DNA of 64,000 nt from an uncultured Veillonellaceae bacterium (lineage in GTDB: Bacteria; Bacillota; Negativicutes; Veillonellales; Negativicoccaceae). The first letter of the stretch is position 1, and each line of letters starts with the position of its first letter. The stretch lies in contig CAMCNU010000001.1 in the NCBI GenBank assembly GCA_945876385.1, positions 124,001 through 188,000 of the forward strand. Direction: 5' to 3'. The notes beneath the pieces were generated by a model that did not search any database, was not told where the DNA came from, and saw only the letters and a program-made list of their open reading frames with translations. A program made the translations under genes and the position numbers. Positions 1-64,000 of the stretch are shown here, one piece after another.

Positions 1-647
1 TGGTTTCTCAAATTCCCGAAACAGACGGGATTATTATGATTGGTGTGACCGGAGGTGTGAGCGGTACGATTCGGACGATGCAGGCGGTTGCCGCACAGTC
101 GGGGCGTAAGCAGATTGTTGCGTTGGATTCGCATACGACGGCGGTCGGGATGCGATTTTTGATTGACGATGCCTTGCAGATGATTGCCGACGGCGTAGAT
201 TTTGACAGCATCGTCCGCGCATTGGAACGCTCGATTCGCAATATACGCACCATGTTTGTGCCGAGCACATTACGCTATTTGGAGCGCGGCGGGCGCATCG
301 GGAAAGCGGCTATGTTGCTGGGAGCGTTGTTGAAGATTAATCCGATCATTTACGTTAATGACGAGAATCAAGTCGATGTGCTTGATAAGATTCGAACAAC
401 GAAAAAAGCATATGCCAGAATGATGTCGGAAGCATTGTCCCGACCGGTACGAAAGTTGGCAGTGGTGCATTTGATGGGGCTGAAAAAGGCGGAAGAAATT
501 TCGGCCGAGTTGCAACAACAAGTTGACGTCCCGCTTTATCCGGTGACAACCGGCAGTGCGTCTTTGACCTGCCATTTGGGTCCCGACTTAATAGCGATTA
601 TGGTGGAATGGGAACCGAAGGAGGACGAAGATGTACAGTCAAATTGA
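1..647 (+). CDS. DegV/FakB-family fatty-acid-binding protein, 5' end outside window
   Basis: The frame is open from base 3 at the window edge, so the N-terminus lies outside; about 214 residues remain of a family that is usually about 280. The visible part has the DegV-type GGVSGT segment, a DSHTTAVGM stretch, the STLRYLERGGRIGKAAML segment typical of DegV domain 2, and a C-terminal HLGPDLIAIM stretch. DegV/FakB proteins bind a fatty acid and present it to the kinase FakA. The next gene is a FakA-like DAK2 protein whose start overlaps this gene by 17 bases, which supports a FakA-FakB pair. The first in-frame ATG at 36 is internal to the family's fold and is not the start. Confidence 0.85.
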   Translation, partial: VSQIPETDGIIMIGVTGGVSGTIRTMQAVAAQSGRKQIVALDSHTTAVGMRFLIDDALQMIADGVDFDSIVRALERSIRNIRTMFVPSTLRYLERGGRIGKAAMLLGALLKINPIIYVNDENQVDVLDKIRTTKKAYARMMSEALSRPVRKLAVVHLMGLKKAEEISAELQQQVDVPLYPVTTGSASLTCHLGPDLIAIMVEWEPKEDEDVQSN

Positions 648-2235
648 CGGAACGCATTATAAACGGATGCTGGTCGGTGCCTATCAGGCATTCAAAGAAA
701 ATTATGAACAAATCAATGAGTTGAATGTATTTCCGGTGCCGGACGGCGACACGGGAACCAATATGCTGAATACCTTACGCTCCATGTACAGCGTCATTGC
801 CGAGGAAGAAACGGAATTTATCGGTGTGTTGGCCGAAAAGGCGGCAACCGGCGCGATTATGGGGGCACGCGGGAACTCCGGTGTCATCTTATCGCAAATT
901 ATCCAAGGTTGTGCCAAGGGCCTGCGCGGCAAGAAGACAGCGTCATGCCGGGAAGTCGGGAAGGCGTTTCAGTACGGCATTTTATATGCGTATCGAGCAG
1001 TGGTAAAGCCGGTGGAAGGGACCATCCTGTCTGTGGCTCGCGGTATTGCGAAAGGGACAAGAGAAGTAACGAAATCGGAGCGCGACTTTGCCCAAGTCTT
1101 GCGAACGGCGATTATCAGCGGGGAAGAAGCATTGGCCAAGACCCCCGAGCAGTTGCCGATATTGAAAGAAGCCAATGTCGTAGATGCGGGCGGACAGGGA
1201 CTGCTGTTGTTTTTGAAAGGCTGTTTGGAAGGGCTGACCGGCGAGATTCAAGTGCCGCAGGAAAAAGTACCGACCGAAGTCAAGCAATTGCAAGTCAAGG
1301 GGGAAAGTTTTTCGATTGAGTACCCTTACTGCACGGAATTTATTGTCAATCCCTGCAAAGTGCGCGGCAATGAGGCACGCCAAACGTTGGAGTCGTGGGG
1401 CGAGTCGATGATTGTTGCCGAAGGCGACGGACTGTTGAAGGTGCATATCCATACGCAGCGTCCGGGGCATGTACTGGACATGGCGGCAGACTGGGGCACG
1501 TTGCATGATATTAAAGTGGATAACATGGTTGACCAGTTTAATAAAAACAAGCACATTCAGCATCCGGTGAAAAAGAAAGATTGGGGCGTTTTGGCGGTCG
1601 TTTCCGGCGAAGGTTGGAATGAATTGATGGCCGGACTTCATGTGGAAGTGATGCCGGGCGGGCAGACGATGAATCCGTCCGTGCAGGAAATCATGCACGC
1701 AATCGATAACGGCCATGCAGAGCGATATATTATTTTGCCGAATAACAAGAATATTATTTTGGCGGCCAAGCAAACACAAAAGATTGTCGGCCAACGATTG
1801 GAAATTGTCGAGACAAGAAATCCTGCGGAGGGGGCTGCAGTCGCCATGCTGTATGACCCGCATCAACACTTGGATGTCGTGCTGGAGAAAATGAAGGGTC
1901 GACTGCAAGAAATAGTATCCGGCGGGATTACACAGGCCGTCCGTGACAGCCAGGTAGACGGCGTTGAGATTCATTGCGATGATTATATGGGGTTGGTGTC
2001 GGGCGAGCAGGTGGTGATTCATTCCGAATTGGCCGCTTGCGCACAAACCACATTGGGAACTGTACTGCAAAAAATGCCGGAGGCCGAAATTGTGACCATG
2101 TATTATGGCAGTGATTTGTCCGAGGCAGAGGCACAACGCATCGCCGAGGAGTTGGCGGCGACTTACGGTAATGTAGAGATTGAGTTGTATAACGGCGGTC
2201 AACCGCTGTATCCGTTTTTCTTTACGGTTGAATAA
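631..2235 (+). CDS. fakA: DAK2/DhaL-domain kinase, FakA-like (YloV family)
   Basis: The 534-residue product has an N-terminal DhaL/DAK2 domain: NVFPVPDGDTGTNM near residue 33 supplies the Mg-ATP aspartates, and GARGNSGVILSQ follows near residue 77. Its long C-terminal DegV-like region is typical of YloV/FakA. The family phosphorylates FakB-bound fatty acids in the cytoplasm so that they can enter phospholipid synthesis. The start ATG is preceded by AAGGAGG inside the end of the DegV gene, so the two are translationally coupled. Length and domain order match the family. FakA function is inferred from homology and pairing; older annotations call it a dihydroxyacetone-kinase-like protein. Confidence 0.85.
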   Translation: MYSQIDGTHYKRMLVGAYQAFKENYEQINELNVFPVPDGDTGTNMLNTLRSMYSVIAEEETEFIGVLAEKAATGAIMGARGNSGVILSQIIQGCAKGLRGKKTASCREVGKAFQYGILYAYRAVVKPVEGTILSVARGIAKGTREVTKSERDFAQVLRTAIISGEEALAKTPEQLPILKEANVVDAGGQGLLLFLKGCLEGLTGEIQVPQEKVPTEVKQLQVKGESFSIEYPYCTEFIVNPCKVRGNEARQTLESWGESMIVAEGDGLLKVHIHTQRPGHVLDMAADWGTLHDIKVDNMVDQFNKNKHIQHPVKKKDWGVLAVVSGEGWNELMAGLHVEVMPGGQTMNPSVQEIMHAIDNGHAERYIILPNNKNIILAAKQTQKIVGQRLEIVETRNPAEGAAVAMLYDPHQHLDVVLEKMKGRLQEIVSGGITQAVRDSQVDGVEIHCDDYMGLVSGEQVVIHSELAACAQTTLGTVLQKMPEAEIVTMYYGSDLSEAEAQRIAEELAATYGNVEIELYNGGQPLYPFFFTVE

Positions 2236-2242
2236 GATATTG

Positions 2243-2275
2243 AAAAGAGGTCATGCGATGCATGACCTCTTTTTT
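2243..2275. terminator. Bidirectional terminator between fakA and the DUF4127 gene
   Basis: A perfect 12-bp stem (2245-2256 with 2260-2271) with a 3-base loop is followed by T residues on the plus strand and preceded by A residues. It lies between converging genes and can serve both. Confidence 0.85.
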
Positions 2276-2282
2276 GTTGGGG

Positions 2283-4010
2283 TTATCGGGGATTCGTCGG
2301 GGGCTCGGTGGCCGGTTTTGTCTGTGAGGGCGTCTTTTCGGCATTGTGGGCATCGGTCGCTTCAGCCGCCTTCTTGGCTTCTGCTTCTCGGGCGAGACGC
2401 AGGCGTTCTTCTTCCATCTTTTGGCGTTCTGCGAATACATCGCTCATGCGCGGATAGATAGGCGAGTCGGCCACCAGTATTTCTGTTTCAAACAAGCGTT
2501 TCCAAGGGAAGCGGGCAAAGACACGGCGCGGGTTGATATGAAGTCGGGATTCGGCAAATTGCTGTATTTCATCGACCATGATTTCTTCGAGATGTGTGTT
2601 GAGCTCGCCGTAATATTTTACATTGTCCGTTCGGATTTCGTCTTGCTTGCGATAAATGTCTTTGCGGACATTGGCTTGGTAACCCCAGTTGTCCAAATAT
2701 TGTTCAATCAGCATGCGCTCGTGAGCGGCGGGGGTCATGTGCCGGGCCAATACCGCTTGGGCGATGGCATAGCCGATAGTATTGGAAGCGGTGTTCCAAC
2801 CGTTATACGCCGTGACTTGGAAAAGGAGATCTTTTCGACTCATCTCTTCCAGAAGTGTATTGTCGGCGCCGTTTGAATAAAAAATATCGGCAATGCTGAC
2901 GGGGATATCACGGTGTAATGCATCTTCTATCCGATTCAAAAAGAGTGAGGCGCTTTTGCGTGGCATCGAGAGGTTTTTGAACGCGGCCGATTCACCTGTG
3001 ACGTTGCTCAAAGGCGTATTGACCGCGAGCAAAATGTCCGGCCGGGCGTTGTCGCTGATGGTGCCGCCGACGGCACGAATGTGATCGGAGATAGTCTCAC
3101 CGGCACTTTGATTTTCATAGTGCGGCATGGTTCGATCGGCACCGCCGAGAGGATAGATGACTTTGAAGCGGGGGGCGGCTCCGGTGCGGTCCACATCATA
3201 TCGCGCTATCAGCAGGAGTCCCAGCTGGTCAGCGCCGGGGAATGAGCCGTAGCGGGTTGGCGGGATGCCTTCGGCATGATGCATCAAGTAGCGGCTTTCC
3301 AATGTGGATTGTGAGAATGTAGAGGTGTCGTCATGCCCCAGGCAAAAATAAGTCAGATCGCCGCCGGCAGCCAAGGCGATCAGCCGTTCATTGATGACGT
3401 TGTTTTTGGTGCGTCGCCGGAACCAGTCCTGCAAATATTCAATCGGGACGGACATGGTCAGAGACAACAATTTGGCGGATTCCGCAGGGCTCAGACCTTG
3501 GGTATCACGCTTGTCTTGCCAGTACGTGATTTCATAAATTTTGGGGCCGTAGTCGGCATAATAAAACGGTTCGACCGAGCCGTCGCTGGCTTTGGGGGAG
3601 CGCATAATGGTGCCGAAGGCATAAATCGGCATGTGATGGGTGCGGGCGAGGTGAATCAGCGCCTGCAGACGTTTTTCCAATTGTGCGAGGGAGAAGTTGT
3701 GCTTGCGCGAGTCGACCAGGCCGCCGTAGATTAGGGTGTCGGTAGACAAGACCAAGGCATCGGCGCGGTCTACATTGGCGTTGACCCATTCCCACACTCG
3801 GTCGGGAGCGCCCTCGTAGCTGTTGTCCGAAAGAAGATTCTCCGGTGGTGTGATGACATCGTAGCCGGCGGCTGTTGCGGTATTGACCGTATAGGAGAAG
3901 CTGACCGGTCGATTGTCTTGCGGGACAAATAAAATCGTGGCCGCGTCGACGGCGGGGATACTTGCCGCCATGATGATGGCCATGCAACACACAGGTTGTA
4001 AACAGTTCAT
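2283..4010 (-). CDS. DUF4127 family exported protein
   Basis: The 575-residue protein begins with a hydrophobic signal-like segment ending near VDAA, followed at once by ILFVPQDNRPVS, the characteristic opening of DUF4127 proteins. Further family-like segments are LSTDTLIYGGLVDSR and a later YNGWNTASNTIG. The last 45 residues form a charged and proline-rich tail (Glu/Lys/Ala, then Pro/Thr) beyond the folded domain. The function of the family is unknown; an exported location is inferred from the signal segment. The ATG has AAGGAG 11 bases upstream. It lies 25 bases after the TRIC-type channel gene and is probably co-transcribed with it. Confidence 0.8.
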   Translation of the reverse strand: MNCLQPVCCMAIIMAASIPAVDAATILFVPQDNRPVSFSYTVNTATAAGYDVITPPENLLSDNSYEGAPDRVWEWVNANVDRADALVLSTDTLIYGGLVDSRKHNFSLAQLEKRLQALIHLARTHHMPIYAFGTIMRSPKASDGSVEPFYYADYGPKIYEITYWQDKRDTQGLSPAESAKLLSLTMSVPIEYLQDWFRRRTKNNVINERLIALAAGGDLTYFCLGHDDTSTFSQSTLESRYLMHHAEGIPPTRYGSFPGADQLGLLLIARYDVDRTGAAPRFKVIYPLGGADRTMPHYENQSAGETISDHIRAVGGTISDNARPDILLAVNTPLSNVTGESAAFKNLSMPRKSASLFLNRIEDALHRDIPVSIADIFYSNGADNTLLEEMSRKDLLFQVTAYNGWNTASNTIGYAIAQAVLARHMTPAAHERMLIEQYLDNWGYQANVRKDIYRKQDEIRTDNVKYYGELNTHLEEIMVDEIQQFAESRLHINPRRVFARFPWKRLFETEILVADSPIYPRMSDVFAERQKMEEERLRLAREAEAKKAAEATDAHNAEKTPSQTKPATEPPTNPR

Positions 4011-4035
4011 GATGAATCCGACTCCTTTGTTGGAA

Positions 4036-4662
4036 TTAACTCGGCAAGCGCCAACGATAGGTTAGTGCCAAAATGCGCAATACAACGACGGTGAGAAAGG
4101 CGACAGGAGCCGCCCATTCGAGCGTGCTGAGTACGCGCAATATACAAAAGACAAATGCGCCGGCCAAGGATGCGGAGGCATAGACATCGGCGCGAAATAC
4201 GACCGGGATACGAGAGGCACAAATGTCACGCAAAATCCCGCCGCCGCAGGCAGTAATCATACCCAACGCCATCGGCAGCAAAAACATTGAGCGCGGATCG
4301 GCTGCGAGTCCGACCATTGCCCCGGTCACGGTAAAGGAAGCCAGGCCGAACGTATCCGCCAAATGGTAAAAGCGAATCCACAGCTTTTTACGACGAGTGC
4401 GACTGCTGTTGTGGGTTCGGGAAAGAATAAACACCAAAATGGTGGTGACTAGGGATATGATAATATAGACCGGATTTTTCAGCGCGGCAGGCGGTACATT
4501 GCCGACCAGCGTGTCGCGAATCATACCGCCGCCGACAGCGGTAGCCAGCGCCAGCATGGAAATGCCGAATATATCCATGCGTCGCTGCATACCGACGAGT
4601 ACGCCCGAAAGGGCGAAGGCGACGGTACCTAAATAATCAAATACAAGCCAAAGTACTCCCAT
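4036..4662 (-). CDS. TRIC cation channel / UPF0126 (YadS-like) membrane protein
   Basis: The 208-residue protein has about seven hydrophobic segments. It contains two internal repeats with the family motifs GGGMIRDTLVGNVPP near residue 45 and GGGILRDICASRIP near residue 130, the hallmark of the duplicated UPF0126/TRIC fold. Such proteins form trimeric monovalent-cation channels; some members are linked to glycine uptake, so the substrate is open. GGGAGG lies correctly upstream of the ATG. A good promoter (4693-4721) drives it, and the DUF4127 gene follows closely. Confidence 0.85.
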   Translation of the reverse strand: MGVLWLVFDYLGTVAFALSGVLVGMQRRMDIFGISMLALATAVGGGMIRDTLVGNVPPAALKNPVYIIISLVTTILVFILSRTHNSSRTRRKKLWIRFYHLADTFGLASFTVTGAMVGLAADPRSMFLLPMALGMITACGGGILRDICASRIPVVFRADVYASASLAGAFVFCILRVLSTLEWAAPVAFLTVVVLRILALTYRWRLPS

Positions 4663-4692
4663 TGTTGTCCTCCCTTGCTAATCAATAGTATC

Positions 4693-4721
4693 ATTATAAT
4701 CGATTTACCGCCGTATGCCAA
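4693..4721 (-). promoter_or_regulatory. Sigma70-type promoter for the TRIC/DUF4127 pair
   Basis: On the minus strand TTGGCA (4716-4721) and a consensus TATAAT (4693-4698) are separated by 17 bases, about 30 bases upstream of the TRIC gene start. Confidence 0.7.
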
Positions 4722-4741
4722 AGAAGAGACGCGAGCGGATG

Positions 4742-4750
4742 TGTTACAAT
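4742..4750 (+). promoter_or_regulatory. Possible extended -10 for the M16C peptidase gene
   Basis: TGTTACAAT matches an extended -10 element 50 bases before the peptidase start. No convincing -35 is visible at the usual distance, so this is only a candidate. Confidence 0.3.
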
Positions 4751-4800
4751 ATGATTAGTTTGAACATATACTTGAGGATTTCGTCAAAGGAGTGACTGAT

Positions 4801-7713
4801 ATGAAATATCGTGTAGGTGAGGTGTTTTCCGACTTTATCATTCGTCGTGCAGAAACGGTTGACGAGCTGCGGGCGGATGCGTACGTCTTGGAGCATCAGA
4901 CCACAAAAGCCAAATTGTTATATATTGCAACGGATGACGATAACAAAGTATTTTCCGTCTCGTTTCGTACGCCGCCGACGGACTCCACGGGGGTGGCGCA
5001 TATTATCGAGCACTCGGTGCTTTGCGGTTCGGACAAATATCCGCTCAAAGAGCCGTTTGTCGAGTTGGTGAAAGGATCGCTGAATACGTTTTTGAATGCG
5101 ATGACCTATCCGGACAAAACGATGTATCCGATTGCCAGTCGCAACATGCAGGACTTTTTCAACTTGATGGATGTATATCTGGATGCGGTGTTTTTCCCGA
5201 ATGTTCATCATGACAAGCAGATTTTGATGCAGGAGGGCTGGCACTACGAGGCGGATGAGAAGAACGGGGCATTGAAGTACAACGGTGTGGTATATAACGA
5301 GATGAAGGGGGCGTTGTCCTCGCCCGATGAGGTGCTACAGGGACATGTGATGCAGACGTTATTCCCCGATACCACGTACGGTGTCGAATCGGGCGGAGAT
5401 CCCGACGTGATTCCGGAGCTGACGTATGAGATGTTCAAAGCGTTTTATGAGCGGCATTACCACCCGTCCAATGCCTACCTGTTTCTGTATGGAGATATGG
5501 ATTTGCCGTCTACCTTGGCGCGAATTCATACCGGGTATCTGGATCAATACACTTGGCGGCAACCGCAAAGTGACATTGCGACGCAAACACCGCCGGCGGC
5601 ACCGTTGTGCAATGAGTTTCCCTATGGTATCGGTGCGGCGGAGGATACGGCCGGCAAGACGTTGCATGATATTGCCATTGTGTTCCCGGATGACTTTTCG
5701 CCTGCCGATACGCTGGCGATGGAAGTGCTGAATTATGCGTTGTTGGAGATGCCGGGAGCCGTTGTCAAGAAACAATTGATGGATGCTGAAGTCGGGACAG
5801 ATGTATCGGGGGCTTTTATCGACAGCATGAAACAGCCGATGTGGCAGATTGAAGTCGTCGGCTCGGAGCGGGAGCGAAAAGATACGTTGTGCAAGGTATG
5901 GGATGAGAGCATTCGTGCGTTGATTGCCGACGGGATTCCGACAGAGACGTTGGAGGCGGCGCTGAATCGGATGGTGTTCGTTTTGCGGGAAGCCGATTTT
6001 CAAGGGCGGCCGAAGGGGCTTTTTTACAATATCCGCGCATTGAATTATTGGTTGTATGACAGAGATCCGTTCTACGGGTTGCGCTATGAGCAGGCGTTGC
6101 AAACGGTACGGAAGCATATCGGTACGGACTATTTCGCGCAACTGTTGCAACGATATGTGCTGGCCAATCCCCATCGCACGGTGACGTCCTTGTATCCGGT
6201 AGCGGGACTGACCGAACAAAAAGAGCGGCAAGATGCGGCGCAATTGGCCGCGTACCGTGAGACGTTGACGGCGAGCGAATGGGAAAATATTGTAAATTCG
6301 ACGGCCGCGTTGAAACAGCGGCAACAGACGCCGGATACGGAAGAGGCGTTGGCGACGATTCCGTTGTTGACGCGGCAAGATTTGTCGAGAACCATCGAGA
6401 CGGACACCATGGAGCAGGTACAAATTGAGGACGCGACGGTGTATCATTATCCGGGTGACAGTCGGGGAATTTTGTATGCCAATCTGTACTTTCCGTTGGA
6501 CGAACTCACGGCAGAGGAGTATCCGTATGCCTTTTTGTTGGCGGACATATTGGGTCATGTAGATACGGAGCAGTATACGTACGGACGTTTGGCGCAAGAA
6601 GTGGACATGCACACCGGCGGGATTTCCGGTCAGGTCGCTTGTTATTCGCGGTATGATGACGATTGCCGCTACCGCCCCTATTTCCTTGTGCAGGGTAAGG
6701 CGCTGACAGGAAGGACGGGCATCCTGTTGCAGTTGATGGGAGAAATGACTCTCCACAGTGTATTTACCGATACGAAGCGATTGCAGGAACTCGTACAGGA
6801 GAGACGTTCCGATTGGGATATGGAACTCTTCCGCCGCGGTCACAGTTTGATGATGAACCGTGTGCTGTCATATGTGTCTCCGGTAGAACGGTTCCGCGAT
6901 GAAGGTGCATTGTCGTACTATGCGTTTTTACGACAGGCGGAACAGATTGGCTGGAATACTGTTGCGGAACAGTTGAATCATGTGGCCCGGAAAATTTTCA
7001 CATCGCCGCGATTGATTGCGCAGTCGGTCGGCGGTGAGGATGAAAAAAATGCGTTTCTTACGCACTTGCCTCTCGCTTGGGAGCCACGCCGGGATACGGC
7101 CGTGCCCGGCCTGCCGGAATTGCCGTTGCAATCCGGAAATGAAGCGTTTTTGAGTGCGGGAAAAGTGCAATACGTGGCGCAGGGCGGGAATTATCGTCGC
7201 AACGGATATACTTATACCGGCGCGATGGTTGTCTTGGAACAAATCTTGCGGTATGAGTATTTGTGGCAGCAATTGCGTGTGTTGGGCGGCGCCTACGGGG
7301 CGTTTATTCAACTGCACACGAACGGCAATCTGGTGTTGTGCTCTTATCGGGATCCTCACCTGCAGAACACGCTGTCCGTGTATCGGAATTTGCCGGAGGC
7401 AATTGCCCGATTTGATGCGTCCGATCGCGTGATGACCCAATATGTCATCGGCGCGATGGCGGGAACGCAGACGCAGTTGACATTGCGGATGAAAGCCAAT
7501 CGTGCCATGGCACGGCTACTGTCGGACACGCCGCCGGAATTTCGCTGGCAGGTCCGCCATCAGTTGATTGATTGCCGACCGCAGGATATTCGCGATTTGG
7601 CGCCGTTGTTTGCGGCAACATTGCAAGCAGAGCATATCGCGGTCATGGGCGGCGAAAGCAAGATTCGCGAGCATCGGAATTTGTTCCGCGAAATTCATTC
7701 GTATGGGCACTAA
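4801..7713 (+). CDS. M16C-family zinc peptidase (presequence-protease-like)
   Basis: The 970-residue protein has the inverted zinc motif HIIEH at residues 67-71 and the M16C segment LVKGSLNTFLNAMTYPDKT just after it. The length matches the clamshell M16C enzymes (PreP, falcilysin, Cym1), which degrade short unfolded peptides in an enclosed chamber. No signal peptide is visible, so the location should be cytoplasmic. A GTG at 4792 would add three residues, but AAAGGAG at 4786-4792 is ideally spaced for the ATG at 4801, which is chosen. The gene overlaps gluQ by 11 bases. Confidence 0.9.
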   Translation: MKYRVGEVFSDFIIRRAETVDELRADAYVLEHQTTKAKLLYIATDDDNKVFSVSFRTPPTDSTGVAHIIEHSVLCGSDKYPLKEPFVELVKGSLNTFLNAMTYPDKTMYPIASRNMQDFFNLMDVYLDAVFFPNVHHDKQILMQEGWHYEADEKNGALKYNGVVYNEMKGALSSPDEVLQGHVMQTLFPDTTYGVESGGDPDVIPELTYEMFKAFYERHYHPSNAYLFLYGDMDLPSTLARIHTGYLDQYTWRQPQSDIATQTPPAAPLCNEFPYGIGAAEDTAGKTLHDIAIVFPDDFSPADTLAMEVLNYALLEMPGAVVKKQLMDAEVGTDVSGAFIDSMKQPMWQIEVVGSERERKDTLCKVWDESIRALIADGIPTETLEAALNRMVFVLREADFQGRPKGLFYNIRALNYWLYDRDPFYGLRYEQALQTVRKHIGTDYFAQLLQRYVLANPHRTVTSLYPVAGLTEQKERQDAAQLAAYRETLTASEWENIVNSTAALKQRQQTPDTEEALATIPLLTRQDLSRTIETDTMEQVQIEDATVYHYPGDSRGILYANLYFPLDELTAEEYPYAFLLADILGHVDTEQYTYGRLAQEVDMHTGGISGQVACYSRYDDDCRYRPYFLVQGKALTGRTGILLQLMGEMTLHSVFTDTKRLQELVQERRSDWDMELFRRGHSLMMNRVLSYVSPVERFRDEGALSYYAFLRQAEQIGWNTVAEQLNHVARKIFTSPRLIAQSVGGEDEKNAFLTHLPLAWEPRRDTAVPGLPELPLQSGNEAFLSAGKVQYVAQGGNYRRNGYTYTGAMVVLEQILRYEYLWQQLRVLGGAYGAFIQLHTNGNLVLCSYRDPHLQNTLSVYRNLPEAIARFDASDRVMTQYVIGAMAGTQTQLTLRMKANRAMARLLSDTPPEFRWQVRHQLIDCRPQDIRDLAPLFAATLQAEHIAVMGGESKIREHRNLFREIHSYGH

Positions 7714-8620
7714 GTACCGCGGACGATTTGCGCCGAGTCCGACCGGATTTCTGCATCTCGGAAATATATGGGTGGCATTGATTTCGTATTGTGCGGCTCG
7801 GCAGGCGGGCGGTACGTGGTTACTGCGCATGGAGGACATTGATACACAGCGTTGCCGAGAAGAATGGATTGCGGCCATTACGGAGGATTTATGCGAGTTG
7901 GGACTGCATCCGGATGAAGTGACTGCACGCCAGCAGGAGCGAACCGATCGCTATCGGGAAATCATGACCGATTGGCGCACGGCGGGTGTGCTGTATCCGT
8001 GCAGTTGTAATCGGGCCAGGCTACAACAGATTGCGTCGGCACCGCATCCCGGAGAAACCGTATCCAGCTATGACGGTCATTGTCGCCTTCATCCGCCCTC
8101 CGTGTGTACACGTCCCCTGTCATGGAGATATGCGGGAGAAGACGGCATCGTGCGCTATGTGGAGCATGGGGAGACGGAAGAGCAAGTCCGCGCCTTGCAA
8201 CGGTATCGGGATGATATTGTCGTACAACGCGGTGACGGGATGTACAATTATCAATTTGCGGTGGCGGTGGATGATGCGGACATGGGGATTACGGAAGTAG
8301 TGCGGGGCAATGATTTGGCGGCTTCGACGCCGTTGCAGGTTCGATTTATCCGTGCGCTGGGCGCCGCAGTGCCGTCGTATTTTCATGTACCTTTATTGAT
8401 TGACCGCAAGGGACAGCGTCTCTCCAAGCGGCAACGGGGGATTACGTGGCGGGAGTATCGGGCGGCCGGCAAGTCCGCGGAACAATTGGTGGGCGATGTA
8501 TTGTTTTATGCCGGCGTCAATCCGCAACGGGCGCCGCGGACGGTCGCGGACGCAGTCGCAATTCCGTTGTGTGAGTGGCAACTCAATCGTCCGTCGGTGC
8601 AAGTGGAGGATGCAATATGA
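7703..8620 (+). CDS. gluQ: Glutamyl-queuosine tRNA(Asp) synthetase
   Basis: The 305-residue product is a truncated GluRS-like catalytic domain: GRFAPSPTGFLHLGN near the N-terminus carries the HIGH-type signature, and KGQRLSKRQRG carries the KMSKS-type signature. Candidate zinc ligands are the CSCNR pair and a YDGHC segment between them. No anticodon-binding domain is present. GluQ enzymes attach glutamate to the queuosine base of tRNA-Asp in the cytoplasm. An upstream in-frame extension exists, but homology begins at the ATG at 7703, inside the end of the peptidase gene. The stop overlaps the next start as ATGA. Confidence 0.9.
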   Translation: MGTKYRGRFAPSPTGFLHLGNIWVALISYCAARQAGGTWLLRMEDIDTQRCREEWIAAITEDLCELGLHPDEVTARQQERTDRYREIMTDWRTAGVLYPCSCNRARLQQIASAPHPGETVSSYDGHCRLHPPSVCTRPLSWRYAGEDGIVRYVEHGETEEQVRALQRYRDDIVVQRGDGMYNYQFAVAVDDADMGITEVVRGNDLAASTPLQVRFIRALGAAVPSYFHVPLLIDRKGQRLSKRQRGITWREYRAAGKSAEQLVGDVLFYAGVNPQRAPRTVADAVAIPLCEWQLNRPSVQVEDAI

Positions 8621-9000
8621 CGACTTTGGAAACGGCAATGATGCAGCCCGTCTGGGCGGTAGTCGGCGCGACGCCGCGCCGGGAGAAATTCGGGTATAAA
8701 ATATTCAAGCGGTTGGCGGATTGCGGCAAGACGGTGTATCCGATTCATTCGACGGCAAAGGCGATTGACGGGATATGTTGTTATCGACAGCTGGAAGAGT
8801 TACCGGAAGTCCCGCAGGTGGTGAATCTGGTCGTCGGTCCCGAAGCGGGAAAATGTGTAGTGGAGACCTGCACGCGCATCGGTGTGCGGATTGTCTGGCT
8901 GCAGCCGGGAGCAGATACCCCGGAAGTCGTTCGGTTGGCGCAACAATTGGGAATCCAAGTCATTTGTGACTGTGTGTTGATACAATTCCCTGCCAGTTAA
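8617..9000 (+). CDS. CoA-binding domain protein (YccU-like)
   Basis: The 127-residue protein is a single Rossmann-type CoA-binding domain. It has WAVVGATPRREKFGYKIFKRL near the start, a VNLVVGPEAG segment, IVWLQPGADTPE and a cysteine-bearing VICDCVLIQF end. Stand-alone versions resemble the nucleotide-binding part of succinyl-CoA synthetase; their cellular role is not established. The ATG overlaps the gluQ stop, with GGAGG just upstream. A terminator follows. Confidence 0.8.
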   Translation: MTTLETAMMQPVWAVVGATPRREKFGYKIFKRLADCGKTVYPIHSTAKAIDGICCYRQLEELPEVPQVVNLVVGPEAGKCVVETCTRIGVRIVWLQPGADTPEVVRLAQQLGIQVICDCVLIQFPAS

Positions 9001-9018
9001 AAAAACATTAAAAATAAA

Positions 9019-9060
9019 AAACAAGAGCTGATTTTACATCTGTCAGGCTCTTGTTTTTTT
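9019..9060 (+). terminator. Terminator after the CoA-binding protein gene
   Basis: ACAAGAGC at 9021-9028 pairs with GCTCTTGT at 9047-9054; the inner TGA/TCA can extend the stem past a bulged G. A run of T follows and a run of A precedes. Confidence 0.75.
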
Positions 9061-9130
9061 GTGACCGGAATGTATATAGTGGAGAACGTTTGTTTGCGTA
9101 CCACATGATGAGTAACAGCGCTGAAAGAGA

Positions 9131-9212
9131 CGCAGGTGGTGGAAAAGGGGTGAGTTTTGATTAAAAGTGGTGAAATGTGGTAATATGATGGTGAAAAGTG
9201 GGGAAGGTGGGA
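9131..9212 (+). promoter_or_regulatory. MraZ operator: clustered GTGG repeats
   Basis: Repeated AAAGTGG/ATGTGG units (for example at 9165-9170, 9174-9179 and 9195-9201) plus further GTGG copies crowd the 90 bases before mraZ. MraZ is known to bind tandem repeats of this kind upstream of its own operon. The assignment rests on pattern and position. Confidence 0.65.
9157..9186 (+). promoter_or_regulatory. Candidate dcw-cluster promoter inside the MraZ boxes
   Basis: TTGATT (9157-9162) and TAATAT (9181-9186) are spaced 18 bases apart, with two GTGG repeats lying between them. Bound MraZ would cover the promoter, consistent with autorepression. Confidence 0.5.
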
Positions 9213-9222
9213 GGTGAGACAA

Positions 9223-9660
9223 ATGTTCCTCAGCGAATATTCGCACAATATGGATACTAAGGGACGTGTCGCGTTGCCGGCAGAGTTCCGTGAACAGTTG
9301 GGCGAAGAGTGTGTGGTCGCTGCGGGATTTGATATTTGTCTGACAGTGTATCCTCTCGAATATTGGGAAAAGGTAGTAGAAAAATTGATGGACCTGCCGC
9401 CGTTCAGTATCGATGCGCGGAAGGTACAACGGAACATCATTAAAAATGCCAAGCATTTGACGTTTGACAAACAGGGACGGATTTTGATTCCGAAAAATTT
9501 GCGGGACTATGCCTTTATTCAAAAAGAGGTCAAGGTCATCGGAGTCGGTCGTCGGATTGAAATTTGGGATAAACAGAAACTCGATGAGCAGCAGCTTTCC
9601 GCCGAAGAATTCAGTAACTTGGCGGAATCGCTGGATTTGCCGGCAGATTTTACATTATAG
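9223..9660 (+). CDS. mraZ: Transcriptional regulator MraZ
   Basis: The 145-residue protein has the two SpoVT/AbrB-like half-domains of MraZ: SEYSHNMDTKGRVALPAEFR at the start and LTFDKQGRILIPKNLRDYA in the second half. MraZ forms a ring that binds GTGG-type repeats and controls the division and wall cluster. A GTG at 9214 would add MRQ, but MraZ proteins begin at the MF residues, and GGGAGGTG lies at a good distance from the ATG at 9223. It is followed eight bases later by rsmH, the usual order. Confidence 0.95.
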   Translation: MFLSEYSHNMDTKGRVALPAEFREQLGEECVVAAGFDICLTVYPLEYWEKVVEKLMDLPPFSIDARKVQRNIIKNAKHLTFDKQGRILIPKNLRDYAFIQKEVKVIGVGRRIEIWDKQKLDEQQLSAEEFSNLAESLDLPADFTL

Positions 9661-9668
9661 GGTGAAAC

Positions 9669-10601
9669 ATGTTTGCACATACAACGGTGTTACAGCAAGA
9701 AACCGTCATGTCGATATTCCGAAATCCCGACGGGGTGTATGTGGATATGACCCTCGGCGGCGGCGGTCACAGTGCCTGTTTGGCACAGCATCTGAGCGCA
9801 CGGGGGCGACTTGTCGGAATTGATCGCGACGTTGCCGCATTGACTGCCGCCAAAGCACGATTGGCGAGAGCGGTTTGTCAAGTGGATTACGTGGAAAGCA
9901 ACTACAGCGATTTACCGCAGGTGTTGCAACAGCTGGGTATCGAGCGTGTCGACGGCATTATTTTTGATTTAGGTGTATCGTCATACCAACTGGACACGGC
10001 GGAGCGAGGTTTTTCCTATCAGCATGACGGACGCCTGGATATGCGTATGGACCGACGCCAGACACTGAGCGCATATGATGTGGTCAATACCTATACCGAG
10101 ACGGCACTGGTCGATGTCATTCGGAGGTACGGTGAAGAACGTTGGGCTAAACGCATCGGTAATTATATTGTCAAAGCGAGAAGTCGCGCGCCGATTGAAA
10201 CGACATCGGAATTGGTTTCGGTGATTAAAGAGGCCATCCCGGCAGGGGCAAGGCGGCAGGGGCCTCATCCGGCCAAGCGTACGTTTCAGGCTTTGCGGAT
10301 TGAAGTCAACGGGGAACTGCGTGACTTGGAACGGTCAATACGACAGGCTGTGGAAGCATTGCGTGTCGGCGGCCGAATCGCAATCATCAGTTTTCATTCA
10401 TTGGAAGATCGGATTGTGAAGCAGGTGTTTCGAGAGTTGGCAACCGGATGTATTTGTCCTCCGACATTTCCGGTCTGCACCTGCTGTCACAAGCCGACGC
10501 TTACGGTGTTAGGGAAAGCAAGAAAGGCCTCTGCGGAAGAGGTTGAGCAAAATCCGCGCGCGCGCAGTGCGATGTTGCGGGTGGCGGAGAAAGTATCCTG
10601 A
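9669..10601 (+). CDS. rsmH: 16S rRNA (cytosine-1402-N4)-methyltransferase RsmH
   Basis: The 310-residue protein starts HTTVLQQETV, carries the SAM-binding MTLGGGGHSACLA motif, FDLGVSSYQLD, and the C-terminal AIISFHSLEDRIVK and NPRARSAMLRVAE segments of MraW/RsmH. It methylates N4 of C1402 in 16S rRNA. It is the second gene of the dcw cluster, in its standard place after mraZ. Confidence 0.97.
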   Translation: MFAHTTVLQQETVMSIFRNPDGVYVDMTLGGGGHSACLAQHLSARGRLVGIDRDVAALTAAKARLARAVCQVDYVESNYSDLPQVLQQLGIERVDGIIFDLGVSSYQLDTAERGFSYQHDGRLDMRMDRRQTLSAYDVVNTYTETALVDVIRRYGEERWAKRIGNYIVKARSRAPIETTSELVSVIKEAIPAGARRQGPHPAKRTFQALRIEVNGELRDLERSIRQAVEALRVGGRIAIISFHSLEDRIVKQVFRELATGCICPPTFPVCTCCHKPTLTVLGKARKASAEEVEQNPRARSAMLRVAEKVS

Positions 10602-10628
10602 GTGTGAGTAAATATAGGAGTGAGTGAC

Positions 10629-10988
10629 ATGTTGGCGAAAAGCGATGCGGTAAAATACGGTGTAGTGACGAATGTGCCTGCGGTAGCGGTTGGCGGGCAG
10701 GAACGAAGTCAATCTCTTTGGTTGTGGAGAGTAGTCTACACGGCAGGTATCGTTTTCGTCGCGTTGGTACTGGCATATATTCCGCCGATCAGTGTCGGTT
10801 CACAAGAACAGGAAGTCCAGCAAGTGCGTGAACGTGTGGCACAATTGGCAAATGAAAATGAAATACTGCAACTCAAGGTCAATCAACTCAAGTCATTGGA
10901 ACGGATACAAATGATTGCGGAAACCGAGTTGGGCATGGTGATTCCGACTGCGGCAGTGTATAGCAGTAGTACGGCGAGCCGTCGCTAA
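10629..10988 (+). CDS. ftsL: FtsL-like division protein
   Basis: The 119-residue protein has a short cytoplasmic tail, one membrane segment (about residues 34-54) and a coiled coil (EVQQVRERVAQLANENEILQ) followed by a short C-terminal tail. This is the bitopic layout of FtsL/DivIC, which bridges FtsQ and FtsB in the divisome. Sequence conservation in the family is low, so the call rests on topology and on position right after rsmH. The ATG at 10629, with TAGGAG 8 bases upstream, is preferred over the GTG at 10620. The penicillin-binding protein gene that usually follows is missing here. Confidence 0.75.
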   Translation: MLAKSDAVKYGVVTNVPAVAVGGQERSQSLWLWRVVYTAGIVFVALVLAYIPPISVGSQEQEVQQVRERVAQLANENEILQLKVNQLKSLERIQMIAETELGMVIPTAAVYSSSTASRR

Positions 10989-11013
10989 AAGGCGCGTCGA
11001 TTTAACAGTGAGC

Positions 11014-11035
11014 ATAGCAGCCGGTCGGCTGCTAT
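11014..11035 (+). other. Short perfect hairpin between ftsL and murE
   Basis: A 9-bp stem (11014-11022 with 11027-11035) has a GGTC loop and is followed by a weak pyrimidine stretch. It may attenuate transcription or protect an mRNA end; the T-run is too poor to call a terminator. Confidence 0.4.
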
Positions 11036-11053
11036 CTTTCTATGAGGGGAACT

Positions 11054-12544
11054 ATGAAATCATTACAGGAAATCCAGGAAAAACTGAACGCCTCGCGTGT
11101 AATCGGGGCGACAAAAGCGATGGTGACCGGTGTGACAACCGACTCCCGGAAGGTCGAGCAGGGAAGTTTATTCATCTGTTTGCGTGGTGTGCATGTCGAC
11201 GGACATGATTTTGCCCGTCGTGCGGCGGAAGCGGGAGCGAGCGCAATCGTTGCGGAAGTGCCGCTGGAATTACCGGCAACGGTGACACAATTCATTGTGC
11301 CGGATACACGTGCGGCAATGCAGGAGATTATTCCGTTCTTTTATGACTATCCGGCACAGGATATGCGGATTATCGGAGTGACGGGAACCAACGGAAAAAC
11401 GACGGTAACCCATATGATTGCGCACTTGCTTCGCCACCAAGGGGCGACGGTCGGATTAATCGGGACAGTGCATGTGCTGATCGGCGAGCAGGAGTACCCG
11501 ACGGTAAATACCACGCCTGATGTCGATACGATGCAGTTTTGGCTGGCGCGGATGAAAGCGGCGGGAGTCACGCATGTCATTATGGAAGTGTCCTCGCATG
11601 CATTGGCACTGGGGCGTGTTGCAGGGATTGAATTTGATGTGGCGGTGTTTACGAATCTGACGCAAGATCATTTGGATTTTCACGGGACGATGGAAGCCTA
11701 TGCCCAAGCCAAGCAATCTCTTTTCACGCAAATCGGTCAGACGGGGCAGAAGTCGCATAAAGCGGCGGTGATTAACGGGGATGACCCGTACGGACAGATG
11801 ATGGAACGGGCAGTGGCAGCCGGTGACTGCGATCTGATTTTGTACGGCATGGGAGAATCGGTGCAGGTGCGAGCCAAAAACAGCATCGTGACGGCAGCCG
11901 GATCGGATTTCACCTTGGTGGTGGACGGTGTGGAATATCCCTGCCGGACGAATATTATGGGGACGTTCAATATTTACAACATGCTGGCAGCGATAGCGGT
12001 TGCACGACATGAAGGCATGAAGATGGCGGATATATTGGTCGCTTTGGGACGGTTTCGTTCGGTGGCGGGTCGATTTGAACAAATTGACGAGGGACAGGAT
12101 TTTGCAGTGATTGTCGATTATGCACATACACCCGACGGACTGGAAAAAATCTTGCGAACCGCACGGGAAATGACGTCCGGGCGTGTCTTAATCGCATTCG
12201 GATGCGGCGGCGACAGAGATGCGTCCAAACGTCCGATTATGGGGGAAATCGCGGCGCGCTATGCGAATGTTGTGTGGGTGACCAGCGATAATCCCCGTAC
12301 GGAGGATCCGGAGCAAATTATCGAGCAAGTGTATGCGGGGTGCTTGCGGAGCAAAGCAGCGTATACGGAAATTTATCGCGAGCCGGATCGTCGCCGGGCA
12401 ATTGCCGAGGTGGTAGGGATGGCGCGAACGGGCGATGTGGTGTTAATTGCCGGGAAAGGGCATGAAGACTATCAGATCATCGGAGAAGAAAAAATTCATT
12501 TTGATGATCGGGAAGAAGCACGTCGGGTGCTGCGGAGGAAATAA
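11054..12544 (+). CDS. murE: UDP-MurNAc-tripeptide synthetase MurE, DAP-adding type
   Basis: The 496-residue Mur ligase shows the ATP-binding GVTGTNGKTTVTHMI, the EVSSHAL segment and a C-terminal HEDYQIIG. The signature SDNPRTEDP contains the DNPR motif typical of meso-diaminopimelate-adding enzymes rather than lysine-adding ones. It joins the third amino acid to UDP-MurNAc-L-Ala-D-Glu in the cytoplasm. The ATG at 11054, with GAGGGG just upstream, is favoured over the ATG at 11042. MurF follows with a TAATG overlap. Confidence 0.95.
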   Translation: MKSLQEIQEKLNASRVIGATKAMVTGVTTDSRKVEQGSLFICLRGVHVDGHDFARRAAEAGASAIVAEVPLELPATVTQFIVPDTRAAMQEIIPFFYDYPAQDMRIIGVTGTNGKTTVTHMIAHLLRHQGATVGLIGTVHVLIGEQEYPTVNTTPDVDTMQFWLARMKAAGVTHVIMEVSSHALALGRVAGIEFDVAVFTNLTQDHLDFHGTMEAYAQAKQSLFTQIGQTGQKSHKAAVINGDDPYGQMMERAVAAGDCDLILYGMGESVQVRAKNSIVTAAGSDFTLVVDGVEYPCRTNIMGTFNIYNMLAAIAVARHEGMKMADILVALGRFRSVAGRFEQIDEGQDFAVIVDYAHTPDGLEKILRTAREMTSGRVLIAFGCGGDRDASKRPIMGEIAARYANVVWVTSDNPRTEDPEQIIEQVYAGCLRSKAAYTEIYREPDRRRAIAEVVGMARTGDVVLIAGKGHEDYQIIGEEKIHFDDREEARRVLRRK

Positions 12545-13914
12545 TGGCACGATTCAGTATCGATGAACTTATCACGGTGACCGCTGCTGTTTGTCTGCAG
12601 CGAGGGACAGCGTCATATGTGGAAACGGTCGGTACGGACAGTCGTCACGTGCAACCGAACATGCTGTTTATCCCGCTATGCGGCGAGCGATTTGACGGAC
12701 ACGACTATATCGAATCCGCGGTCGCACAAGGCGCGACCGCGGTGCTGACGGAGCACGCGGTGCAGCCGTGCCGCGCGGATGTAACGGTGCTGCAGGTAAA
12801 CGATACGCGAGTTGCGTTGCAGCAGTTGGCCGGCTATCATCGTCGGCGCTTCGATGTGGATGTGGTCGCAGTGACCGGATCCAACGGTAAAACGACGACG
12901 AAAGAGTTGATTGCATCGGTCTTGGCACAACAGTACAAGGTGCGCAAAACGGAAAAGAATTTTAATAATGAAATCGGTATGGCGATGACATTATTGCAGC
13001 TTGACGAATCCGATGAAGTCTGCGTGGTGGAAATGGGAATGCGCGGCCGCGGACAAATCCGCGAGCTGGCGCAAATGGCAATGCCGACAGTAGGGGTCGT
13101 GACCAATGTCGGTGTGGCGCATTTGGAATTGTTGGGCAGCCGGCAAGAAATCGCACTGGCCAAGCAGGAGCTCATTGAAATGCTGCCGGCTGACGGCACG
13201 GCCGTGTTGAACTGTGACGATGCGCGGGTATCGGCGATGGAACGCGTCATGAAAGGGCGCACCGTACGCTACGGAATGAAAGCGGGCGCGTCCGTGCAGG
13301 CGATGAATGTGGAATACGATATCGGTAAGACGAAATTCATGTGCCGGGTATTTGATGAAGTATATCCTGTCGTGTTGCCGATGATCGGTCGCCATAATGT
13401 GTATAATGCGTTGGCGGCGATTGCGGTCGGGCGTGTCTTGGGTGTGCCGGAAACGAAGATTCAAAAAGGGCTGCAGCTCGCGACACAGGTCGGCATGCGG
13501 CAAGAGGTGCAGACATACGGAGCGATTACGTTTGTTAATGATGCGTACAATGCCAATCCGGATTCATTGCGCTGTTCGCTGTCCTCACTGGGACAAGTCG
13601 GAGACGGTCGCAAGATAGCCGTTTTAGGCAATATGTATGAGTTGGGCGACGATGCACCGAAGCAGCATCGCGCAGTCGGCGCAAGCCTGCCGGACTATGG
13701 GATTGCAGCCGTGATTACGGTCGGTGAGCTGGCCGCAGAGACGGCGGCCGCCGCGCAGGAGAAGGGGATTGAGTCTTACCCGTGCACGACAATTACGCAG
13801 GCGGTACGGCAGTTGCGACAATGGGTACAAGACGGAGATATTGTACTGGTGAAAGGGTCCCGCTCGATGCAAATGGAACAAGTAATCGCACAATGGAAAG
13901 AAGGACGAGACTGA
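12544..13914 (+). CDS. murF: UDP-MurNAc-tripeptide:D-Ala-D-Ala ligase MurF
   Basis: The 456-residue Mur ligase has VTGSNGKTTTKELIA for ATP binding, EMGMRGRGQI, an NAYNANPDSLR segment typical of MurF, and a C-terminal VLVKGSRSMQME. It attaches D-Ala-D-Ala to the UDP-MurNAc tripeptide in the cytoplasm. The start shares one base with the murE stop, and mraY starts directly after its stop, so translation is coupled. Confidence 0.96.
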   Translation: MARFSIDELITVTAAVCLQRGTASYVETVGTDSRHVQPNMLFIPLCGERFDGHDYIESAVAQGATAVLTEHAVQPCRADVTVLQVNDTRVALQQLAGYHRRRFDVDVVAVTGSNGKTTTKELIASVLAQQYKVRKTEKNFNNEIGMAMTLLQLDESDEVCVVEMGMRGRGQIRELAQMAMPTVGVVTNVGVAHLELLGSRQEIALAKQELIEMLPADGTAVLNCDDARVSAMERVMKGRTVRYGMKAGASVQAMNVEYDIGKTKFMCRVFDEVYPVVLPMIGRHNVYNALAAIAVGRVLGVPETKIQKGLQLATQVGMRQEVQTYGAITFVNDAYNANPDSLRCSLSSLGQVGDGRKIAVLGNMYELGDDAPKQHRAVGASLPDYGIAAVITVGELAAETAAAAQEKGIESYPCTTITQAVRQLRQWVQDGDIVLVKGSRSMQMEQVIAQWKEGRD

Positions 13915-14868
13915 ATGGATATGACCTATTGGTTAATTGCGTTATCATCGGCGGCGATTATGATTGCCGTCGGTCTGGCGGGAATTCCGCTGTTGCGACG
14001 ACTGAATGCACGGCAAGAAGTGCGTGAAGAAGGACCGCAAAGTCACCGACGGAAAAGCGGTACACCGACGATGGGCGGCGTATTGATGATGGCCGCTCTG
14101 GCGATTTCACTGGTGTTGTATCGGGTGGATGCGGTCGATATCTATTGGCTGTTGTTTTTGGTCTTCGGGTATGCATTACTCGGCCTGCTGGATGACGGCA
14201 TCAAGGCGGTATATAAACGCAATCTCGGCTTGACGGCACGGCAAAAAATGCTGGGACAATTGTTGTTGGCGGGGGTTTTTTGTTACGGACTCTCGACGGT
14301 CGAACACATGACGACCGTTTTACATGTTCCGTACAGCAATTTGGTCTGGGATCTCGGCGCGGCCTACTATGCGTTGGCAATGGTGGTGATTGTCGGGACG
14401 TCGAACGCGGTCAATTTGACTGACGGTCTGGACGGTTTGGCGGCGGGGACTGTGGCTGTGGCGATGGCCGCCTATACCTGGATTGCGCGCATGCAAGGTA
14501 TGATGGATGTGGCGTTGGTCAGCACCATTTTGCTGGGGATTTGCTTGGGCTTTTTGGTGTTTAACTATCATCCTGCCAAAGTGTTTATGGGAGATACGGG
14601 ATCGTTGGCGCTGGGAGCCGGACTTGCCGGAATGGCGCTTTGGACACATACGGAACTATTGCTGATTGTCATCGGCGGCGTATTTGTTGCGGAAGCGCTG
14701 TCGGTAATCTTGCAGGTGACATCGTATAAGACACGAGGCAAGCGGATTTTTCGGATGAGTCCGCTGCATCATCATTTTGAGTTGGGCGGCTGGGGCGAAG
14801 TGCGCGTGATCCATACCTTTTGGCTGGCCGCTATCCTTTGTGCATGCGTGGGGGTTTGGCTGTACTGA
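13915..14868 (+). CDS. mraY: Phospho-MurNAc-pentapeptide transferase MraY
   Basis: The 317-residue integral membrane protein has about ten hydrophobic segments. It carries the MraY signatures SHRRKSGTPTMGG, a DDGIKAV pair of aspartates, NAVNLTDGLDGLA, FMGDTGSLALG and SPLHHHFE. It transfers phospho-MurNAc-pentapeptide to undecaprenyl phosphate to form lipid I at the inner membrane face. The start is adjacent to the murF stop; a second ATG lies two codons downstream. Confidence 0.97.
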   Translation: MDMTYWLIALSSAAIMIAVGLAGIPLLRRLNARQEVREEGPQSHRRKSGTPTMGGVLMMAALAISLVLYRVDAVDIYWLLFLVFGYALLGLLDDGIKAVYKRNLGLTARQKMLGQLLLAGVFCYGLSTVEHMTTVLHVPYSNLVWDLGAAYYALAMVVIVGTSNAVNLTDGLDGLAAGTVAVAMAAYTWIARMQGMMDVALVSTILLGICLGFLVFNYHPAKVFMGDTGSLALGAGLAGMALWTHTELLLIVIGGVFVAEALSVILQVTSYKTRGKRIFRMSPLHHHFELGGWGEVRVIHTFWLAAILCACVGVWLY

Positions 14869-14869
14869 C

Positions 14870-14899
14870 TTGTTATGTTCAGGCATTTCGTACTATACT
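14870..14899 (+). promoter_or_regulatory. Possible internal promoter before murD
   Basis: TTGTTA (14870-14875) and TATACT (14894-14899) are spaced 18 bases apart in the 67-base gap after mraY, one of the few real gaps inside the dcw cluster. Confidence 0.45.
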
Positions 14900-14935
14900 G
14901 TATAGATAAAGTAATCATTGAATGAGGCGAGTGCG

Positions 14936-16303
14936 ATGACATTTCACGGACAAAATATATTGGTGCTGGGAGCCGGCATCAGCGGCACCGGAGCGGCAAG
15001 GGCGTTGTGTCGGGCCGGGGCGCAAGTCACGCTTTCCGATGTGCGACCGCTGTCGGCGGAGTTGACGTCGGCGTTGACCGCAATGGGGATACGCTGTGTA
15101 TTCGGCGTGCAGGATTCGCCGCTATTGGCAGGGATAACGCAAGTGGTGGTCTCACCGGGGATTGCGCTCACGACACCGATTCTGCGGTTGGCGACGGAGG
15201 CGCATATCCCGATTGTGGCAGAGCTGGAAATCGCGTACCGATTGGCGGATGCCCCGATATATGCGATTACGGGGACGAACGGAAAAACGACCACAACAAC
15301 ATTGCTGGGCAGCATGTTTGAAGCGGCCGGACGGGAGTATGTGGTCGGAGGTAATATCGGATCGGCGTTGTCGGAGGATGTCGGTGAAGTCTCCTCAGCC
15401 GGGGTAATCGTTGCGGAGGTCTCCAGTTTTCAGCTGGAGACGGTTCATACGTTTCGGCCGCATGTCGCCGCCATCTTGAATATCACACCGGATCACTTTG
15501 AGCGTCATGGCAGTATGGAGGCCTATGTGGCGGCGAAGAGTCGTGTGTTTGAGAACCAGACTGCAGAGGATATATTCATTGTCAATCGGCATGACCGCTA
15601 TTGCCGCGAATTGGCGAATCAGGCCAAGTCGCAGGTATATTGGGTATCAACGCAAGATATAGTCGAGCGCGGCGGATATGTTCGTGACGGGATGCTGTAT
15701 TTGCGGATGGACGATAGGGATATTCCGCTGGTTCGTACCGATGAACTGCAAATTCACGGTGAACACAACTGGCTTAACGCGTTGACTGCCGCCTTGATGG
15801 CGTATACGGGACAAGTGCCGGTTCGTGTGATTCAAGGGGTGTTGCGTGTCTTTCGCGGATTGCCGCATCGAGTAGAGCGTGTACGGCAAATCGATCGGGT
15901 GACGTATTATGATGATTCGAAAGCCACCAACCCGGACGCGACAGTGAAAGCGTTGGCAGAGTTTTCCGGTCACACGGTTTGGATTGCCGGCGGACATGAT
16001 AAACAGACCGGCATTGACGAATTGATGACGACGGCTCGCGAATCCGTCTGTGCGGCGGTTTTTGTCGGAGAAGCGGCGGCTCGTTTTGCGCACGAGGCAA
16101 CAAACGCAGGGCTGACGGAGTATGTCATGGCAGACAGCATGGAAACTGCAGTGGCGAGGGCAAAGGAGTTGGCAGCGCGTTGCGGTGCGGATGTCGTGCT
16201 CTTTTCGCCGGCGTGCTCCAGTTTTGATATGTATCGAAACTATCGGGAGCGGGGGCGGGATTTCAAGCGTTGCGTAAATTTGTTGGAAAGCGGACAATCA
16301 TGA
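14936..16303 (+). CDS. murD: UDP-MurNAc-L-Ala:D-Glu ligase MurD
   Basis: The 455-residue protein opens with an N-terminal Rossmann motif (LVLGAGISGTGAARAL), has ITGTNGKTTTTTLLGS for ATP binding, and the YYDDSKATNPDATVKAL and WIAGGHDKQT segments that mark MurD. It adds D-glutamate to UDP-MurNAc-L-Ala. The ATG at 14936, with GAGGCGAG upstream, is chosen over a TTG at 14918. The stop overlaps the murG start as ATGA. The usual neighbour ftsW is not present between murD and murG. Confidence 0.96.
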   Translation: MTFHGQNILVLGAGISGTGAARALCRAGAQVTLSDVRPLSAELTSALTAMGIRCVFGVQDSPLLAGITQVVVSPGIALTTPILRLATEAHIPIVAELEIAYRLADAPIYAITGTNGKTTTTTLLGSMFEAAGREYVVGGNIGSALSEDVGEVSSAGVIVAEVSSFQLETVHTFRPHVAAILNITPDHFERHGSMEAYVAAKSRVFENQTAEDIFIVNRHDRYCRELANQAKSQVYWVSTQDIVERGGYVRDGMLYLRMDDRDIPLVRTDELQIHGEHNWLNALTAALMAYTGQVPVRVIQGVLRVFRGLPHRVERVRQIDRVTYYDDSKATNPDATVKALAEFSGHTVWIAGGHDKQTGIDELMTTARESVCAAVFVGEAAARFAHEATNAGLTEYVMADSMETAVARAKELAARCGADVVLFSPACSSFDMYRNYRERGRDFKRCVNLLESGQS

Positions 16304-17403
16304 CCCGGGCGATTTTATCCGGTGGCGGTACCGGCGGTCACATTTACCCGGCGTTGACCATTGCGGAAACGATGCAGCAGATGTACGGGACGGAGTTTTT
16401 ATTTGTCGGGAGCGAGAACGGGCTGGAAACCGATATTGTGCCGGCTGCCGGGTATCCGTTGGAAACGCTTCCGATTCGCGGTATCGAACGCCGATTGACG
16501 TGGCGGCATTTCACCACATTCGCGCTGGCGGCGGAAAGTGTCGTCAAGGCAAACGGATTGCTGCAACGGTTTCGACCGGATGTCGTCATCGGCACCGGGG
16601 GCTATGTGTGCGGACCGGTTTTGCTGGCCGCCGCATTACGCGGGATACCGACGTTGATACAAGAGCAAAACGTCGTTCCCGGCGTGACAAATCGGATATT
16701 GGGGCGGATGGTGACGCGGATTGCGTTGGGATATGCGGAAGCGCGTCGCCATTTTTCTCGAGCGGATAACTGTGTGGTGACAGGCAACCCCGTGCGGCCC
16801 GAAGTGATGAGTGTGACGCGTGAAGCGGCACGACGCGAGTTGGCCATTGCGGCCGATGATTTTGTCGTGCTGGCGGCCGGCGGCAGTCGCGGGGCGCGTG
16901 CAATCAACGAAGCGATGGAAACGGTTTTTCAACAGTACGCCGAAGTATCGGGCGTGACCGTGTTGCATGTCAGCGGTAAGAGCGAATATGAACGTTGCCG
17001 CGCCCGGTTGGAAGAAAAAGGCCTGTCGGGCTATCGCCATTTGCGTTTGATTCCCTACCTGGAACAGATGCCGACAGCACTGGCGGCCGCGGATTTGGCG
17101 GTTTTTCGGGCCGGTGCGGTCGGGTTGGCGGAGTTGACGGCAAGGGGAATACCGAGCATATTGATTCCGTATCCGTATGCAACGGCCAACCATCAGCTGT
17201 ACAATGCCAACGTGTTAGAACGAGCCGGTGCGGCCGAGGTAATAGAAAATCACAATTTGCGCGGTGAGGATTTGGCGGCGCGCATTGAGCGCTTGCGCCG
17301 ATCGCCGCAAGAATTGCAGTACATGGCGCGCGCCAGCCGATTGCTGGGACGTCCGCAAGCGGCACAAGCGATTGCCGAACTGGCATTTTCTTTGATTGGG
17401 TGA
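16300..17403 (+). CDS. murG: Lipid II synthase MurG
   Basis: The 367-residue GT-B glycosyltransferase has GGGTGGHIYPALTIAE at the N-terminus, GTGGYVCGP, the QEQNVVPG segment and a donor-site FRAGAVGLAEL stretch. It transfers GlcNAc to lipid I at the inner membrane face. The open frame extends upstream into murD, but homology begins at the ATG that overlaps the murD stop. MurC starts four bases after its stop. Confidence 0.96.
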   Translation: MTRAILSGGGTGGHIYPALTIAETMQQMYGTEFLFVGSENGLETDIVPAAGYPLETLPIRGIERRLTWRHFTTFALAAESVVKANGLLQRFRPDVVIGTGGYVCGPVLLAAALRGIPTLIQEQNVVPGVTNRILGRMVTRIALGYAEARRHFSRADNCVVTGNPVRPEVMSVTREAARRELAIAADDFVVLAAGGSRGARAINEAMETVFQQYAEVSGVTVLHVSGKSEYERCRARLEEKGLSGYRHLRLIPYLEQMPTALAAADLAVFRAGAVGLAELTARGIPSILIPYPYATANHQLYNANVLERAGAAEVIENHNLRGEDLAARIERLRRSPQELQYMARASRLLGRPQAAQAIAELAFSLIG

Positions 17404-17407
17404 GCGT

Positions 17408-18778
17408 ATGAATTTAAATCAATATCAACATTTACATTTAGTCGGTATCGGCGGCGTGGGAATGAAAGCTATCGCGCATGTCCTTTGTCAAAAAGGGATG
17501 ACCGTTTCCGGGTCGGATCAAGACGGCGGTGCCGATCTTGACACGCTTCGCCAAGACGGTGCGCGCATTTTTAGCGGGCATGATGCGGCGAATATTGTCG
17601 GCGCCCAGGCGCTGGTGGTCTCGACCGCGATTCCGGCGGACAATCCGGAGGTATTGGCGGCACGTGCGCAAGGGATTCCCGTGTTTCATCGTTCGGACAT
17701 TGTTACGGCAATCATGAATGACGGTATGGGGATTGCCGTCGCCGGTGCGCACGGCAAGACGACAACCACTTCGATGATTGGCAGAATTTGTGAAGAAGCC
17801 GGGAATGAATCGACGATTTTAATCGGCGGCGAAGTGGACTATTTGCGCGGCAACTCCAAGTTGGGGCGTGGACGGTATGTCGTAGCGGAAGCGGATGAAA
17901 GTGACGGTTCGTTTTTAAAGCTGAAACCGCATATTGCGGTGGTAACGAATATTGAAGACGATCACTTGGACTATTACGGTTCATTGGAACACATTTGCGA
18001 GGCCTTCGTTACCTTTATTCATCGCCTGGATTCCCGTAGCGGGTTGGCTGTCATTTGCGGCGAGAATGAAAACAATCGGCGACTGTTACCGCAATTGGAG
18101 CGGTCGTATGTCACTTACGGGTTTGACGAAGCATTTGATTATCGCGCCGCGGATATTTGCTATCGCGACGGGAAGATGCATTTTACCGTCAAGAAAAAAG
18201 GGCATACCCTCGGTGACGTTGCACTGCAAATACCGGGAGTGCATAATGTGCTGAATGCACTGGCAACGGTTATTGTCGGCCTGGAAATCGGCATTCCGTT
18301 TACTGTGATTGCATCCGGATTGGCGGATTTTCACGGGACCAAGAGACGATTCCAGACCTTGCTGCATACGGATGATATTTGGCTGATTGATGACTACGCC
18401 CATCATCCTACGGAAATTCAGGCGACTTTGCATGCCGCCCGAGAGGTTGCGTCGAATCGGTTGATTTGTGTATTTCAGCCGCATCGCTACACGCGAACGG
18501 ACTTGTTGCAGGATGAATTTGCGGTGGCGTTTGATGCGGCGGATATCGTGATATTTACGGATATTTATCCGGCAGGTGAGGCGCCTATTCCCAGGGTTGA
18601 CGGCGAATTGTTGCCGCGGCGGGCAAAGGCAAGTGCTCGCGATGTGCGGTATGTGCCTGACAAACGGTTATTGCCGAACTATTTGTGCGAGCTGGCGCAA
18701 CCGGGAGATATGATTATTGTCATGGGGGCCGGCGACATTTGTGAATGCGGCTATGCATTGGCGAAAGAGTGGAAATGA
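17408..18778 (+). CDS. murC: UDP-MurNAc:L-alanine ligase MurC
   Basis: The 456-residue protein starts LHLVGIGGVGMKAIA, the N-terminal UDP-binding Rossmann motif, followed by AGAHGKTTTTSMIG for ATP, EADESDGSF, and DDYAHHPTEI with FQPHRYTRT in the C-terminal domain. It adds the first amino acid of the stem peptide. The ATG at 17408 is used; a TTG at 17396 would overlap murG. The MurB gene, often next to MurC in Firmicutes, does not follow. Confidence 0.96.
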   Translation: MNLNQYQHLHLVGIGGVGMKAIAHVLCQKGMTVSGSDQDGGADLDTLRQDGARIFSGHDAANIVGAQALVVSTAIPADNPEVLAARAQGIPVFHRSDIVTAIMNDGMGIAVAGAHGKTTTTSMIGRICEEAGNESTILIGGEVDYLRGNSKLGRGRYVVAEADESDGSFLKLKPHIAVVTNIEDDHLDYYGSLEHICEAFVTFIHRLDSRSGLAVICGENENNRRLLPQLERSYVTYGFDEAFDYRAADICYRDGKMHFTVKKKGHTLGDVALQIPGVHNVLNALATVIVGLEIGIPFTVIASGLADFHGTKRRFQTLLHTDDIWLIDDYAHHPTEIQATLHAAREVASNRLICVFQPHRYTRTDLLQDEFAVAFDAADIVIFTDIYPAGEAPIPRVDGELLPRRAKASARDVRYVPDKRLLPNYLCELAQPGDMIIVMGAGDICECGYALAKEWK

Positions 18779-18791
18779 GCGGAGCGATAGT

Positions 18792-19730
18792 ATGATAGAC
18801 AAAAAAAGAGATGTGATCTGGGTTGTCATGGGGGGTCCTTCGAGTGAGGCGGAAGTGTCCCGTCGCACCGGTACGGCCATCAGTGAAGCGTTGCGGGCGG
18901 CGGGCTATCTCATCAAAGCGGTCGAGTTTACGCCGGCGACATTTATGCAGGAGCTGGAAGCCGATCCGCCGGCACTCGTTTTCAATGCGTTGCACGGAAA
19001 ATACGGAGAAGACGGAGCTATTCAGCATTTGCTGGAGATGATGAAGATTCCGTATACAGGGTCAGGCCCGTTGGCCAGCGCCATTACGATGGATAAAGTC
19101 ATCAGCAAACGTTTGTTTCGAGAAGCGGGATTGCCGACAGCACCGTTTTCGGAATATCGCAAGGGGTCTCCGGTAGCGGAAATCGCCGCCGATATTCTTG
19201 AGCGGTTTTCGTTGCCGGTGGTATTGAAAGCGGCGGAGCAGGGATCGACCATCGGTATTACCGTGGTGCGTACGGAAGCGGAACTGGTTCCCGCGATTGA
19301 AAATGCCTTGGCGCATGATTCGTGGATGCTCGCCGAAGCATACTTGGGCGGTGACGAGTTTACGGTGTCGATTTTGAACCGCCGTGCGTTGCCGGTGATT
19401 CAGATTGTGCCGCACTCCGGAATGTATGACTATGCATCAAAATATACGGCCGGCGCGACGGATTACTTGGTGCCGGCACCGATTGCCGACGGCTTGCGGA
19501 ATACGTTGCAAGAATTGGCCGAAAAAGCTTGCTATGCACTGGGCTGTCGCGGTGTAGCGAGAGTCGATTTTATGACGGATGGTGAAGGAAAGCCGTTTAT
19601 ATTGGAAATCAATTCCGTACCGGGCATGACGGAAACCAGTCTGGTGCCCAAGGCGGCGAATGCCGAGGGAATTTCATTTACGGCACTTTGCGAAGCGATT
19701 TTGGAATCTGCTGACGTCCGTAAGCTGTAG
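18792..19730 (+). CDS. ddl: D-alanine:D-alanine ligase
   Basis: The 312-residue ATP-grasp enzyme has an N-terminal GGPSSEAEVSRRTG, FNALHGKYGEDG, PYTGSGPLASAITMDK, and the C-terminal EINSVPGMTETSLVP segment with the Mg-binding Glu and Asn. It makes the D-Ala-D-Ala that MurF uses. The start is the ATG at 18792, where homology begins; the frame upstream lies inside murC. Confidence 0.95.
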   Translation: MIDKKRDVIWVVMGGPSSEAEVSRRTGTAISEALRAAGYLIKAVEFTPATFMQELEADPPALVFNALHGKYGEDGAIQHLLEMMKIPYTGSGPLASAITMDKVISKRLFREAGLPTAPFSEYRKGSPVAEIAADILERFSLPVVLKAAEQGSTIGITVVRTEAELVPAIENALAHDSWMLAEAYLGGDEFTVSILNRRALPVIQIVPHSGMYDYASKYTAGATDYLVPAPIADGLRNTLQELAEKACYALGCRGVARVDFMTDGEGKPFILEINSVPGMTETSLVPKAANAEGISFTALCEAILESADVRKL

Positions 19731-19738
19731 AGGGTGGT

Positions 19739-20614
19739 ATGAAGGAACGGCAAAGTTTTGAAGAGTATCTGCGGGAGCGGCACGGTTTGCCGTCGTACGA
19801 AGGCCAACACAGGCCGGAGCCGACGGGCGGACCGGCACGGGTCTCCGCAGTGGAGAAGCAAGGACGACATCGGCAGGGAGAAAACGGTAAAGAAAGGAAT
19901 CCGCGATGGCGGTGGCACCAAAAACGTATTTGGCCGTATGGTGTGCTGGCGAGCATTTTAATCCTGGTTTTGCTGCTCTGCTTTTTACCGATTTCGTTAG
20001 GTACCGTGATTGTTGAAGGCAATCAGAAGATGTCGGCAGATGAGGTCTATCGTGTGGCTTGCATCAATCGGCCGATTAATGTAATGCAGTTGAGTACGGC
20101 TGATATCCAAAAGCGGTTGACGGGAGACTTGCGGATTGCCCGGGCGGACGTCAGTCGGGAACTGCCGCTCACGATTCGGATACGGATGCGTGAACGGGAA
20201 CCGCTCGCGATTGTGCATACGGATTTCGGGTACGCAGTGTTGGATGCGGAAGGCCTCGTCATTGCGCATATGGAGAGCATTCGGGATACGCAGGCCGCAT
20301 TTGTCACGGGAGACAATTTCGGCAATGTGGTGTTGGGGGATCGGTTGCGGCATCCTCTGCTGCTGAAAGCATTGCATTTTCTCGGCAATCTGAGCGCGGA
20401 AGGCCGACGGGAAATCTCGGAAGTCAATATCAGTGACGGGCAGCAGATTGTTGCGTATACACGGGATAATCTGCCGATTCACTTGGGGGCGGGCGAGCAT
20501 ATGAACGAGCAGGCGCCGTTGTCCGAAAATATGATTAAAGATATTCGCGCCCGAAAGCTGGATGCCCGATTTGTGGATGCCAACATCGGTGCGCCGTATA
20601 TTAAGTTAAAGTGA
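19739..20614 (+). CDS. ftsQ: Division protein FtsQ (DivIB)
   Basis: The 291-residue protein has a long charged cytoplasmic N-terminus (about 60 residues), one membrane segment (about 67-83) and a periplasmic POTRA domain beginning GTVIVEGNQKMSADEVYR, then the FtsQ domain with YAVLDAEGLVI. FtsQ links cytoplasmic and periplasmic divisome parts through FtsL and FtsB. It lies between ddl and the DUF881 gene, the usual place. Confidence 0.88.
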   Translation: MKERQSFEEYLRERHGLPSYEGQHRPEPTGGPARVSAVEKQGRHRQGENGKERNPRWRWHQKRIWPYGVLASILILVLLLCFLPISLGTVIVEGNQKMSADEVYRVACINRPINVMQLSTADIQKRLTGDLRIARADVSRELPLTIRIRMREREPLAIVHTDFGYAVLDAEGLVIAHMESIRDTQAAFVTGDNFGNVVLGDRLRHPLLLKALHFLGNLSAEGRREISEVNISDGQQIVAYTRDNLPIHLGAGEHMNEQAPLSENMIKDIRARKLDARFVDANIGAPYIKLK

Positions 20615-20622
20615 GGCAATAG

Positions 20623-21303
20623 ATGAAGTCGGGGAAAGTGGCGCTGATTGCAGTCAGTGCATTGTTGGGAATGATGTTGTCACTGCAATACCGCAGTGCA
20701 CAGGAAACGCAAACGCAGTTCGCCGGAATGCGCATGGCCGATATGTATCGGCAACTGGTACAGGCGGAGCATGAGAATCAGGAGCTGCAGAAGCAGTTGA
20801 CCGAATTACGCGAGAGCGGATATGAAAAAAATGTCAAAGAAGAATTGAAGAATTTGCGCTATCAAGCAGGCTTGTCTGTGGTAGAGGGCCCCGGCATTGT
20901 AGTGACGCTGAATGACAGTAAGCAGAAAGCGAAATTGGGGGACAACCAAAATCTCTATGTCGTTCATGACGAAGATTTGTTGCGTGTGATTAATGAATTG
21001 CGCGCAGCCGGTGCGGAAGCGATTGCCATCAATGAGCAACGTTTGATTTCCCGCAGCGAAATACGCTGCGCCGGTCCGACTGTTACGGTAAACGGAAAAA
21101 TGTTCGGTCCGCCGTTTGTCATCAAAGCCATCGGCGATCCGCAATTATTGGCGGGGGCGTTGCAATTGCGCGGCGGCGTCGCGGATACGTTGCGGTATTG
21201 GGGAATCGAACTGGATATCGAGCATGTCAATAATGTGCAGTTGCCGGCGTACAGCGGATTAATCAGCACCGATTTTGCCAAACCGGTCAAGGAGGCGAAT
21301 TAA
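20623..21303 (+). CDS. DUF881 family membrane-anchored protein (YlxW/YlxX-like)
   Basis: The 226-residue protein has one N-terminal membrane segment, a coiled coil (about residues 45-75) and the DUF881 core with VVEGPGIVVTLND, DLLRVINELRAAGAEAIAIN and a FVIKAIGDP segment. DUF881 proteins are found next to ftsQ and ftsZ in Firmicutes and Actinobacteria and may act in division, but their mechanism is not settled. The next gene overlaps the junction by sharing the TAACATG region. Confidence 0.88.
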   Translation: MKSGKVALIAVSALLGMMLSLQYRSAQETQTQFAGMRMADMYRQLVQAEHENQELQKQLTELRESGYEKNVKEELKNLRYQAGLSVVEGPGIVVTLNDSKQKAKLGDNQNLYVVHDEDLLRVINELRAAGAEAIAINEQRLISRSEIRCAGPTVTVNGKMFGPPFVIKAIGDPQLLAGALQLRGGVADTLRYWGIELDIEHVNNVQLPAYSGLISTDFAKPVKEAN

Positions 21304-21304
21304 C

Positions 21305-21649
21305 ATGGTATCGATTACAGTCGGTTTGCTTGTCGGGTGGATTGTCGGGATGTACTTACCCTGGTCGATTGCGATGGAATATGCACCGTTTTCGTCGGTT
21401 GCCATTATGGCGTGTCTGGATGCCGTCTTCGGAGGGTGGAGGTCCTATCTGGAAGGGCGATACGAGAATGTGGTGTTTTTTTCCGGATTTTTTGTCAATG
21501 CGCTGATTGCGGCCTTGTTGGTATTTATCGGCAGTAAGCTCGGCATTGATTTATACTTCGTCGCGTTGATGACATTCGGGTTTCGGATTTTTACCAACAG
21601 TGCGGTGATTCGACGGATTTGGCTGGAGCGAAGAAAACGCGCATCGTAA
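21305..21649 (+). CDS. sbp: Small basic family membrane protein (DUF1290)
   Basis: The 114-residue protein has three hydrophobic segments, an N-terminal GLLVGWIVGMYLPW, the AIMACLDAVFGGWRS segment typical of DUF1290, and a very basic C-terminus (RRIWLERRKRAS). The family sits before ftsZ in many Gram-positive lineages, usually beside DUF881. The role is unproven. The ATG at 21305 follows CAAGGAGG; an upstream in-frame start would overlap DUF881. Confidence 0.88.
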   Translation: MVSITVGLLVGWIVGMYLPWSIAMEYAPFSSVAIMACLDAVFGGWRSYLEGRYENVVFFSGFFVNALIAALLVFIGSKLGIDLYFVALMTFGFRIFTNSAVIRRIWLERRKRAS

Positions 21650-21747
21650 CTAGCCAATCGGAATAAAATAGTGTACAATAGAGCAGAATAAGTAATGACT
21701 AAACAAGACATCACACAGCGATTCCATGGAGCGAAGGAGGAAGACTG

Positions 21748-22752
21748 ATGGGCGAGTTAGCAAACATCAAAGTAATTGGCGTGGGTGGAGCCGGTAATAA
21801 TGCGGTCAATCGTATGATTGATGCGGAATTAAAAGGAGTGGAATTTTTATCGGCCAATACGGAAGTGCAAGTTTTGGAAACTTCCCGTGCGGAAAACACG
21901 TTGCAATTGGGCGAAAAATTGACCAAAGGATTGGGAGCCGGTGCCAAGCCGGAAATCGGTGAAGCGGCGGCACAGGAAAGCAAAGAAGACATCATGAAGG
22001 CGTTGCAAGGGGCTGACATGGTATTTGTGACGGCCGGCATGGGCGGCGGTACCGGTACGGGAGCGGCACCGATTGTGGCCGAATGTGCGAAAGAGTTGGG
22101 CGCATTGACGGTAGCGGTCGTGACCAAACCGTTTACGTTTGAAGGTACTGTCCGGATGCGTAACGCCAATGCAGGCATTGAAGAATTGAAAAACAAGGTA
22201 GACACCATCATTATCGTTCCGAATGAACGGTTGTTGCAGGCAGTGGACAAAAAAGTCACGATTCAGGATGCATTCCGTCTGGCGGATGATGTGTTGCGGC
22301 AAGGCGTACAAGGTATTTCGGACTTGATTACGGTGCCGGGTGTGATTAATCTTGACTTTGCCGACGTCAAGACCATTATGACCGATCAGGGAGAAGCGTT
22401 GATGGGTATCGGTTCCGGCAGCGGTGAAAATCGTGCCGCCGATGCAGCCAAGGCGGCGATTTCAAGTCCGCTTTTGGAACGCACGATTGACGGTGCCAAG
22501 GGAATCATTATCAGTGTGACCGGCGGTGACGATTTAGGACTGCTGGAAATCAATGAAGCCGCGCAAATTATTTCCGATGCGGCCGATCCCGATGCGAATA
22601 TCATCTGGGGGACGTCGATTAACCCGGAATTAGGTGATGAAGTACGCATTACAGTGATTGCGACCGGATTTGAAGATGCCAAAAAACAGTCCTTCGGTGG
22701 CGGCACCAGAAATTCGACAGTAGCTATCCCGGATTTTCTCTCCAAACGCTAA
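21748..22752 (+). CDS. ftsZ: Cell division GTPase FtsZ
   Basis: The 334-residue protein has [15 protein letters not shown], the tubulin signature GGGTGTG (residues 99-105), and the T7-loop region with [11 protein letters not shown]. The C-terminal linker is very short: the conserved tail AIPDFLSKR follows almost directly on the globular core, making it compact for FtsZ. It polymerises into the Z-ring at mid-cell. AAGGAGG precedes the ATG. No ftsA is adjacent; a strong terminator ends the cluster. Confidence 0.98.
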
Positions 22753-22767
22753 TGGAATAGAATATAG

Positions 22768-22798
22768 AAAGCACCCCTATTAATAGGGGTGCTTTTTT
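22768..22798 (+). terminator. Terminator at the end of the dcw cluster
   Basis: AGCACCCCTATT (22770-22781) is directly repeated in inverted form by 22782-22793, followed by six T residues. Confidence 0.9.
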
Positions 22799-22856
22799 GG
22801 TCAAGTACCGAGAATCATGAATTTTATATATAGAGTTTTATCGAAATGCTCGCTTG

Positions 22857-22865
22857 TGCTATAAT
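22857..22865 (+). promoter_or_regulatory. Extended -10 promoter before yajQ and the cbi genes
   Basis: TGCTATAAT (22857-22865) is a consensus extended -10. The -35 region (TTTATC) is poor. It sits 34 bases before the yajQ start, just after the ftsZ terminator, and may drive the whole yajQ-cbi operon. Confidence 0.6.
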
Positions 22866-22898
22866 GAAATCATCAATACAAGATTTAGGAGGCGAAAT

Positions 22899-23390
22899 AT
22901 GGCAAAGGAGTTTTCGTTTGATGTGGTATCGAATGTCGATATGCAAGAGGTCGATAACGCAATGAATCAAGCGCAAAAAGAGATTGCAACAAGATATGAT
23001 TTTCGCGGGTCAAAAAGCAAGGTGGAGTGGAGCGGCGAAGAAATTGTATTACTTGGCGACGATGACTTCAAGTTGCGTGCGGTCAATGAAATTGTGCGGG
23101 GTAAACTGGTCAAGCGCGGGATTTCATTGAAGAATATTGACGCACAGGCGCCGGAAAATGCCTCCGGGGCTACTTTGCGCCAGCGTTTGGTCATTACGCA
23201 AGGATTGTCCAAGGAAAACGCCAAAGAGGTCGTGAAATTAATCAAGGCGTCGAAAATTAAGGTGAATGCCCAGATTATGGATGTACAGGTCCGCGTTTCG
23301 GGAAAGGATAAGGATGATTTGCAAAAGGTAATTACATTGTTGAAAGAAACGGACTTTCCGGTGGAATTACAGTTTGTAAATTATCGTTAA
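22899..23390 (+). CDS. yajQ: YajQ family nucleotide-binding protein
   Basis: The 163-residue protein matches YajQ/UPF0234: EFSFDVVSNVDMQEVDNA at the start, ATRYDFRGSKS, and a C-terminal VQVRVSGKDKDDLQ then DFPVELQFVNYR. Two ferredoxin-like halves bind nucleotides; some homologues bind cyclic-di-GMP. The ATG follows TTAGGAGG; an upstream in-frame ATG is not needed. The cbiD start is only 12 bases downstream, so it is probably transcribed with the cobalamin genes. Confidence 0.93.
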   Translation: MAKEFSFDVVSNVDMQEVDNAMNQAQKEIATRYDFRGSKSKVEWSGEEIVLLGDDDFKLRAVNEIVRGKLVKRGISLKNIDAQAPENASGATLRQRLVITQGLSKENAKEVVKLIKASKIKVNAQIMDVQVRVSGKDKDDLQKVITLLKETDFPVELQFVNYR

Positions 23391-23402
23391 GATAGTAGGC
23401 AA

Positions 23403-24515
23403 ATGGCAAAAAAAGAATGGCGGGAAGGATATACAACGGGCTCCACGGCAACAGCCGGCATGAAAGCGGCATTGCTGGCGTTGCGCAACGAATTCCCCAA
23501 AGAAGTGACTGTATTGTCGCCACAGCATGTGGAGATTCGTGTGCCGATTGAGCAGGCGTGGGTGGAGGACGGAAAAGGCAAGGCGATTGTGCTCAAAGAT
23601 GGCGGCGATGACATGGATGTAACCCACAAAACACCGATTCATGTTGATGTTGAATTGACCGATAGTTCCGGCCTGCAATTTGTGGCAGGGGAAGGGGTCG
23701 GTACCGTGACCAAACCGGGGTTGCAGGTGCGTGTAGGGGAGCCTGCGATTAATCCGGGGCCGCGGCTGATGATGAAGAGTGTGTATGGAGATTTGGTCGA
23801 TGCCGGGAAAGGGTGCATTGTGACAATCTCCGTACCGGAGGGACGTAAACTGGCGACCAAAACGCTCAATCCGGTGTTGGGGGTTGTCGGAGGGATTTCC
23901 ATCATCGGGACAAGCGGCATCGTCAAACCGATGAGTGAAGAAGCGTACAAGACATCTTTGATTCCACAACTGACCGTGCTGGCGGCGCAAGGTGTGACCG
24001 ATTGCATGCTGGTCCCCGGACGAATCGGCCATGATGCGGCCACGAAGTTGTTTCACATTCCGCCGGAAAAGCTGGTAGAAACAAGTAACTTTATCGGCTT
24101 TATGTTGGAACAAGCAGTGGATAAAGGAATGAAGGATATTATCCTGATCGGTCATATCGGGAAGCTGATTAAGGTCGCATCCGGCAGTTTTCATACCCAC
24201 AACCGAATGAGTGACGGACGGATGGAAACTTTGGCGGCATACGCGGCGGCAGCCGGTGCCGATTGGGATACCGTGCGGGCGATTTTGGCATGCAATACGA
24301 CGGATGGCGCGATGGAAATCATCGTGGCAAAAGGTTTGACGGAAATTTATCAGGAATTGGCAGAGCGGGCACAAGTGCGGGCGATGCGATATATTCATCA
24401 GGAAGCGCGTGTGGGAGCAATCTTTGTCACGATGGAAGGAAAGATTTTAGCGATGAGCTCCGTGGCGGAAGAAATCGGGAGGCGAGACGGATGGTTGCCG
24501 CAATCACGGTCGTAG
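23403..24515 (+). CDS. cbiD: Cobalt-precorrin-5B C1-methyltransferase CbiD
   Basis: The 370-residue protein opens with REGYTTGSTATAGMKAAL, the CbiD signature, and has VGTVTKPGLQ, a GTSGIVKPMSEEA segment and GHIGKLIKVASGSFHTHN. In the anaerobic cobalamin pathway CbiD methylates C1 of the corrin ring. It leads a run of overlapping cbi genes. Its ribosome site (TAGGCAA) is weak, so coupling to yajQ may help. The cbiE start lies 25 bases before its stop. Confidence 0.96.
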   Translation: MAKKEWREGYTTGSTATAGMKAALLALRNEFPKEVTVLSPQHVEIRVPIEQAWVEDGKGKAIVLKDGGDDMDVTHKTPIHVDVELTDSSGLQFVAGEGVGTVTKPGLQVRVGEPAINPGPRLMMKSVYGDLVDAGKGCIVTISVPEGRKLATKTLNPVLGVVGGISIIGTSGIVKPMSEEAYKTSLIPQLTVLAAQGVTDCMLVPGRIGHDAATKLFHIPPEKLVETSNFIGFMLEQAVDKGMKDIILIGHIGKLIKVASGSFHTHNRMSDGRMETLAAYAAAAGADWDTVRAILACNTTDGAMEIIVAKGLTEIYQELAERAQVRAMRYIHQEARVGAIFVTMEGKILAMSSVAEEIGRRDGWLPQSRS

Positions 24516-25117
24516 GTATCGGACCCGGAAGTCCCGATTATATTATCCCGGCGGCACGGCGGGCGATTGCCGATTCGGATGTGGTGGTCGGCGGCAAGCG
24601 AGCGCTGGATACATTAGTGGAAGGACCGCAAAAGCGTGTTTTCATTACGGCGGATTTGGCTGCGCTGGAAAGAGAGATTCGTGCGGTTCCGCCTACTCAA
24701 AAGATTACCGTTTTGGTGAGCGGTGATCCCGGATATTACAGCCTCTTGCAATGGCTGCGGCGGACATTTCCGGAGGAGAATATAGAAGTAATCCCGGGTC
24801 TGTCCAGTATACAGGTGGCGTTTTCCCGGATTGCGGAGTCTTGGTATGATGCGACATTGCTCAGTTTTCACGGTCGTGTTCCGGAGGAAAAGGAGTTGGT
24901 CTATCAAAAAGGTAAGAAATTGGCGTTTTTGACGGATGCACAGCATAATCCGGCGTATATTGCCCAAGTCTTGCTGGCACATGGCTGGCCCGCGGAGTCC
25001 CGCGCGGTAGCGATGGAAAGAATCAGCTATGAGGACGAGAAGCGGCTCGACACGACGCTGGATGCATGCGCACAAAGTGAAGGCTTTTTTCATTCAGTAT
25101 TGGTGGTGATGGGATGA
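24491..25117 (+). CDS. cbiE: Cobalt-precorrin-7 C5-methyltransferase CbiE
   Basis: The 208-residue protein is a tetrapyrrole methylase: VVGIGPGSPDYI at the start, LVSGDPGYYSLLQWL and EVIPGLSSIQVAFSRI. CbiE methylates C5, while CbiT acts at C15; here the two are separate but adjacent genes with an ATGA overlap, whereas some species fuse them as CobL. The frame extends far upstream inside cbiD, but homology and GGGAGG place the start at 24491. Confidence 0.93.
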   Translation: MVAAITVVGIGPGSPDYIIPAARRAIADSDVVVGGKRALDTLVEGPQKRVFITADLAALEREIRAVPPTQKITVLVSGDPGYYSLLQWLRRTFPEENIEVIPGLSSIQVAFSRIAESWYDATLLSFHGRVPEEKELVYQKGKKLAFLTDAQHNPAYIAQVLLAHGWPAESRAVAMERISYEDEKRLDTTLDACAQSEGFFHSVLVVMG

Positions 25118-25701
25118 TTCGGGCAGGAATTGATGACGAGCGTTTTATTCGCGGGGACGTGCCGATGACAAAAGCGGAAATTCGCGCGATGGTCATGGTG
25201 AAAGCGCAGATTGCCGAAGACGATGTTGTTTGGGATGTCGGAGCGGGTACAGGCTCCATTACGATTGAGGCGGCCTTACAGGCGAAACGGGGACGTGTCT
25301 TTGCGATTGAACGCAATCCGGAAGGCGTTAAGTTGATTAAAAAAAATGCCGTGCAATTTGGACTGGATAACATTGAAGTCGTCCACGGCTCCGCACCGGA
25401 TGCCTTGGAAGGTTTGCCGTCGGCAAATGTGATTATTATCGGCGGATCAGGCGGAAATCTGGAAAAAATATTTGATATTTGCGAACAATCGTTGATACCG
25501 AACGGGCGTATCGTTTGTACGGCAGTGACGGTCGAAACCGCGTATCGTGTAGTGGCAGATATGCGGCGAAGAAAGTGGCAGTATGACGGCTTTCAGATGC
25601 AGGTGAATCGCCTGCGAAAAGCAGGACCGTATCATTTGTTTCAACCAATCAGTCCGATTTTTATTATTACAGCAACGACAAATCAGGGAGGGTCAGTATG
25701 A
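25114..25701 (+). CDS. cbiT: Cobalt-precorrin-6B C15-methyltransferase (decarboxylating) CbiT
   Basis: The 195-residue protein begins with GIDDERFIRGDVPMTKAEIR and has the SAM-binding VWDVGAGTGSITIEAA followed by FAIERNPEGV, all typical of CbiT. It methylates C15 and removes the C12 acetate carboxyl. The start overlaps the cbiE stop and its own stop overlaps cbiF. Confidence 0.95.
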   Translation: MIRAGIDDERFIRGDVPMTKAEIRAMVMVKAQIAEDDVVWDVGAGTGSITIEAALQAKRGRVFAIERNPEGVKLIKKNAVQFGLDNIEVVHGSAPDALEGLPSANVIIIGGSGGNLEKIFDICEQSLIPNGRIVCTAVTVETAYRVVADMRRRKWQYDGFQMQVNRLRKAGPYHLFQPISPIFIITATTNQGGSV

Positions 25702-26474
25702 CACAAGTCTATTTTATCGGAGCGGGCCCCGGAGATCCGGAGTTGATTACACTCAAGGGGAAACGGATTTTAGAGCAGGCCGATGTGGTGATTTATGCCG
25801 GTTCGTTGGTGAATCCGGAAGTTTTGAAATTTTGCAAGGAAGGAATCGACATTTATAACAGTGCGCAAATGAATTTGGACGAAGTCTTAGCGGTCACCAA
25901 AAAAGCCGTGCAGGAAGGCAAGACGGTTGCGCGCGTACATACCGGAGATCCGGCAATCTACGGTGCGATTCAGGAACAAATGGATGCGCTCAAACCGGAA
26001 GGCATCGAATATGAAGTTATACCGGGGGTCAGCTCGTTTTTGGCGACGGCGGCGGCATTGAAGCAAGAGTATACACTGCCGGGAATTTCGCAGACAGTGA
26101 TTATCACTCGTTTGGAAGGGCGTACACCGATGCCGAAAAAAGAGCAGCTGGCGCATTTGGCATCACACCAGGCAACCATGTGCATTTTCCTGTCCGTGCA
26201 GATGCTCGACAGCGTGATTGAAAATCTGACACTGGGCGGATACAGCATTGATACGCCGGTGGCGATTGTCGTTCGCGCATCGTGGCCGGATCAAAAGATT
26301 TTGCGAGGTACATTGGGGACTATCGGTGAAATTGTTAAAAAGGAAGGCGTGTTGCGTCAGGCGATGATTGTGGTCGGGCGAGTGCTGGATGCGGATTATG
26401 AGCTGTCCAAATTGTATGACCGGGGATTCAGCCACATGTTCCGCGATGCCAAGCCGACGCCGGCGGAAGAATGA
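25698..26474 (+). CDS. cbiF: Cobalt-precorrin-4 C11-methyltransferase CbiF
   Basis: The 258-residue tetrapyrrole methylase has YFIGAGPGDPELITLKG, DVVIYAGSLVNPEVL, a RVHTGDPAIYGAIQEQ segment and VIPGVSSFLATAAALKQEYT, as in CbiF/CobM. It methylates C11 using SAM. GGGAGG lies upstream. Genes on both sides overlap it by four bases. Confidence 0.95.
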   Translation: MTQVYFIGAGPGDPELITLKGKRILEQADVVIYAGSLVNPEVLKFCKEGIDIYNSAQMNLDEVLAVTKKAVQEGKTVARVHTGDPAIYGAIQEQMDALKPEGIEYEVIPGVSSFLATAAALKQEYTLPGISQTVIITRLEGRTPMPKKEQLAHLASHQATMCIFLSVQMLDSVIENLTLGGYSIDTPVAIVVRASWPDQKILRGTLGTIGEIVKKEGVLRQAMIVVGRVLDADYELSKLYDRGFSHMFRDAKPTPAEE

Positions 26475-27532
26475 CACGCATTGCCATACTTTCCGTATCA
26501 ACGGCGGGGGCGCTGTTGGGAGCCGCGTTGGCGAAGCATTTCAGAGAGCCGGTAGATTTATATGAAAAGCGCGGTAAAGAGAGCGGTGCACCGGCGCAGT
26601 ATTTTGATCGTACCGTGGCATTGACGGCGGATATTTTCGGGAAGCATGAATTGCTGGTATATATCATGGCGATGGGAATCGTTGTGCGTGCGATTGCGCC
26701 GCATGTACAAAGCAAGGTGACCGACCCCGCCGTCGTTGTACTGGATGAGTGCGGATATCATACGATTTCTTTGCTGTCGGGACATCTGGGCGGTGCGAAT
26801 GAGTGGACGGCACAGATTGCCGAGTGGCTGCACTCGGATCCGGTGATTACGACGGCGACGGATGTGCACGGTGTGATTGCCCCGGACGTGGTGGCCCGCA
26901 AATTGGATGCCCGTGTCGAGCCGCTGGCGGGATTGAAGCCTGTCAACGGTGCGTTGGCAAGGGGAGAAGATGTCCGCTGGTTTGTCGATGAGCGGATGTC
27001 AAATTTTAAGCGCTACCTTGATTTATTAGCGCAAATGGATATTGCGGTGACGGATTGGCAGCGGTATGGGATGACTCCGCAACCGTATACGGTGGTCATC
27101 AGCGATCGCGCGGATATTCGTCCTGACGGAGAATATGTAATCTTACGACCGCCTACGCTGGCAGTCGGTATGGGATGCCGGCGGGATACGCCGTTGACGA
27201 CGCTGGAGAACACACTGCAGGAGGCTTGTCGTCTCATCGGAAGGAGCTCGCTGTCGGTAGCGGCATTTGCCAGTGTAGATGTCAAACAAGACGAGCAGGG
27301 ATTGCTTGCCTTGGCGGCGAAATGGCGTCGGCCGATTTCATTTTATGCGGCCGAGGAGATGGCCGGTATTGTGGCCGATTTTCAACTGGATGAATCGGCT
27401 TTTGTCAAACAAACAATAGGAGTGGGGAATATATGCGAAACAGCAGTCATATTACTGACGGGGCAACAGAAACTGTTGCTCAACAAAACGAAGTGTCCGC
27501 AAAGCACGATTGCCGTCGGCGAGGTACAATAG
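26471..27532 (+). CDS. cbiG: Cobalt-precorrin-5A hydrolase CbiG
   Basis: The 353-residue protein has the CbiG N-terminal domain, with VYIMAMGIVVRAIAPH-like sequence and VLDECGYHTISLLSGHLGGAN, a variable middle, and the C-terminal domain with AVGMGCRRDTPLTTLE and a GVGNICETAVIL stretch. CbiG opens the lactone ring and releases acetaldehyde from C2. The last 100 bases also encode the start of cbiH in another frame. Confidence 0.94.
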   Translation: MTRIAILSVSTAGALLGAALAKHFREPVDLYEKRGKESGAPAQYFDRTVALTADIFGKHELLVYIMAMGIVVRAIAPHVQSKVTDPAVVVLDECGYHTISLLSGHLGGANEWTAQIAEWLHSDPVITTATDVHGVIAPDVVARKLDARVEPLAGLKPVNGALARGEDVRWFVDERMSNFKRYLDLLAQMDIAVTDWQRYGMTPQPYTVVISDRADIRPDGEYVILRPPTLAVGMGCRRDTPLTTLENTLQEACRLIGRSSLSVAAFASVDVKQDEQGLLALAAKWRRPISFYAAEEMAGIVADFQLDESAFVKQTIGVGNICETAVILLTGQQKLLLNKTKCPQSTIAVGEVQ

Positions 27533-28257
27533 CCGTCGTCGGACTCGGTCCGGGTCATGAGGAAGAATTGACTCCGCGTGCGTTGCATGCGATTGAAGCG
27601 GCGGAGTTTGTCGTGGGTTATCATACATATATGAGTCTGATTAAAGACCTGATTGCAGATAAAAAGCAGGTCGGAACCGGGATGAAGCAAGAAATCGAGC
27701 GTTGTGCCAAAGCGGTTGAATTGGCGTCGGAAGGAAACAATGTCGTGGTCGTGTCGTCCGGAGACCCCGGCGTATACGGTATGGCGGGATTGGTGCTGGA
27801 GCTGATCGGTAAGTTGCCGGAAGAAAAACGTCCGCAATCGGAGATTATTCCCGGCTTGACCGCGGCGAACACCTCGGCGGCCATTCTCGGGGCACCGCTG
27901 ATGCATGATTATGCGGTCATCAGCCTGAGTGATTTGCTGACGCCGTGGGAATTAATCAAAAAACGCGCCAAAATGGCAGCGGAAGGCGACTTCGTGATTG
28001 CCTTGTACAATCCTCGCAGCCGCGGTCGTGCGACACATCTGGATGAAATTTGTGACATTTTATTGGCGATCAAAGCACCGACGACACCGGCCGGTATTGT
28101 CCGCAAGGCGGGACGTAACGGAATGTCGTTTACGATTACGGATTTGGCACATCTGGCAGAGCAGGATGTCGACATGCAATCAACGGTCATTATCGGTAAC
28201 AGCCGTACCCGTGTCGAAAACGGACGGATGATTACACCCCGAGGATATGAATTGTGA
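27433..28257 (+). CDS. cbiH: Cobalt-precorrin-3 C17-methyltransferase CbiH
   Basis: The 274-residue methylase has AVVGLGPGHEEELTPRAL from about residue 34, then VVGYHTYMSLI, SSGDPGVYGMAGLVLEL and GLTAANTSAAILGAPL. It methylates C17 with ring contraction. The first 33 residues are a polar extension before the usual family start. The ATG at 27433 follows a strong site (AGGAGTGGGG), so the extension appears real. It makes a 100-base overlap with cbiG. Confidence 0.93.
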   Translation: MRNSSHITDGATETVAQQNEVSAKHDCRRRGTIAVVGLGPGHEEELTPRALHAIEAAEFVVGYHTYMSLIKDLIADKKQVGTGMKQEIERCAKAVELASEGNNVVVVSSGDPGVYGMAGLVLELIGKLPEEKRPQSEIIPGLTAANTSAAILGAPLMHDYAVISLSDLLTPWELIKKRAKMAAEGDFVIALYNPRSRGRATHLDEICDILLAIKAPTTPAGIVRKAGRNGMSFTITDLAHLAEQDVDMQSTVIIGNSRTRVENGRMITPRGYEL

Positions 28258-29036
28258 TTTGGGTCATTGCAGGAACTAAAGACGGCCGGGAACTTGCTTC
28301 ACGAGTCGCAGAGGAAGCGGGCAGTGAGCAGGTGGTGATTACGGTAGTCAGCAGTTACGGTAAGCTGTTGGCGCAGCAGGCCGGTGCGGATGTCATTGTC
28401 GGACGGTTGACGCAATCCGATATGGAAAGGATGATCGCGGACAAAGATATCCGTTTGGTTGTGGATGCCAGCCATCCCTATGCGGCGATTGTCTCGGAAA
28501 CTGCCCGCGCAGCCTGTCGGGCGGCCGGCGTACAATATGTACGGTATGAGCGCCCGGAGACGCCGCTGCCGCAGTATGCGAAATTGCATCATGTGGACGA
28601 TGAAGAATCCGCCGCACGGTTGGCCGGAGAGCTGGGAGAACGGATTTATTTGACGACGGGGTCCAAGACATTGGCGACGTTTTTGCAATCACCAGCGTTG
28701 CAGGGTAAAGAAGTCTGGAGCCGCGTATTACCGACGACAGAAGTGGTGCAATTGTGTGAAAATCTCGGATTGACACCGAAGTATATTGTCGGGATACAGG
28801 GACCGTTCAGCTATGAAATGAATCGTGCGATGTTTCATGACACCGAAGCGCAGGTCGTCGTCATGAAGAACAGCGGCTTGGTAGGCGGAACGGATACCAA
28901 GTTACAGGCGGCGATGGATGAAGAATTGGATATTATTGTGATTGATCGTCCGCCGACAGCAACGGAAGACTTTGTTAAAGTCGGTGCCATTGATGATGTA
29001 ATGAAGTATTGGAGGAAACATAATGGAGTACATTAA
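28254..29036 (+). CDS. cbiJ: Cobalt-precorrin-6A reductase CbiJ
   Basis: The 260-residue protein begins IWVIAGTKDGRELA and contains VVDASHPYAAIVSETARAAC, YVRYERPE, LTTGSKTLATF and MKNSGLVGGTDTK, all CbiJ/CobK features. It reduces the macrocycle with NAD(P)H. The start is GTG overlapping the cbiH stop (GTGA); no nearby ATG fits. The cbiC start lies 14 bases before its stop. Confidence 0.94.
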   Translation: MIWVIAGTKDGRELASRVAEEAGSEQVVITVVSSYGKLLAQQAGADVIVGRLTQSDMERMIADKDIRLVVDASHPYAAIVSETARAACRAAGVQYVRYERPETPLPQYAKLHHVDDEESAARLAGELGERIYLTTGSKTLATFLQSPALQGKEVWSRVLPTTEVVQLCENLGLTPKYIVGIQGPFSYEMNRAMFHDTEAQVVVMKNSGLVGGTDTKLQAAMDEELDIIVIDRPPTATEDFVKVGAIDDVMKYWRKHNGVH

Positions 29037-29682
29037 ACAGCCGAAACAAATCGAAGATAAAAGTATGGAATTGATTCGTCCGCATATTGCAGATTTGCAT
29101 TTGACGGAACAGGAAATCGCCGTTTATTCACGGACGATTCATGCATCGGGCGATGTCGAATACGGTCACTTGATTCGTACCGGTCTTAACGCGATTGAAG
29201 AAGGGTTGAAAGCGTTGGCGGCAGGGGCCAATATTTATTGCGACGTAGAGATGGTTCGTACGGGGATTAATAAAAAAGCTTTGGCAAAATTAGGCGGAGA
29301 AGTCTTTTGTCAGGTGTCGAGCCCGGAGGTAGCAGACTATGCCAAAGAACTCGGTATCACGCGGTCAATGGCGGCGATGCGGATGTTCGGCCAAAAACTT
29401 GACGGCAGTATTGTTGCCATCGGCAATGCACCGACCGCCTTGTTTGAAGTGTTGCGTATGACCGAAGAGGAAAACATCAAGCCGGCCTTGATTGTCGGAA
29501 TTCCGGTCGGTTTTGTCGGTGCGGCGGAATCGAAAGAAGAATTGGCCAAGCGGTCCAAAGTACCGTTTGTTACAGTGAAAGGAAATAAAGGCGGCAGTCC
29601 GATTGCCGCATCGGTCATTAACGCATTGCTGTATTTGCTGGTACAGCGCAGCGACATGCTGTACATTGAAGATAAGAAGTAA
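29023..29682 (+). CDS. cbiC: Cobalt-precorrin-8 methylmutase CbiC
   Basis: The 219-residue protein has the CbiC pattern: IHASGDVEYGHLIR with the histidine region near residue 40, CDVEMVRTGI, GNAPTALFEVL, a PVGFVGAAESKEEL segment and GNKGGSPIAASVINALL. It moves the C11 methyl to C12 to give cobyrinate. GGAGG precedes the ATG. It is the last ring-modifying gene of this run; cbiL, cbiA, cbiP and cbiB are not in the window. Confidence 0.95.
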   Translation: MEYIKQPKQIEDKSMELIRPHIADLHLTEQEIAVYSRTIHASGDVEYGHLIRTGLNAIEEGLKALAAGANIYCDVEMVRTGINKKALAKLGGEVFCQVSSPEVADYAKELGITRSMAAMRMFGQKLDGSIVAIGNAPTALFEVLRMTEEENIKPALIVGIPVGFVGAAESKEELAKRSKVPFVTVKGNKGGSPIAASVINALLYLLVQRSDMLYIEDKK

Positions 29683-29708
29683 GCCGAAATTTTCCTCAGG
29701 CGATAATC

Positions 29709-30722
29709 ATGCAGACACAGACAGAACGGCATTGTGATGCGGGCAGGCAAACGGCACGCCGTTGGTTGATTGTAGTCGTATTGAGTGTGTTGCTCACTGC
29801 AACCTTAATCGTAAGTTTGGTGTGGGGGTCGGTGACGATACCGTGGCGGACGATTGTCAATGCATTGTGGCATGACCATACCGGGGCGCAGGAAATGATT
29901 GTCTGGAATATCCGCTTCCCGCGCAACCTGATTGGCGCATTGGTCGGTGCCAATTTAGCGGTCGCAGGAGCGATTTTACAAGCGGTGATGAAAAATCCGC
30001 TTGCCGATCCGGGCATTATCGGCGTCTCCAGCGGCGCCGGTCTCGCCGGTGTCGTGATGTTGATTTTATATCCGGCGCACGAATATTGGGTGACACCGAT
30101 TGCGTTTTTAGGGGCGATGGGGGCGGCACTTTTTGTGTATGCGCTGGCCTGGAAAAACGGCATCCGACCGACCCGGATTATTTTGGCGGGGGTTGCGGTA
30201 AGCGCGTTCCTCGGGAGCGGTATTTCCGCCTTGCTGGTGTTTTACGGTGATCGTGTACAAGGCGCATTGCTATGGATGGTAGGCGGCTTGTCGGCCAGAA
30301 GTTGGCCGCAATTGATGACACTTTATCCGTATACGGCGCTGGGTATATTGCTGGCATTGTTCGGGGCTAAACAATTGAATGTGTTGGCGCTGGGCGATGA
30401 GACGGCGCGGAGCTTGGGGATGCCGGTTGAGCGGGTGCGGTTCGGGATGATGGCAGTGGCCTCCCTGATGGCGGCGGCGGCGGTCAGTATTGCCGGGCTA
30501 ATCGGGTTCGTCGGCCTGGTCGTCCCGCATATGGTACGATTGCTGATCGGTAGTGATTATCGGTTCTTGTTGCCGGCATCGGCACTGGGAGGCGCATTGA
30601 TTATGGTTCTGTCGGACACATTCGGTCGCGTCGCGTTCAGTCCGATAGAAATTCCCGTAGGGATTATTATGGCGTTCTTTGGTGCACCGTTCTTCTTGTA
30701 CTTGCTGAGGAGGAATCCATGA
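29709..30722 (+). CDS. FecCD/BtuC-family ABC transporter permease
   Basis: The 337-residue protein has about ten membrane segments and the FecCD signatures VWNIRFPRNLIGALVGA, NPLADPGIIGVSSGAGLAG, LGDETARSLGMP and GFVGLVVPHMVRLL. It would form the channel of a type II importer for cobalamin, haem or siderophores. Its place after the cbi genes favours a corrinoid. It overlaps the ATPase gene. No binding protein is adjacent; the lipoprotein at 33855-34781 is a possible partner. Confidence 0.88.
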   Translation: MQTQTERHCDAGRQTARRWLIVVVLSVLLTATLIVSLVWGSVTIPWRTIVNALWHDHTGAQEMIVWNIRFPRNLIGALVGANLAVAGAILQAVMKNPLADPGIIGVSSGAGLAGVVMLILYPAHEYWVTPIAFLGAMGAALFVYALAWKNGIRPTRIILAGVAVSAFLGSGISALLVFYGDRVQGALLWMVGGLSARSWPQLMTLYPYTALGILLALFGAKQLNVLALGDETARSLGMPVERVRFGMMAVASLMAAAAVSIAGLIGFVGLVVPHMVRLLIGSDYRFLLPASALGGALIMVLSDTFGRVAFSPIEIPVGIIMAFFGAPFFLYLLRRNP

Positions 30723-31510
30723 GTGCCGTTACGGTTGAGCATCTTAGCGTGGTGTTGGCGGAGAGAACGATTTTGCGTGATATTTCATTTACCGTCGGGC
30801 AAGGGGAGACCGTCAGCATATTGGGGGCAAATGGTTGCGGCAAGTCCACGTTACTGCGGAGCATATTAGGGCTGCAACCCATAGCGGCCGGCAATGTACG
30901 GATTGATGAGCGGCATATGACCGAGTATACGCCGGCGGAGTTGGCCCAAAAGGTAGCTTTTTTACCGCAATCGGCGGATATCGACGGAGATATGATTGTC
31001 GAAGAGTGGGTCGCTTGCGGTCGCTATCCGTACCAACGCTGGTGGAACGGTGTGAGCAATGCGGATCGTACGGTGATTCAGCGGGCATTGGAGCAGACGA
31101 ATATTGTTCACCTGCGGCACCGCTGGGTGACGTCTCTCTCGGGAGGCGAGCGGCAGCGAGCGAGAATCGCGATGGCGCTGGCCCAGGAGCCTGAGATTAT
31201 TATGCTGGATGAACCGACGACGTATTTGGATTTGGCGCATCAATTGGAAGTCATGGAACTGTTGCGGCGAATTAATGTCGAGGAGCAGGTCAGTGTCGTG
31301 ATGGTGTTGCATGATGTCAATCACGCGGCCAAATATTCCGATCGACTGTTGGTATTGGCAGATGCACAGGTGTTTGCTGACGGGGCGCCGCAGGAAATAC
31401 TGACGGCGGACTTGATGAAAGAAATATACGGCGTGGATGCGACGATAGAATGTCGGGACGGATATCCCTATTGTTTTATCCACGGTCTGACTGCGGCAGC
31501 AGCGAAGTAG
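30719..31510 (+). CDS. BtuD/FecE-family ABC transporter ATPase
   Basis: The 263-residue ATPase has Walker A GANGCGKST (about residue 36), FLPQSADI with the Q-loop, the signature LSGGERQRARIAMALAQ, Walker B IIMLDEPTTYLDL and the H-loop VLHDVNHAAKYSD. It energises the adjacent permease. GAGGAGG precedes the ATG. The TAG stop forms part of the first stem of the TPP riboswitch that follows. Confidence 0.9.
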   Translation: MSAVTVEHLSVVLAERTILRDISFTVGQGETVSILGANGCGKSTLLRSILGLQPIAAGNVRIDERHMTEYTPAELAQKVAFLPQSADIDGDMIVEEWVACGRYPYQRWWNGVSNADRTVIQRALEQTNIVHLRHRWVTSLSGGERQRARIAMALAQEPEIIMLDEPTTYLDLAHQLEVMELLRRINVEEQVSVVMVLHDVNHAAKYSDRLLVLADAQVFADGAPQEILTADLMKEIYGVDATIECRDGYPYCFIHGLTAAAAK

Positions 31511-31586
31511 TGCAGGGGAACGGAAACGTTGAGAAGACTTTGTCTGACCCTTTGAACTTGTCGGTTAATACCGGTGAAAGGAGCAC
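31510..31586 (+). promoter_or_regulatory. TPP (thiamine pyrophosphate) riboswitch aptamer
   Basis: The closing stem GTGC (31510-31513) pairs with GCAC (31583-31586). Between them lie CAGGGG, TTGAGA, ACCCTTTGAAC and a TTAATACCGG arm, then GAAAGGA, the conserved THI-element order. It directly abuts an intrinsic terminator and precedes thiD-thiM-thiE, so thiamine pyrophosphate should switch the operon off. Confidence 0.93.
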
Positions 31587-31611
31587 AGGCTCTCTTTCGA
31601 GAGCCTTTTTT
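31587..31611 (+). terminator. Terminator of the TPP riboswitch
   Basis: AGGCTCTC (31587-31594) pairs with GAGAGCCT (31599-31606) over a TTTC loop, followed by T residues. It starts at the base after the aptamer's closing stem. Confidence 0.9.
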
Positions 31612-31627
31612 GTTGAGGTGAGCGGGA

Positions 31628-32422
31628 ATGATGAAAAAAGTGTTGACGATTGCGGGTAGTGATTGTAGCGGCGGTGCAGGCATTCAAGCCGATCTGAAAA
31701 CGATGAGCGCGCTCGGCGTATTCGGGATGAGTGTCATTGTGTCCGTCGTAGCGGAAAATACGATGCGAGTCGCCGCGGTGGAGAATATGAGCGGTGAGAT
31801 GACACGTGCCCAAATGGCATGCATCTTTGAAGATATGGGGACCGATGCAGTCAAAATCGGAATGTTGGGAAGTGAAGAAATCATGCATGCGGTGGCAGAC
31901 GGTTTGCAGGCGTACGTGCCACGCCATATCGTATTCGACCCCGTAATGTATGCGAAAAACGGGTATCCGTTGATGCCGGAAGATACAATGCGCACACTCA
32001 TGAAAGAGGTAGTACCCCTGGCAGACGTGGTGACACCCAATATTCCGGAAGCGGAATTTTTGGCGCAATGTGCCATTCATAACGAAGATGATATGGTGCG
32101 GGCGGCAATGAAAATTGCGGCAACCGGTTGTCGTGCGGTTTTGGTCAAGGGGGGGCACCGAACGGATGAAGCGACGGATATACTATACGCCGGCGGAGAA
32201 GTGACGAGATTTACCGGTCGCCATATTGAGAGTAAAGATACCCACGGCACGGGATGCACGCTCTCGTCGGCCATTGCGTCTTACCTGGCGCTGGGAGAAG
32301 AGCTGGAGAGAGCCATTTCACTGGCGAAAGAGTATGTGACGGGGTGTATCGTACATGCGCCGGGAATCGGGAAAGGAAACGGTGCACTGCATCATTTTTG
32401 GCGGTGGTACGGCGATGAATAA
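31628..32422 (+). CDS. thiD: Hydroxymethylpyrimidine (phosphate) kinase ThiD
   Basis: The 264-residue ribokinase-family protein begins VLTIAGSDCSGGAGIQADLK and has the DPVMYAKNGYPL segment and a C-terminal DTHGTGCTLSSAIASYLALG with the catalytic region. It phosphorylates HMP and HMP-P for thiamine synthesis or salvage. A second ATG lies one codon on; GAGGTGAGCGGG is the ribosome site. The gene is controlled by the TPP riboswitch. Confidence 0.95.
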   Translation: MMKKVLTIAGSDCSGGAGIQADLKTMSALGVFGMSVIVSVVAENTMRVAAVENMSGEMTRAQMACIFEDMGTDAVKIGMLGSEEIMHAVADGLQAYVPRHIVFDPVMYAKNGYPLMPEDTMRTLMKEVVPLADVVTPNIPEAEFLAQCAIHNEDDMVRAAMKIAATGCRAVLVKGGHRTDEATDILYAGGEVTRFTGRHIESKDTHGTGCTLSSAIASYLALGEELERAISLAKEYVTGCIVHAPGIGKGNGALHHFWRWYGDE

Positions 32423-33164
32423 TCGACAACGGAATGCGCCGCTGATTCATTGTGTGACCTCACCCGTGACGATGAAGCTGGTAGCGGACGGGATTGTCGC
32501 CGTCGGGGGGCGACCGCTCATGAGCATGGAACCGGCCGAATTCGAGGAAGTGTATCGTATCGCACAGGCTTGCTACCTGAACTTGGGGATGACGACATCC
32601 GAGCGCTTTGCGGTGATGCAAGCGGCACAGAATGCTGCCTTGCAAGCAGGGGTCCCTATCGTGTTGGATGCGGTCGGGACGGCGTTGTCAGAAGTACGGA
32701 AAACGCGTGCCGACACGATCTTGGCGGCGGGCGTTTCCGTGTTGCACGGAAATGTGTCGGAAGTTGCGGCGTTGCTCGGCTTGCCTGCAGAGGGGCGGGG
32801 CGTAGATGCGGGGCGGATGAGCTATCCTCCGGCAGAGATTGCGCAACGGGCGTGTGAAACGTTCGGATGCATGACGGTCGTGAGCGGGGCTGTCGATGCG
32901 GTGGCTACGCAAGCGGCGACAGCCGTAGTGGAAGGCGGCAGTCCGCGCTTGGGGAATGCAGTCGGTATGGGCTGTCTACTCTCCGGATTGCTTGCGGTGG
33001 CGTTGACATACGAAAACCGGCAGGAGCGTGTGGTCGCAATGTGTGACTGGCTGAAACGAGCGGGCGAGGTCGCACAACAAAAAGATGTCGGTGAGGGCTA
33101 TTTTGCGGCGGAAGTGGTGTCAGTGTTGGGACGAATCTATCAGGCGGAGTGTGAACGTAAATGA
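32415..33164 (+). CDS. thiM: Hydroxyethylthiazole kinase ThiM
   Basis: The 249-residue protein has PLIHCVTSPVTMKLVADGI, a GGRPLMS segment, LDAVGTALSEVRK and GNAVGMGCLLSGLLAVA near the C-terminus, as in ThiM. It salvages the thiazole half of thiamine. The ATG at 32415 overlaps thiD by eight bases; the upstream in-frame ATG lies inside thiD and lacks homology. The common CVTN near the start reads CVTS here. Confidence 0.92.
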   Translation: MNNRQRNAPLIHCVTSPVTMKLVADGIVAVGGRPLMSMEPAEFEEVYRIAQACYLNLGMTTSERFAVMQAAQNAALQAGVPIVLDAVGTALSEVRKTRADTILAAGVSVLHGNVSEVAALLGLPAEGRGVDAGRMSYPPAEIAQRACETFGCMTVVSGAVDAVATQAATAVVEGGSPRLGNAVGMGCLLSGLLAVALTYENRQERVVAMCDWLKRAGEVAQQKDVGEGYFAAEVVSVLGRIYQAECERK

Positions 33165-33784
33165 CGTCATCACATATTTATTTATTGACGGCAGGCAAGG
33201 GGCAATGTGACAAGCAGGCGGAAGAACAGATGGAAAGCGCTTTGCGTAGGGGGCTGGCCTGGATTCAGTTGCGCGAAAAGTACATGAATCGGTCCGCATT
33301 ACACGATTGGGCGGTGGCGCTTATGCGTGTGGCGGCACGATACGGCACGGGGCTGATTATTAACGACGACGTAGAGCTGGCGGTACAAATCGGTGCGACC
33401 GGCGTACATGTCGGCCAGGACGATATGCCCTGTGCGCAGGTGCGTAAGTATCTTCCGCGAGGAGTCATCGGAGTGTCTTGTCATTCGGTGACGGAACTGT
33501 ACCGTGCCATGGACGAGGGAGCCGATTATGTCGGAGCGGGGGCCGTTTTTACAACGTCGACAAAAAAGGATGTCACTTCGCTGGCCATCGGAGAACTGCG
33601 AAACATGACCTCTGCGGCACGGATTCCTGTTTGGGCAATCGGCGGGATTACAGTACAGACAGCAAAGCAAATGGGGCGCTGCGGCGTGCAAGGATATGCG
33701 GTGTCGTCAGCGGTATGGAATGCAAAGGACCCCGGCCGGGCAGTACAAACATTGGAACAGATTTGGCAAGAAAACGAAAGATAA
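33161..33784 (+). CDS. thiE: Thiamine phosphate synthase ThiE
   Basis: The 207-residue TIM-barrel protein has WIQLREKYM, LIINDDVELAVQIGATGVHVGQDDM, GVSCHSVTELYRAMDEGADYVG and PVWAIGGITVQ, the ThiE pattern. It joins HMP-PP and thiazole phosphate. It overlaps thiM by four bases. With thiD and thiM it forms a salvage set; thiC and thiG are not in the window. Confidence 0.94.
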   Translation: MTSSHIYLLTAGKGQCDKQAEEQMESALRRGLAWIQLREKYMNRSALHDWAVALMRVAARYGTGLIINDDVELAVQIGATGVHVGQDDMPCAQVRKYLPRGVIGVSCHSVTELYRAMDEGADYVGAGAVFTTSTKKDVTSLAIGELRNMTSAARIPVWAIGGITVQTAKQMGRCGVQGYAVSSAVWNAKDPGRAVQTLEQIWQENER

Positions 33785-33796
33785 GCACATCAAAAT

Positions 33797-33850
33797 ACCG
33801 CAACGATATGACACGCTGGCAGGCAGTGTACATTCGTTGCGGTGTTTAAT
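33797..33850. terminator. Bidirectional terminator between thiE and the binding-protein gene
   Basis: ACCGCAACGA (33797-33806) pairs with TCGTTGCGGT (33834-33843). The region between contains a smaller ACAC/GTGT stem. T-rich sequence follows on plus and A-rich sequence flanks on the other side. The genes converge here. Confidence 0.65.
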
Positions 33851-33854
33851 ATGG

Positions 33855-34781
33855 CTACAATGAGTAGGCCCGTTCGAGCAGACCTTGCATGGCTTCGGGC
33901 GTATGGATGCCGGGGTTGAGCAGGTACAAGTCCGACGGCAGATAGAAGACACGACCGTCTTGTACGGCCTTGAGTGCATGCCATGCCGGATTGCTCGTCA
34001 TTTCCTGTGCCATACGGGCTTCGATTTGATCGGCTTTACCCATGGTCACGACGAAAATAATATCCGGATTGTCATTGGCCAGTGTTTCCAGACTGTACGG
34101 TACGGTTTTGGCTTGCGCGTGGCTGTCGAGATGCGCGGTAACGACATTTCGCATGCCCAATCGTTCGGTCATGGAGGCGGTAATCGCCAGCGGAGTCTCC
34201 GCGGTGACACTTTTACCGGTGGCGCGTAAGACGGCGATGCGAACAGGGGATAGCGTACGTGCGCGGGCCTCAATGGCTCGGATTTGTTCTTCATAGTGCT
34301 GAATGACTTCGTCCGCCCGCGCGGAGTGCCCGGTGACATCACCTAAAAAACGTAGCAACGGGACGTTGTCATCAATGCCTTCATAGTCAATCAGCGTATA
34401 CGGTAAATGGTTGGCCTCTAAGATGGAGGCCAATTTTTGGTTTTGCGACTGCAGGCCGATGACCAAGTCCGGCTGCAGGGAAATCAGTGTCTCGGCGTTG
34501 ATGGTGGAGACATGTCCGATTTGCGGCAACGTTTCCGCCGCCGGGGGAATCTCGCCGGTCGTAGTCGGACGGGCGACAGCTGTCCCGTCTACCGCGTACA
34601 GCATGCTGAGCAGCGATCCGGAGAGCGGGATGATTCGCTGCGGCGCAGCAGCCAGTGCCAGGGTCTGGTCTTTGTACGTGTAGGTGACGGTCGGCGACGC
34701 AGGAGCGGTCGTATCCGTGTGTCCGCAGGCACCTAACAGTGTGGCGGTTGCCAATAATAATGCGAGTGCAATTTTATTCAT
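33855..34781 (-). CDS. ABC transporter periplasmic binding lipoprotein (BtuF/FecB family)
   Basis: The 308-residue protein has a lipoprotein signal with lipobox LLGAC (cysteine near residue 19), then the type III binding-protein layout with APQRIIPLSGSLLSML, LISLQPDLVIGLQSQNQ, a long backbone helix (residues about 160-185) and a C-terminal HTPEAMQGLLERA. The ligand could be a corrinoid, haem or siderophore. The ATG at 34781 has CAGGAG upstream. It follows cbiK across a terminator-like hairpin and could serve the permease and ATPase at 29.7-31.5 kb. Confidence 0.85.
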   Translation of the reverse strand: MNKIALALLLATATLLGACGHTDTTAPASPTVTYTYKDQTLALAAAPQRIIPLSGSLLSMLYAVDGTAVARPTTTGEIPPAAETLPQIGHVSTINAETLISLQPDLVIGLQSQNQKLASILEANHLPYTLIDYEGIDDNVPLLRFLGDVTGHSARADEVIQHYEEQIRAIEARARTLSPVRIAVLRATGKSVTAETPLAITASMTERLGMRNVVTAHLDSHAQAKTVPYSLETLANDNPDIIFVVTMGKADQIEARMAQEMTSNPAWHALKAVQDGRVFYLPSDLYLLNPGIHTPEAMQGLLERAYSL

Positions 34782-34794
34782 GATAGACTCCTGT

Positions 34795-34830
34795 AAAAAT
34801 ATTACGCCCCACACAAAGGCGGGGCGTAAT
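34795..34830 (-). terminator. Terminator or attenuator between cbiK and the binding-protein gene
   Basis: A perfect 10-bp stem ATTACGCCCC/GGGGCGTAAT (34801-34810 with 34821-34830) is followed on the minus strand by a T-run (34795-34800). Confidence 0.8.
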
Positions 34831-34846
34831 ACGTCAGCGCAAGATT

Positions 34847-35884
34847 TTATTTTTTCATGTGCTTGGGGGTGTACGGTACGACCGCTTTACCGTTGTCCAA
34901 TGCATCGACGGCTTCTTTCGCGCGTTCCACGAAAATATCTTGGATGGCTTCGTTTTCACCGAGACCGTGCAGGTATGCTTTGACACCAAAGCCTTCTCCT
35001 TCGAGGATGGTCTTGTGGCTGTCTTCTTCATCGCCTGCCATGTCATTATTGGCGTGGTCGCCGGCGACCATCATCATCGGCATCAGCGTTACGTTTTTGA
35101 TGCCGTTGGCTTTCAGCTGGGGAATGACGTCTTCCAAATGCGGACGGCCTTCGACCGAATAGATGAAGACATTTTTCAGACCCATGGAATCAATACGGTC
35201 TTGGATGACCGCGTAGTAAGCGTTGGCCGGATGCGGCGTGCCGTGTGCCATGAAGAGCACCGCTTCGTCGGCTTTCATCGATTTCGGCAATTGCTGTTTC
35301 AGCGCATTGACAAAATCGGCAACTTGGTCGGGTTGCCCTTCTTGACCCATGTAGTACATCGCCGGCGTACCGACAGTCATCTTTTTGAAATCACGTTGCG
35401 TCAATTGTGTGACCAAACGATTGTAGGTGTATTCGATACCCGGTACAATGTTCAAGTTTACCGTCGCAATGCGGGTATAGCCGTCTTTTTTGAGTTGTGC
35501 CAGTGCTTCTTCCGGCGTCAGGTAGGTAATACCTTCGTTCGCCTTGATGCGATCGATGATGATATGACTGGTAAATGCCACGCGCACTTCTTTGTCGGGG
35601 AACGCGTGCTTAATCTTGGAAACTACCCGGTCGATGGTTTTCGCACGGGTATCTTTGAATGTCGTCCCGAAACTCATGACCAAGATAGCGTCTTTATTCG
35701 GTAAGTTTTGCAGCGCGGTGTTTTCACGCACGCGAACGCCGACTGCAGAGGCGCCCAAGAGGGCTTTCGTCGGGTTTTGCACTTCGTCGCTCAATTCATA
35801 TGCCTGAATGTTTCCGCCGCCGATAGCGCAAAATGCGAATGCACAAGTGCTGGCAACTAAAATCCGTTTCAATGTCTGATTCAT
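34847..35884 (-). CDS. cbiK: Exported sirohydrochlorin cobaltochelatase, CbiK family
   Basis: The 345-residue protein has a clear N-terminal signal peptide (basic start, hydrophobic core, NIQA-YE cleavage-like site near residue 28) before the chelatase domain. The metal and acid-base residues of CbiK are visible: His214 in FMAHGTPH, Glu245 in YSVEGRP and His277 in VAGDHANND, with spacing like that of Salmonella CbiK. CbiK inserts cobalt into sirohydrochlorin, the entry step of the anaerobic pathway. An exported form is known in Desulfovibrio (CbiK-P). The gene has its own promoter and a long leader, and is transcribed away from the methylmalonyl-CoA mutase region. Confidence 0.92.
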   Translation of the reverse strand: MNQTLKRILVASTCAFAFCAIGGGNIQAYELSDEVQNPTKALLGASAVGVRVRENTALQNLPNKDAILVMSFGTTFKDTRAKTIDRVVSKIKHAFPDKEVRVAFTSHIIIDRIKANEGITYLTPEEALAQLKKDGYTRIATVNLNIVPGIEYTYNRLVTQLTQRDFKKMTVGTPAMYYMGQEGQPDQVADFVNALKQQLPKSMKADEAVLFMAHGTPHPANAYYAVIQDRIDSMGLKNVFIYSVEGRPHLEDVIPQLKANGIKNVTLMPMMMVAGDHANNDMAGDEEDSHKTILEGEGFGVKAYLHGLGENEAIQDIFVERAKEAVDALDNGKAVVPYTPKHMKK

Positions 35885-35954
35885 GATATCTACTCTCCTT
35901 TGAATGATGTACCATTCTGTTACGTGAGCAGGGAATCATCTTCACCTCCCGTTC

Positions 35955-35984
35955 GTCATTTGAGCTTCCCCAATCTCAAATGAC
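35955..35984 (-). promoter_or_regulatory. Stem-loop in the cbiK leader
   Basis: GTCATTTGAG (35955-35964) and CTCAAATGAC (35975-35984) form a perfect 10-bp inverted repeat around a 10-base loop. It lies in the 5' untranslated region if transcription starts near 36000. No T-run follows and no B12 box is present, so the role (protein operator, RNA stability or unknown switch) is open. Confidence 0.55.
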
Positions 35985-36006
35985 TACGTTTTCATGGATT
36001 AGTTTT

Positions 36007-36035
36007 ATAATAGACACAATTTGAGTATTTGTCAA
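36007..36035 (-). promoter_or_regulatory. Strong sigma70-type promoter for cbiK
   Basis: On the minus strand a consensus TTGACA (36030-36035) and TATTAT (36007-36012) are separated by 17 bases. The resulting leader to the cbiK ATG would be about 115 bases. Confidence 0.85.
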
Positions 36036-36294
36036 TTGGAAGAAACCTATTCGCAAAAGTGATACCGCAAATGAGGAGGTTGCGGTGGTCGGATTGTTAT
36101 TAAATATTCGACTTTTATTGATTAATGGGTGATAAAATAAAATGAAATGATAAAATCAAAGAAAAGACTCGCGGTTTATGGTACAATAATAAAAAAAGAT
36201 GATAATAGTAATTAGGTGTATTTTGGAATCAACGAATTGACAACCGTAGGGGCGAAATCAAGGCGTAAAAAGAATAAATGTCAACCTGATTTCA
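36036..36294. other. AT-rich intergenic stretch with a direct repeat
   Basis: No gene is seen between the cbiK promoter and the next start. The stretch is AT-rich and contains TGATAAAAT twice (36130-36138 and 36148-36156), 18 bases apart. No conclusive operator or origin element is recognised. Confidence 0.4.
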
Positions 36295-36303
36295 TGATAT
36301 AAT
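36295..36303 (+). promoter_or_regulatory. Extended -10 promoter for the small-protein gene
   Basis: TGATATAAT is a consensus extended -10 placed 24 bases before the ATG at 36327. The -35 region is weak, as is common for extended -10 promoters. Confidence 0.65.
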
Positions 36304-36326
36304 GATAGCGGTAGGAGGTAATATCC

Positions 36327-36656
36327 ATGGCGATTGAGCTAGAACGGCACTCAACAGCGGAAAAGGGATACTCGGATTCATTGTACGAGGTTCGATTTGT
36401 TCCGGTATCGGCACGCGCGGAATATCAGGAAGGACCGATTGCGCAAGCGCTTGAACGGCTGCGTGAGCTCCTTTCGGAAAAAGAGTTTGCGGAGTATATC
36501 GACCAACTGCTGCGGATTAACTATGATCCGGATGCCGGGAGACTGCTGTTGATTACCAAAAAGGAAATCCATCGAACGATGATTGAAGGGCGTCTGCGCA
36601 AGGCGGTTTGTGAAGCCTTTCAGGCGCGACATTTACGCGTCGTCAGTCAGGCATAG
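36327..36656 (+). CDS. Small protein resembling DnaA domain I (paralogue A)
   Basis: The 109-residue protein is not a known named family to me. Residues about 38-105 share a clear pattern with the protein at 42574-42933: RLREL/M, F..YID.L.R, LLI...E.HRT.IE, and a C-terminal RVV. The same spacing fits the N-terminal interaction domain of DnaA (helix, L..RL...L...F..WI..L, beta strand, a P/K..F-type helix). There is no AAA+ or DNA-binding domain. Start: AGGAGG before the ATG. It is followed by a cobalamin riboswitch and mutAB. A role as a protein-interaction adaptor is only an inference. Confidence 0.8.
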   Translation: MAIELERHSTAEKGYSDSLYEVRFVPVSARAEYQEGPIAQALERLRELLSEKEFAEYIDQLLRINYDPDAGRLLLITKKEIHRTMIEGRLRKAVCEAFQARHLRVVSQA

Positions 36657-36695
36657 TGCCGGCGGTTATTATCAGTCAACAATTGCATATTAGCG

Positions 36696-36838
36696 GACAG
36701 ATGCGCAAGCATAACAGAGAAATCGGTCAAAGCCGATGCGGTCACGCCACTGTAAGAGGAGCGAATTCCAAAATGTCACTGAAGATGATTCGGGAAGGCG
36801 GAAGGAGCGAGGAATCTAAGCCAGGAGAACTATCTGTC
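36696..36838 (+). promoter_or_regulatory. Cobalamin riboswitch upstream of mutA
   Basis: The closing stem GACAGAT (36696-36702) pairs with ATCTGTC (36832-36838). Inside are a GAAATCGGT/GCCGAT arm, the near-invariant GCCACTGTAAGAGGAGCG, a CGGGAAGGCGGA segment and the B12 box AAGCCAGGAGA. A terminator lies 73 bases downstream, before mutA. It should sense adenosylcobalamin or a related form. Confidence 0.95.
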
Positions 36839-36853
36839 TAAAAGTCACCGATT

Positions 36854-36870
36854 GACCTACGAGCGATAGG
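36854..36870 (+). promoter_or_regulatory. Conserved element after riboswitch 1
   Basis: Seventeen bases with CCTA/TAGG ends recur with a single change after the second cobalamin riboswitch (45258-45274), at nearly the same distance from the closing stem. It is probably part of the expression platform. Confidence 0.6.
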
Positions 36871-36910
36871 GAGGAGATTACGACGCAATCGTCGTATTTG
36901 TTTTGAGAGC

Positions 36911-36943
36911 AAAAGCCTTCTGCTGGTAGCAGAAGGCTTTTTT
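36911..36943 (+). terminator. Terminator in the mutA leader
   Basis: AAAAGCCTTCTGCT (36911-36924) pairs with AGCAGAAGGCTTTT (36928-36941) over a GGT loop, followed by T residues. Its 5' arm contains GCCTTC, which could pair with GAAGGC in the aptamer, so an antiterminator is possible. A smaller hairpin (36880-36895) precedes it. Confidence 0.9.
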
Positions 36944-37022
36944 GCCGCGACAAATAAAACAGGAAGGGGGAGCAAGGCAAGCACATTGTCGCACATATAT
37001 AAAAGGAGGTTGAAAAAGGTTT

Positions 37023-39215
37023 ATGGATGAAAGTAAAAAGATGGATCATCATCATGTAGCAGAAAACGAAAATCCGAACGCGGAAGTCCAATTCCCGCCG
37101 GTTTCGTTTGACGAATTCACGCCGCCGACATATGAAGAGTGGGTTGAAGCGGCGGAAGCGTTGCTGAAGGGACGTCCCTTTGATAAGGTGATGTTCACGA
37201 AGACGTATGAAGGAATTACGTTTGAACCGATGTATACCCGGGAGCGCACGGACGATATTTTGCCGACGAAATCGTATCCGGGTATGAAAGACTTCTTGCG
37301 AGGTGCCAAGGAATCAGGATACATTAAAAAACCTTGGGGAATCGCACAATTGTGTAACGAAACCTTGCCTGAGGAAAATAACGAGCTCTTGAAAGAAGAA
37401 AGCAAGAAAGGCAGCACAGTTTACAATATCGCATTGGACTCGGCGACAATACTCAATAAAGATGCCAAAGATGCGGAAAAAATCGGCGATCTCGGGGTCA
37501 ATATTACGACGCTGGAAGATGCGGAGGCATTGATTGCCGGTCTTGATTTTGAAACGCATCCCGTGTACATGTATGCAGGGGCTTCCGCGCTGGGTATTTT
37601 GGCGTTGATAGCGGCGGCGTTGAAGAAAGAAGGGAAACAGCCGGCGCAGTTGAAAGGGGTTATCGGTGCGAATCCGATTGCGCAGCTCCTGGTTCGGGGA
37701 AAGAGCTACGCGTCACTGGACAATTTGTATGATGAAATGGCACATGTCATTCGCTGGACGAATGAAAATGCACCGGAGTTGCGGACGATTATGGTACGCA
37801 GTGACGTATTCAGCCGCGCAGGGGCCAATGACGTGCAGGAAGTCGCTTACACGATGTCCATGGCGGTAGCGTATATTCGTGCGATGCTGCAACGCGGCTT
37901 TACGATTAAGGAAATTGCTCGCCAAATCAAATTCGGTTTCTCGATGGGCGCCAATTTCTTCATGCAGATTTCCAAACTGCGTGCGATGCGTGTGGTTTGG
38001 GCTAATATCATCGAAGCCTTCGGCGGGGATGAAGATGATCAGCGGATGCTGGTGCACGGTCGCCCGGCCGCATTTACCAAAACGATTTATGACCCGTACG
38101 TCAATATGTTGCGGGATACGACGCAGATTTTCTCGGGCGTTGTCGGCGGGGTAGATACCTTTGAAGTCAGCCCGTTTGATGAGCCGATTCGGAAAGGTGA
38201 CGTTTTCTCGCGCCGTATTTCGCGCAACATTCAGGTTATGTTGCAGGAAGAATTCGGCATGTTGCAGCCGATTGACCCGGCAGGCGGATCTTGGGCGGTT
38301 GAATCGCTGACCAAACAGTTGCAGGAAAAGATTTGGGAAGAGTTCCAGAAAATCGAAGGCATGGGCGGGATTGTCACTGCACTGCAGGAAAACTATCCGC
38401 AAGATGCGATTAACGACATTTTGGAACAACGGTTTAAGGCGCTCGAACTACGCAAAGACGTGGCAGTCGGAAACAATATGTATCCGAATATGACGGAAGT
38501 ACTGCTCGATCGCCGGCCGGAAGATACGGAAGCCCTCAAAAAGGAACGGACGGACAAGGTCGCGGCCTATACGCAAGCCAAAAATCCGAAAGCGGAAATG
38601 GATGCGTTGCTTTCCGCTATCAGCGGGAAAGAAGGCGGCTTGGTTGAGGCGGCAATCGCTTGTTTTGAAGCCGGTGCGACGATCGGCCAGATGCGGCAGT
38701 CCTTGCTGGATGAAAGCGACGTATCGGAAGAAGTCCAGCCGTTGAAAGCGCATCGCTGGACGGAACGCTTTGAAGATTTGCGGATGACAACCGAAAAATA
38801 CAAAGCGGAGCACGACGGCGAAAACGTCAAAGTGTTTTTGGCCAATATGGGCCCCATTCCGCAGCATAAGGCACGTGCGGATTTCTCGACAGGTTTCTTG
38901 CAGGTGGCCGCATTTGATGTCATGCTCAATGACGGATTCCCGGACGTAGACGCGGCAGCAAAAGCAGCGGGCGAATCCGGTGCCGACGCGGTGGTCATTT
39001 GTTCGACTGATAAAACGTATCCGGAGATTGTACCGGAGCTGGCACCGAAATTGCGTGCCGCGTTGCCGGAAGCAACGATTTTCTTGGCAGGCGCCGCACC
39101 GAAAGATTTGGAAGAAATCTACGTGAAAGCCGGCGTCCAAGAATTTATCAGTGTCAAAGCGAACTGCTATCAAATCTTGCGTGCGTTGCAAAAGAAGAAG
39201 GGGATGATTGAATAA
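37023..39215 (+). CDS. mutA: Methylmalonyl-CoA mutase small subunit
   Basis: The 730-residue protein matches the small (beta) subunit: a TIM-barrel domain with [19 protein letters not shown] early and [21 protein letters not shown] in the middle, and a degenerate B12-domain at the end lacking the DxHxxG histidine. It pairs with MutB to interconvert succinyl-CoA and (R)-methylmalonyl-CoA. AAAGGAGG lies 13 bases before this ATG, a long gap; the ATG six codons on is a possible alternative. The gene is preceded by a cobalamin riboswitch and terminator. The stop shares one base with mutB. Confidence 0.95.
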
Positions 39216-41416
39216 TGGCCTATAACACTCCGGATTTTACAAAGATGAGCTTGGGAGAACGGCCGGAGCAATCATATCAGGAATGGTTGAAACGGCTGGA
39301 ACAGCAAACCGGGAAATCGTTTTCCGAGTTGGCGACGAAAACAATGGAACAAATCGAGGTCAATCCGCTCTATACGAAAGACGTATATGAAGGGATGAAC
39401 CACCTCGATTTCGTAGCGGGGATTCCGCCTTGCTTGCGCGGACCGTATGCGACGATGTACGTGTTCCGTCCGTGGACGGTACGGCAATACGCCGGTTTCT
39501 CGACAGCGGAAGAATCCAATGCTTTTTATCGTCGTAACTTGGCCGCCGGTCAGAAAGGTTTGTCGATTGCGTTCGACTTGCCGACGCACCGCGGCTACGA
39601 CTCCGATAACCCCCGTGTTGTCGGTGACGTCGGTAAAGCAGGCGTGGCGGTCGACTCGATTTTGGATATGGAAATTTTGTTCAGCGGGATTCCGCTTGAC
39701 CAGATGTCCGTTTCCATGACGATGAACGGCGCCGTACTTCCGATTATGGCGTTCTATATTTTGGCAGGCCAGGAACAAGGCGTTGACCAGCGCGTTATGG
39801 CGGGGACGATCCAGAACGACATCTTGAAAGAGTTCATGGTTCGTAACACATACATTTATCCGCCGGAAATTTCGATGCGGATTATCGGCGATATCTTCGA
39901 ATACACCACGAACAACATGCCGAAGTTCAACAGTATCTCGATTTCCGGCTACCACATGCAGGAAGCCGGCGCGACCGCGGATATCGAGCTCGGATACACA
40001 CTCGCGGACGGCTTGGAATACATCCGTACCGGGATTAAAGCGGGCTTGGAAGTCGACGCATTTGCGAAGCGTCTGTCTTTCTTCTGGGCCATCGGCAAAA
40101 ACTATTTCATGGAAGTGGCGAAGATGCGTGCGGCTCGTGTTCTGTGGGCCAAAATCGTCAAATCCTTCGGCGCGGAAAACCCGAAATCCATGGCCTTGCG
40201 TACGCACAGCCAGACGTCCGGTTGGTCGCTGACGGAACAAGACCCGTTCAATAACGTTGCACGGACGTGTATGGAAGCGATGGGGGCGGCATTGGGTCAC
40301 ACGCAATCCTTGCACACAAACGCGTTGGACGAAGCCATCGCTTTGCCGACGGACTTCTCGGCGCGTATTGCACGTAACACGCAGCTGTACATCCAGGACG
40401 AAACCCGCGTCTGCAAGATTATCGATCCGTGGGGCGGTTCCTACTATGTGGAAGCCTTGACAGACGAAATTATCCGTCGGGCGTGGGCACATATCCAGGA
40501 AGTCGAATCCCTGGGCGGTATGGCAAAGGCAATCAACACCGGCCTGCCGAAGATGCGTATCGAAGAAGCGGCGGCGCGTCGCCAGGCACGCATCGATTCC
40601 GGCAACGAAACCATCGTCGGGATTAACAAATACCGGTTGGAAAAAGAAGACCCGTTGGATATCTTGGATATCGATAACACGGCCGTTCGCCAGGCACAGA
40701 TTCGGCGCTTGGAAAAACTGCGTTCCGGTCGTGATGAAGACAAGGTTACCAGCTGCCTGGAAGCGATTACCAAATCGGCGGAAACAGGCGAAGGCAACTT
40801 GTTGGCATTGGCGCTGGAAGCGGCGCGTGCCCGTGCTTCTCTCGGTGAAATTTCCGATGCGGTTGAAAAAGTATCCGGCCGCTACTCTGCCGTTATTCGT
40901 TCGATTTCGGGGGTCTATTCTGCGGAATTTACGGATGACGATGTCATCGCGCAAGTACGGAAAATGGCAGATGAATTTGAAGAAATTGAAGGTCGTCGTC
41001 CCCGTATCCTGGTGGCCAAGATGGGTCAGGACGGACATGACCGCGGACAAAAGGTCATTGCGACTTCGTTTGCGGATATGGGCTGGGACGTCGATATCGG
41101 ACCGTTGTTCCAGACGCCGGAAGAAACGGCGCAAGACGCTGTGGACAATGACGTTCATATGGTCGGCTTCAGCTCGTTGGCGGCCGGACATAAAACACTT
41201 CTCCCGGCGTTGGTGGAAGAACTCGGAAAACGTGGACGTGATGACATCATGGTGGCCATTGGCGGCGTAATCCCTGCACAAGATTACCAATTCCTTTACG
41301 ACCATGGCGCTGCAGCAATCTTCGGACCTGGTACCGTATTGCCGGTAGCGGCGAAGAAACTGCTGGAAGAACTCTTGGCACGTGCCAAGAAAGAAGCGGC
41401 GGATGTCGAAGAATAA
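39215..41416 (+). CDS. mutB: Methylmalonyl-CoA mutase large subunit
   Basis: The 733-residue catalytic subunit has [49 protein letters not shown], a [19 protein letters not shown] segment, and the B12-binding DGHDRG with His608 as lower cobalt ligand. It carries out the adenosylcobalamin-dependent rearrangement in the cytoplasm, central to making propionate from succinate. Codon choice in the core (TTC, AAC, ATC, GGC) is more biased than in neighbouring genes, which fits high expression. The meaB start overlaps its end by 14 bases. Confidence 0.98.
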
Positions 41417-42557
41417 CCGCAACGACACGTATAAACCCAGCTGGGTTCCCGAGCAAGATGATGACGCTTTTGCGTGCAGGGTAATGAAAGGAGTCAAAGG
41501 CGGACATGACGGGACGATGGGTACACAAGATGTCAAACTTGCGCATACGAGATCGTTACCGCAACGTCGGATTCTGCGAGTACCTGACTATATCGAAGGC
41601 GTAGCCGCCGGTGATCGCGTGATTTTATCACGCGCCATCACCTTGGTGGAAAGTAATGCACCGCGGCATTTCAAAGCGGCGCAACAAGTGATTCAAGGTC
41701 TGCTTCCGCGCACAGGCAAGGCATTGCGTATCGGCATTACCGGCGTTCCGGGAGCAGGTAAGAGTACCTTCATTGAAGCATTCGGCACGATGCTGGCGGA
41801 AGAGGGCTACAAGGTGGCGGTACTGGCGGTCGACCCGACCAGTTCCGTGACCAAGGGCTCGATTTTGGGCGATAAAACGCGGATGGAAGGGTTGACCAAA
41901 CATCCGAATGCATTTGTTCGTCCATCTCCTGCAGGAGGTACATTGGGCGGTGTTGCCAGAAAGAGTCGTGAAACGATGCTCCTTTGCGAAGCGGCGGGAT
42001 ATGACGTAATTCTGGTAGAAACCGTCGGTGTCGGGCAGTCGGAGACGACAGTACGGTCCATGGTGGATTTCTTCATGCTGGTTGTACTGACCGGTGCCGG
42101 TGATGAACTGCAAGGCATCAAAAAAGGCATCATGGAATTGGCGGATGCGATTGTTGTCAATAAAGCAGACGGAGATAATCTGCCGCGGGCCAAAGTGGCA
42201 CGGGGAGACTATGACCGGATGATCGACTACATTCGCCCGGCCACGGAGCATTGGCGCACGAAAGCCATGCTGTGTTCGGCGATTAAAAAGACGGGCCTGA
42301 AAGAGCTTTGGGAAACGATGCGCGAATTTGAGCAAATCACCAAAGAAAAAGGTGTGTTCCAACAGCGTCGACAAGAACAAACCTTGTCGTGGGTACGGAG
42401 TATGATTGATGAGCATTTACATACCATCTTCTTCCAAAATCCGGTAGTGAAGGCGCGGATTCCGGAAGTACAGGAAGCGGTACTCGGCGGGAAAATTTCT
42501 CCCAGCCAGGCCGTCACCGAGTTGGTAGACGTCTTCGATCAATCCGCGCTGCGATGA
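41403..42557 (+). CDS. meaB: MeaB/ArgK G-protein chaperone of methylmalonyl-CoA mutase
   Basis: The 384-residue GTPase has Walker [39 protein letters not shown], and VNKADGDN for guanine recognition. MeaB loads and protects the cofactor of MutAB. The first 60 residues are a polar extension before the usual fold. The ATG at 41403 is used; a GTG at 41382 would lengthen it by seven residues. It is followed 16 bases on by the second small DnaA-I-like gene. Confidence 0.95.
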
Positions 42558-42573
42558 AGAAAGAGGTGTCAAA

Positions 42574-42933
42574 ATGCACGAGACTGAGACAGGAGTATTT
42601 TTGAACGAATACGACCTGAATGAATCCGATTTGTTCTTGCAAGGATATGTAGAAAATCCTTACTTGTCCAAAGCAGTGAGCAAACCGCTGTCGGAGCGGC
42701 TGGAAGGTCGAACGGGCGCGGTGGAAGTCGGATTGAATCGTTTGCGTGAGATGCTTGATCAGACGACATTCGGTCGGTATATTGACAGCTTGGAACGTGT
42801 GACTGTCAGCGGCAGTCGTGCGCTGTTGATTGCACCGACGGAATTGCATCGGACGTTGATCGAACGAGAGCTCATCGCGTCTATTCGCGATGCGTTCGGT
42901 GTCGATACTGTACGTGTAGTGGCGCGGCGGTGA
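42574..42933 (+). CDS. Small protein resembling DnaA domain I (paralogue B)
   Basis: The 119-residue protein shares its second half with the 36327 gene: GLNRLREMLDQTTFGRYIDS, LLIAPTELHRTLIEREL and a C-terminal VRVVARR. The pattern, including the AP residue pair before a helix, resembles DnaA domain I of E. coli. The N-terminal 45 residues are acidic and probably flexible. The gene follows meaB at 16 bases and ends at a strong terminator, so it is the last gene of the mutase operon. I do not recognise a named family; the function is unknown. Confidence 0.8.
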   Translation: MHETETGVFLNEYDLNESDLFLQGYVENPYLSKAVSKPLSERLEGRTGAVEVGLNRLREMLDQTTFGRYIDSLERVTVSGSRALLIAPTELHRTLIERELIASIRDAFGVDTVRVVARR

Positions 42934-42968
42934 TAGACGCGTGTGGCTGCACATCGGCGATAGAAGTG

Positions 42969-42998
42969 AAAACAACGGACGATAGTGTCCGTTGTTTT
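42969..42998 (+). terminator. Terminator of the mutase operon
   Basis: AAAACAACGGAC (42969-42980) pairs perfectly with GTCCGTTGTTTT (42987-42998) over a 6-base loop. Confidence 0.85.
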
Positions 42999-43005
42999 CG
43001 CGCTA

Positions 43006-43033
43006 TTGCGATTATAAAAAGTAATTATATTAC
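43006..43033 (+). promoter_or_regulatory. Possible promoter for the TonB receptor
   Basis: TTGCGA (43006-43011) and TATTAC (43028-43033) are 16 bases apart in the AT-rich leader. No cobalamin riboswitch and no clear Fur box is seen here. Confidence 0.4.
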
Positions 43034-43054
43034 ATATAACGAGGAGGAATGTTC

Positions 43055-44962
43055 ATGTTAGGGAAAAAGAGTGCTGTATTGGCAATGATTGCGGCAACAT
43101 CGCTGACTGGCGGTGCAGGAGCGGCGAGCGAAGAAATCGTACAGCTCAATCCGATAGTAGTTACTGCACAGCGTATGGAAGTGGATGATTTACAAACGCC
43201 GGCCGCGGTGACGGTGATTACAGGAGAAGAGTTGAAGCGAACAGGTGCCAATACGCTCTTTGATGCATTGTCATTTGTTCCGGGGATAACTAACTTTTCA
43301 TATGGTCCGGGAGGTATGGACTACGGCGCAATGGATAGTCGGGTGAACATTCGCGGGCTTGAAAGAGGAGCGCTTATTCTGGTAGATGGGGTACCGCTCA
43401 ATCTAAATGGCAAAAACACACTTGACGGAATTCCCATGGAAGTAGTTGATAAAGTTGAAGTGTTGAAAGGGTCTGCATCTGTTTTATATGGTGCGGATGC
43501 TTTGTCCGGGGCAGTTAATATCATTACTAAAAAAGCGCAAGCTCCCTCAACAGAAGTTTCTGTCGGGGTTGGTAATGTCGGGCATAGTGTTTATCGTATT
43601 AGTCATGGTGACTCGCAATTCAGATTTAGCATCTCTAAAGAATTTTTTGGAGGTCAGAATCAAACATCTCCGGTTAGATGGGATCGGAAATACTTTAATA
43701 ACCGCGATAAAAGTAACAAGTTGAATTACTCATTTAGCGCGCAATTAATGGAGGGACTTTCATTAAAGTATTTGCGCTCGAAAGCTGATTCTACGTATGG
43801 GCAAATTAATATTTCCAATAACCTTAAGCAGTCACAGCAGTATCACTACAATGATTTGAAACAAAATATTTCGCTAGCTTATGAAAAAGATGATATTGAG
43901 GCAACACTTTTCTATTTGGACAGAAAATTATATGGCGAAGGCCGAAATCTTTATGATTTAGTTTATGCACCTAACAAGTCTAATTTCAAATCGATGAAAT
44001 ACGGGATAGACATTTTGAAGAAGGTTGAGTTTAATAATAAAAATGTATTGACAATTGGCGCAAGTGGAATCAATGAAAAGTATGCCGGGCAGTCCCAGGA
44101 AAACAAGGATGTTCGTGCTGACAGACAAAGTTATGCGCTGTATGGGCAATTTTCGCATGCCATTTCTCCCAACATGGATAGCATACTAGGAGCGCGTTAT
44201 CAACGAATTCAAGACCCGGTCAAAAACCAAAATGTATTTACACCACAATGGCAGCTTCTTTATCGGTTGAATGATGATGCATCAATGTATGTGAATGTGG
44301 GAAAATCATTTACCATGCCGGCGCTGTCGGATACTTTTAAAAAAGTTGAGGGGAAATATTCCGCTATTTCCGGTAAAAATTTGAAACCGGAAGAAGGGTG
44401 GAATTATGAAGTCGGTTATAAAAAAATAACGGATGAAGATTCTCTCAAGATTGCAGTTTACCACATGCGATTCAAAAACTTTTTCGGATGGGAAAAGGAG
44501 GTTAACGAAGTAACGGGGGAAAAATATGATGTTCGCATCAATCAGGGAGAGTTTCGAAATACAGGGGTAGAAATCGAGTATAAACGCATGCTGTCTGATA
44601 GATTGAAGATGGAAATCGGCGCATCTTTCAGCAATCCGAAAAATCAGAAAAAAGCTGGAGGTGTGTGGGAGCAAACATACCCGAAGGTCCAATTGACGAC
44701 AGGTGTAAACTACTCGACAGAAAAATGGACGACCGGCATATACTTGAATTATTGGACAAAGCGGTTGAAAAACCGAGATGGAGGAACAAATCCTGATATG
44801 ATTTCATTGAATTTGTCAGGGGAGTATCGTATTGGTGCGAATGATAGTTGCTTTTTACAAGTCAACAATATTTTAGATCGACGGAATGTAATTACAAACG
44901 GTGCGTGGGAGTACTGGGACTTGCCGTTTAATTTTACACTGACGTATCGACACAAGTTTTAA
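43055..44962 (+). CDS. TonB-dependent outer-membrane receptor (BtuB-like)
   Basis: The 635-residue protein has a signal peptide, a plug domain with NPIVVTAQRMEVDD, TVITGEELKRTGANTLFDAL, NIRGLERGALILVDGVPLN and VEVLKGSASVLYGADALSGAVNIIT, then a 22-strand-type barrel ending in aromatic FTLTYRHKF. It imports a ligand such as a corrinoid or haem through the outer membrane. The ATG at 43055 is well spaced from AGGAGG; the ATG at 43049 is too close. The barrel part is markedly more AT-rich than neighbouring genes. It precedes the cobalamin-riboswitch operon. Confidence 0.92.
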   Translation: MLGKKSAVLAMIAATSLTGGAGAASEEIVQLNPIVVTAQRMEVDDLQTPAAVTVITGEELKRTGANTLFDALSFVPGITNFSYGPGGMDYGAMDSRVNIRGLERGALILVDGVPLNLNGKNTLDGIPMEVVDKVEVLKGSASVLYGADALSGAVNIITKKAQAPSTEVSVGVGNVGHSVYRISHGDSQFRFSISKEFFGGQNQTSPVRWDRKYFNNRDKSNKLNYSFSAQLMEGLSLKYLRSKADSTYGQINISNNLKQSQQYHYNDLKQNISLAYEKDDIEATLFYLDRKLYGEGRNLYDLVYAPNKSNFKSMKYGIDILKKVEFNNKNVLTIGASGINEKYAGQSQENKDVRADRQSYALYGQFSHAISPNMDSILGARYQRIQDPVKNQNVFTPQWQLLYRLNDDASMYVNVGKSFTMPALSDTFKKVEGKYSAISGKNLKPEEGWNYEVGYKKITDEDSLKIAVYHMRFKNFFGWEKEVNEVTGEKYDVRINQGEFRNTGVEIEYKRMLSDRLKMEIGASFSNPKNQKKAGGVWEQTYPKVQLTTGVNYSTEKWTTGIYLNYWTKRLKNRDGGTNPDMISLNLSGEYRIGANDSCFLQVNNILDRRNVITNGAWEYWDLPFNFTLTYRHKF

Positions 44963-45051
44963 GTATAGTCGCAGTGAGTTGCACGACGTTAAGGTCTATT
45001 CTCTGACTAGCCTTTGCCGGACAAGCACTTGCCGAGTGATAGCGGAATTCA
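44963..45051. other. Gap after the TonB receptor
   Basis: No gene or clear terminator is visible in this stretch before the promoter of the riboswitch operon. Confidence 0.5.
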
Positions 45052-45080
45052 TTGACTGAATACCATGTGCGTGTTACTAT
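45052..45080 (+). promoter_or_regulatory. Strong promoter of the nitrogenase-like/CobN operon
   Basis: TTGACT (45052-45057) and TACTAT (45075-45080) are separated by 17 bases, and the cobalamin aptamer begins 25 bases downstream, as expected for a riboswitch leader. Confidence 0.8.
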
Positions 45081-45105
45081 GAAGAAGACATCAAAATAAC
45101 AAGTG

Positions 45106-45244
45106 AAGCAGGTGCGATGCATAATAGAGAAGACCGGTGTGAAACCGGCGCGGTCCCGCCACTGTAAGAGGAGCGAATCCATGGCCACTGAGCAATCGGG
45201 AAGGCGGAGGAGCGAGGAATCTGAGCCAGGAGAACTGCCTGTTT
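45106..45244 (+). promoter_or_regulatory. Cobalamin riboswitch upstream of the nitrogenase-like operon
   Basis: AAGCAGG (45106-45112) can pair with CCTGTTT (45238-45244). Between them lie the ACCGGTGTGAAACCGG arm, GCGGTCCCGCCACTGTAAGA, CGGGAAGGCGGAGG and the B12 box GAGCCAGGAGA. A terminator follows at 45287. The operon downstream should be lowered when cobalamin is plentiful. Confidence 0.96.
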
Positions 45245-45257
45245 TAGAAGTATCGGT

Positions 45258-45274
45258 GACCTACGAGTGATAGG
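45258..45274 (+). promoter_or_regulatory. Conserved element after riboswitch 2
   Basis: This copy differs from 36854-36870 by one base and keeps the CCTA/TAGG ends. It lies 13 bases after the closing stem. Confidence 0.6.
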
Positions 45275-45286
45275 AAGATATACAGG

Positions 45287-45310
45287 AAGGGGACACCATG
45301 TCCCCTTTTT
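45287..45310 (+). terminator. Terminator in the nitrogenase-like operon leader
   Basis: AAGGGGAC (45287-45294) pairs with GTCCCCTT (45300-45307) over ACCAT, followed by T residues, 20 bases before the first gene. Its GGGAC could alternatively pair with GTCCC in the aptamer. Confidence 0.88.
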
Positions 45311-45326
45311 GATTGTAAGGGTGGTA

Positions 45327-46142
45327 ATGATGAAAAAAATTGCATTTTACGGAAAGGGCGGCATCGGCAAGTCGACAACCGCATCGAATGTATCCGCGGC
45401 ATTGTCGCTGGCAGGTAAGTCGGTCTGTCAAATCGGTTGTGATCCCAAAAATGATTCGACACGATTGCTCTTGGGCGGAAATTGCCGTTCGACGGTACTG
45501 GATGTCGTCCATGAGAAAGAAGACGAAGTGGAATACGATGACGTCGTTCATACAGGCTTCAACGGTATCCGCTGTATTGAAGCGGGCGGTCCGGAACCGG
45601 GGGTCGGTTGTGCCGGCCGCGGCATCATCGTGGCACTGAAAACATTGGAAGCGTTGGATGCAATCGGTAACCCGGATGTGATTTTGTATGATGTATTGGG
45701 AGACGTCGTGTGCGGCGGCTTTGCCGTACCGATTCGGGAAGGATACGCCGAAGAAATCTATATCGTGACATCGGGGGAAATGATGGCACTGTATGCGGCG
45801 AATAATATTGCCAAAGGGATTTCTCGTTTTGCCAATCGAGGCAAAGTACGTCTGGGGGGATTGATTGCCAACAGTCGCAATGTGCATCGCGAGCGGGAAT
45901 TGATTGAAGCGTTTGCGGAGCGGTTGCATACGAAGCTGATTTGTTTTGTGCCCAGAGATCCGATGGTCCAGCAGGCGGAAATCCGGCGGCAAACGGTGTT
46001 GGAATATGCTCCGGAATGCGAGCAGGCCGGTGTTTATCGGGAGTTGGCAGAGTCCATCTGGAATAATGAAAGCGACTGTATCCCGACGCCGATGGGATTT
46101 GACGAACTGGAAGCGATGGTTTATCACTATGGCAGTCGATAA
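45327..46142 (+). CDS. NifH/BchL-like iron protein (nitrogenase superfamily reductase)
   Basis: The 271-residue protein has the P-loop GKGGIGKST (residues 9-17), a [13 protein letters not shown] segment, and the two cysteines that bridge a 4Fe-4S cluster in the dimer: Cys95 in PGVGCAGRG and Cys129 in [10 protein letters not shown]. These match Cys97 and Cys132 of Azotobacter NifH. Such proteins pass electrons with ATP hydrolysis to a two-subunit partner, which here is encoded next. Homologues with tetrapyrrole substrates are BchL, BchX and CfbC; which is closest cannot be told by eye. A second ATG lies one codon on. It is the first gene after the cobalamin riboswitch. Confidence 0.94.
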
Positions 46143-47427
46143 GCGTCGAACGGTCGTCGCCCAAAACAGTTGCAGTTGTGCAATGCCGGGAGTATGGCGT
46201 GCGGTGGCGCACAACCCGGGATGTGTGGTGGTGTACCACGCCCCGCGGGCATGTACACATGTGACGGGAACGATGGACCTGTACCAACATTATCATGATA
46301 TTGTCGGAAGTGAGCGTGAGAAAGAGCGCTATACGGCACCGTTGGTCAGCACGAATATCACGGATAAACAAACGATATTCGGCGGGGGAAAGTTGCTGGG
46401 GCGCTGTTTGGACTATGTTGCGGAAACATTTCGGCCGCAATATATTTTGCTTGCCAATTCGTGTATCAGCGGTGTTATCGGAGATGATACCGAAGGGATT
46501 TGTCGTGCCAAGGAGCGCGAGCACGGCATACCGATATTAAATACGGAAGCGCACGGCTTTTTGGACGGCGAGTATTACGGCGGATATTGCGACGCGGCCA
46601 AGCAATTGGTTGACCGCTTTATGACACGGCAAGAGGAGCGTTTGAATCAAATTTGCGTGTTGGGAGAAAAAGGCGGTCCGTATTCGCGAAACGCACAGGA
46701 TATTGCCCGCTTGTTTGCGGGGTTTCAAGTCGAGGCGCAACAACGTTTCCCGTCATATTGTTCGCTGGCGGACATGGCGCACATCGCCAAATCACGGTGG
46801 TTGGTTCCTTTGGGCGGATCTGCCAAGGCGTATGAATGGATGACCGGCCTGGCGAAGTACATGGGCGAGAAGTTGGATATGGAAGTGTTTGACGAGGATT
46901 ATCCGGTCGGGATTGAGGAGACGTATCGCTGGATTGCGCGAATGGGAGACTTTTTAGGTCAGCCCGAACGGGTTGCCGATGCACAGCAGCAGGCCCGCAT
47001 CGAACTGGAAGATGCATTGTATCAATACGGCGAATCGCTATCCGGTCAGCATGTAGCGATTGTACTCGGGCGTCGTTTGGCCAACAGCAATCCGCGCTGG
47101 GTATTGGAATTTGTCGGTAAAGTCGGTATGCACATTGACGGGATTGTGTTTATCGGTGCAGGCAGTCGGGGCAGTTGGGCGGACTGGTTGTCCAAGTGGA
47201 AGATACCGGAAGAAATACCTCTATTTGCGGAAGAAGATGCAGAGTCCGTGTTGACAGAGACGGACTTGGTATTGACTACCGTTGAATTGGAGGGGGCGCC
47301 CTATAAACAATTATTTTTACCGATGGTTCCGCCGATTGGGATTGCAGGACTGACCTATATTTATCGGCGGCTATTTCAGTTGTCTTGTTACCGTCGTCGG
47401 CGAGGGGTGATTTTAAATGGCTGGTAA
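46129..47427 (+). CDS. Nitrogenase component 1-like protein (NifD/BchN type)
   Basis: The 432-residue protein has the family layout with cysteines at 15, 17, 32, 42, 93 and 112. These include HNPGC, APRAC and [13 protein letters not shown], the usual region for a bridging Fe-S cluster and the IGDD turn. Later segments [15 protein letters not shown] and IPLFAEED fit the third Rossmann-like domain. It should pair with the next gene product and take electrons from the NifH-like protein. The frame extends upstream inside the previous gene; the ATG at 46129 gives the natural start with a 14-base overlap. The substrate is unknown. Confidence 0.9.
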
Positions 47428-48715
47428 ACAGTGGGAAAATCAATGTCATACTGTATCCAGTTGTGCATTGGCCGGTGCGGCAACATTTTTTGCAGGGATT
47501 CCGGATGCATTTGTCGTAGCCAACGGACCGGCGTGGTGTTATTTTTATGCGTTGCGTAAAGTCGAGCGTCCGGACAACTATATGGCGCAACGTTTTTTTT
47601 CTACCTATGCGGATAACGGCTCGGTTGTATTCGGGACGGAAGAAAAGCTGAGTGCGGCACTGGACCTGGTCGCATCGATGACACCTCCGCCACAAGTCAT
47701 GCTGGTGGAAAACAGCTGTGCCATCAGTCTTATCGGTGATGATATTGCAGGAATTACCGCCCATCACAGTCTTCCCTGTCCGGTCGTGACGATGGATTCC
47801 GGAGGATTGGTCGGAGGACACTGGGAAGGGTACCGTAAAGCGGCATTGGAATATTTTCGCAAGATGCCGCCGGATACAGCAGTCACCAGCGTTGAAAAGA
47901 CCGTTAATTTGTTGGGGAGTGATGCGTCGTATTTATATGAAAACGATGACATGGAGGAATTGCGGCGCATGCTGGGGAAAATCGGCGTGCACGTACATGC
48001 GGTCGTCGGCAACGGCGCGAATGTCGAAACGTTGAAAACGTTGAAAAAAGCCGAGTTGAATATCGTCATCCATCCGGAATGCGGAGAGTCGTTGGCTCGT
48101 TTTTTGCAGGATGAATACGGCATGCCGTATCTCATGTTGCCGCTCCCGTACGGGATGGAGGCAACGGAGAAATGGGTGCACGGTATCGGTGACGCGCTGT
48201 CGTTGCCGGGCGCGGCATATCAGGACATCGATGCGGAAATAGCCGCTACGGAAGAAAAACTGTATCGCTATACTCGTGACGCGCAGAAGGTCTGGGGCGA
48301 GCCGTGGTTTGACACCGTGCTGGTTTGCGGGCCGTCATCAGTGGCGTACGGAATTGCCGGTGCGGTGCGGACGGAATGGGCGGATACGGCGAAGTTGGAA
48401 GTGTTTACTCATGATGAACGCGAAAAAAACAGTGAGGTTGTGTATCCATCCGGTCATGAAATGGCGACAAGCGCAGGTGTGCTGGTGGAGTTGTTGCAAG
48501 CATGCGCCGGATTGGTGCTGGGGTCAGGACACGAGCGTAAAATTATAACGGAACATGCATCGGCGCAATGGCGTTTTGCCGCTATCGCGCAGCCCGATCC
48601 GTTGACGGTGGCATTGACGACGCATCCGCAAATGGGTATCGTCGGGACCTGTGTGATGGCGCAAGAAATTTGGCGAGAACATATTACGTCGCACTATATG
48701 GGGAGAACATCATGA
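47417..48715 (+). CDS. Nitrogenase component 1-like protein (NifK/BchB type)
   Basis: The 432-residue protein has cysteines at 10, 16, 41 and 101, in the contexts ENQCHTVSSCALAGA, NGPAWCYF and VENSCAISLIGDD. The last parallels the same motif of the preceding protein, so the two look like paralogous halves of a heterotetramer. The C-terminal part has VCGPSSVAYGIAG and LGSGHERKI. Its length is close to BchN/BchB and shorter than NifK. The ATG lies 11 bases before the stop of the previous gene, and its own stop overlaps the cobN start as ATGA. Confidence 0.9.
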   Translation: MAGKQWENQCHTVSSCALAGAATFFAGIPDAFVVANGPAWCYFYALRKVERPDNYMAQRFFSTYADNGSVVFGTEEKLSAALDLVASMTPPPQVMLVENSCAISLIGDDIAGITAHHSLPCPVVTMDSGGLVGGHWEGYRKAALEYFRKMPPDTAVTSVEKTVNLLGSDASYLYENDDMEELRRMLGKIGVHVHAVVGNGANVETLKTLKKAELNIVIHPECGESLARFLQDEYGMPYLMLPLPYGMEATEKWVHGIGDALSLPGAAYQDIDAEIAATEEKLYRYTRDAQKVWGEPWFDTVLVCGPSSVAYGIAGAVRTEWADTAKLEVFTHDEREKNSEVVYPSGHEMATSAGVLVELLQACAGLVLGSGHERKIITEHASAQWRFAAIAQPDPLTVALTTHPQMGIVGTCVMAQEIWREHITSHYMGRTS

Positions 48716-51700
48716 AAGTGTTATTTTTGTTGACACGACAAAAGGATGCGGACGAGTACGCTCTCTTAACGGCGGCATACGACAGTTTGGAAGTCGACTG
48801 TGCAACCGTCTCTGCGGCAACGCGCTGGGATGAGATGTGGGAACGTCGGGTACAAGCGGTCGGATATGTAGTGCTGGGACTTGACCCGATTAATTTGACG
48901 GCGGAATTCACGGCCGCGCTCCAATCCTCCACGCAGCGTAACGGTGTTTGTGTTATTGCATTGACCGCAGAGCGGCTGGTATGGGAGAACGAAATCACAG
49001 AACCGAAGCGGAGGCGGTTTTTCCAGTATTTCAAGTATGGGGGAAAAGTCAATCGGCAGTACCTGGTAACCGCACTGAGCAACATTGAGCAGGATCGGGA
49101 CTTACCGCGCCCCGTAGAGATTCCCTGGCAAGGTGTAGTTGTGGAAGATGAGGTCATCTCTTTGGCGGAGTATTGCCGACGACACTTGCCTGCGACGCCT
49201 TCTCCTACCGTCTTGTTTTTGTTCCATCGGGAGCAATGGTTGCGCGGCGAAACGCAAATCATTGACGCACTTTGTGCGGAAACGAAACGACAGGGCGCGT
49301 ATCCGATTGCATTGTTCTGTCAATTCGGTGCGATTCCGGCTGAGCGTTACGAAGGAGTCGGAGCTGTGTTTACGCAAATCGCAGGCGGACTCCCCATTGA
49401 TGCGGTCGTTACCTTGCAGCAGCAAAGTATGACGGGGATGGAAGGATTTGATCCGCAGGTGCTTCTTCGTGCCGGCGTGCCCGTGTTGCAGGCGTATACG
49501 TTGTATACTACGGAAGAGCGTTGGCAACAAAACCCGGACGGCATGGGCAGCGCGGAGTTGGGGACACAGGTGATTTTGCCTGAATTTGACGGGGTCATTC
49601 ACACCAATCCGGTCGCCGCACTTGCGCAAGAGAGCGGTCGCGAGCGGGCATATCGGCCACTGGCGGAACGAATCCGCATGGTGGTAGCCAAAGCAATCGG
49701 ATGGGCAAAGCTGCGGCATGTCGAGACCGCTGTGAAAAAAGTCGCCATCGTACTGCATAATTACCCGCCGAAGAATTCCAATATCGGTTCGGCGGCGGGG
49801 TTGGATACACCGGCCAGCCTGTATCGTTTGTTACGAGAGATGGAGCAGGAAGGCTATGCGGTGGGAGGGCTGCCCGATTCACCGGAAGAATTGATGGAAA
49901 TGGTATTGGCGGTAGCGACAAACGATCGTGCGTGGATCAGTGAATCCTCGCTGCGATTGGCGCAGGGAAAGATGTCCGATGCTACGTATATCGGCTATTA
50001 TCAAACGTTTGCCGCTTCGAATCAAGAAGAGCTTGACGCACATTGGGGGAATCCTCCCGGCGATGTACTTCATTTTGATGATTATTTGTTGATTCCGGGC
50101 ATTGCGTTCGGCAATATCTGGGTGGGAGTACAACCGCCGCGCGGATTTGGTGAGAATCTTTCGGCGGTATACCACAGCCCGACGTTGCCCCCGACCCATC
50201 AATATCTGGCGTTTTATGAGTGGCTGCGTAGCGGCTGGTGCGCGGATGCGGTGATTCATTTGGGTACGCACGGATCGATGGAGTGGCTCCCCGGCAAGGG
50301 GACGGGCCTCTCGGAAACCTGCTATCCGGATCGTTCGTTGCGGATGATTCCCGATATTTATCCGTATTGGATTACGATTGTCGGCGAAGGAATACAGGCA
50401 AAACGTCGCGGAGCGGCCTGCTTAATCGGCCATATGTCACCGCCGCAGGAAGAGGCCGGGTTGTACGGTCCGTATGTACAGCTGGCACGTTTGGTCGATG
50501 AGTATCGTGCCTTGGCCGGACGGAATGCCGCTCCTGAAGAGCTGCGTCAGCGAATTGTTGCCGCGGCAAGTGAGTTGGATTTTTCCGTGCCGGACGGAGA
50601 GGACGAGGCGGAGTGGATCGGACGATTGCATGACAGGTTGGAAGATTTGATGTACTTGCAGATTCGCATCGGTTTGCATGTTTTGGGGCATGTCCCGCAA
50701 GGTGACGAAATAAGTACGTATCTATCCATGTTAACGAATGAACCGAACGGTGAAGTGCCGTCGCTTTTGCAAACGTTCATGGAGACTTGTGCGGATGCCG
50801 ACGGAACCGATTCGGAAACAAGACGAGCGCGGGGACGGTTATTACGTGACGAATGGATACAATGGTTGATTGCGCACGACTATGATGTTACGCGGGCGAT
50901 GCAGTCGGAGTGGGCGGAGAACAACGGAGTCTTGCCGGCCTCTGTATCGGAGTTGCAGACACTTGCGGAATATATCCGCAAGCATATTGTACCGGCATTG
51001 CGGCATACCGTATGGGAACTTACCCATACGGTGCAGGCGCTGGACGGCAAGTATATTGAACCGTCGCTCGGCGGTGCGCCGACTTCCGGAAATGCGGATA
51101 TTTTGCCGACGGGGAGAAACTTCACCTCGGCGGACCCGCGTACATTCCCGACGGAGCAAGCAATGGATGTCGGTGCGGTGCTGGCGGAGCAGGCATTGGA
51201 GCGCTTCATTCAAGAAGAGGGACGCTATCCCGAAAGTATCGGCATTATTTTGTGGGCGACCGCCCAGATGCGCACATACGGTCAGTGCCTGGGAGAAATA
51301 TTTGCGTTGTTGGGGGTACGCCCGATTCGACAAGCAGGTAACGGAAAGATTGTCGGCTTGGAAGTGATTCCGACGTCGGCATTGGGACGGCCGCGCATTG
51401 ATGTGACGGCGCGTATCAGCGGACTGTTTCGCGATACAATGCCTTCCGCCGCTCGTTGGGTGCAACAGGCGACTGATATCGTCGCCAAGCTGGATGAGAG
51501 TACGGAAGAAAATTATGTCCGGAAGCATTTGTTGGAGGATATTGCAGATTTAAAAGCTTCCGGACTGGGGGAGGAGGAGGCCTGGATATGCGCACGTTGG
51601 CGGGTATTCGGCGATCCGCCGGGAGCTTACGGTGCCGGTGTCGGGTCGGTACTGGAAACACAAAACTGGGAAACGAAAGAAGATTTGGCCTCCGTTTATG

Positions 51701-52320
51701 CCCGTTGGTCTTCGTATGCTGTACAGGAAGATGGTCCGGCGATGGCCGCGGAACAGGCGTTTGCCCTTCGATTGCGCTGCATGGAAGTAACGATTCAAAA
51801 TGCGGATAACCGCGAGAGCCATCTGCTGAATTCGGACGATTATAATGCCTATCACGGCGGCTTGAATGCATCGGTGGAAGTAGCTCGAGGCAAAGCGCCG
51901 TTAGCAGTGATGGGGGACAGTTCACGAAGAAGTGCACCGGTTACGCGTACCATTGCCGAAGAAACGGATCGCTTGATTCGCGCGGAGGCGCTGAATCCGA
52001 AGTTTATTGAAGGCATGAAGAAACACGGTTACAAAGGCGCCATGGAATTGGCCAACTATGCGGCGCACTTATACCAATGGGATGCAACCAGTGACGTGGC
52101 AGAAGATTGGATGTATCATCGCCTGGCGCAAACCTATGCGTTTGATGAGGAGATGCAGGCGTGGTGGAAAAAGGTGAATCCGTGGGCCTTAAAGCGTTTG
52201 ACGGAAGTGCTGCTGGAGGCTTGGCAAAGAAAGTTATGGGAGGCGCCGGCGGAAGATGTGCGGATGTTGCAAGAACTCCTTCTCAGCATGGAGGGAGAAT
52301 TGGAAGATGTATCGCAATAA
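48712..52320 (+). CDS. CobN/ChlH-family metal chelatase large subunit, copy 1
   Basis: The 1202-residue protein is full length for CobN/BchH. It has NYPPKNSNIGSAAGLDTPAS, FDDYLLIPGIAFGNIWV, the family hallmark HLGTHGSMEWLPGKGTG (His516 and His520), PSLGGAPTSGNADILPTGRN, DVTARISGLFRDTMPSA and GDPPGAYGAG. With ChlI- and ChlD-like partners, CobN-type proteins insert metal into a tetrapyrrole using ATP; a CobN relative, HmuS, acts in haem use in Bacteroidota. The cell already has CbiK for cobalt entry, so a different substrate or reaction is likely. GGGGAG precedes the ATG. Confidence 0.93.
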   Translation: MKVLFLLTRQKDADEYALLTAAYDSLEVDCATVSAATRWDEMWERRVQAVGYVVLGLDPINLTAEFTAALQSSTQRNGVCVIALTAERLVWENEITEPKRRRFFQYFKYGGKVNRQYLVTALSNIEQDRDLPRPVEIPWQGVVVEDEVISLAEYCRRHLPATPSPTVLFLFHREQWLRGETQIIDALCAETKRQGAYPIALFCQFGAIPAERYEGVGAVFTQIAGGLPIDAVVTLQQQSMTGMEGFDPQVLLRAGVPVLQAYTLYTTEERWQQNPDGMGSAELGTQVILPEFDGVIHTNPVAALAQESGRERAYRPLAERIRMVVAKAIGWAKLRHVETAVKKVAIVLHNYPPKNSNIGSAAGLDTPASLYRLLREMEQEGYAVGGLPDSPEELMEMVLAVATNDRAWISESSLRLAQGKMSDATYIGYYQTFAASNQEELDAHWGNPPGDVLHFDDYLLIPGIAFGNIWVGVQPPRGFGENLSAVYHSPTLPPTHQYLAFYEWLRSGWCADAVIHLGTHGSMEWLPGKGTGLSETCYPDRSLRMIPDIYPYWITIVGEGIQAKRRGAACLIGHMSPPQEEAGLYGPYVQLARLVDEYRALAGRNAAPEELRQRIVAAASELDFSVPDGEDEAEWIGRLHDRLEDLMYLQIRIGLHVLGHVPQGDEISTYLSMLTNEPNGEVPSLLQTFMETCADADGTDSETRRARGRLLRDEWIQWLIAHDYDVTRAMQSEWAENNGVLPASVSELQTLAEYIRKHIVPALRHTVWELTHTVQALDGKYIEPSLGGAPTSGNADILPTGRNFTSADPRTFPTEQAMDVGAVLAEQALERFIQEEGRYPESIGIILWATAQMRTYGQCLGEIFALLGVRPIRQAGNGKIVGLEVIPTSALGRPRIDVTARISGLFRDTMPSAARWVQQATDIVAKLDESTEENYVRKHLLEDIADLKASGLGEEEAWICARWRVFGDPPGAYGAGVGSVLETQNWETKEDLASVYARWSSYAVQEDGPAMAAEQAFALRLRCMEVTIQNADNRESHLLNSDDYNAYHGGLNASVEVARGKAPLAVMGDSSRRSAPVTRTIAEETDRLIRAEALNPKFIEGMKKHGYKGAMELANYAAHLYQWDATSDVAEDWMYHRLAQTYAFDEEMQAWWKKVNPWALKRLTEVLLEAWQRKLWEAPAEDVRMLQELLLSMEGELEDVSQ

Positions 52321-52335
52321 GCAGAGGGGAGAGCA

Positions 52336-53379
52336 ATGATTCAATCAAATTGGGGAAAGTCAAGTATGCTGATGGTGTTGGTGATAGCCTTGGCGAGTTT
52401 GATGATGATGGCATTGTACATGGGGCAAATTCCGGTACCGGCCAGTTCCGTTTTCCATGATTGGGCCCTGCGACTGGGGTGGAATGTCAGTTGGGGCGAG
52501 TCTTTGACTCCGGAGCAAAACGCGGTATTGTGGTATATTCGCTTGCCGCGCATTTGCGTCGCCATCCTGGTCGGCAGTGCGTTGGCGATAGCGGGTGCCG
52601 TGATGCAGGGAGTGTTCGGTAACCCGCTGGCAGATCCGGGAATTATCGGTGTGTCCGCGGGGGCATCATTCGGCGCGGTCATTGCGGTGAGCTTGGGGTT
52701 GACGTCGGCGGGTATGTTTTATATGCCGGCCTTTGCCTTTATCGGCGCCTTTGCATCGGTCTTACTGACCATCAGCTTGACCATGCGAGGCGGCAAGATT
52801 CCGACGATGAGCTTATTGTTGGCCGGTGTTGCCGTCAGCATGCTTCTCGGTGCCTTGACCAGCGGTATCTTGACCTTTATGAATGAATACCGCTTGAAGG
52901 AGTTCCTGTTTTGGATGGTCGGCGGATTGGATTATCGGCGCTGGGAGCATGTCTATTTAGCGATTGTCCCTATTCTCATAGGTATGTCTGTGTTGTGTTT
53001 GTTGTCTCGCCATTTGAATGTGCTGGTACTTGGGGATGTAGAGGCGAAATCCCTGGGATTGCCGGTTGTTTGGTATCGGATTTTGTTTTTGGGACTGGCG
53101 TCCGTCATTACGGCGACAGCGGTTTGTGTCAGCGGTTCAATCGGGTTTGTCGGTCTGATTGTGCCGCATATTATGCGTTTGCTGATTGGTCCCGATCATC
53201 GTTTGCTGTTGCCGGCGTCGGCCTTGGCAGGAGCGCTGTTTCTTCTGTTTTGTGATACCTTGGGGCGCACGATTATGCCGCCGACAGAAATTCGGGTGGG
53301 CATTATGACGGCGTTGCTCGGTGCGCCGTACTTCCTGTTTCTTTTGCGGCGGATGCGTCGGCATGGAGGTGCGTTCTGA
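52336..53379 (+). CDS. FecCD-family ABC transporter permease
   Basis: The 347-residue membrane protein has about ten hydrophobic segments and the FecCD signatures LWYIRLPRICVAILVGS, GNPLADPGIIGVSAGASFG, LGDVEAKSLGLP and GFVGLIVPHIMRLLIG. It is a paralogue of the 29709 permease. It forms the channel for import of the cluster's ligand. GAGGGGAGAG precedes the ATG; its stop shares one base with the ATPase start. Confidence 0.92.
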   Translation: MIQSNWGKSSMLMVLVIALASLMMMALYMGQIPVPASSVFHDWALRLGWNVSWGESLTPEQNAVLWYIRLPRICVAILVGSALAIAGAVMQGVFGNPLADPGIIGVSAGASFGAVIAVSLGLTSAGMFYMPAFAFIGAFASVLLTISLTMRGGKIPTMSLLLAGVAVSMLLGALTSGILTFMNEYRLKEFLFWMVGGLDYRRWEHVYLAIVPILIGMSVLCLLSRHLNVLVLGDVEAKSLGLPVVWYRILFLGLASVITATAVCVSGSIGFVGLIVPHIMRLLIGPDHRLLLPASALAGALFLLFCDTLGRTIMPPTEIRVGIMTALLGAPYFLFLLRRMRRHGGAF

Positions 53380-54584
53380 TGGGGCGTGAAATTTTACAGG
53401 CGACTGATATTTCGGTAACGTTAAATGATACGGCAATTATTCACAAGGCGTCGTTGCGTTTGCAAGAAGGGGAATTTGTCGGTGTCATCGGGCCGAACGG
53501 TGCGGGCAAAAGTACTTTGCTTAAGGCCATTCGGGGTATCGTGTCCCGCATCGGCGGCGATGTCGTGCTGCAGGGCAAGCCGCTCGAGCAGTATGCGGAA
53601 AAAGAGATTGCTCGGGAATTGGCATTTATGCAGCAGGATATGCATGTAGGATTCGGATTTACTGCAGAAGAAGTGGTACTCACATCCCGATATCCGTATC
53701 TGGCCTGGTGGGAAAACGAGAAGAAAGATGACTATCGTATTGTAGAAGAATGTATGCGATTTACCGGTGTCTATCATCTGCGCGATAAGATTGTCAATCA
53801 GCTTTCCGGCGGGGAGCGGCAGCGTGTATTGCTGGCCAAAGTATTGGCACAGGAAACGCCGATTATTTTCTTGGATGAGCCGACCGCCAGTTTGGACTTG
53901 GTGTACCAAGAAGAGATTTTCCGGTATTGTCGGTCGCTTACGGAACGCGGAAAGACGATTGTGATGATTTGTCATGACTTAACGATGGCAGCGCGCTATT
54001 GCTCGCGTTTGGTTCTTTTGGCGCAAGGCGCTATCTGTGCAGACGGTAAGCCGGAAGAGGTAATGACGGCAGAGAACTTGGTCAATACATTCGGGCTGCA
54101 TTCGATTGTCTATCGGAATCCGATTTCAGGGTATTTGGATTTGTATACGTATGAAAAGCGCGGGGCAGTGCAGGATACACAGGCCGTTGTCGGGGCGGTC
54201 GTGTGCGGTGAAGGTGAAGAAGCCGCACAATTGTTACGGACACTGTATGTACGCGGTGTTCCGTTTGAAGTCGCTCCGGCGGCGAAGAATTCGGTTGCCG
54301 CGTATCGAGCATCCGTGTTCGGCGTGCCGGTGCGATCTGCCGAAAATTGTCTGGCCTCGGAGGATGTCGGGAGGCCGACGGTGTTGTTCGGTTACGGGAT
54401 ACAATGTGAAGCGGAATGGCAGTGGTTTTTGCGTATGTCCAAGCAAGCCGTACGGGTGTATTGCGACGCAGAAACGGCGGAGCGTTTCGTGCATGCGGAG
54501 GCGGATAAGTCGGTGATACAGCAGGAAAAGTGGCATGTTCTTTCATCGGAAGAAGCATTGCAACGGGAGTACGGCACATTGTGA
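53379..54584 (+). CDS. ABC transporter ATPase with C-terminal extra domain
   Basis: Residues about 1-260 are a FecE/BtuD-type ATPase: Walker A GPNGAGKST, LSGGERQRVLLAKVLAQ, Walker B IIFLDEPTASLDL and the H-loop ICHDLTMAARYC. Residues about 265-401 form an added domain with VVGAVVCGEGEEAAQLL, a nucleotide-like GxG start, and no recognised catalytic motif. Similar tails occur on some cobalamin-type ATPases of about 400 residues. It works with the preceding permease. The stop overlaps the GTG start of the radical SAM gene. Confidence 0.9.
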   Translation: MGREILQATDISVTLNDTAIIHKASLRLQEGEFVGVIGPNGAGKSTLLKAIRGIVSRIGGDVVLQGKPLEQYAEKEIARELAFMQQDMHVGFGFTAEEVVLTSRYPYLAWWENEKKDDYRIVEECMRFTGVYHLRDKIVNQLSGGERQRVLLAKVLAQETPIIFLDEPTASLDLVYQEEIFRYCRSLTERGKTIVMICHDLTMAARYCSRLVLLAQGAICADGKPEEVMTAENLVNTFGLHSIVYRNPISGYLDLYTYEKRGAVQDTQAVVGAVVCGEGEEAAQLLRTLYVRGVPFEVAPAAKNSVAAYRASVFGVPVRSAENCLASEDVGRPTVLFGYGIQCEAEWQWFLRMSKQAVRVYCDAETAERFVHAEADKSVIQQEKWHVLSSEEALQREYGTL

Positions 54585-55669
54585 ACGAGTCGGTCAATAC
54601 ACCTGTGTGCGCAGTCGATGGCGAGATGCACAGTGACATACGGATGTTGATTTTGGCACTTACCGGTGCATGCAATTTCCGCTGTACCTATTGTTATGCT
54701 TCCGCACAGACGCCGGTTAAAATACCTCGGGCGGCCTTGCGCTGGGCACTGGATTTGGCCGGCGCATCCGGAAATCCGTTCGTGGTACAATTTACCGGTG
54801 GAGAGCCGCTACTGGCGTTTGAGCGTCTGGTGTATGCGGTCAATTATATTCGCGAGAAAAAGTATCCGGCGACATTGCAGATTCAGACCAATGCAAGCTT
54901 AGTCACGCCGACGATTGCCAAGTACTTGGCGGCGGAAAAAATCGGTGTGGGAGTAAGTCTGGACGGCGGCGTGGAAGCCAATGACGCGGCACGTCAATAT
55001 CCGGACCGGAGCGGTACCGCTACCGACATCATGCGCGGCCTGCAAATACTGGCACAGGAAGGCGTTGCTGTCGGTATGACGTGCGTAGTTGGTGCGCATA
55101 ATATCGATTCCTTACAATCCGTAGTGGATATGGCTTACTATGCAGGTAATGTCCGGAAGTTGGGATTCGACTTACTCCGACCGCAAGGGCGTGCGCATTC
55201 GCAATCGGTTGTCAGCGAAGAGGAGATGGCAACGGCATTGCGTGCGGTAATGCAGCGAGCGGATGAGTTGGAACGATTGACCGGTCAGCATCTGATTTTT
55301 GTGCATGGACAGCGGGTGGCGCAATTGGAATCGGGGCGTACGGAAGTGTTTGCCCATTGCTATGCAATGACACATCATGCACTTTTTGTGAATCCGCTGG
55401 GAGAGTGTTACGCTTGCGCATCGCTTTCCGCGTATCCGCAGTTTCGTATCGGGTCATATCAAGAAGGTCTGCGGCAACGCGCCGGGCAAGCCGCATCCGA
55501 GGAAATACGCAAGGCGATGGAGCGTTGCTATCGTTGTGAATTTTTAGACACTTGCGGCGGCGGTTGTTATGCACGCTGGGCCGGAGGAAGTACGGCCCAT
55601 GAAGCGGAGTGTCGATTGAAACAAATGTTTATTTATCGCTATGAGAAACAAAAAGGGGGATTACGATGA
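54581..55669 (+). CDS. Radical SAM protein with SPASM-type C-terminus
   Basis: The 362-residue protein has the radical SAM cluster motif CNFRCTYC (Cys31, Cys35, Cys38), FTGGEPLL, and a C-terminal set of cysteines (about 276, 279, 316, 319, 325, 329 and 343) in [20 protein letters not shown] and AECRL, the SPASM pattern for extra Fe-S clusters. Related enzymes mature peptides or modify tetrapyrroles (AhbC, AhbD, NirJ). The tetrapyrrole setting favours the latter, but no small peptide gene or specific motif proves it. The start is taken as GTG at 54581, overlapping the ATPase stop; an ATG at 54626 is possible. Confidence 0.87.
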
Positions 55670-56697
55670 AACGCAGAAATTATCCGTTTACGGCTATTGT
55701 AGGGCAAGAAATGATGAAAAAGGCATTGATTTTAAATGCGATTAACCCTTCTATCGGCGGCGTTTTGATTAAAGGGGAAAAAGGCACCGCCAAATCAACG
55801 GCAGTTCGTGCATTGGCGGATGTGTTGCCGCCGATTATGGCTGTGGAGGGATGTCCGTTTCGGTGTGACCCGGCGGAGCCCGGGCTCTATTGTCCCGAGT
55901 GTGCGGCGAAGGCGCAACGCGATGAACGTATGCCGACGTTGGAAACGCGGATGAAAGTCGTCGAGCTGCCGGTGAATGCAACGGAAGACCGTGTGGTGGG
56001 GACGTTGGATTTGGAACATGCCATTACCGAGGGGAAAAAGAAGTTTGAACCGGGTATTTTGGCAGAAGCCAATCGAAATATTTTGTATGTCGATGAAATC
56101 AATTTGTTGGACGATCATGTAGTGGATGTGCTCTTGGATGCCGCGGCCATGGGCGTCAACACGGTAGAGCGAGAAGGGGTCTCGGTGTCCCATCCGGCTA
56201 AATTTGTATTAATCGGCACGATGAATCCGGAAGAAGGCGATATTCGTCCTCAATTGCTTGACCGTTTCGGCATGTCCGTCGAGGTATATGGCGAACACGA
56301 AGCTTCACAACGGGTAGAGGTCATTAAGCGACGCCTGGCATTTGAATCGAATCCTGAGGAATTTTGTGCGGAATATGCACAAACGCAGCAAGAGCTGGCG
56401 GAACAATTGCTGGCGGCGAGAGATATTTTGCCGACGGTAGAAGTTGCGGACGAGATTTTGCAACAGGCCGCAGAGTTGTCGATTCGCTTGGATGTGGATG
56501 GACATCGGGCCGATATCACGATGCTGAAAACTGCGATTACGATAGCCGCTTGCGATCGCCGCAATCAAGTGAGTCCCGCTGATTTGCGGGAGGCGGCAGT
56601 GTTGGTATTGCCGCATCGGATGCGTCGTCGTCCGTTTGAAGAAACGGGATTGGATATGGCGGTAATTGACGAAGTGCTGGGACAGGATCACGCATGA
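55666..56697 (+). CDS. ChlI/BchI-like AAA+ chelatase subunit
   Basis: The 343-residue AAA+ ATPase has [16 protein letters not shown], Walker [10 protein letters not shown] (residues 37-45), Walker [14 protein letters not shown] and sensor [19 protein letters not shown]. Between Walker A and B is an insert with four cysteines (63, 67, 76 and 79) that could hold a metal or Fe-S site. With a ChlD-like partner it powers the CobN-type subunit. The start overlaps the radical SAM stop, and its stop overlaps the ChlD gene. Confidence 0.93.
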
Positions 56698-58658
56698 CGA
56701 TGAGATATTTGTATCCGTTTGCCGCCGTTGTAGGTAATGATGACGTGAAAGAAGCGCTGCTGATTGCATTGGTCAATCCGCGTGTCGGCGGAGTCTTGAT
56801 TTCTGGCGATAAAGCCAGTGCCAAGACAACTCTTATTCGCGCATCGGCAGCGTTGACACCGATGCGCATTGTCGAGTTACCGCTGTCGGCTACTGAAGAC
56901 AGAATTTTCGGGCATATCGACTTGGAAAAGACGCTTGCGGACGGCCGCAAGGTGTTATCGGAAGGGCTGTTGGCTGCAGCGCATCACAATATTTTGTATA
57001 TTGATGAAGTCAATCTTTTGCGTCGAGATGTATTGTCCGCGGTGCTGCAAGCACATGATTTGCAGGAAAATCGAATTGAGCGGGAGGGCATTTCCTATCG
57101 TCATGATGCCGATTTTTTGCTTGTCGGCAGTATGAATCCGCAAGAGGGCACGCTGGACGCTTCCGTGCTTGATCGTTTCGGCCTGTTCGTCAACGCGGAG
57201 GCGAGTGATGAGCCGGCGCAGCGAGTCGAAATCATGCGCCGAGTGCTTCAATATGAACGAGACCGCATTCGATTCGTAGATAGGTATGCAGAGGAGACGG
57301 CGTCACTGCAGGAACAAGTCCGCAAGGCTGTTGTGTTGGTTGCGGCGATGAAGCCGCCGGCACCGATGTTGCAATTGGCGGCGGCATATGCGGAAAAAGC
57401 TTGGCTGGCAGGTCATCGGGGTGATGTTATTTTACTTGAAGCGGCCAAGGCGATTGCGGCGTTGGCCGGACGCTCTTTTTTGATACCGGAAGACATGGAA
57501 CGAGCAGCGTATTTTGTTTTGCCGCATCGAATGCGCAAGCCTCCGGCGGCACCGCCGCAAGAGTCGGAAAGCGAAGAGCAGGAAGAATCGTCCGCAGAGG
57601 ATACCGATACCGCTCCGGCAGAGGATAGCACCGAGCGAGACGGAGATGAAAATCAGAACTCCGGTGAGGACAGCGGTGCAGAAGACAGCGACTATCCGGA
57701 TACTCCGCATACGGAATCCGAGCCGGAAAATAATACGACAGATGAACCGCAGGAAGAAGAGGACTCCGCGGAGGAAAATACAGACTACCATTCACAAGCA
57801 CCGCTTCCGCCGGAGAGTTGGGAAGATATTGATAAGGCGTTGGCACAACTGCAATTGCAAATGACGACCGGAATGGATCGGCACGAACGTAAGGGGAGCG
57901 GTAAGCGGCAGCGAACCAAAACGAATCTGCGGCAAGGCCGGTATATTCGTGCTGCGTTGACCGGTAAGAAAGTAACGGATTTGGCTCTGGATGCGACCAT
58001 TCGGGCTGCCGCTCCCTATCAGCGGCACCGTAATCGAGGCGGATTGGCGATAGCGTTGACCGAATCGGATTTGCGGCAAAAAGTGCGTGAAAAACGGACA
58101 GGGACTGTATTTTTGTTTTGTGTCGACGCCTCCGGCTCAATGGGTGCCAAACATCGCATGGGAGTTGTTAAAGGCGTTATTTACGGACTGCTGCAAGATG
58201 CATATGAGAAGCGTGACCGCGTCGGACTCATTACCTTCCGCCGTGAGCAAGCGGAGGTGCTGTTGCCGATTACACGCAGTATCGATTTGGCGCAGCGTGA
58301 ATTACGGGAATTACCGACCGGCGGCAAAACGCCGTTGGCGGCCGGAATGCAGTTGTCGCTTGCGACGTTACAGCAGCTACGCTATCAGGATGCGGAAGTC
58401 AGACCGGTATTTATTTTGGTGACGGACGGCAGAGCGACCGCCGCACTGCAAGACGGCAACCCCGTGGCCGATGCCGAGCAGTTGGCAACGGTGTTCAGGA
58501 GAGCCAACATTACTTCCGTAGTGATTGATACGGAAACCGATTTTATCAGTATGGGCATTGCGAAAAAAATCGCAGAACTTATGGGAGCTCATTATTATCA
58601 CATGAAGAGGTTGTCGGATGAAAATGTGCTGGCGATTGTACAGGATTTGCGTATATAG
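56694..58658 (+). CDS. ChlD/BchD-like chelatase subunit (AAA+ plus VWA)
   Basis: The 654-residue protein has an N-terminal AAA+ domain with a variant Walker A (GDKASAKTT), intact Walker [11 protein letters not shown] and [19 protein letters not shown]. An acidic low-complexity linker (about residues 285-375, rich in Glu, Asp, Ser and Pro) follows. The C-terminal von Willebrand A domain has the MIDAS motif DASGSMG near residue 478 and VTDGRAT. This is the ChlD layout that joins the AAA+ ring to the large chelatase subunit. Two large subunits in the operon may share it. The next gene starts 41 bases before its stop. Confidence 0.93.
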
Positions 58659-59667
58659 CTGCCTGGTGGTGCTGCTATGCTCGTTGACTGCATGCAGCTA
58701 TGTGTTGCCGCAGCCGGAAACAAAGCGAGTCGTCATCGACGGATTGGGGCGTCCGATATCGTTACCGGAAAAACCGCAACGCGTGATTGCGTTGGATATT
58801 GCTACGAGCGAAATTTCCATGTTACTTGTCCCGTATGAGCGATTGATTGCGGTCAGCTATTTTATGGATGACCCGGGCATTTGTAATTTGAGCGTGGAAG
58901 CGCAAGCCATTCCCGGACGCGTCGAACGCAGTGTGGAGCATATTCTCTCCTTGGAGCCGGATTTGGTTCTGGTGACGTCGCCCGGCAAGGATGACTTGCG
59001 GACACAGCTGGAGGATATCGGTATTCCGGTGTTTGTGATTGCACGACCGTACAGTGCGGAAGATATCGAGACGAACGTGCGTATGCTGGGAGACGTATTG
59101 GGGAATCCTGCGCAAGCAGAAACGTTGTGCCGCGCGATGGAGACGGACTTGGAACGCATTCGCACCGCCATCGCACAGGTAAATCCGGCGCGTCCGCAAC
59201 GCATTTTGCGTATCAGTCGTATCGGTCCGTTAGGCACCAAGGGGAGCAATGTAGATGCGGTGATTCGGGAAGCGCAATGCATTAATGTCGGTGCGGATAT
59301 CGGTCTCGGCGAAGGCGTATTGCTGCAAGAAATATTGTTACAGGAAAATATCGATAAGCTGTTGTTGCCGACATGGGATTTCAAGGGTAGAGATCACTTG
59401 GAGGAATTGGCGGAGTATTATGCTCAGGATCCTGCATGGCAAACGGTGCCTGCGATTCGAGAGCGACAGTTTATCTATATTCCCGATTATTTATTAACGG
59501 CGCAGACGCCGTATCGCATTTTTGCGACCGGGGAATTGGCAGCGCGTGCATATGGGATTACTTGGGAAAGCGAACTCATGCCGCTTTTGCCGAAGAGCAG
59601 CATTCGTCAAGCGGACTGGGCCAATCCCGCAATCGGCGCGAGTATCGTGTATAAGGAAGATATCTGA
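58618..59667 (+). CDS. ABC binding lipoprotein 1 (BtuF/FecB family)
   Basis: The 349-residue protein has a lipoprotein signal with lipobox SLTAC (cysteine near residue 26). Then come IDGLGRPISLPEKPQRVIALD, EHILSLEPDLVLVTSPGKDD, a long linking helix and AARAYGITW, as in type III metal-chelate binding proteins. It would deliver ligand to the FecCD permease of the operon. The start ATG lies inside chlD; a second ATG two codons on is an alternative. Confidence 0.88.
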   Translation: MKMCWRLYRICVYSCLVVLLCSLTACSYVLPQPETKRVVIDGLGRPISLPEKPQRVIALDIATSEISMLLVPYERLIAVSYFMDDPGICNLSVEAQAIPGRVERSVEHILSLEPDLVLVTSPGKDDLRTQLEDIGIPVFVIARPYSAEDIETNVRMLGDVLGNPAQAETLCRAMETDLERIRTAIAQVNPARPQRILRISRIGPLGTKGSNVDAVIREAQCINVGADIGLGEGVLLQEILLQENIDKLLLPTWDFKGRDHLEELAEYYAQDPAWQTVPAIRERQFIYIPDYLLTAQTPYRIFATGELAARAYGITWESELMPLLPKSSIRQADWANPAIGASIVYKEDI

Positions 59668-59678
59668 GGGAGAAACAG

Positions 59679-60572
59679 ATGAAACAATGGGGGAGAATTG
59701 TTGTTATACTGTGCTTGCTGATTTTGGGATTGACTGCTTGTCGGCCGTTGCCCGAAGCGGATGTGCAGTCGGCGGAAAGTCCGCAGCATATTGTTTCGCT
59801 GGGCGTCAGCAACGATGAGATGTTGCTGGAGTTAGTCGATACGAATCGTATTGCAGCCATCTCGGCGATGCCGAGCAATTTGCCCGAGGCCGCCGCGCGC
59901 GTATCCGGGAGAGCCACCACTTCACTGGAGTCGGTAGTGGCATATCAACCGGACTTATTTATCGGTTCGGAATGGATGAGCGCTGATTTTATTGCACAGG
60001 TCAATGCCGCAGGCATCCGTGTCCATTTGGTCAATACACCCCGTTCGATTGCGGAGATGCGACAGGAAATCCGCACATTGGGCGAGATTTTACATGTGCC
60101 GCAGGAAGCGGCACAAATGAATGCGAAGATAGATGCGTCCTTACAACATATTCAGCAGATTGTGCGGGAGGGGATAGACAGGGGAATTCCTGCACCGCGA
60201 GTTGCGTATTATTCCAATATGGGTATTACGGGAGGAATCGGCAGTTTGTTTGACGCGCTCTGTCGGGAGATGCAGATGACCAATGTTGCGGCCGAGGCCG
60301 GTTTGCGTGACGGCGAAGTGCTGTCAAAAGAACAATTGGTCGCATTGGCGCCGGATTTTATTGTCATTTCCGGGTCTGAATACGATCAAGACAATTATCA
60401 GGCCATCGATGCGGCGTCGCTACTGGGGGATCCTTCTTTACAAACGGTTCCTGCCGTAGTGAATCGGCGTATCTGTGTAGTGGATGCACGCCATTTGTTG
60501 AGTTTGAATCGGTTTATTTTGGTGGCAGGGGAAGAAATTGCCGCTTACTGGTATGCAGGACAGGGAGATTGA
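59679..60572 (+). CDS. ABC binding lipoprotein 2 (BtuF/FecB family)
   Basis: The 297-residue protein has a lipobox GLTAC (cysteine near residue 21), PQHIVSLGVSNDEMLLEL, VVAYQPDLFIGSEWMSAD and VDARHLLSLNRFI. It is a second, clearly different type III binding protein next to the first; identity between the two looks low. Two binding proteins on one transporter suggest two related ligands or a relay. The next gene starts one base after its stop. Confidence 0.87.
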   Translation: MKQWGRIVVILCLLILGLTACRPLPEADVQSAESPQHIVSLGVSNDEMLLELVDTNRIAAISAMPSNLPEAAARVSGRATTSLESVVAYQPDLFIGSEWMSADFIAQVNAAGIRVHLVNTPRSIAEMRQEIRTLGEILHVPQEAAQMNAKIDASLQHIQQIVREGIDRGIPAPRVAYYSNMGITGGIGSLFDALCREMQMTNVAAEAGLRDGEVLSKEQLVALAPDFIVISGSEYDQDNYQAIDAASLLGDPSLQTVPAVVNRRICVVDARHLLSLNRFILVAGEEIAAYWYAGQGD

Positions 60573-60573
60573 C

Positions 60574-63500
60574 ATGAATCATCAAAGCCGAATTATATTT
60601 GTCACGAATATGGGCAGACAATATCATCTGATGAAACGAGCGGCAGAAGGCTTTGTGAAACAGACGGGAATTGCATTGGATGTCATCGCCGTGGATATGA
60701 TGACGGAATGGTCAGCGGAGTGGGAGAAGCGTATCCGAGAGGCCGACTTCAGCTTATTGACATACATGGGGAGCGGTCTGGACACGACTTTTCTCCGGAT
60801 GTTTGCACGGGAAGCGACACGCTTGGATAAGCCGTATTTGATGTTGATTGATAAAGAAGTGACTCCGGATATGTACGGCCACATCGACTGGGCGGATATC
60901 GTCCGAATCAAAACCTACATCGCCTATAGCGGCTTGGATAATTTCAAGGGATTGGCACAATGGATGGCGCATCGCTTTGTGAGTGCGAATGTGGGATATG
61001 AGTCGCCGAAAGAATTGCCGTGGGAAGGAATTTGGCATTCTGAAAATCATCGTATGTATCCGAATTTGACATCGTATTTGGCCACACAGCCGCATCCCGA
61101 GCGACCGGCGGTAGGGATTTTATTTTACCGAGAAGAGTGGATTGCGGGTGATTTGGCGTATCAGACAAAGCTTGTCAATGCGTTGGCGGAGCTGGGATTG
61201 ATTGGGGCTCCTTTTTTTGCGCAGCATACGGGTGACGAAACGGTCGGCTCTCCGAATTTGTCTGTTTCCTTAACCAAGCTGTTCGGTACGCAAGATGGCG
61301 GACTGGGTATCTCCGCGTTGATTAATATGAGCAAGTTTTCAATGATCGGGTTGCAATCCGTAGCGGCGACAGATTTGCTGCGTTGGAACATTCCGGTGCT
61401 GCAAGGTTACGGCATGTACATGTCGGAAGAAGAGTGGCGGGAATCGGTGCAAGGGATGACGGCGATGGACGTCAATTTGGGTGTGTCCTTGCCGGAGGTC
61501 GACGGGGTCATTCATGGCGGTGTCGTTGCGGCCAAAACAGAAGACAGCGAGACCGGAGAGTATCGGTATCTGCCGGTAGAGGAAAGAATTTGTGCAATCG
61601 CGCGAAAAGCGGCCGCTTGGGTTCGCTTGCGGGATAAAAAGAATAAAGATAAAAAAGTAGCAATTATGTTTCATAATTACCCGCCGGATAATGCCTCCAT
61701 CGGATCGGCAGTGGGGCTCGACTCGATTGAATCGGTACGCCGTTTGCTGGCGGCAATGAAAGATGCCGGCTATGTGGTGGATACCATACCGGAGGATACA
61801 GATGCATTGATTCGCGATATCACCCGGCATGCGACTAACGATCGCCGCTATGTCGATGAATCGGTCTGGGATAACGCGGAGGCGAAACTGCCTGAAACGG
61901 CCTATCGCGATTGGTTCCAAAGCAAGAGCAAGCGCGTACAAACGCAAATGGAAGAAGGTTGGGGCGAGGCGCCGGGAAATGTATTTTATCATGACGGGCA
62001 TTTGTTGATTCCGGGATATTTTAACGGTAATGTATTTATTACTGTCCAACCGCCGCGAGGATTCGGCGAAGACCCCGGGAAGTTGTATCACTCACCGGAT
62101 GTTTCGCCGACGCACCAGTATGAAGCGGTATACTATTGGATTCGGGAAGTGTTTCAAGCGGATGCAATTTTTCACATCGGTACTCACGGGACACTGGAGT
62201 GGCTGCCCGGGAAAGGCACCGGCTTGTCGGCGGATTGCTATCCGGAGATGGCAATTGACGATTTGCCGAATATTTATCCGTACTGGACGACAATCGTCGG
62301 CGAAGGGATTCAAGCCAAGCGTCGCAGTGCCGCTTGCTTAATCGGTCATTTGACGCCGCCCCAAGATCGAAGCGGTTTGTACGAGGGCATGGAAGAAATG
62401 GAAAATTTGCTGGATGAGTATTTCCATTTCAAATCCGAAAAGCCTGAAATGTTGTCCACGCTGGAAGAGGAGATTGTCAAGCAAGCAAAGAAAATTCATT
62501 TGTGGGAAGAAATACGCGGTGTAGAGGAAATGTCACTTGATGAGTTGGCAACGTCCTGTCATCGCTATCTGACCGATATCAAGCAAATGCAGATGCGTGT
62601 CGCGTTACATGTCTTGGGACAAGCGCCCGAAGGCCGGCATAAGAGAAACTTTTTATTGGCATTATTGCGTGTTCGCAATAATCAGTATTCGCCGTTGCCG
62701 GAAGCGGTATCGGCTTTGTATGATTGGGATTGGGACGAATTACAGGCGCATCCGGAGAAGATGTCTGCGGACGGTACCCTGCAGGCGCAACAAATCGACC
62801 GTGTGTGGGAGATTTGTGAAATGCTGATTGAGCAAGTGGAAAACGGAGAATCGCCTCGGACGTTGGCGGAGCAACTTTGCCGGGAGGTGAAGAGCGTACG
62901 CGAGGAAACCGTAGAAGAGCTGATCGGTGTACTGACCTGGATGAATGAGGTGTTGAGCCGTCGTTTGGACGACACGACACAGGAGATGCAAAATGCCTTG
63001 CGAGCATTGTGCGGGGAATATATCGAGCCGGGGCCGGGAGGCGCACCGACTTCCGGGCGGGCGGATATTTTGCCGACAGGAAGAAGTTTCTTCGGGATAG
63101 ATGCCAGACGACTGCCGACAAAAGCGGCATGGGCCATCGGGCAGCAGATGGCCGACGATGTGATTCGTCAATTTATCGAGGAACAAGGGCGGTATCCCGA
63201 GATGGTGGGGATTGTGCTTTGGGCGGGGGCGAATACACGCAGTCACGGGCAGTGTATTGCCCAATTCTTATCCTTAATCGGCGTGAGACCGGTATGGCAA
63301 GCGGGATCCGGGCGTGTTGTGGGGATTGAAGCCATTCCGATTGAGGAGCTGGGACGTCCGCGTATTGACGTTACGGGACGAATCAGCGGACTGTTTCGTG
63401 ATATGATGCCGACACCTTCACAGTGGTTGGATAAAGCGATGCGCTTGGTGGCGGAATTAGATGAACCGGAGGAGCAAAATTATATCCGCAAACATGTCGG

Positions 63501-64000
63501 CGACGATGTGGAATGGTTGATGCGGGAAGAAGGACTGTCGCATGAGGAGGCCTTTGAGCAGGCCCGTTGGCGTATTTTCGGCGATCCACCGGGCGCATAC
63601 GGTGCGGGAGTCAGTGATCTCTTGGAAGAAAAGAATTGGGAAACGATTGATGATATCGCCGAAGTATATGTACGCTGGGGCGGACATGCTTACAGCCGAA
63701 ACAGTAAGGGCGAATATTCGCCGACGCTGTTTCGACGCCGTTTGGAACAAATGGAAGTGACGATACAAAACCAAGATAACCGTGAAGTCAGCATGTTGTC
63801 ATCGGATGATTACAACGCATATCACGGCGGAATGATTGCGGCGGTGCGTAGCCACAGCGGTAAGATGCCGATGTCATACGCGGGAGATTCATCCGATCGC
63901 AGTCGTGTCAAGGTCAGAACGTTGCGGGAAGAGATGCATCGGATGTTTCGGGCGGAAGCGGCCAATCCCAAGTTTATATCGGGAATGAAAGAACACGGCT
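60574..64000 (+). CDS. CobN/ChlH-family chelatase large subunit, copy 2, 3' end outside window
   Basis: The frame is open from the ATG at 60574 to the window edge, giving at least 1142 residues. It has HNYPPDNASIGSAVGLDSIE, HDGHLLIPGYFNGNVFITV, the hallmark HIGTHGTLEWLPGKGTG (His534 and His538), PGGAPTSGRADILPTGRS, DVTGRISGLFRDMMP and GDPPGAYGAGVSD. It is a paralogue of the 48712 gene, closest in the last two-thirds and different in the first 300 residues, where substrate choice may lie. GGGAG precedes the ATG. The end should lie not far outside the window by family length. Confidence 0.94.
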   Translation, partial: MNHQSRIIFVTNMGRQYHLMKRAAEGFVKQTGIALDVIAVDMMTEWSAEWEKRIREADFSLLTYMGSGLDTTFLRMFAREATRLDKPYLMLIDKEVTPDMYGHIDWADIVRIKTYIAYSGLDNFKGLAQWMAHRFVSANVGYESPKELPWEGIWHSENHRMYPNLTSYLATQPHPERPAVGILFYREEWIAGDLAYQTKLVNALAELGLIGAPFFAQHTGDETVGSPNLSVSLTKLFGTQDGGLGISALINMSKFSMIGLQSVAATDLLRWNIPVLQGYGMYMSEEEWRESVQGMTAMDVNLGVSLPEVDGVIHGGVVAAKTEDSETGEYRYLPVEERICAIARKAAAWVRLRDKKNKDKKVAIMFHNYPPDNASIGSAVGLDSIESVRRLLAAMKDAGYVVDTIPEDTDALIRDITRHATNDRRYVDESVWDNAEAKLPETAYRDWFQSKSKRVQTQMEEGWGEAPGNVFYHDGHLLIPGYFNGNVFITVQPPRGFGEDPGKLYHSPDVSPTHQYEAVYYWIREVFQADAIFHIGTHGTLEWLPGKGTGLSADCYPEMAIDDLPNIYPYWTTIVGEGIQAKRRSAACLIGHLTPPQDRSGLYEGMEEMENLLDEYFHFKSEKPEMLSTLEEEIVKQAKKIHLWEEIRGVEEMSLDELATSCHRYLTDIKQMQMRVALHVLGQAPEGRHKRNFLLALLRVRNNQYSPLPEAVSALYDWDWDELQAHPEKMSADGTLQAQQIDRVWEICEMLIEQVENGESPRTLAEQLCREVKSVREETVEELIGVLTWMNEVLSRRLDDTTQEMQNALRALCGEYIEPGPGGAPTSGRADILPTGRSFFGIDARRLPTKAAWAIGQQMADDVIRQFIEEQGRYPEMVGIVLWAGANTRSHGQCIAQFLSLIGVRPVWQAGSGRVVGIEAIPIEELGRPRIDVTGRISGLFRDMMPTPSQWLDKAMRLVAELDEPEEQNYIRKHVGDDVEWLMREEGLSHEEAFEQARWRIFGDPPGAYGAGVSDLLEEKNWETIDDIAEVYVRWGGHAYSRNSKGEYSPTLFRRRLEQMEVTIQNQDNREVSMLSSDDYNAYHGGMIAAVRSHSGKMPMSYAGDSSDRSRVKVRTLREEMHRMFRAEAANPKFISGMKEHG

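Follow-up and report, generated by a model that had tools for sequence, protein, structure and literature searches.

NflHDK, a nitrogenase-like trio encoded in the 64-kb stretch of DNA analyzed here (the window; all coordinates are positions within it), heads an operon preceded by a cobalamin riboswitch. The intact sequence motifs indicate that the complex is probably an active nitrogenase-like reductase, distinct from nitrogenase itself. Because this operon, predicted to be under B12 control, combines B12-type transport with metal-insertion genes, NflHDK probably directs ATP-driven electrons onto B12-type rings rather than fixing nitrogen. We lean modestly toward an ATP-driven, low-potential reductase that works on corrinoids or closely related tetrapyrroles in salvage or metal exchange. 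Few reactions are known for the nitrogenase superfamily, namely N2 reduction, cofactor maturation, the ring reductions of (bacterio)chlorophyll and F430 synthesis, and C-S bond cleavage, and we know of no characterized member that acts on B12-type rings.

The nfl genes and their operon

The leader, the operon and the corrinoid genes elsewhere in the window are arranged as follows.

23403..29682, + strand: cbiD, E, T, F, G, H, J and C, anaerobic corrin-ring genes (context, separate operon)
34847..35884, - strand: CbiK-type cobalt chelatase with a signal-peptide-like N-terminus (context; PF06180, 285 bits)
43049..44962, + strand: TonB-dependent receptor, BtuB-like, 5' of the riboswitch (PF00593 plus Plug)
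45052..45080, + strand: weak promoter-like site, TTGACT-17 nt-TACTAT with TG preceding the second hexamer (consensus scan only)
45093..45256, + strand: cobalamin riboswitch aptamer (RF00174, 95.2 bits, gathering score 31.5, E 2e-22)
45284..45312 (ends approximate), + strand: intrinsic terminator hairpin in the riboswitch-nflH gap, GGAAGGGGACA-CCA-TGTCCCCTTTTT
45330..46142, + strand: nflH, iron protein, 270 aa (NCBIfam nifH 411 bits; Pfam Fer4_NifH 385 bits)
46129..47427, + strand: nflD, component-1 alpha-type subunit, 432 aa (Pfam Oxidored_nitro 161 bits)
47417..48715, + strand: nflK, component-1 beta-type subunit, 432 aa (Pfam Oxidored_nitro 173 bits)
48712..52320, + strand: CobN/BchH-type large chelatase subunit (NCBIfam TIGR02257 cobN, 865 bits, cut-off 822)
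52336..53379, + strand: BtuC/FecCD-type ABC permease (vitamin B12 permease BtuC is the top NCBIfam model at 303 bits, short of the 461 cut-off)
53379..54584, + strand: BtuD-type ABC ATPase (the corrinoid ABC transporter ATPase is the top NCBIfam model at 282 bits, short of the 537 cut-off)
54626..55669, + strand: radical SAM/SPASM-like protein (PF04055, 55 bits)
55666..56697, + strand: ChlI-type AAA+ chelatase subunit (TIGR02030 438 bits, cut-off 467; TIGR02442 511 bits, cut-off 779)
56694..58658, + strand: ChlD-type chelatase subunit (ORF; AAA+ plus VWA-like end, judged by reading the sequence)
58618..59667, + strand: BtuF/FhuD-like periplasmic binding lipoprotein (weak matches to BtuF and related models)
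59679..60572, + strand: second periplasmic binding protein (PF01497 Peripla_BP_2, 90 bits)
60574..64000, + strand: second CobN, continuing beyond the window end (TIGR02257, 956 bits; complete at L008:4575-8309)

The trio is present as the first-pass annotation had described it, an iron protein plus two separate component-1 proteins, each about 430 residues long, and with the motifs it had noted. In NflH the P-loop reads GKGGIGKST and the two cluster cysteines are C94 and C128, all of them invariant among 14 aligned sequences; the NSC...IGDD segment is kept in both NflD and NflK. An iron protein with a P-loop and two cluster cysteines, together with two Oxidored_nitro subunits, places the trio in the nitrogenase superfamily. 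Homologues with intact frames recur in many genomes at 30-54% identity, and the genes are therefore not chance ORFs. AF2 models of NflD and NflK reach pLDDT values of 85.7 and 89.1, respectively. An in-frame ATG at 45327 offers a possible alternative start for nflH.

The same annotation saw no nif, bch or cfb partners nearby, but the surrounding genes show that the trio is no orphan. The riboswitch ends 73 bases 5' of nflH, and CobN/BchH-type, ChlI and ChlD subunits are encoded directly 3', giving a CobN/ChlID-type chelatase set within one operon that also holds corrinoid-type transport and radical SAM genes. Overlaps link nflH, nflD, nflK and cobN, whose start overlaps the nflK stop (ATGA), and continue from the permease through chlD. 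The B12 pathway itself is represented in the window by the cbiD-to-cbiC cluster, in which CbiD matches PF01888, and by CbiK; cbiL, cbiA and a corrinoid adenosyltransferase gene lie immediately beyond the window end. Apart from the chelatase-type subunits, the operon contains no bch pathway genes. The start of the radical SAM gene is uncertain, its ORF being open from 54530, and no named NCBIfam subfamily reaches its cut-off for this protein. A CbiR-like gene lies downstream of the second cobN.

Vitamin B12 is predicted to turn the nfl operon off. In sequence and fold, the leader combines an upstream RF00174 aptamer with a downstream switch element, as expected of a cobalamin-riboswitch regulon. 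The terminator hairpin folds at -19.6 kcal/mol (z -3.8); it is unlisted by a generic terminator scan, which has a stricter tail rule. When a hairpin is required to have 9 or more paired positions as well as a T-rich tail, 12 of 13 riboswitch-led nfl loci carry one at this site, compared with 16% of shuffles. Riboswitches were scored by covariance model because a regular-expression B12-box search overlooked several known examples. A riboswitch stands immediately 5' of nfl in 9 of 20 other sampled neighbourhoods, and further such loci include those of Sporomusa ovata, Anaerospora, Pelosinus and Phascolarctobacterium faecium, partly in the same genomes as that sample. None precedes nfl in Selenomonas or in most Phascolarctobacterium loci, and one nfl-positive genome has no cobalamin riboswitch at all.

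The transport genes also bear on an improbable alternative, namely that the operon takes up heme or a porphyrin for iron. The TonB receptor aligns with the B12-receptor model over nearly its full length (123 bits) but reaches no curated cut-off; heme and siderophore models score almost equally for receptors near nfl, and a hemin model is the best match of one of them. A TonB receptor, a transporter (here FecCD-type) and a CobN-family protein likewise make up the HmuS-type heme operons of Bacteroidota (PMC13227078). Against heme uptake, the riboswitch ligand is cobalamin rather than heme or iron, the transporter subunits match B12 models best (although below curated cut-offs), and the neighbours include CbiZ, CbiR-like proteins, adenosyltransferase and CbiK. 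Moreover, the nfl operon's CobN is accompanied by ChlI and ChlD, and the hmu operon described in PMC13227078 has no nitrogenase-like gene.

Cluster ligands, cofactor pocket and place in the superfamily

NflD and NflK each retain three interface-cluster cysteines, in alignment columns that match those of NifD/K and MarD/K: C17, C42 and C112 in 47 of 47 NflD sequences, and C16, C41 and C101 in 52 of 52 NflK sequences. The cofactor site is altered. At the column of NifD Cys275, 11 of 12 NflD sequences have glycine and one has serine, while the column of NifD His442 falls in gaps, leaving the cofactor histidine without a counterpart. The tetrapyrrole-reducing BchN and BchY likewise lack the cofactor cysteine. 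A tetrapyrrole is thus the likelier occupant of the pocket than a metal cofactor, a choice that the earlier note had left to structural modeling, given these substitutions and the absence of nifB.

A true nitrogenase or cofactor maturase is refuted on its defining features and retains next to no probability. NflH does exceed the NCBIfam nifH cut-off, if barely (394), and the trio resembles NifHDK and NifEN in its H-D-K order and in having interface cysteines in both subunits. However, Nfl lacks the cofactor cysteine and histidine, no TIGR01290 (nifB) match occurs genome-wide at E values up to 10, and NflD and NflK are the only two PF00148 proteins in the genome; there is therefore no separate nifDK or nifEN. 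Component-1 scores amount to about one fifth of the NifE cut-off or below.

The same annotation placed the component-1 proteins closer to BchN/BchB, for which the evidence is mixed. The predicted fold of NflK is nearest to BchB of DPOR, the dark-operative protochlorophyllide reductase (TM 0.80). By profile, NflD is nearest to MarD (141 bits) and NifE, with BchB far behind, while NflK is nearest to NifE/NifD, with BchB close. The three cysteines per subunit are of the NifDK/MarDK kind; BchB lacks two of the three found in NflK and has an aspartate in place of a cysteine. In a tree built without CfbD, NflD and NflK branch as deep clades of their own, outside Nif, Mar and Bch. Despite these differences, BchLNB with the Mg-chelatase BchHID offers a close parallel, in which a nitrogenase-like reductase without a large cofactor likewise goes together with a chelatase of the H-I-D type; the context of DPOR is chlorophyll genes, whereas that of Nfl is corrin genes under B12 control.

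B12 riboswitches frequently govern B12-independent bypass enzymes, and a small-molecule reductase resembling methylthio-alkane reductase, induced at B12 shortage as such a bypass (for methionine, for example), would fit this pattern. All six Mar-type interface cysteines are present, MarD is the nearest profile to NflD, and MarHDK shares the three-gene H-D-K layout with three interface-cluster cysteines per D and K subunit (PMC12552129). We nevertheless judge this reading very improbable. Cys270 of MarD, which binds the Fe8S9C cluster (PMC12552129), is glycine or serine in NflD, and nifB/marB is absent from the nfl genome. In the tree, MarD with MarD-like and MarK with MarK-like sequences form separate clades, each at 100/99, that exclude NflD and NflK. 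Finally, the nfl operon contains no sulfur genes and mixes chelatase with corrinoid transport genes, a corrinoid context that sets it apart from Mar.

CfbCD, the Ni-sirohydrochlorin a,c-diamide reductase of F430 synthesis, provides a further precedent for the proposed chemistry as a nitrogenase-like reductase whose substrate is a metallo-tetrapyrrole. A second point in common is CbiA, a cobyrinic acid a,c-diamide synthase encoded just beyond the window. CfbD is a single homomeric subunit (PMC12552129), in contrast to the two different component-1 subunits of Nfl. The CfbCD models TIGR03282 and NF033200 score 29 and 28 bits against 268, and CfbC 387 against 402, all below cut-off.

Distribution and genomic neighbours of nfl

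The nfl module recurs throughout the Negativicutes together with CbiZ and CbiR-like remodeling genes, and full-length members occur in roughly a quarter to a third of those sampled, including many inhabitants of the gut and mouth. Among 41 nfl loci of at least 18 kb, corrinoid or chelatase genes adjoin nfl in 35. The neighbours are a binding protein (30 loci), CobN (29), BtuC (29), ChlD (25, with ChlI/ChlD pairs recurrent), CbiZ (22), a radical SAM protein (17), a CbiR-like TIM-barrel protein (17, identified by Pfam AP_endonuc_2 plus context only) and adenosyltransferase (5). CbiZ and CbiR are known from cobamide remodeling (PMC7733943); in the portions of the literature searched, we found no description of CbiZ/CbiR systems alongside nitrogenase-like or CobN-ChlID genes. 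Nor did the titles, abstracts and passages of open-access papers yield a published account of the Nfl family, although subscription papers may differ.

Composition varies between loci. The Pelotomaculum cluster comprises adenosyltransferase, nflHDK, binding protein, permease, ATPase, CobN, radical SAM, nitrilase and CbiZ, and has no outer-membrane receptor. Two Pelosinus loci join nfl to adenosyltransferase, CbiK, CbiZ and BtuC without CobN. At the level of genomes, CobN is missing from nfl bearers of Pelosinus-type, Veillonella-type and one further genus. Succiniclasticum-type loci have no corrinoid neighbours.

Across genomes, CobN is present in 35 of 40 nfl-positive and 7 of 40 nfl-negative genomes (p 3e-10), and in 20 of 23 versus 3 of 20 genera, comparisons that in both cases ignore phylogeny. 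CbiD, the marker of de novo synthesis, occurs in 59 of 59 good nfl-positive genomes and in 61 of 72 nfl-negative ones; its link to nfl is weak because most nfl-negative Negativicutes carry it too. Nfl as a pure marker of salvage without de novo corrin synthesis was rejected, both nfl-positive genomes lacking CbiD being incomplete (73-75%). Substitution of Nfl for CbiJ was ruled out in the window genome, where CbiJ is encoded at 28254-29036 (PF02571, 245 bits).

A candidate role in corrinoid salvage or metal exchange

Under the preferred reading, low cellular corrinoid would let the riboswitch permit readthrough of the terminator, and the operon would be expressed. Corrinoid would then enter through the TonB receptor, the binding proteins and the BtuCD-type transporter, and in relatives its lower loop may be trimmed by CbiZ and CbiR-type hydrolases. 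ATP hydrolysis by NflH would drive electrons into an Fe-S cluster, presumably held by the three NflD and three NflK cysteines, and from there to a substrate in the pocket equivalent to the nitrogenase cofactor site. Reduction would alter the ring or take cobalt to a low-valent state, after which metal insertion or exchange by CobN-ChlI-ChlD, or the action of adenosyltransferase, could regain a usable cobamide. The operon, the riboswitch, the intact ligands, the lost cofactor site, the recurrence and the co-occurrence with CobN are seen in the sequences themselves, whereas the substrate, the reaction, the type of cluster and the sequence of steps are inferred.

One specific form of this explanation is cobalt recovery, in which NflHDK reduces the corrin macrocycle, CobN-ChlID extracts cobalt from unusable corrinoids and CbiK recycles it into de novo synthesis. 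The strong nfl-CobN pairing and the near confinement of nfl to genomes with CbiD are consistent with it. Nevertheless, the set formed by CobN, ChlI and ChlD canonically uses ATP to insert metal, some nfl-positive genomes lack CobN, and CbiD is common without nfl, and we regard recovery as possible though unlikely. The CobN homologue HmuS, which participates in Bacteroidota heme metabolism, lends this route some precedent, but it is membrane-anchored, with a signal peptide and membrane helices, unlike soluble CobN (PMC13227078).

A second specific form, which we rate as rather unlikely, has NflHDK reduce Co(II) to Co(I) at the expense of ATP, either to serve the corrinoid adenosyltransferase or to release bound upper ligands. 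The Co(II)/Co(I) couple requires a very low potential; elsewhere, other reductases carry out this reduction. The adenosyltransferase gene adjoins nfl in Pelotomaculum and the two Pelosinus loci and lies downstream in the window genome; its low count among the 41 loci argues against this form, which also offers no reason for CobN, ChlID and a radical SAM protein to be paired with nfl.

More broadly, nitrogenase holds a six-cysteine set of interface-cluster ligands, and chlorophyll-type reductases have an empty cofactor pocket. We tentatively propose that Nfl is a new superfamily branch that unites the two, has the corrin ring or the cobalt within it as its target, and supplies a chelatase of the H-I-D type during corrinoid salvage or metal exchange under B12 control. 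If so, corrinoids would join the substrates of the nitrogenase superfamily, and CobN-ChlID would gain a role in bacteria whose anaerobic route already inserts cobalt early. The Nfl ligand pattern would be a natural test of interface cluster function without a large cofactor, and the complex a candidate step in gut cobamide salvage, open to study in bacteria that can be cultured, Sporomusa ovata and Selenomonas among them.

The nflHDK genes and their neighbours

The window carries three overlapping genes, nflH, nflD and nflK, which encode a nitrogenase-like iron protein and two component-1 subunits and head an operon. The operon and its surroundings are as follows:

23403-29682: cbiD-E-T-F-G-H-J-C, upstream of nfl
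5' side of nfl: TonB receptor and methylmalonyl-CoA mutase genes
45093-45256: cobalamin riboswitch (RF00174, 95.2 bits)
45330-46142: nflH, 270 aa (in-frame ATG also at 45327)
46129-47427: nflD, 432 aa
47417-48715: nflK, 432 aa
After nflK: first CobN, BtuC-type permease, BtuD-type ATPase, radical SAM protein, ChlI, ChlD, two periplasmic binding proteins, and a second CobN extending beyond the window end
Just beyond the window: TIM-barrel protein (PF01261), another cobalamin riboswitch, ExbB-ExbD-TonB, CbiL, CbiA, corrinoid adenosyltransferase

The trio matches Fer4_NifH once and Oxidored_nitro twice in Pfam. Among NCBIfam models, NflH scores marginally above the nifH cut-off, and NflD and NflK fall far under all named models, the top match being NifE (84 and 97 bits; cut-off 505). 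These coordinates and matches bear out the first-pass annotation of an intact trio, but its claim that no tetrapyrrole partners lie nearby is wrong: CobN, ChlI, ChlD and BtuC/BtuD-type genes adjoin, and cbi genes lie at 23403-29682. The CobN/BchH-type chelatase subunit gene (865 bits; CobN cut-off 822) overlaps the end of nflK via ATGA. The PF01261 TIM-barrel superfamily includes CbiR, a cobamide-remodelling enzyme (PMC7733943).

Elsewhere in the window, a CbiK cobalt chelatase (34847-35884, minus strand) has a signal-peptide-like N-terminus and adjoins a binding protein gene, suggesting a periplasmic chelatase. The mutA-mutB-meaB genes lie between genes for two small proteins that resemble each other (36327-36656 and 42574-42933); one of the two weakly matches the DnaA N-terminal domain.

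Superfamily placement and cofactor ligands

In profile rankings, NflD scores highest against MarD of methylthio-alkane reductase (Mar; 141 bits), followed by NifEN and NifD, and its BchB score is 43; NflK matches first NifE (134), NifD (122) and BchB (111). AlphaFold2 models searched with Foldseek place the NflK fold closest to BchB of dark-operative protochlorophyllide reductase (DPOR; TM 0.80) and the NflD fold closest to Nif and Mar chains, at a modest TM of about 0.6-0.7. A 62-sequence tree gives NflD (100/100) and NflK (100/99) a clade each, with Nif, Mar and Bch lying outside both; in this tree the Bch rows are long, deeper branch order is not resolved and CfbD is absent. By the defining features tested, NflHDK does not belong to DPOR, Mar, Nif or the F430 reductase CfbCD.

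Three cysteines are invariant in 47/47 NflD and three in 52/52 NflK, and all align with the columns that hold the P-cluster ligands in NifD/NifK and MarD/MarK; two of the three NflK cysteines are missing from BchB. These six cysteines are not by themselves proof of a P-cluster, since the full set of three is also present in one NifN from Negativicutes. The cofactor cysteine column (NifD Cys275; MarD Cys270, PMC12552129) holds glycine in 11 of 12 NflD sequences and serine in the other, NflD has a gap opposite NifD His442, and a genome-wide search found no nifB. Together, these features make it very unlikely that NflDK holds the large cofactor found in nitrogenase and Mar, so the pocket would be free for another substrate, as it is in the chlorophyll and F430 reductases. 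A Mar-like bypass is a rival reading of the trio.

Several loci outside the window carry further relatives. Second, diverged nflD-nflK pairs (L132, L133, L134, L142, L143) fall within or beside the NflD and NflK clades, which suggests subfamilies with different substrates. A very diverged component-1 pair (L140:1530-4045, G131; 431 and 407 aa) lies outside the named groups. Pelosinus-type genomes have a lone second nflK-like gene (L063:5541-7217, L094, L128); that of L063 lies directly 3' of a cobalamin riboswitch, and its product may have lost catalysis, because the IGDD motif is altered (NSC...SNDD).

Predicted cobalamin riboswitch control

A hairpin and T run separate the riboswitch from nflH, and the predicted logic is that transcription of the operon would halt when corrinoid is available. 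Rfam places an RF00174 element immediately 5' of nfl in 9 of 20 other sampled neighbourhoods, one of the nine heading the lone L063 gene. A covariance model made in this analysis also found the riboswitch 5' of nflH in further named loci, among them those of Sporomusa ovata, Anaerospora hongkongensis, Pelosinus and Phascolarctobacterium faecium; some of the named loci come from the same genomes as the sampled neighbourhoods. A stem of at least 9 positions with a T-rich tail occurs in 12/13 riboswitch-led nfl leaders, compared with 16% of shuffles. No riboswitch precedes nfl in the Selenomonas and most Phascolarctobacterium loci examined.

A second riboswitch in the window (36682-36851, 84.6 bits) precedes mutA/mutB, encoding B12-dependent methylmalonyl-CoA mutase; it may be an ON switch or have its target elsewhere, because B12 repressing a B12-dependent enzyme would be odd. 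Outside the window, tandem cobalamin riboswitches (L009:11222-11391 and 11492-11663, minus strand; G000:C5) are followed, by reading of the sequence, by a short unassigned ORF, a cysteine desulfurase-like gene and mnmA.

Co-occurrence and proposed role

Of 300 sampled Negativicutes genomes, 139 contain NflK relatives at an E-value no higher than 1e-10, the weaker of these matches belonging to other parts of the superfamily, for example Nif and Mar types. Contigs from 84,980 species were also searched and yielded 60 loci, almost all from Negativicutes, plus Pelotomaculum propionicicum, whose row reads adenosyltransferase, nflHDK, binding protein, permease, ATPase, CobN, radical SAM, nitrilase, CbiZ. 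Among the 41 loci spanning 18 kb or more, 35 have corrinoid or chelatase genes next to nfl. CobN is present in 35/40 nfl-positive versus 7/40 nfl-negative genomes (p 3e-10, kinship ignored), and by genus in 20/23 versus 3/20 (p 2e-6, shared descent ignored); among these 80 genomes, it is absent from nfl-positive Pelosinus-type, Veillonella-type and one further genus. CbiD is found in 59/59 good nfl-positive versus 61/72 good nfl-negative genomes, kinship again ignored. In rumen Succiniclasticum-type genomes (L090, L091, L092, L097, L101, L126), nflHDK stands alone, with neither corrinoid genes nor a riboswitch nearby.

The simplest reading, and the most likely, is that NflHDK is an ATP-driven corrinoid reductase used under corrinoid shortage, as this would account for its regulation, its gene neighbours, its pairing with a chelatase and its lack of the large cofactor. 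It would act on either the corrin ring or cobalt, alongside corrinoid import, trimming and metal handling, while CobN-ChlID would insert, exchange or remove metal. The layout is the same kind of pairing as that of Mg-chelatase with DPOR in chlorophyll synthesis; heme use is a rival reading. Cobalt recovery and adenosyltransferase support are also rivals, and our confidence in them overlaps that in corrinoid reduction because both are specific forms of it. No account of the Nfl family in a corrinoid setting was found in the open-access papers searched, and there is a fair chance that NflHDK represents a new reaction class.
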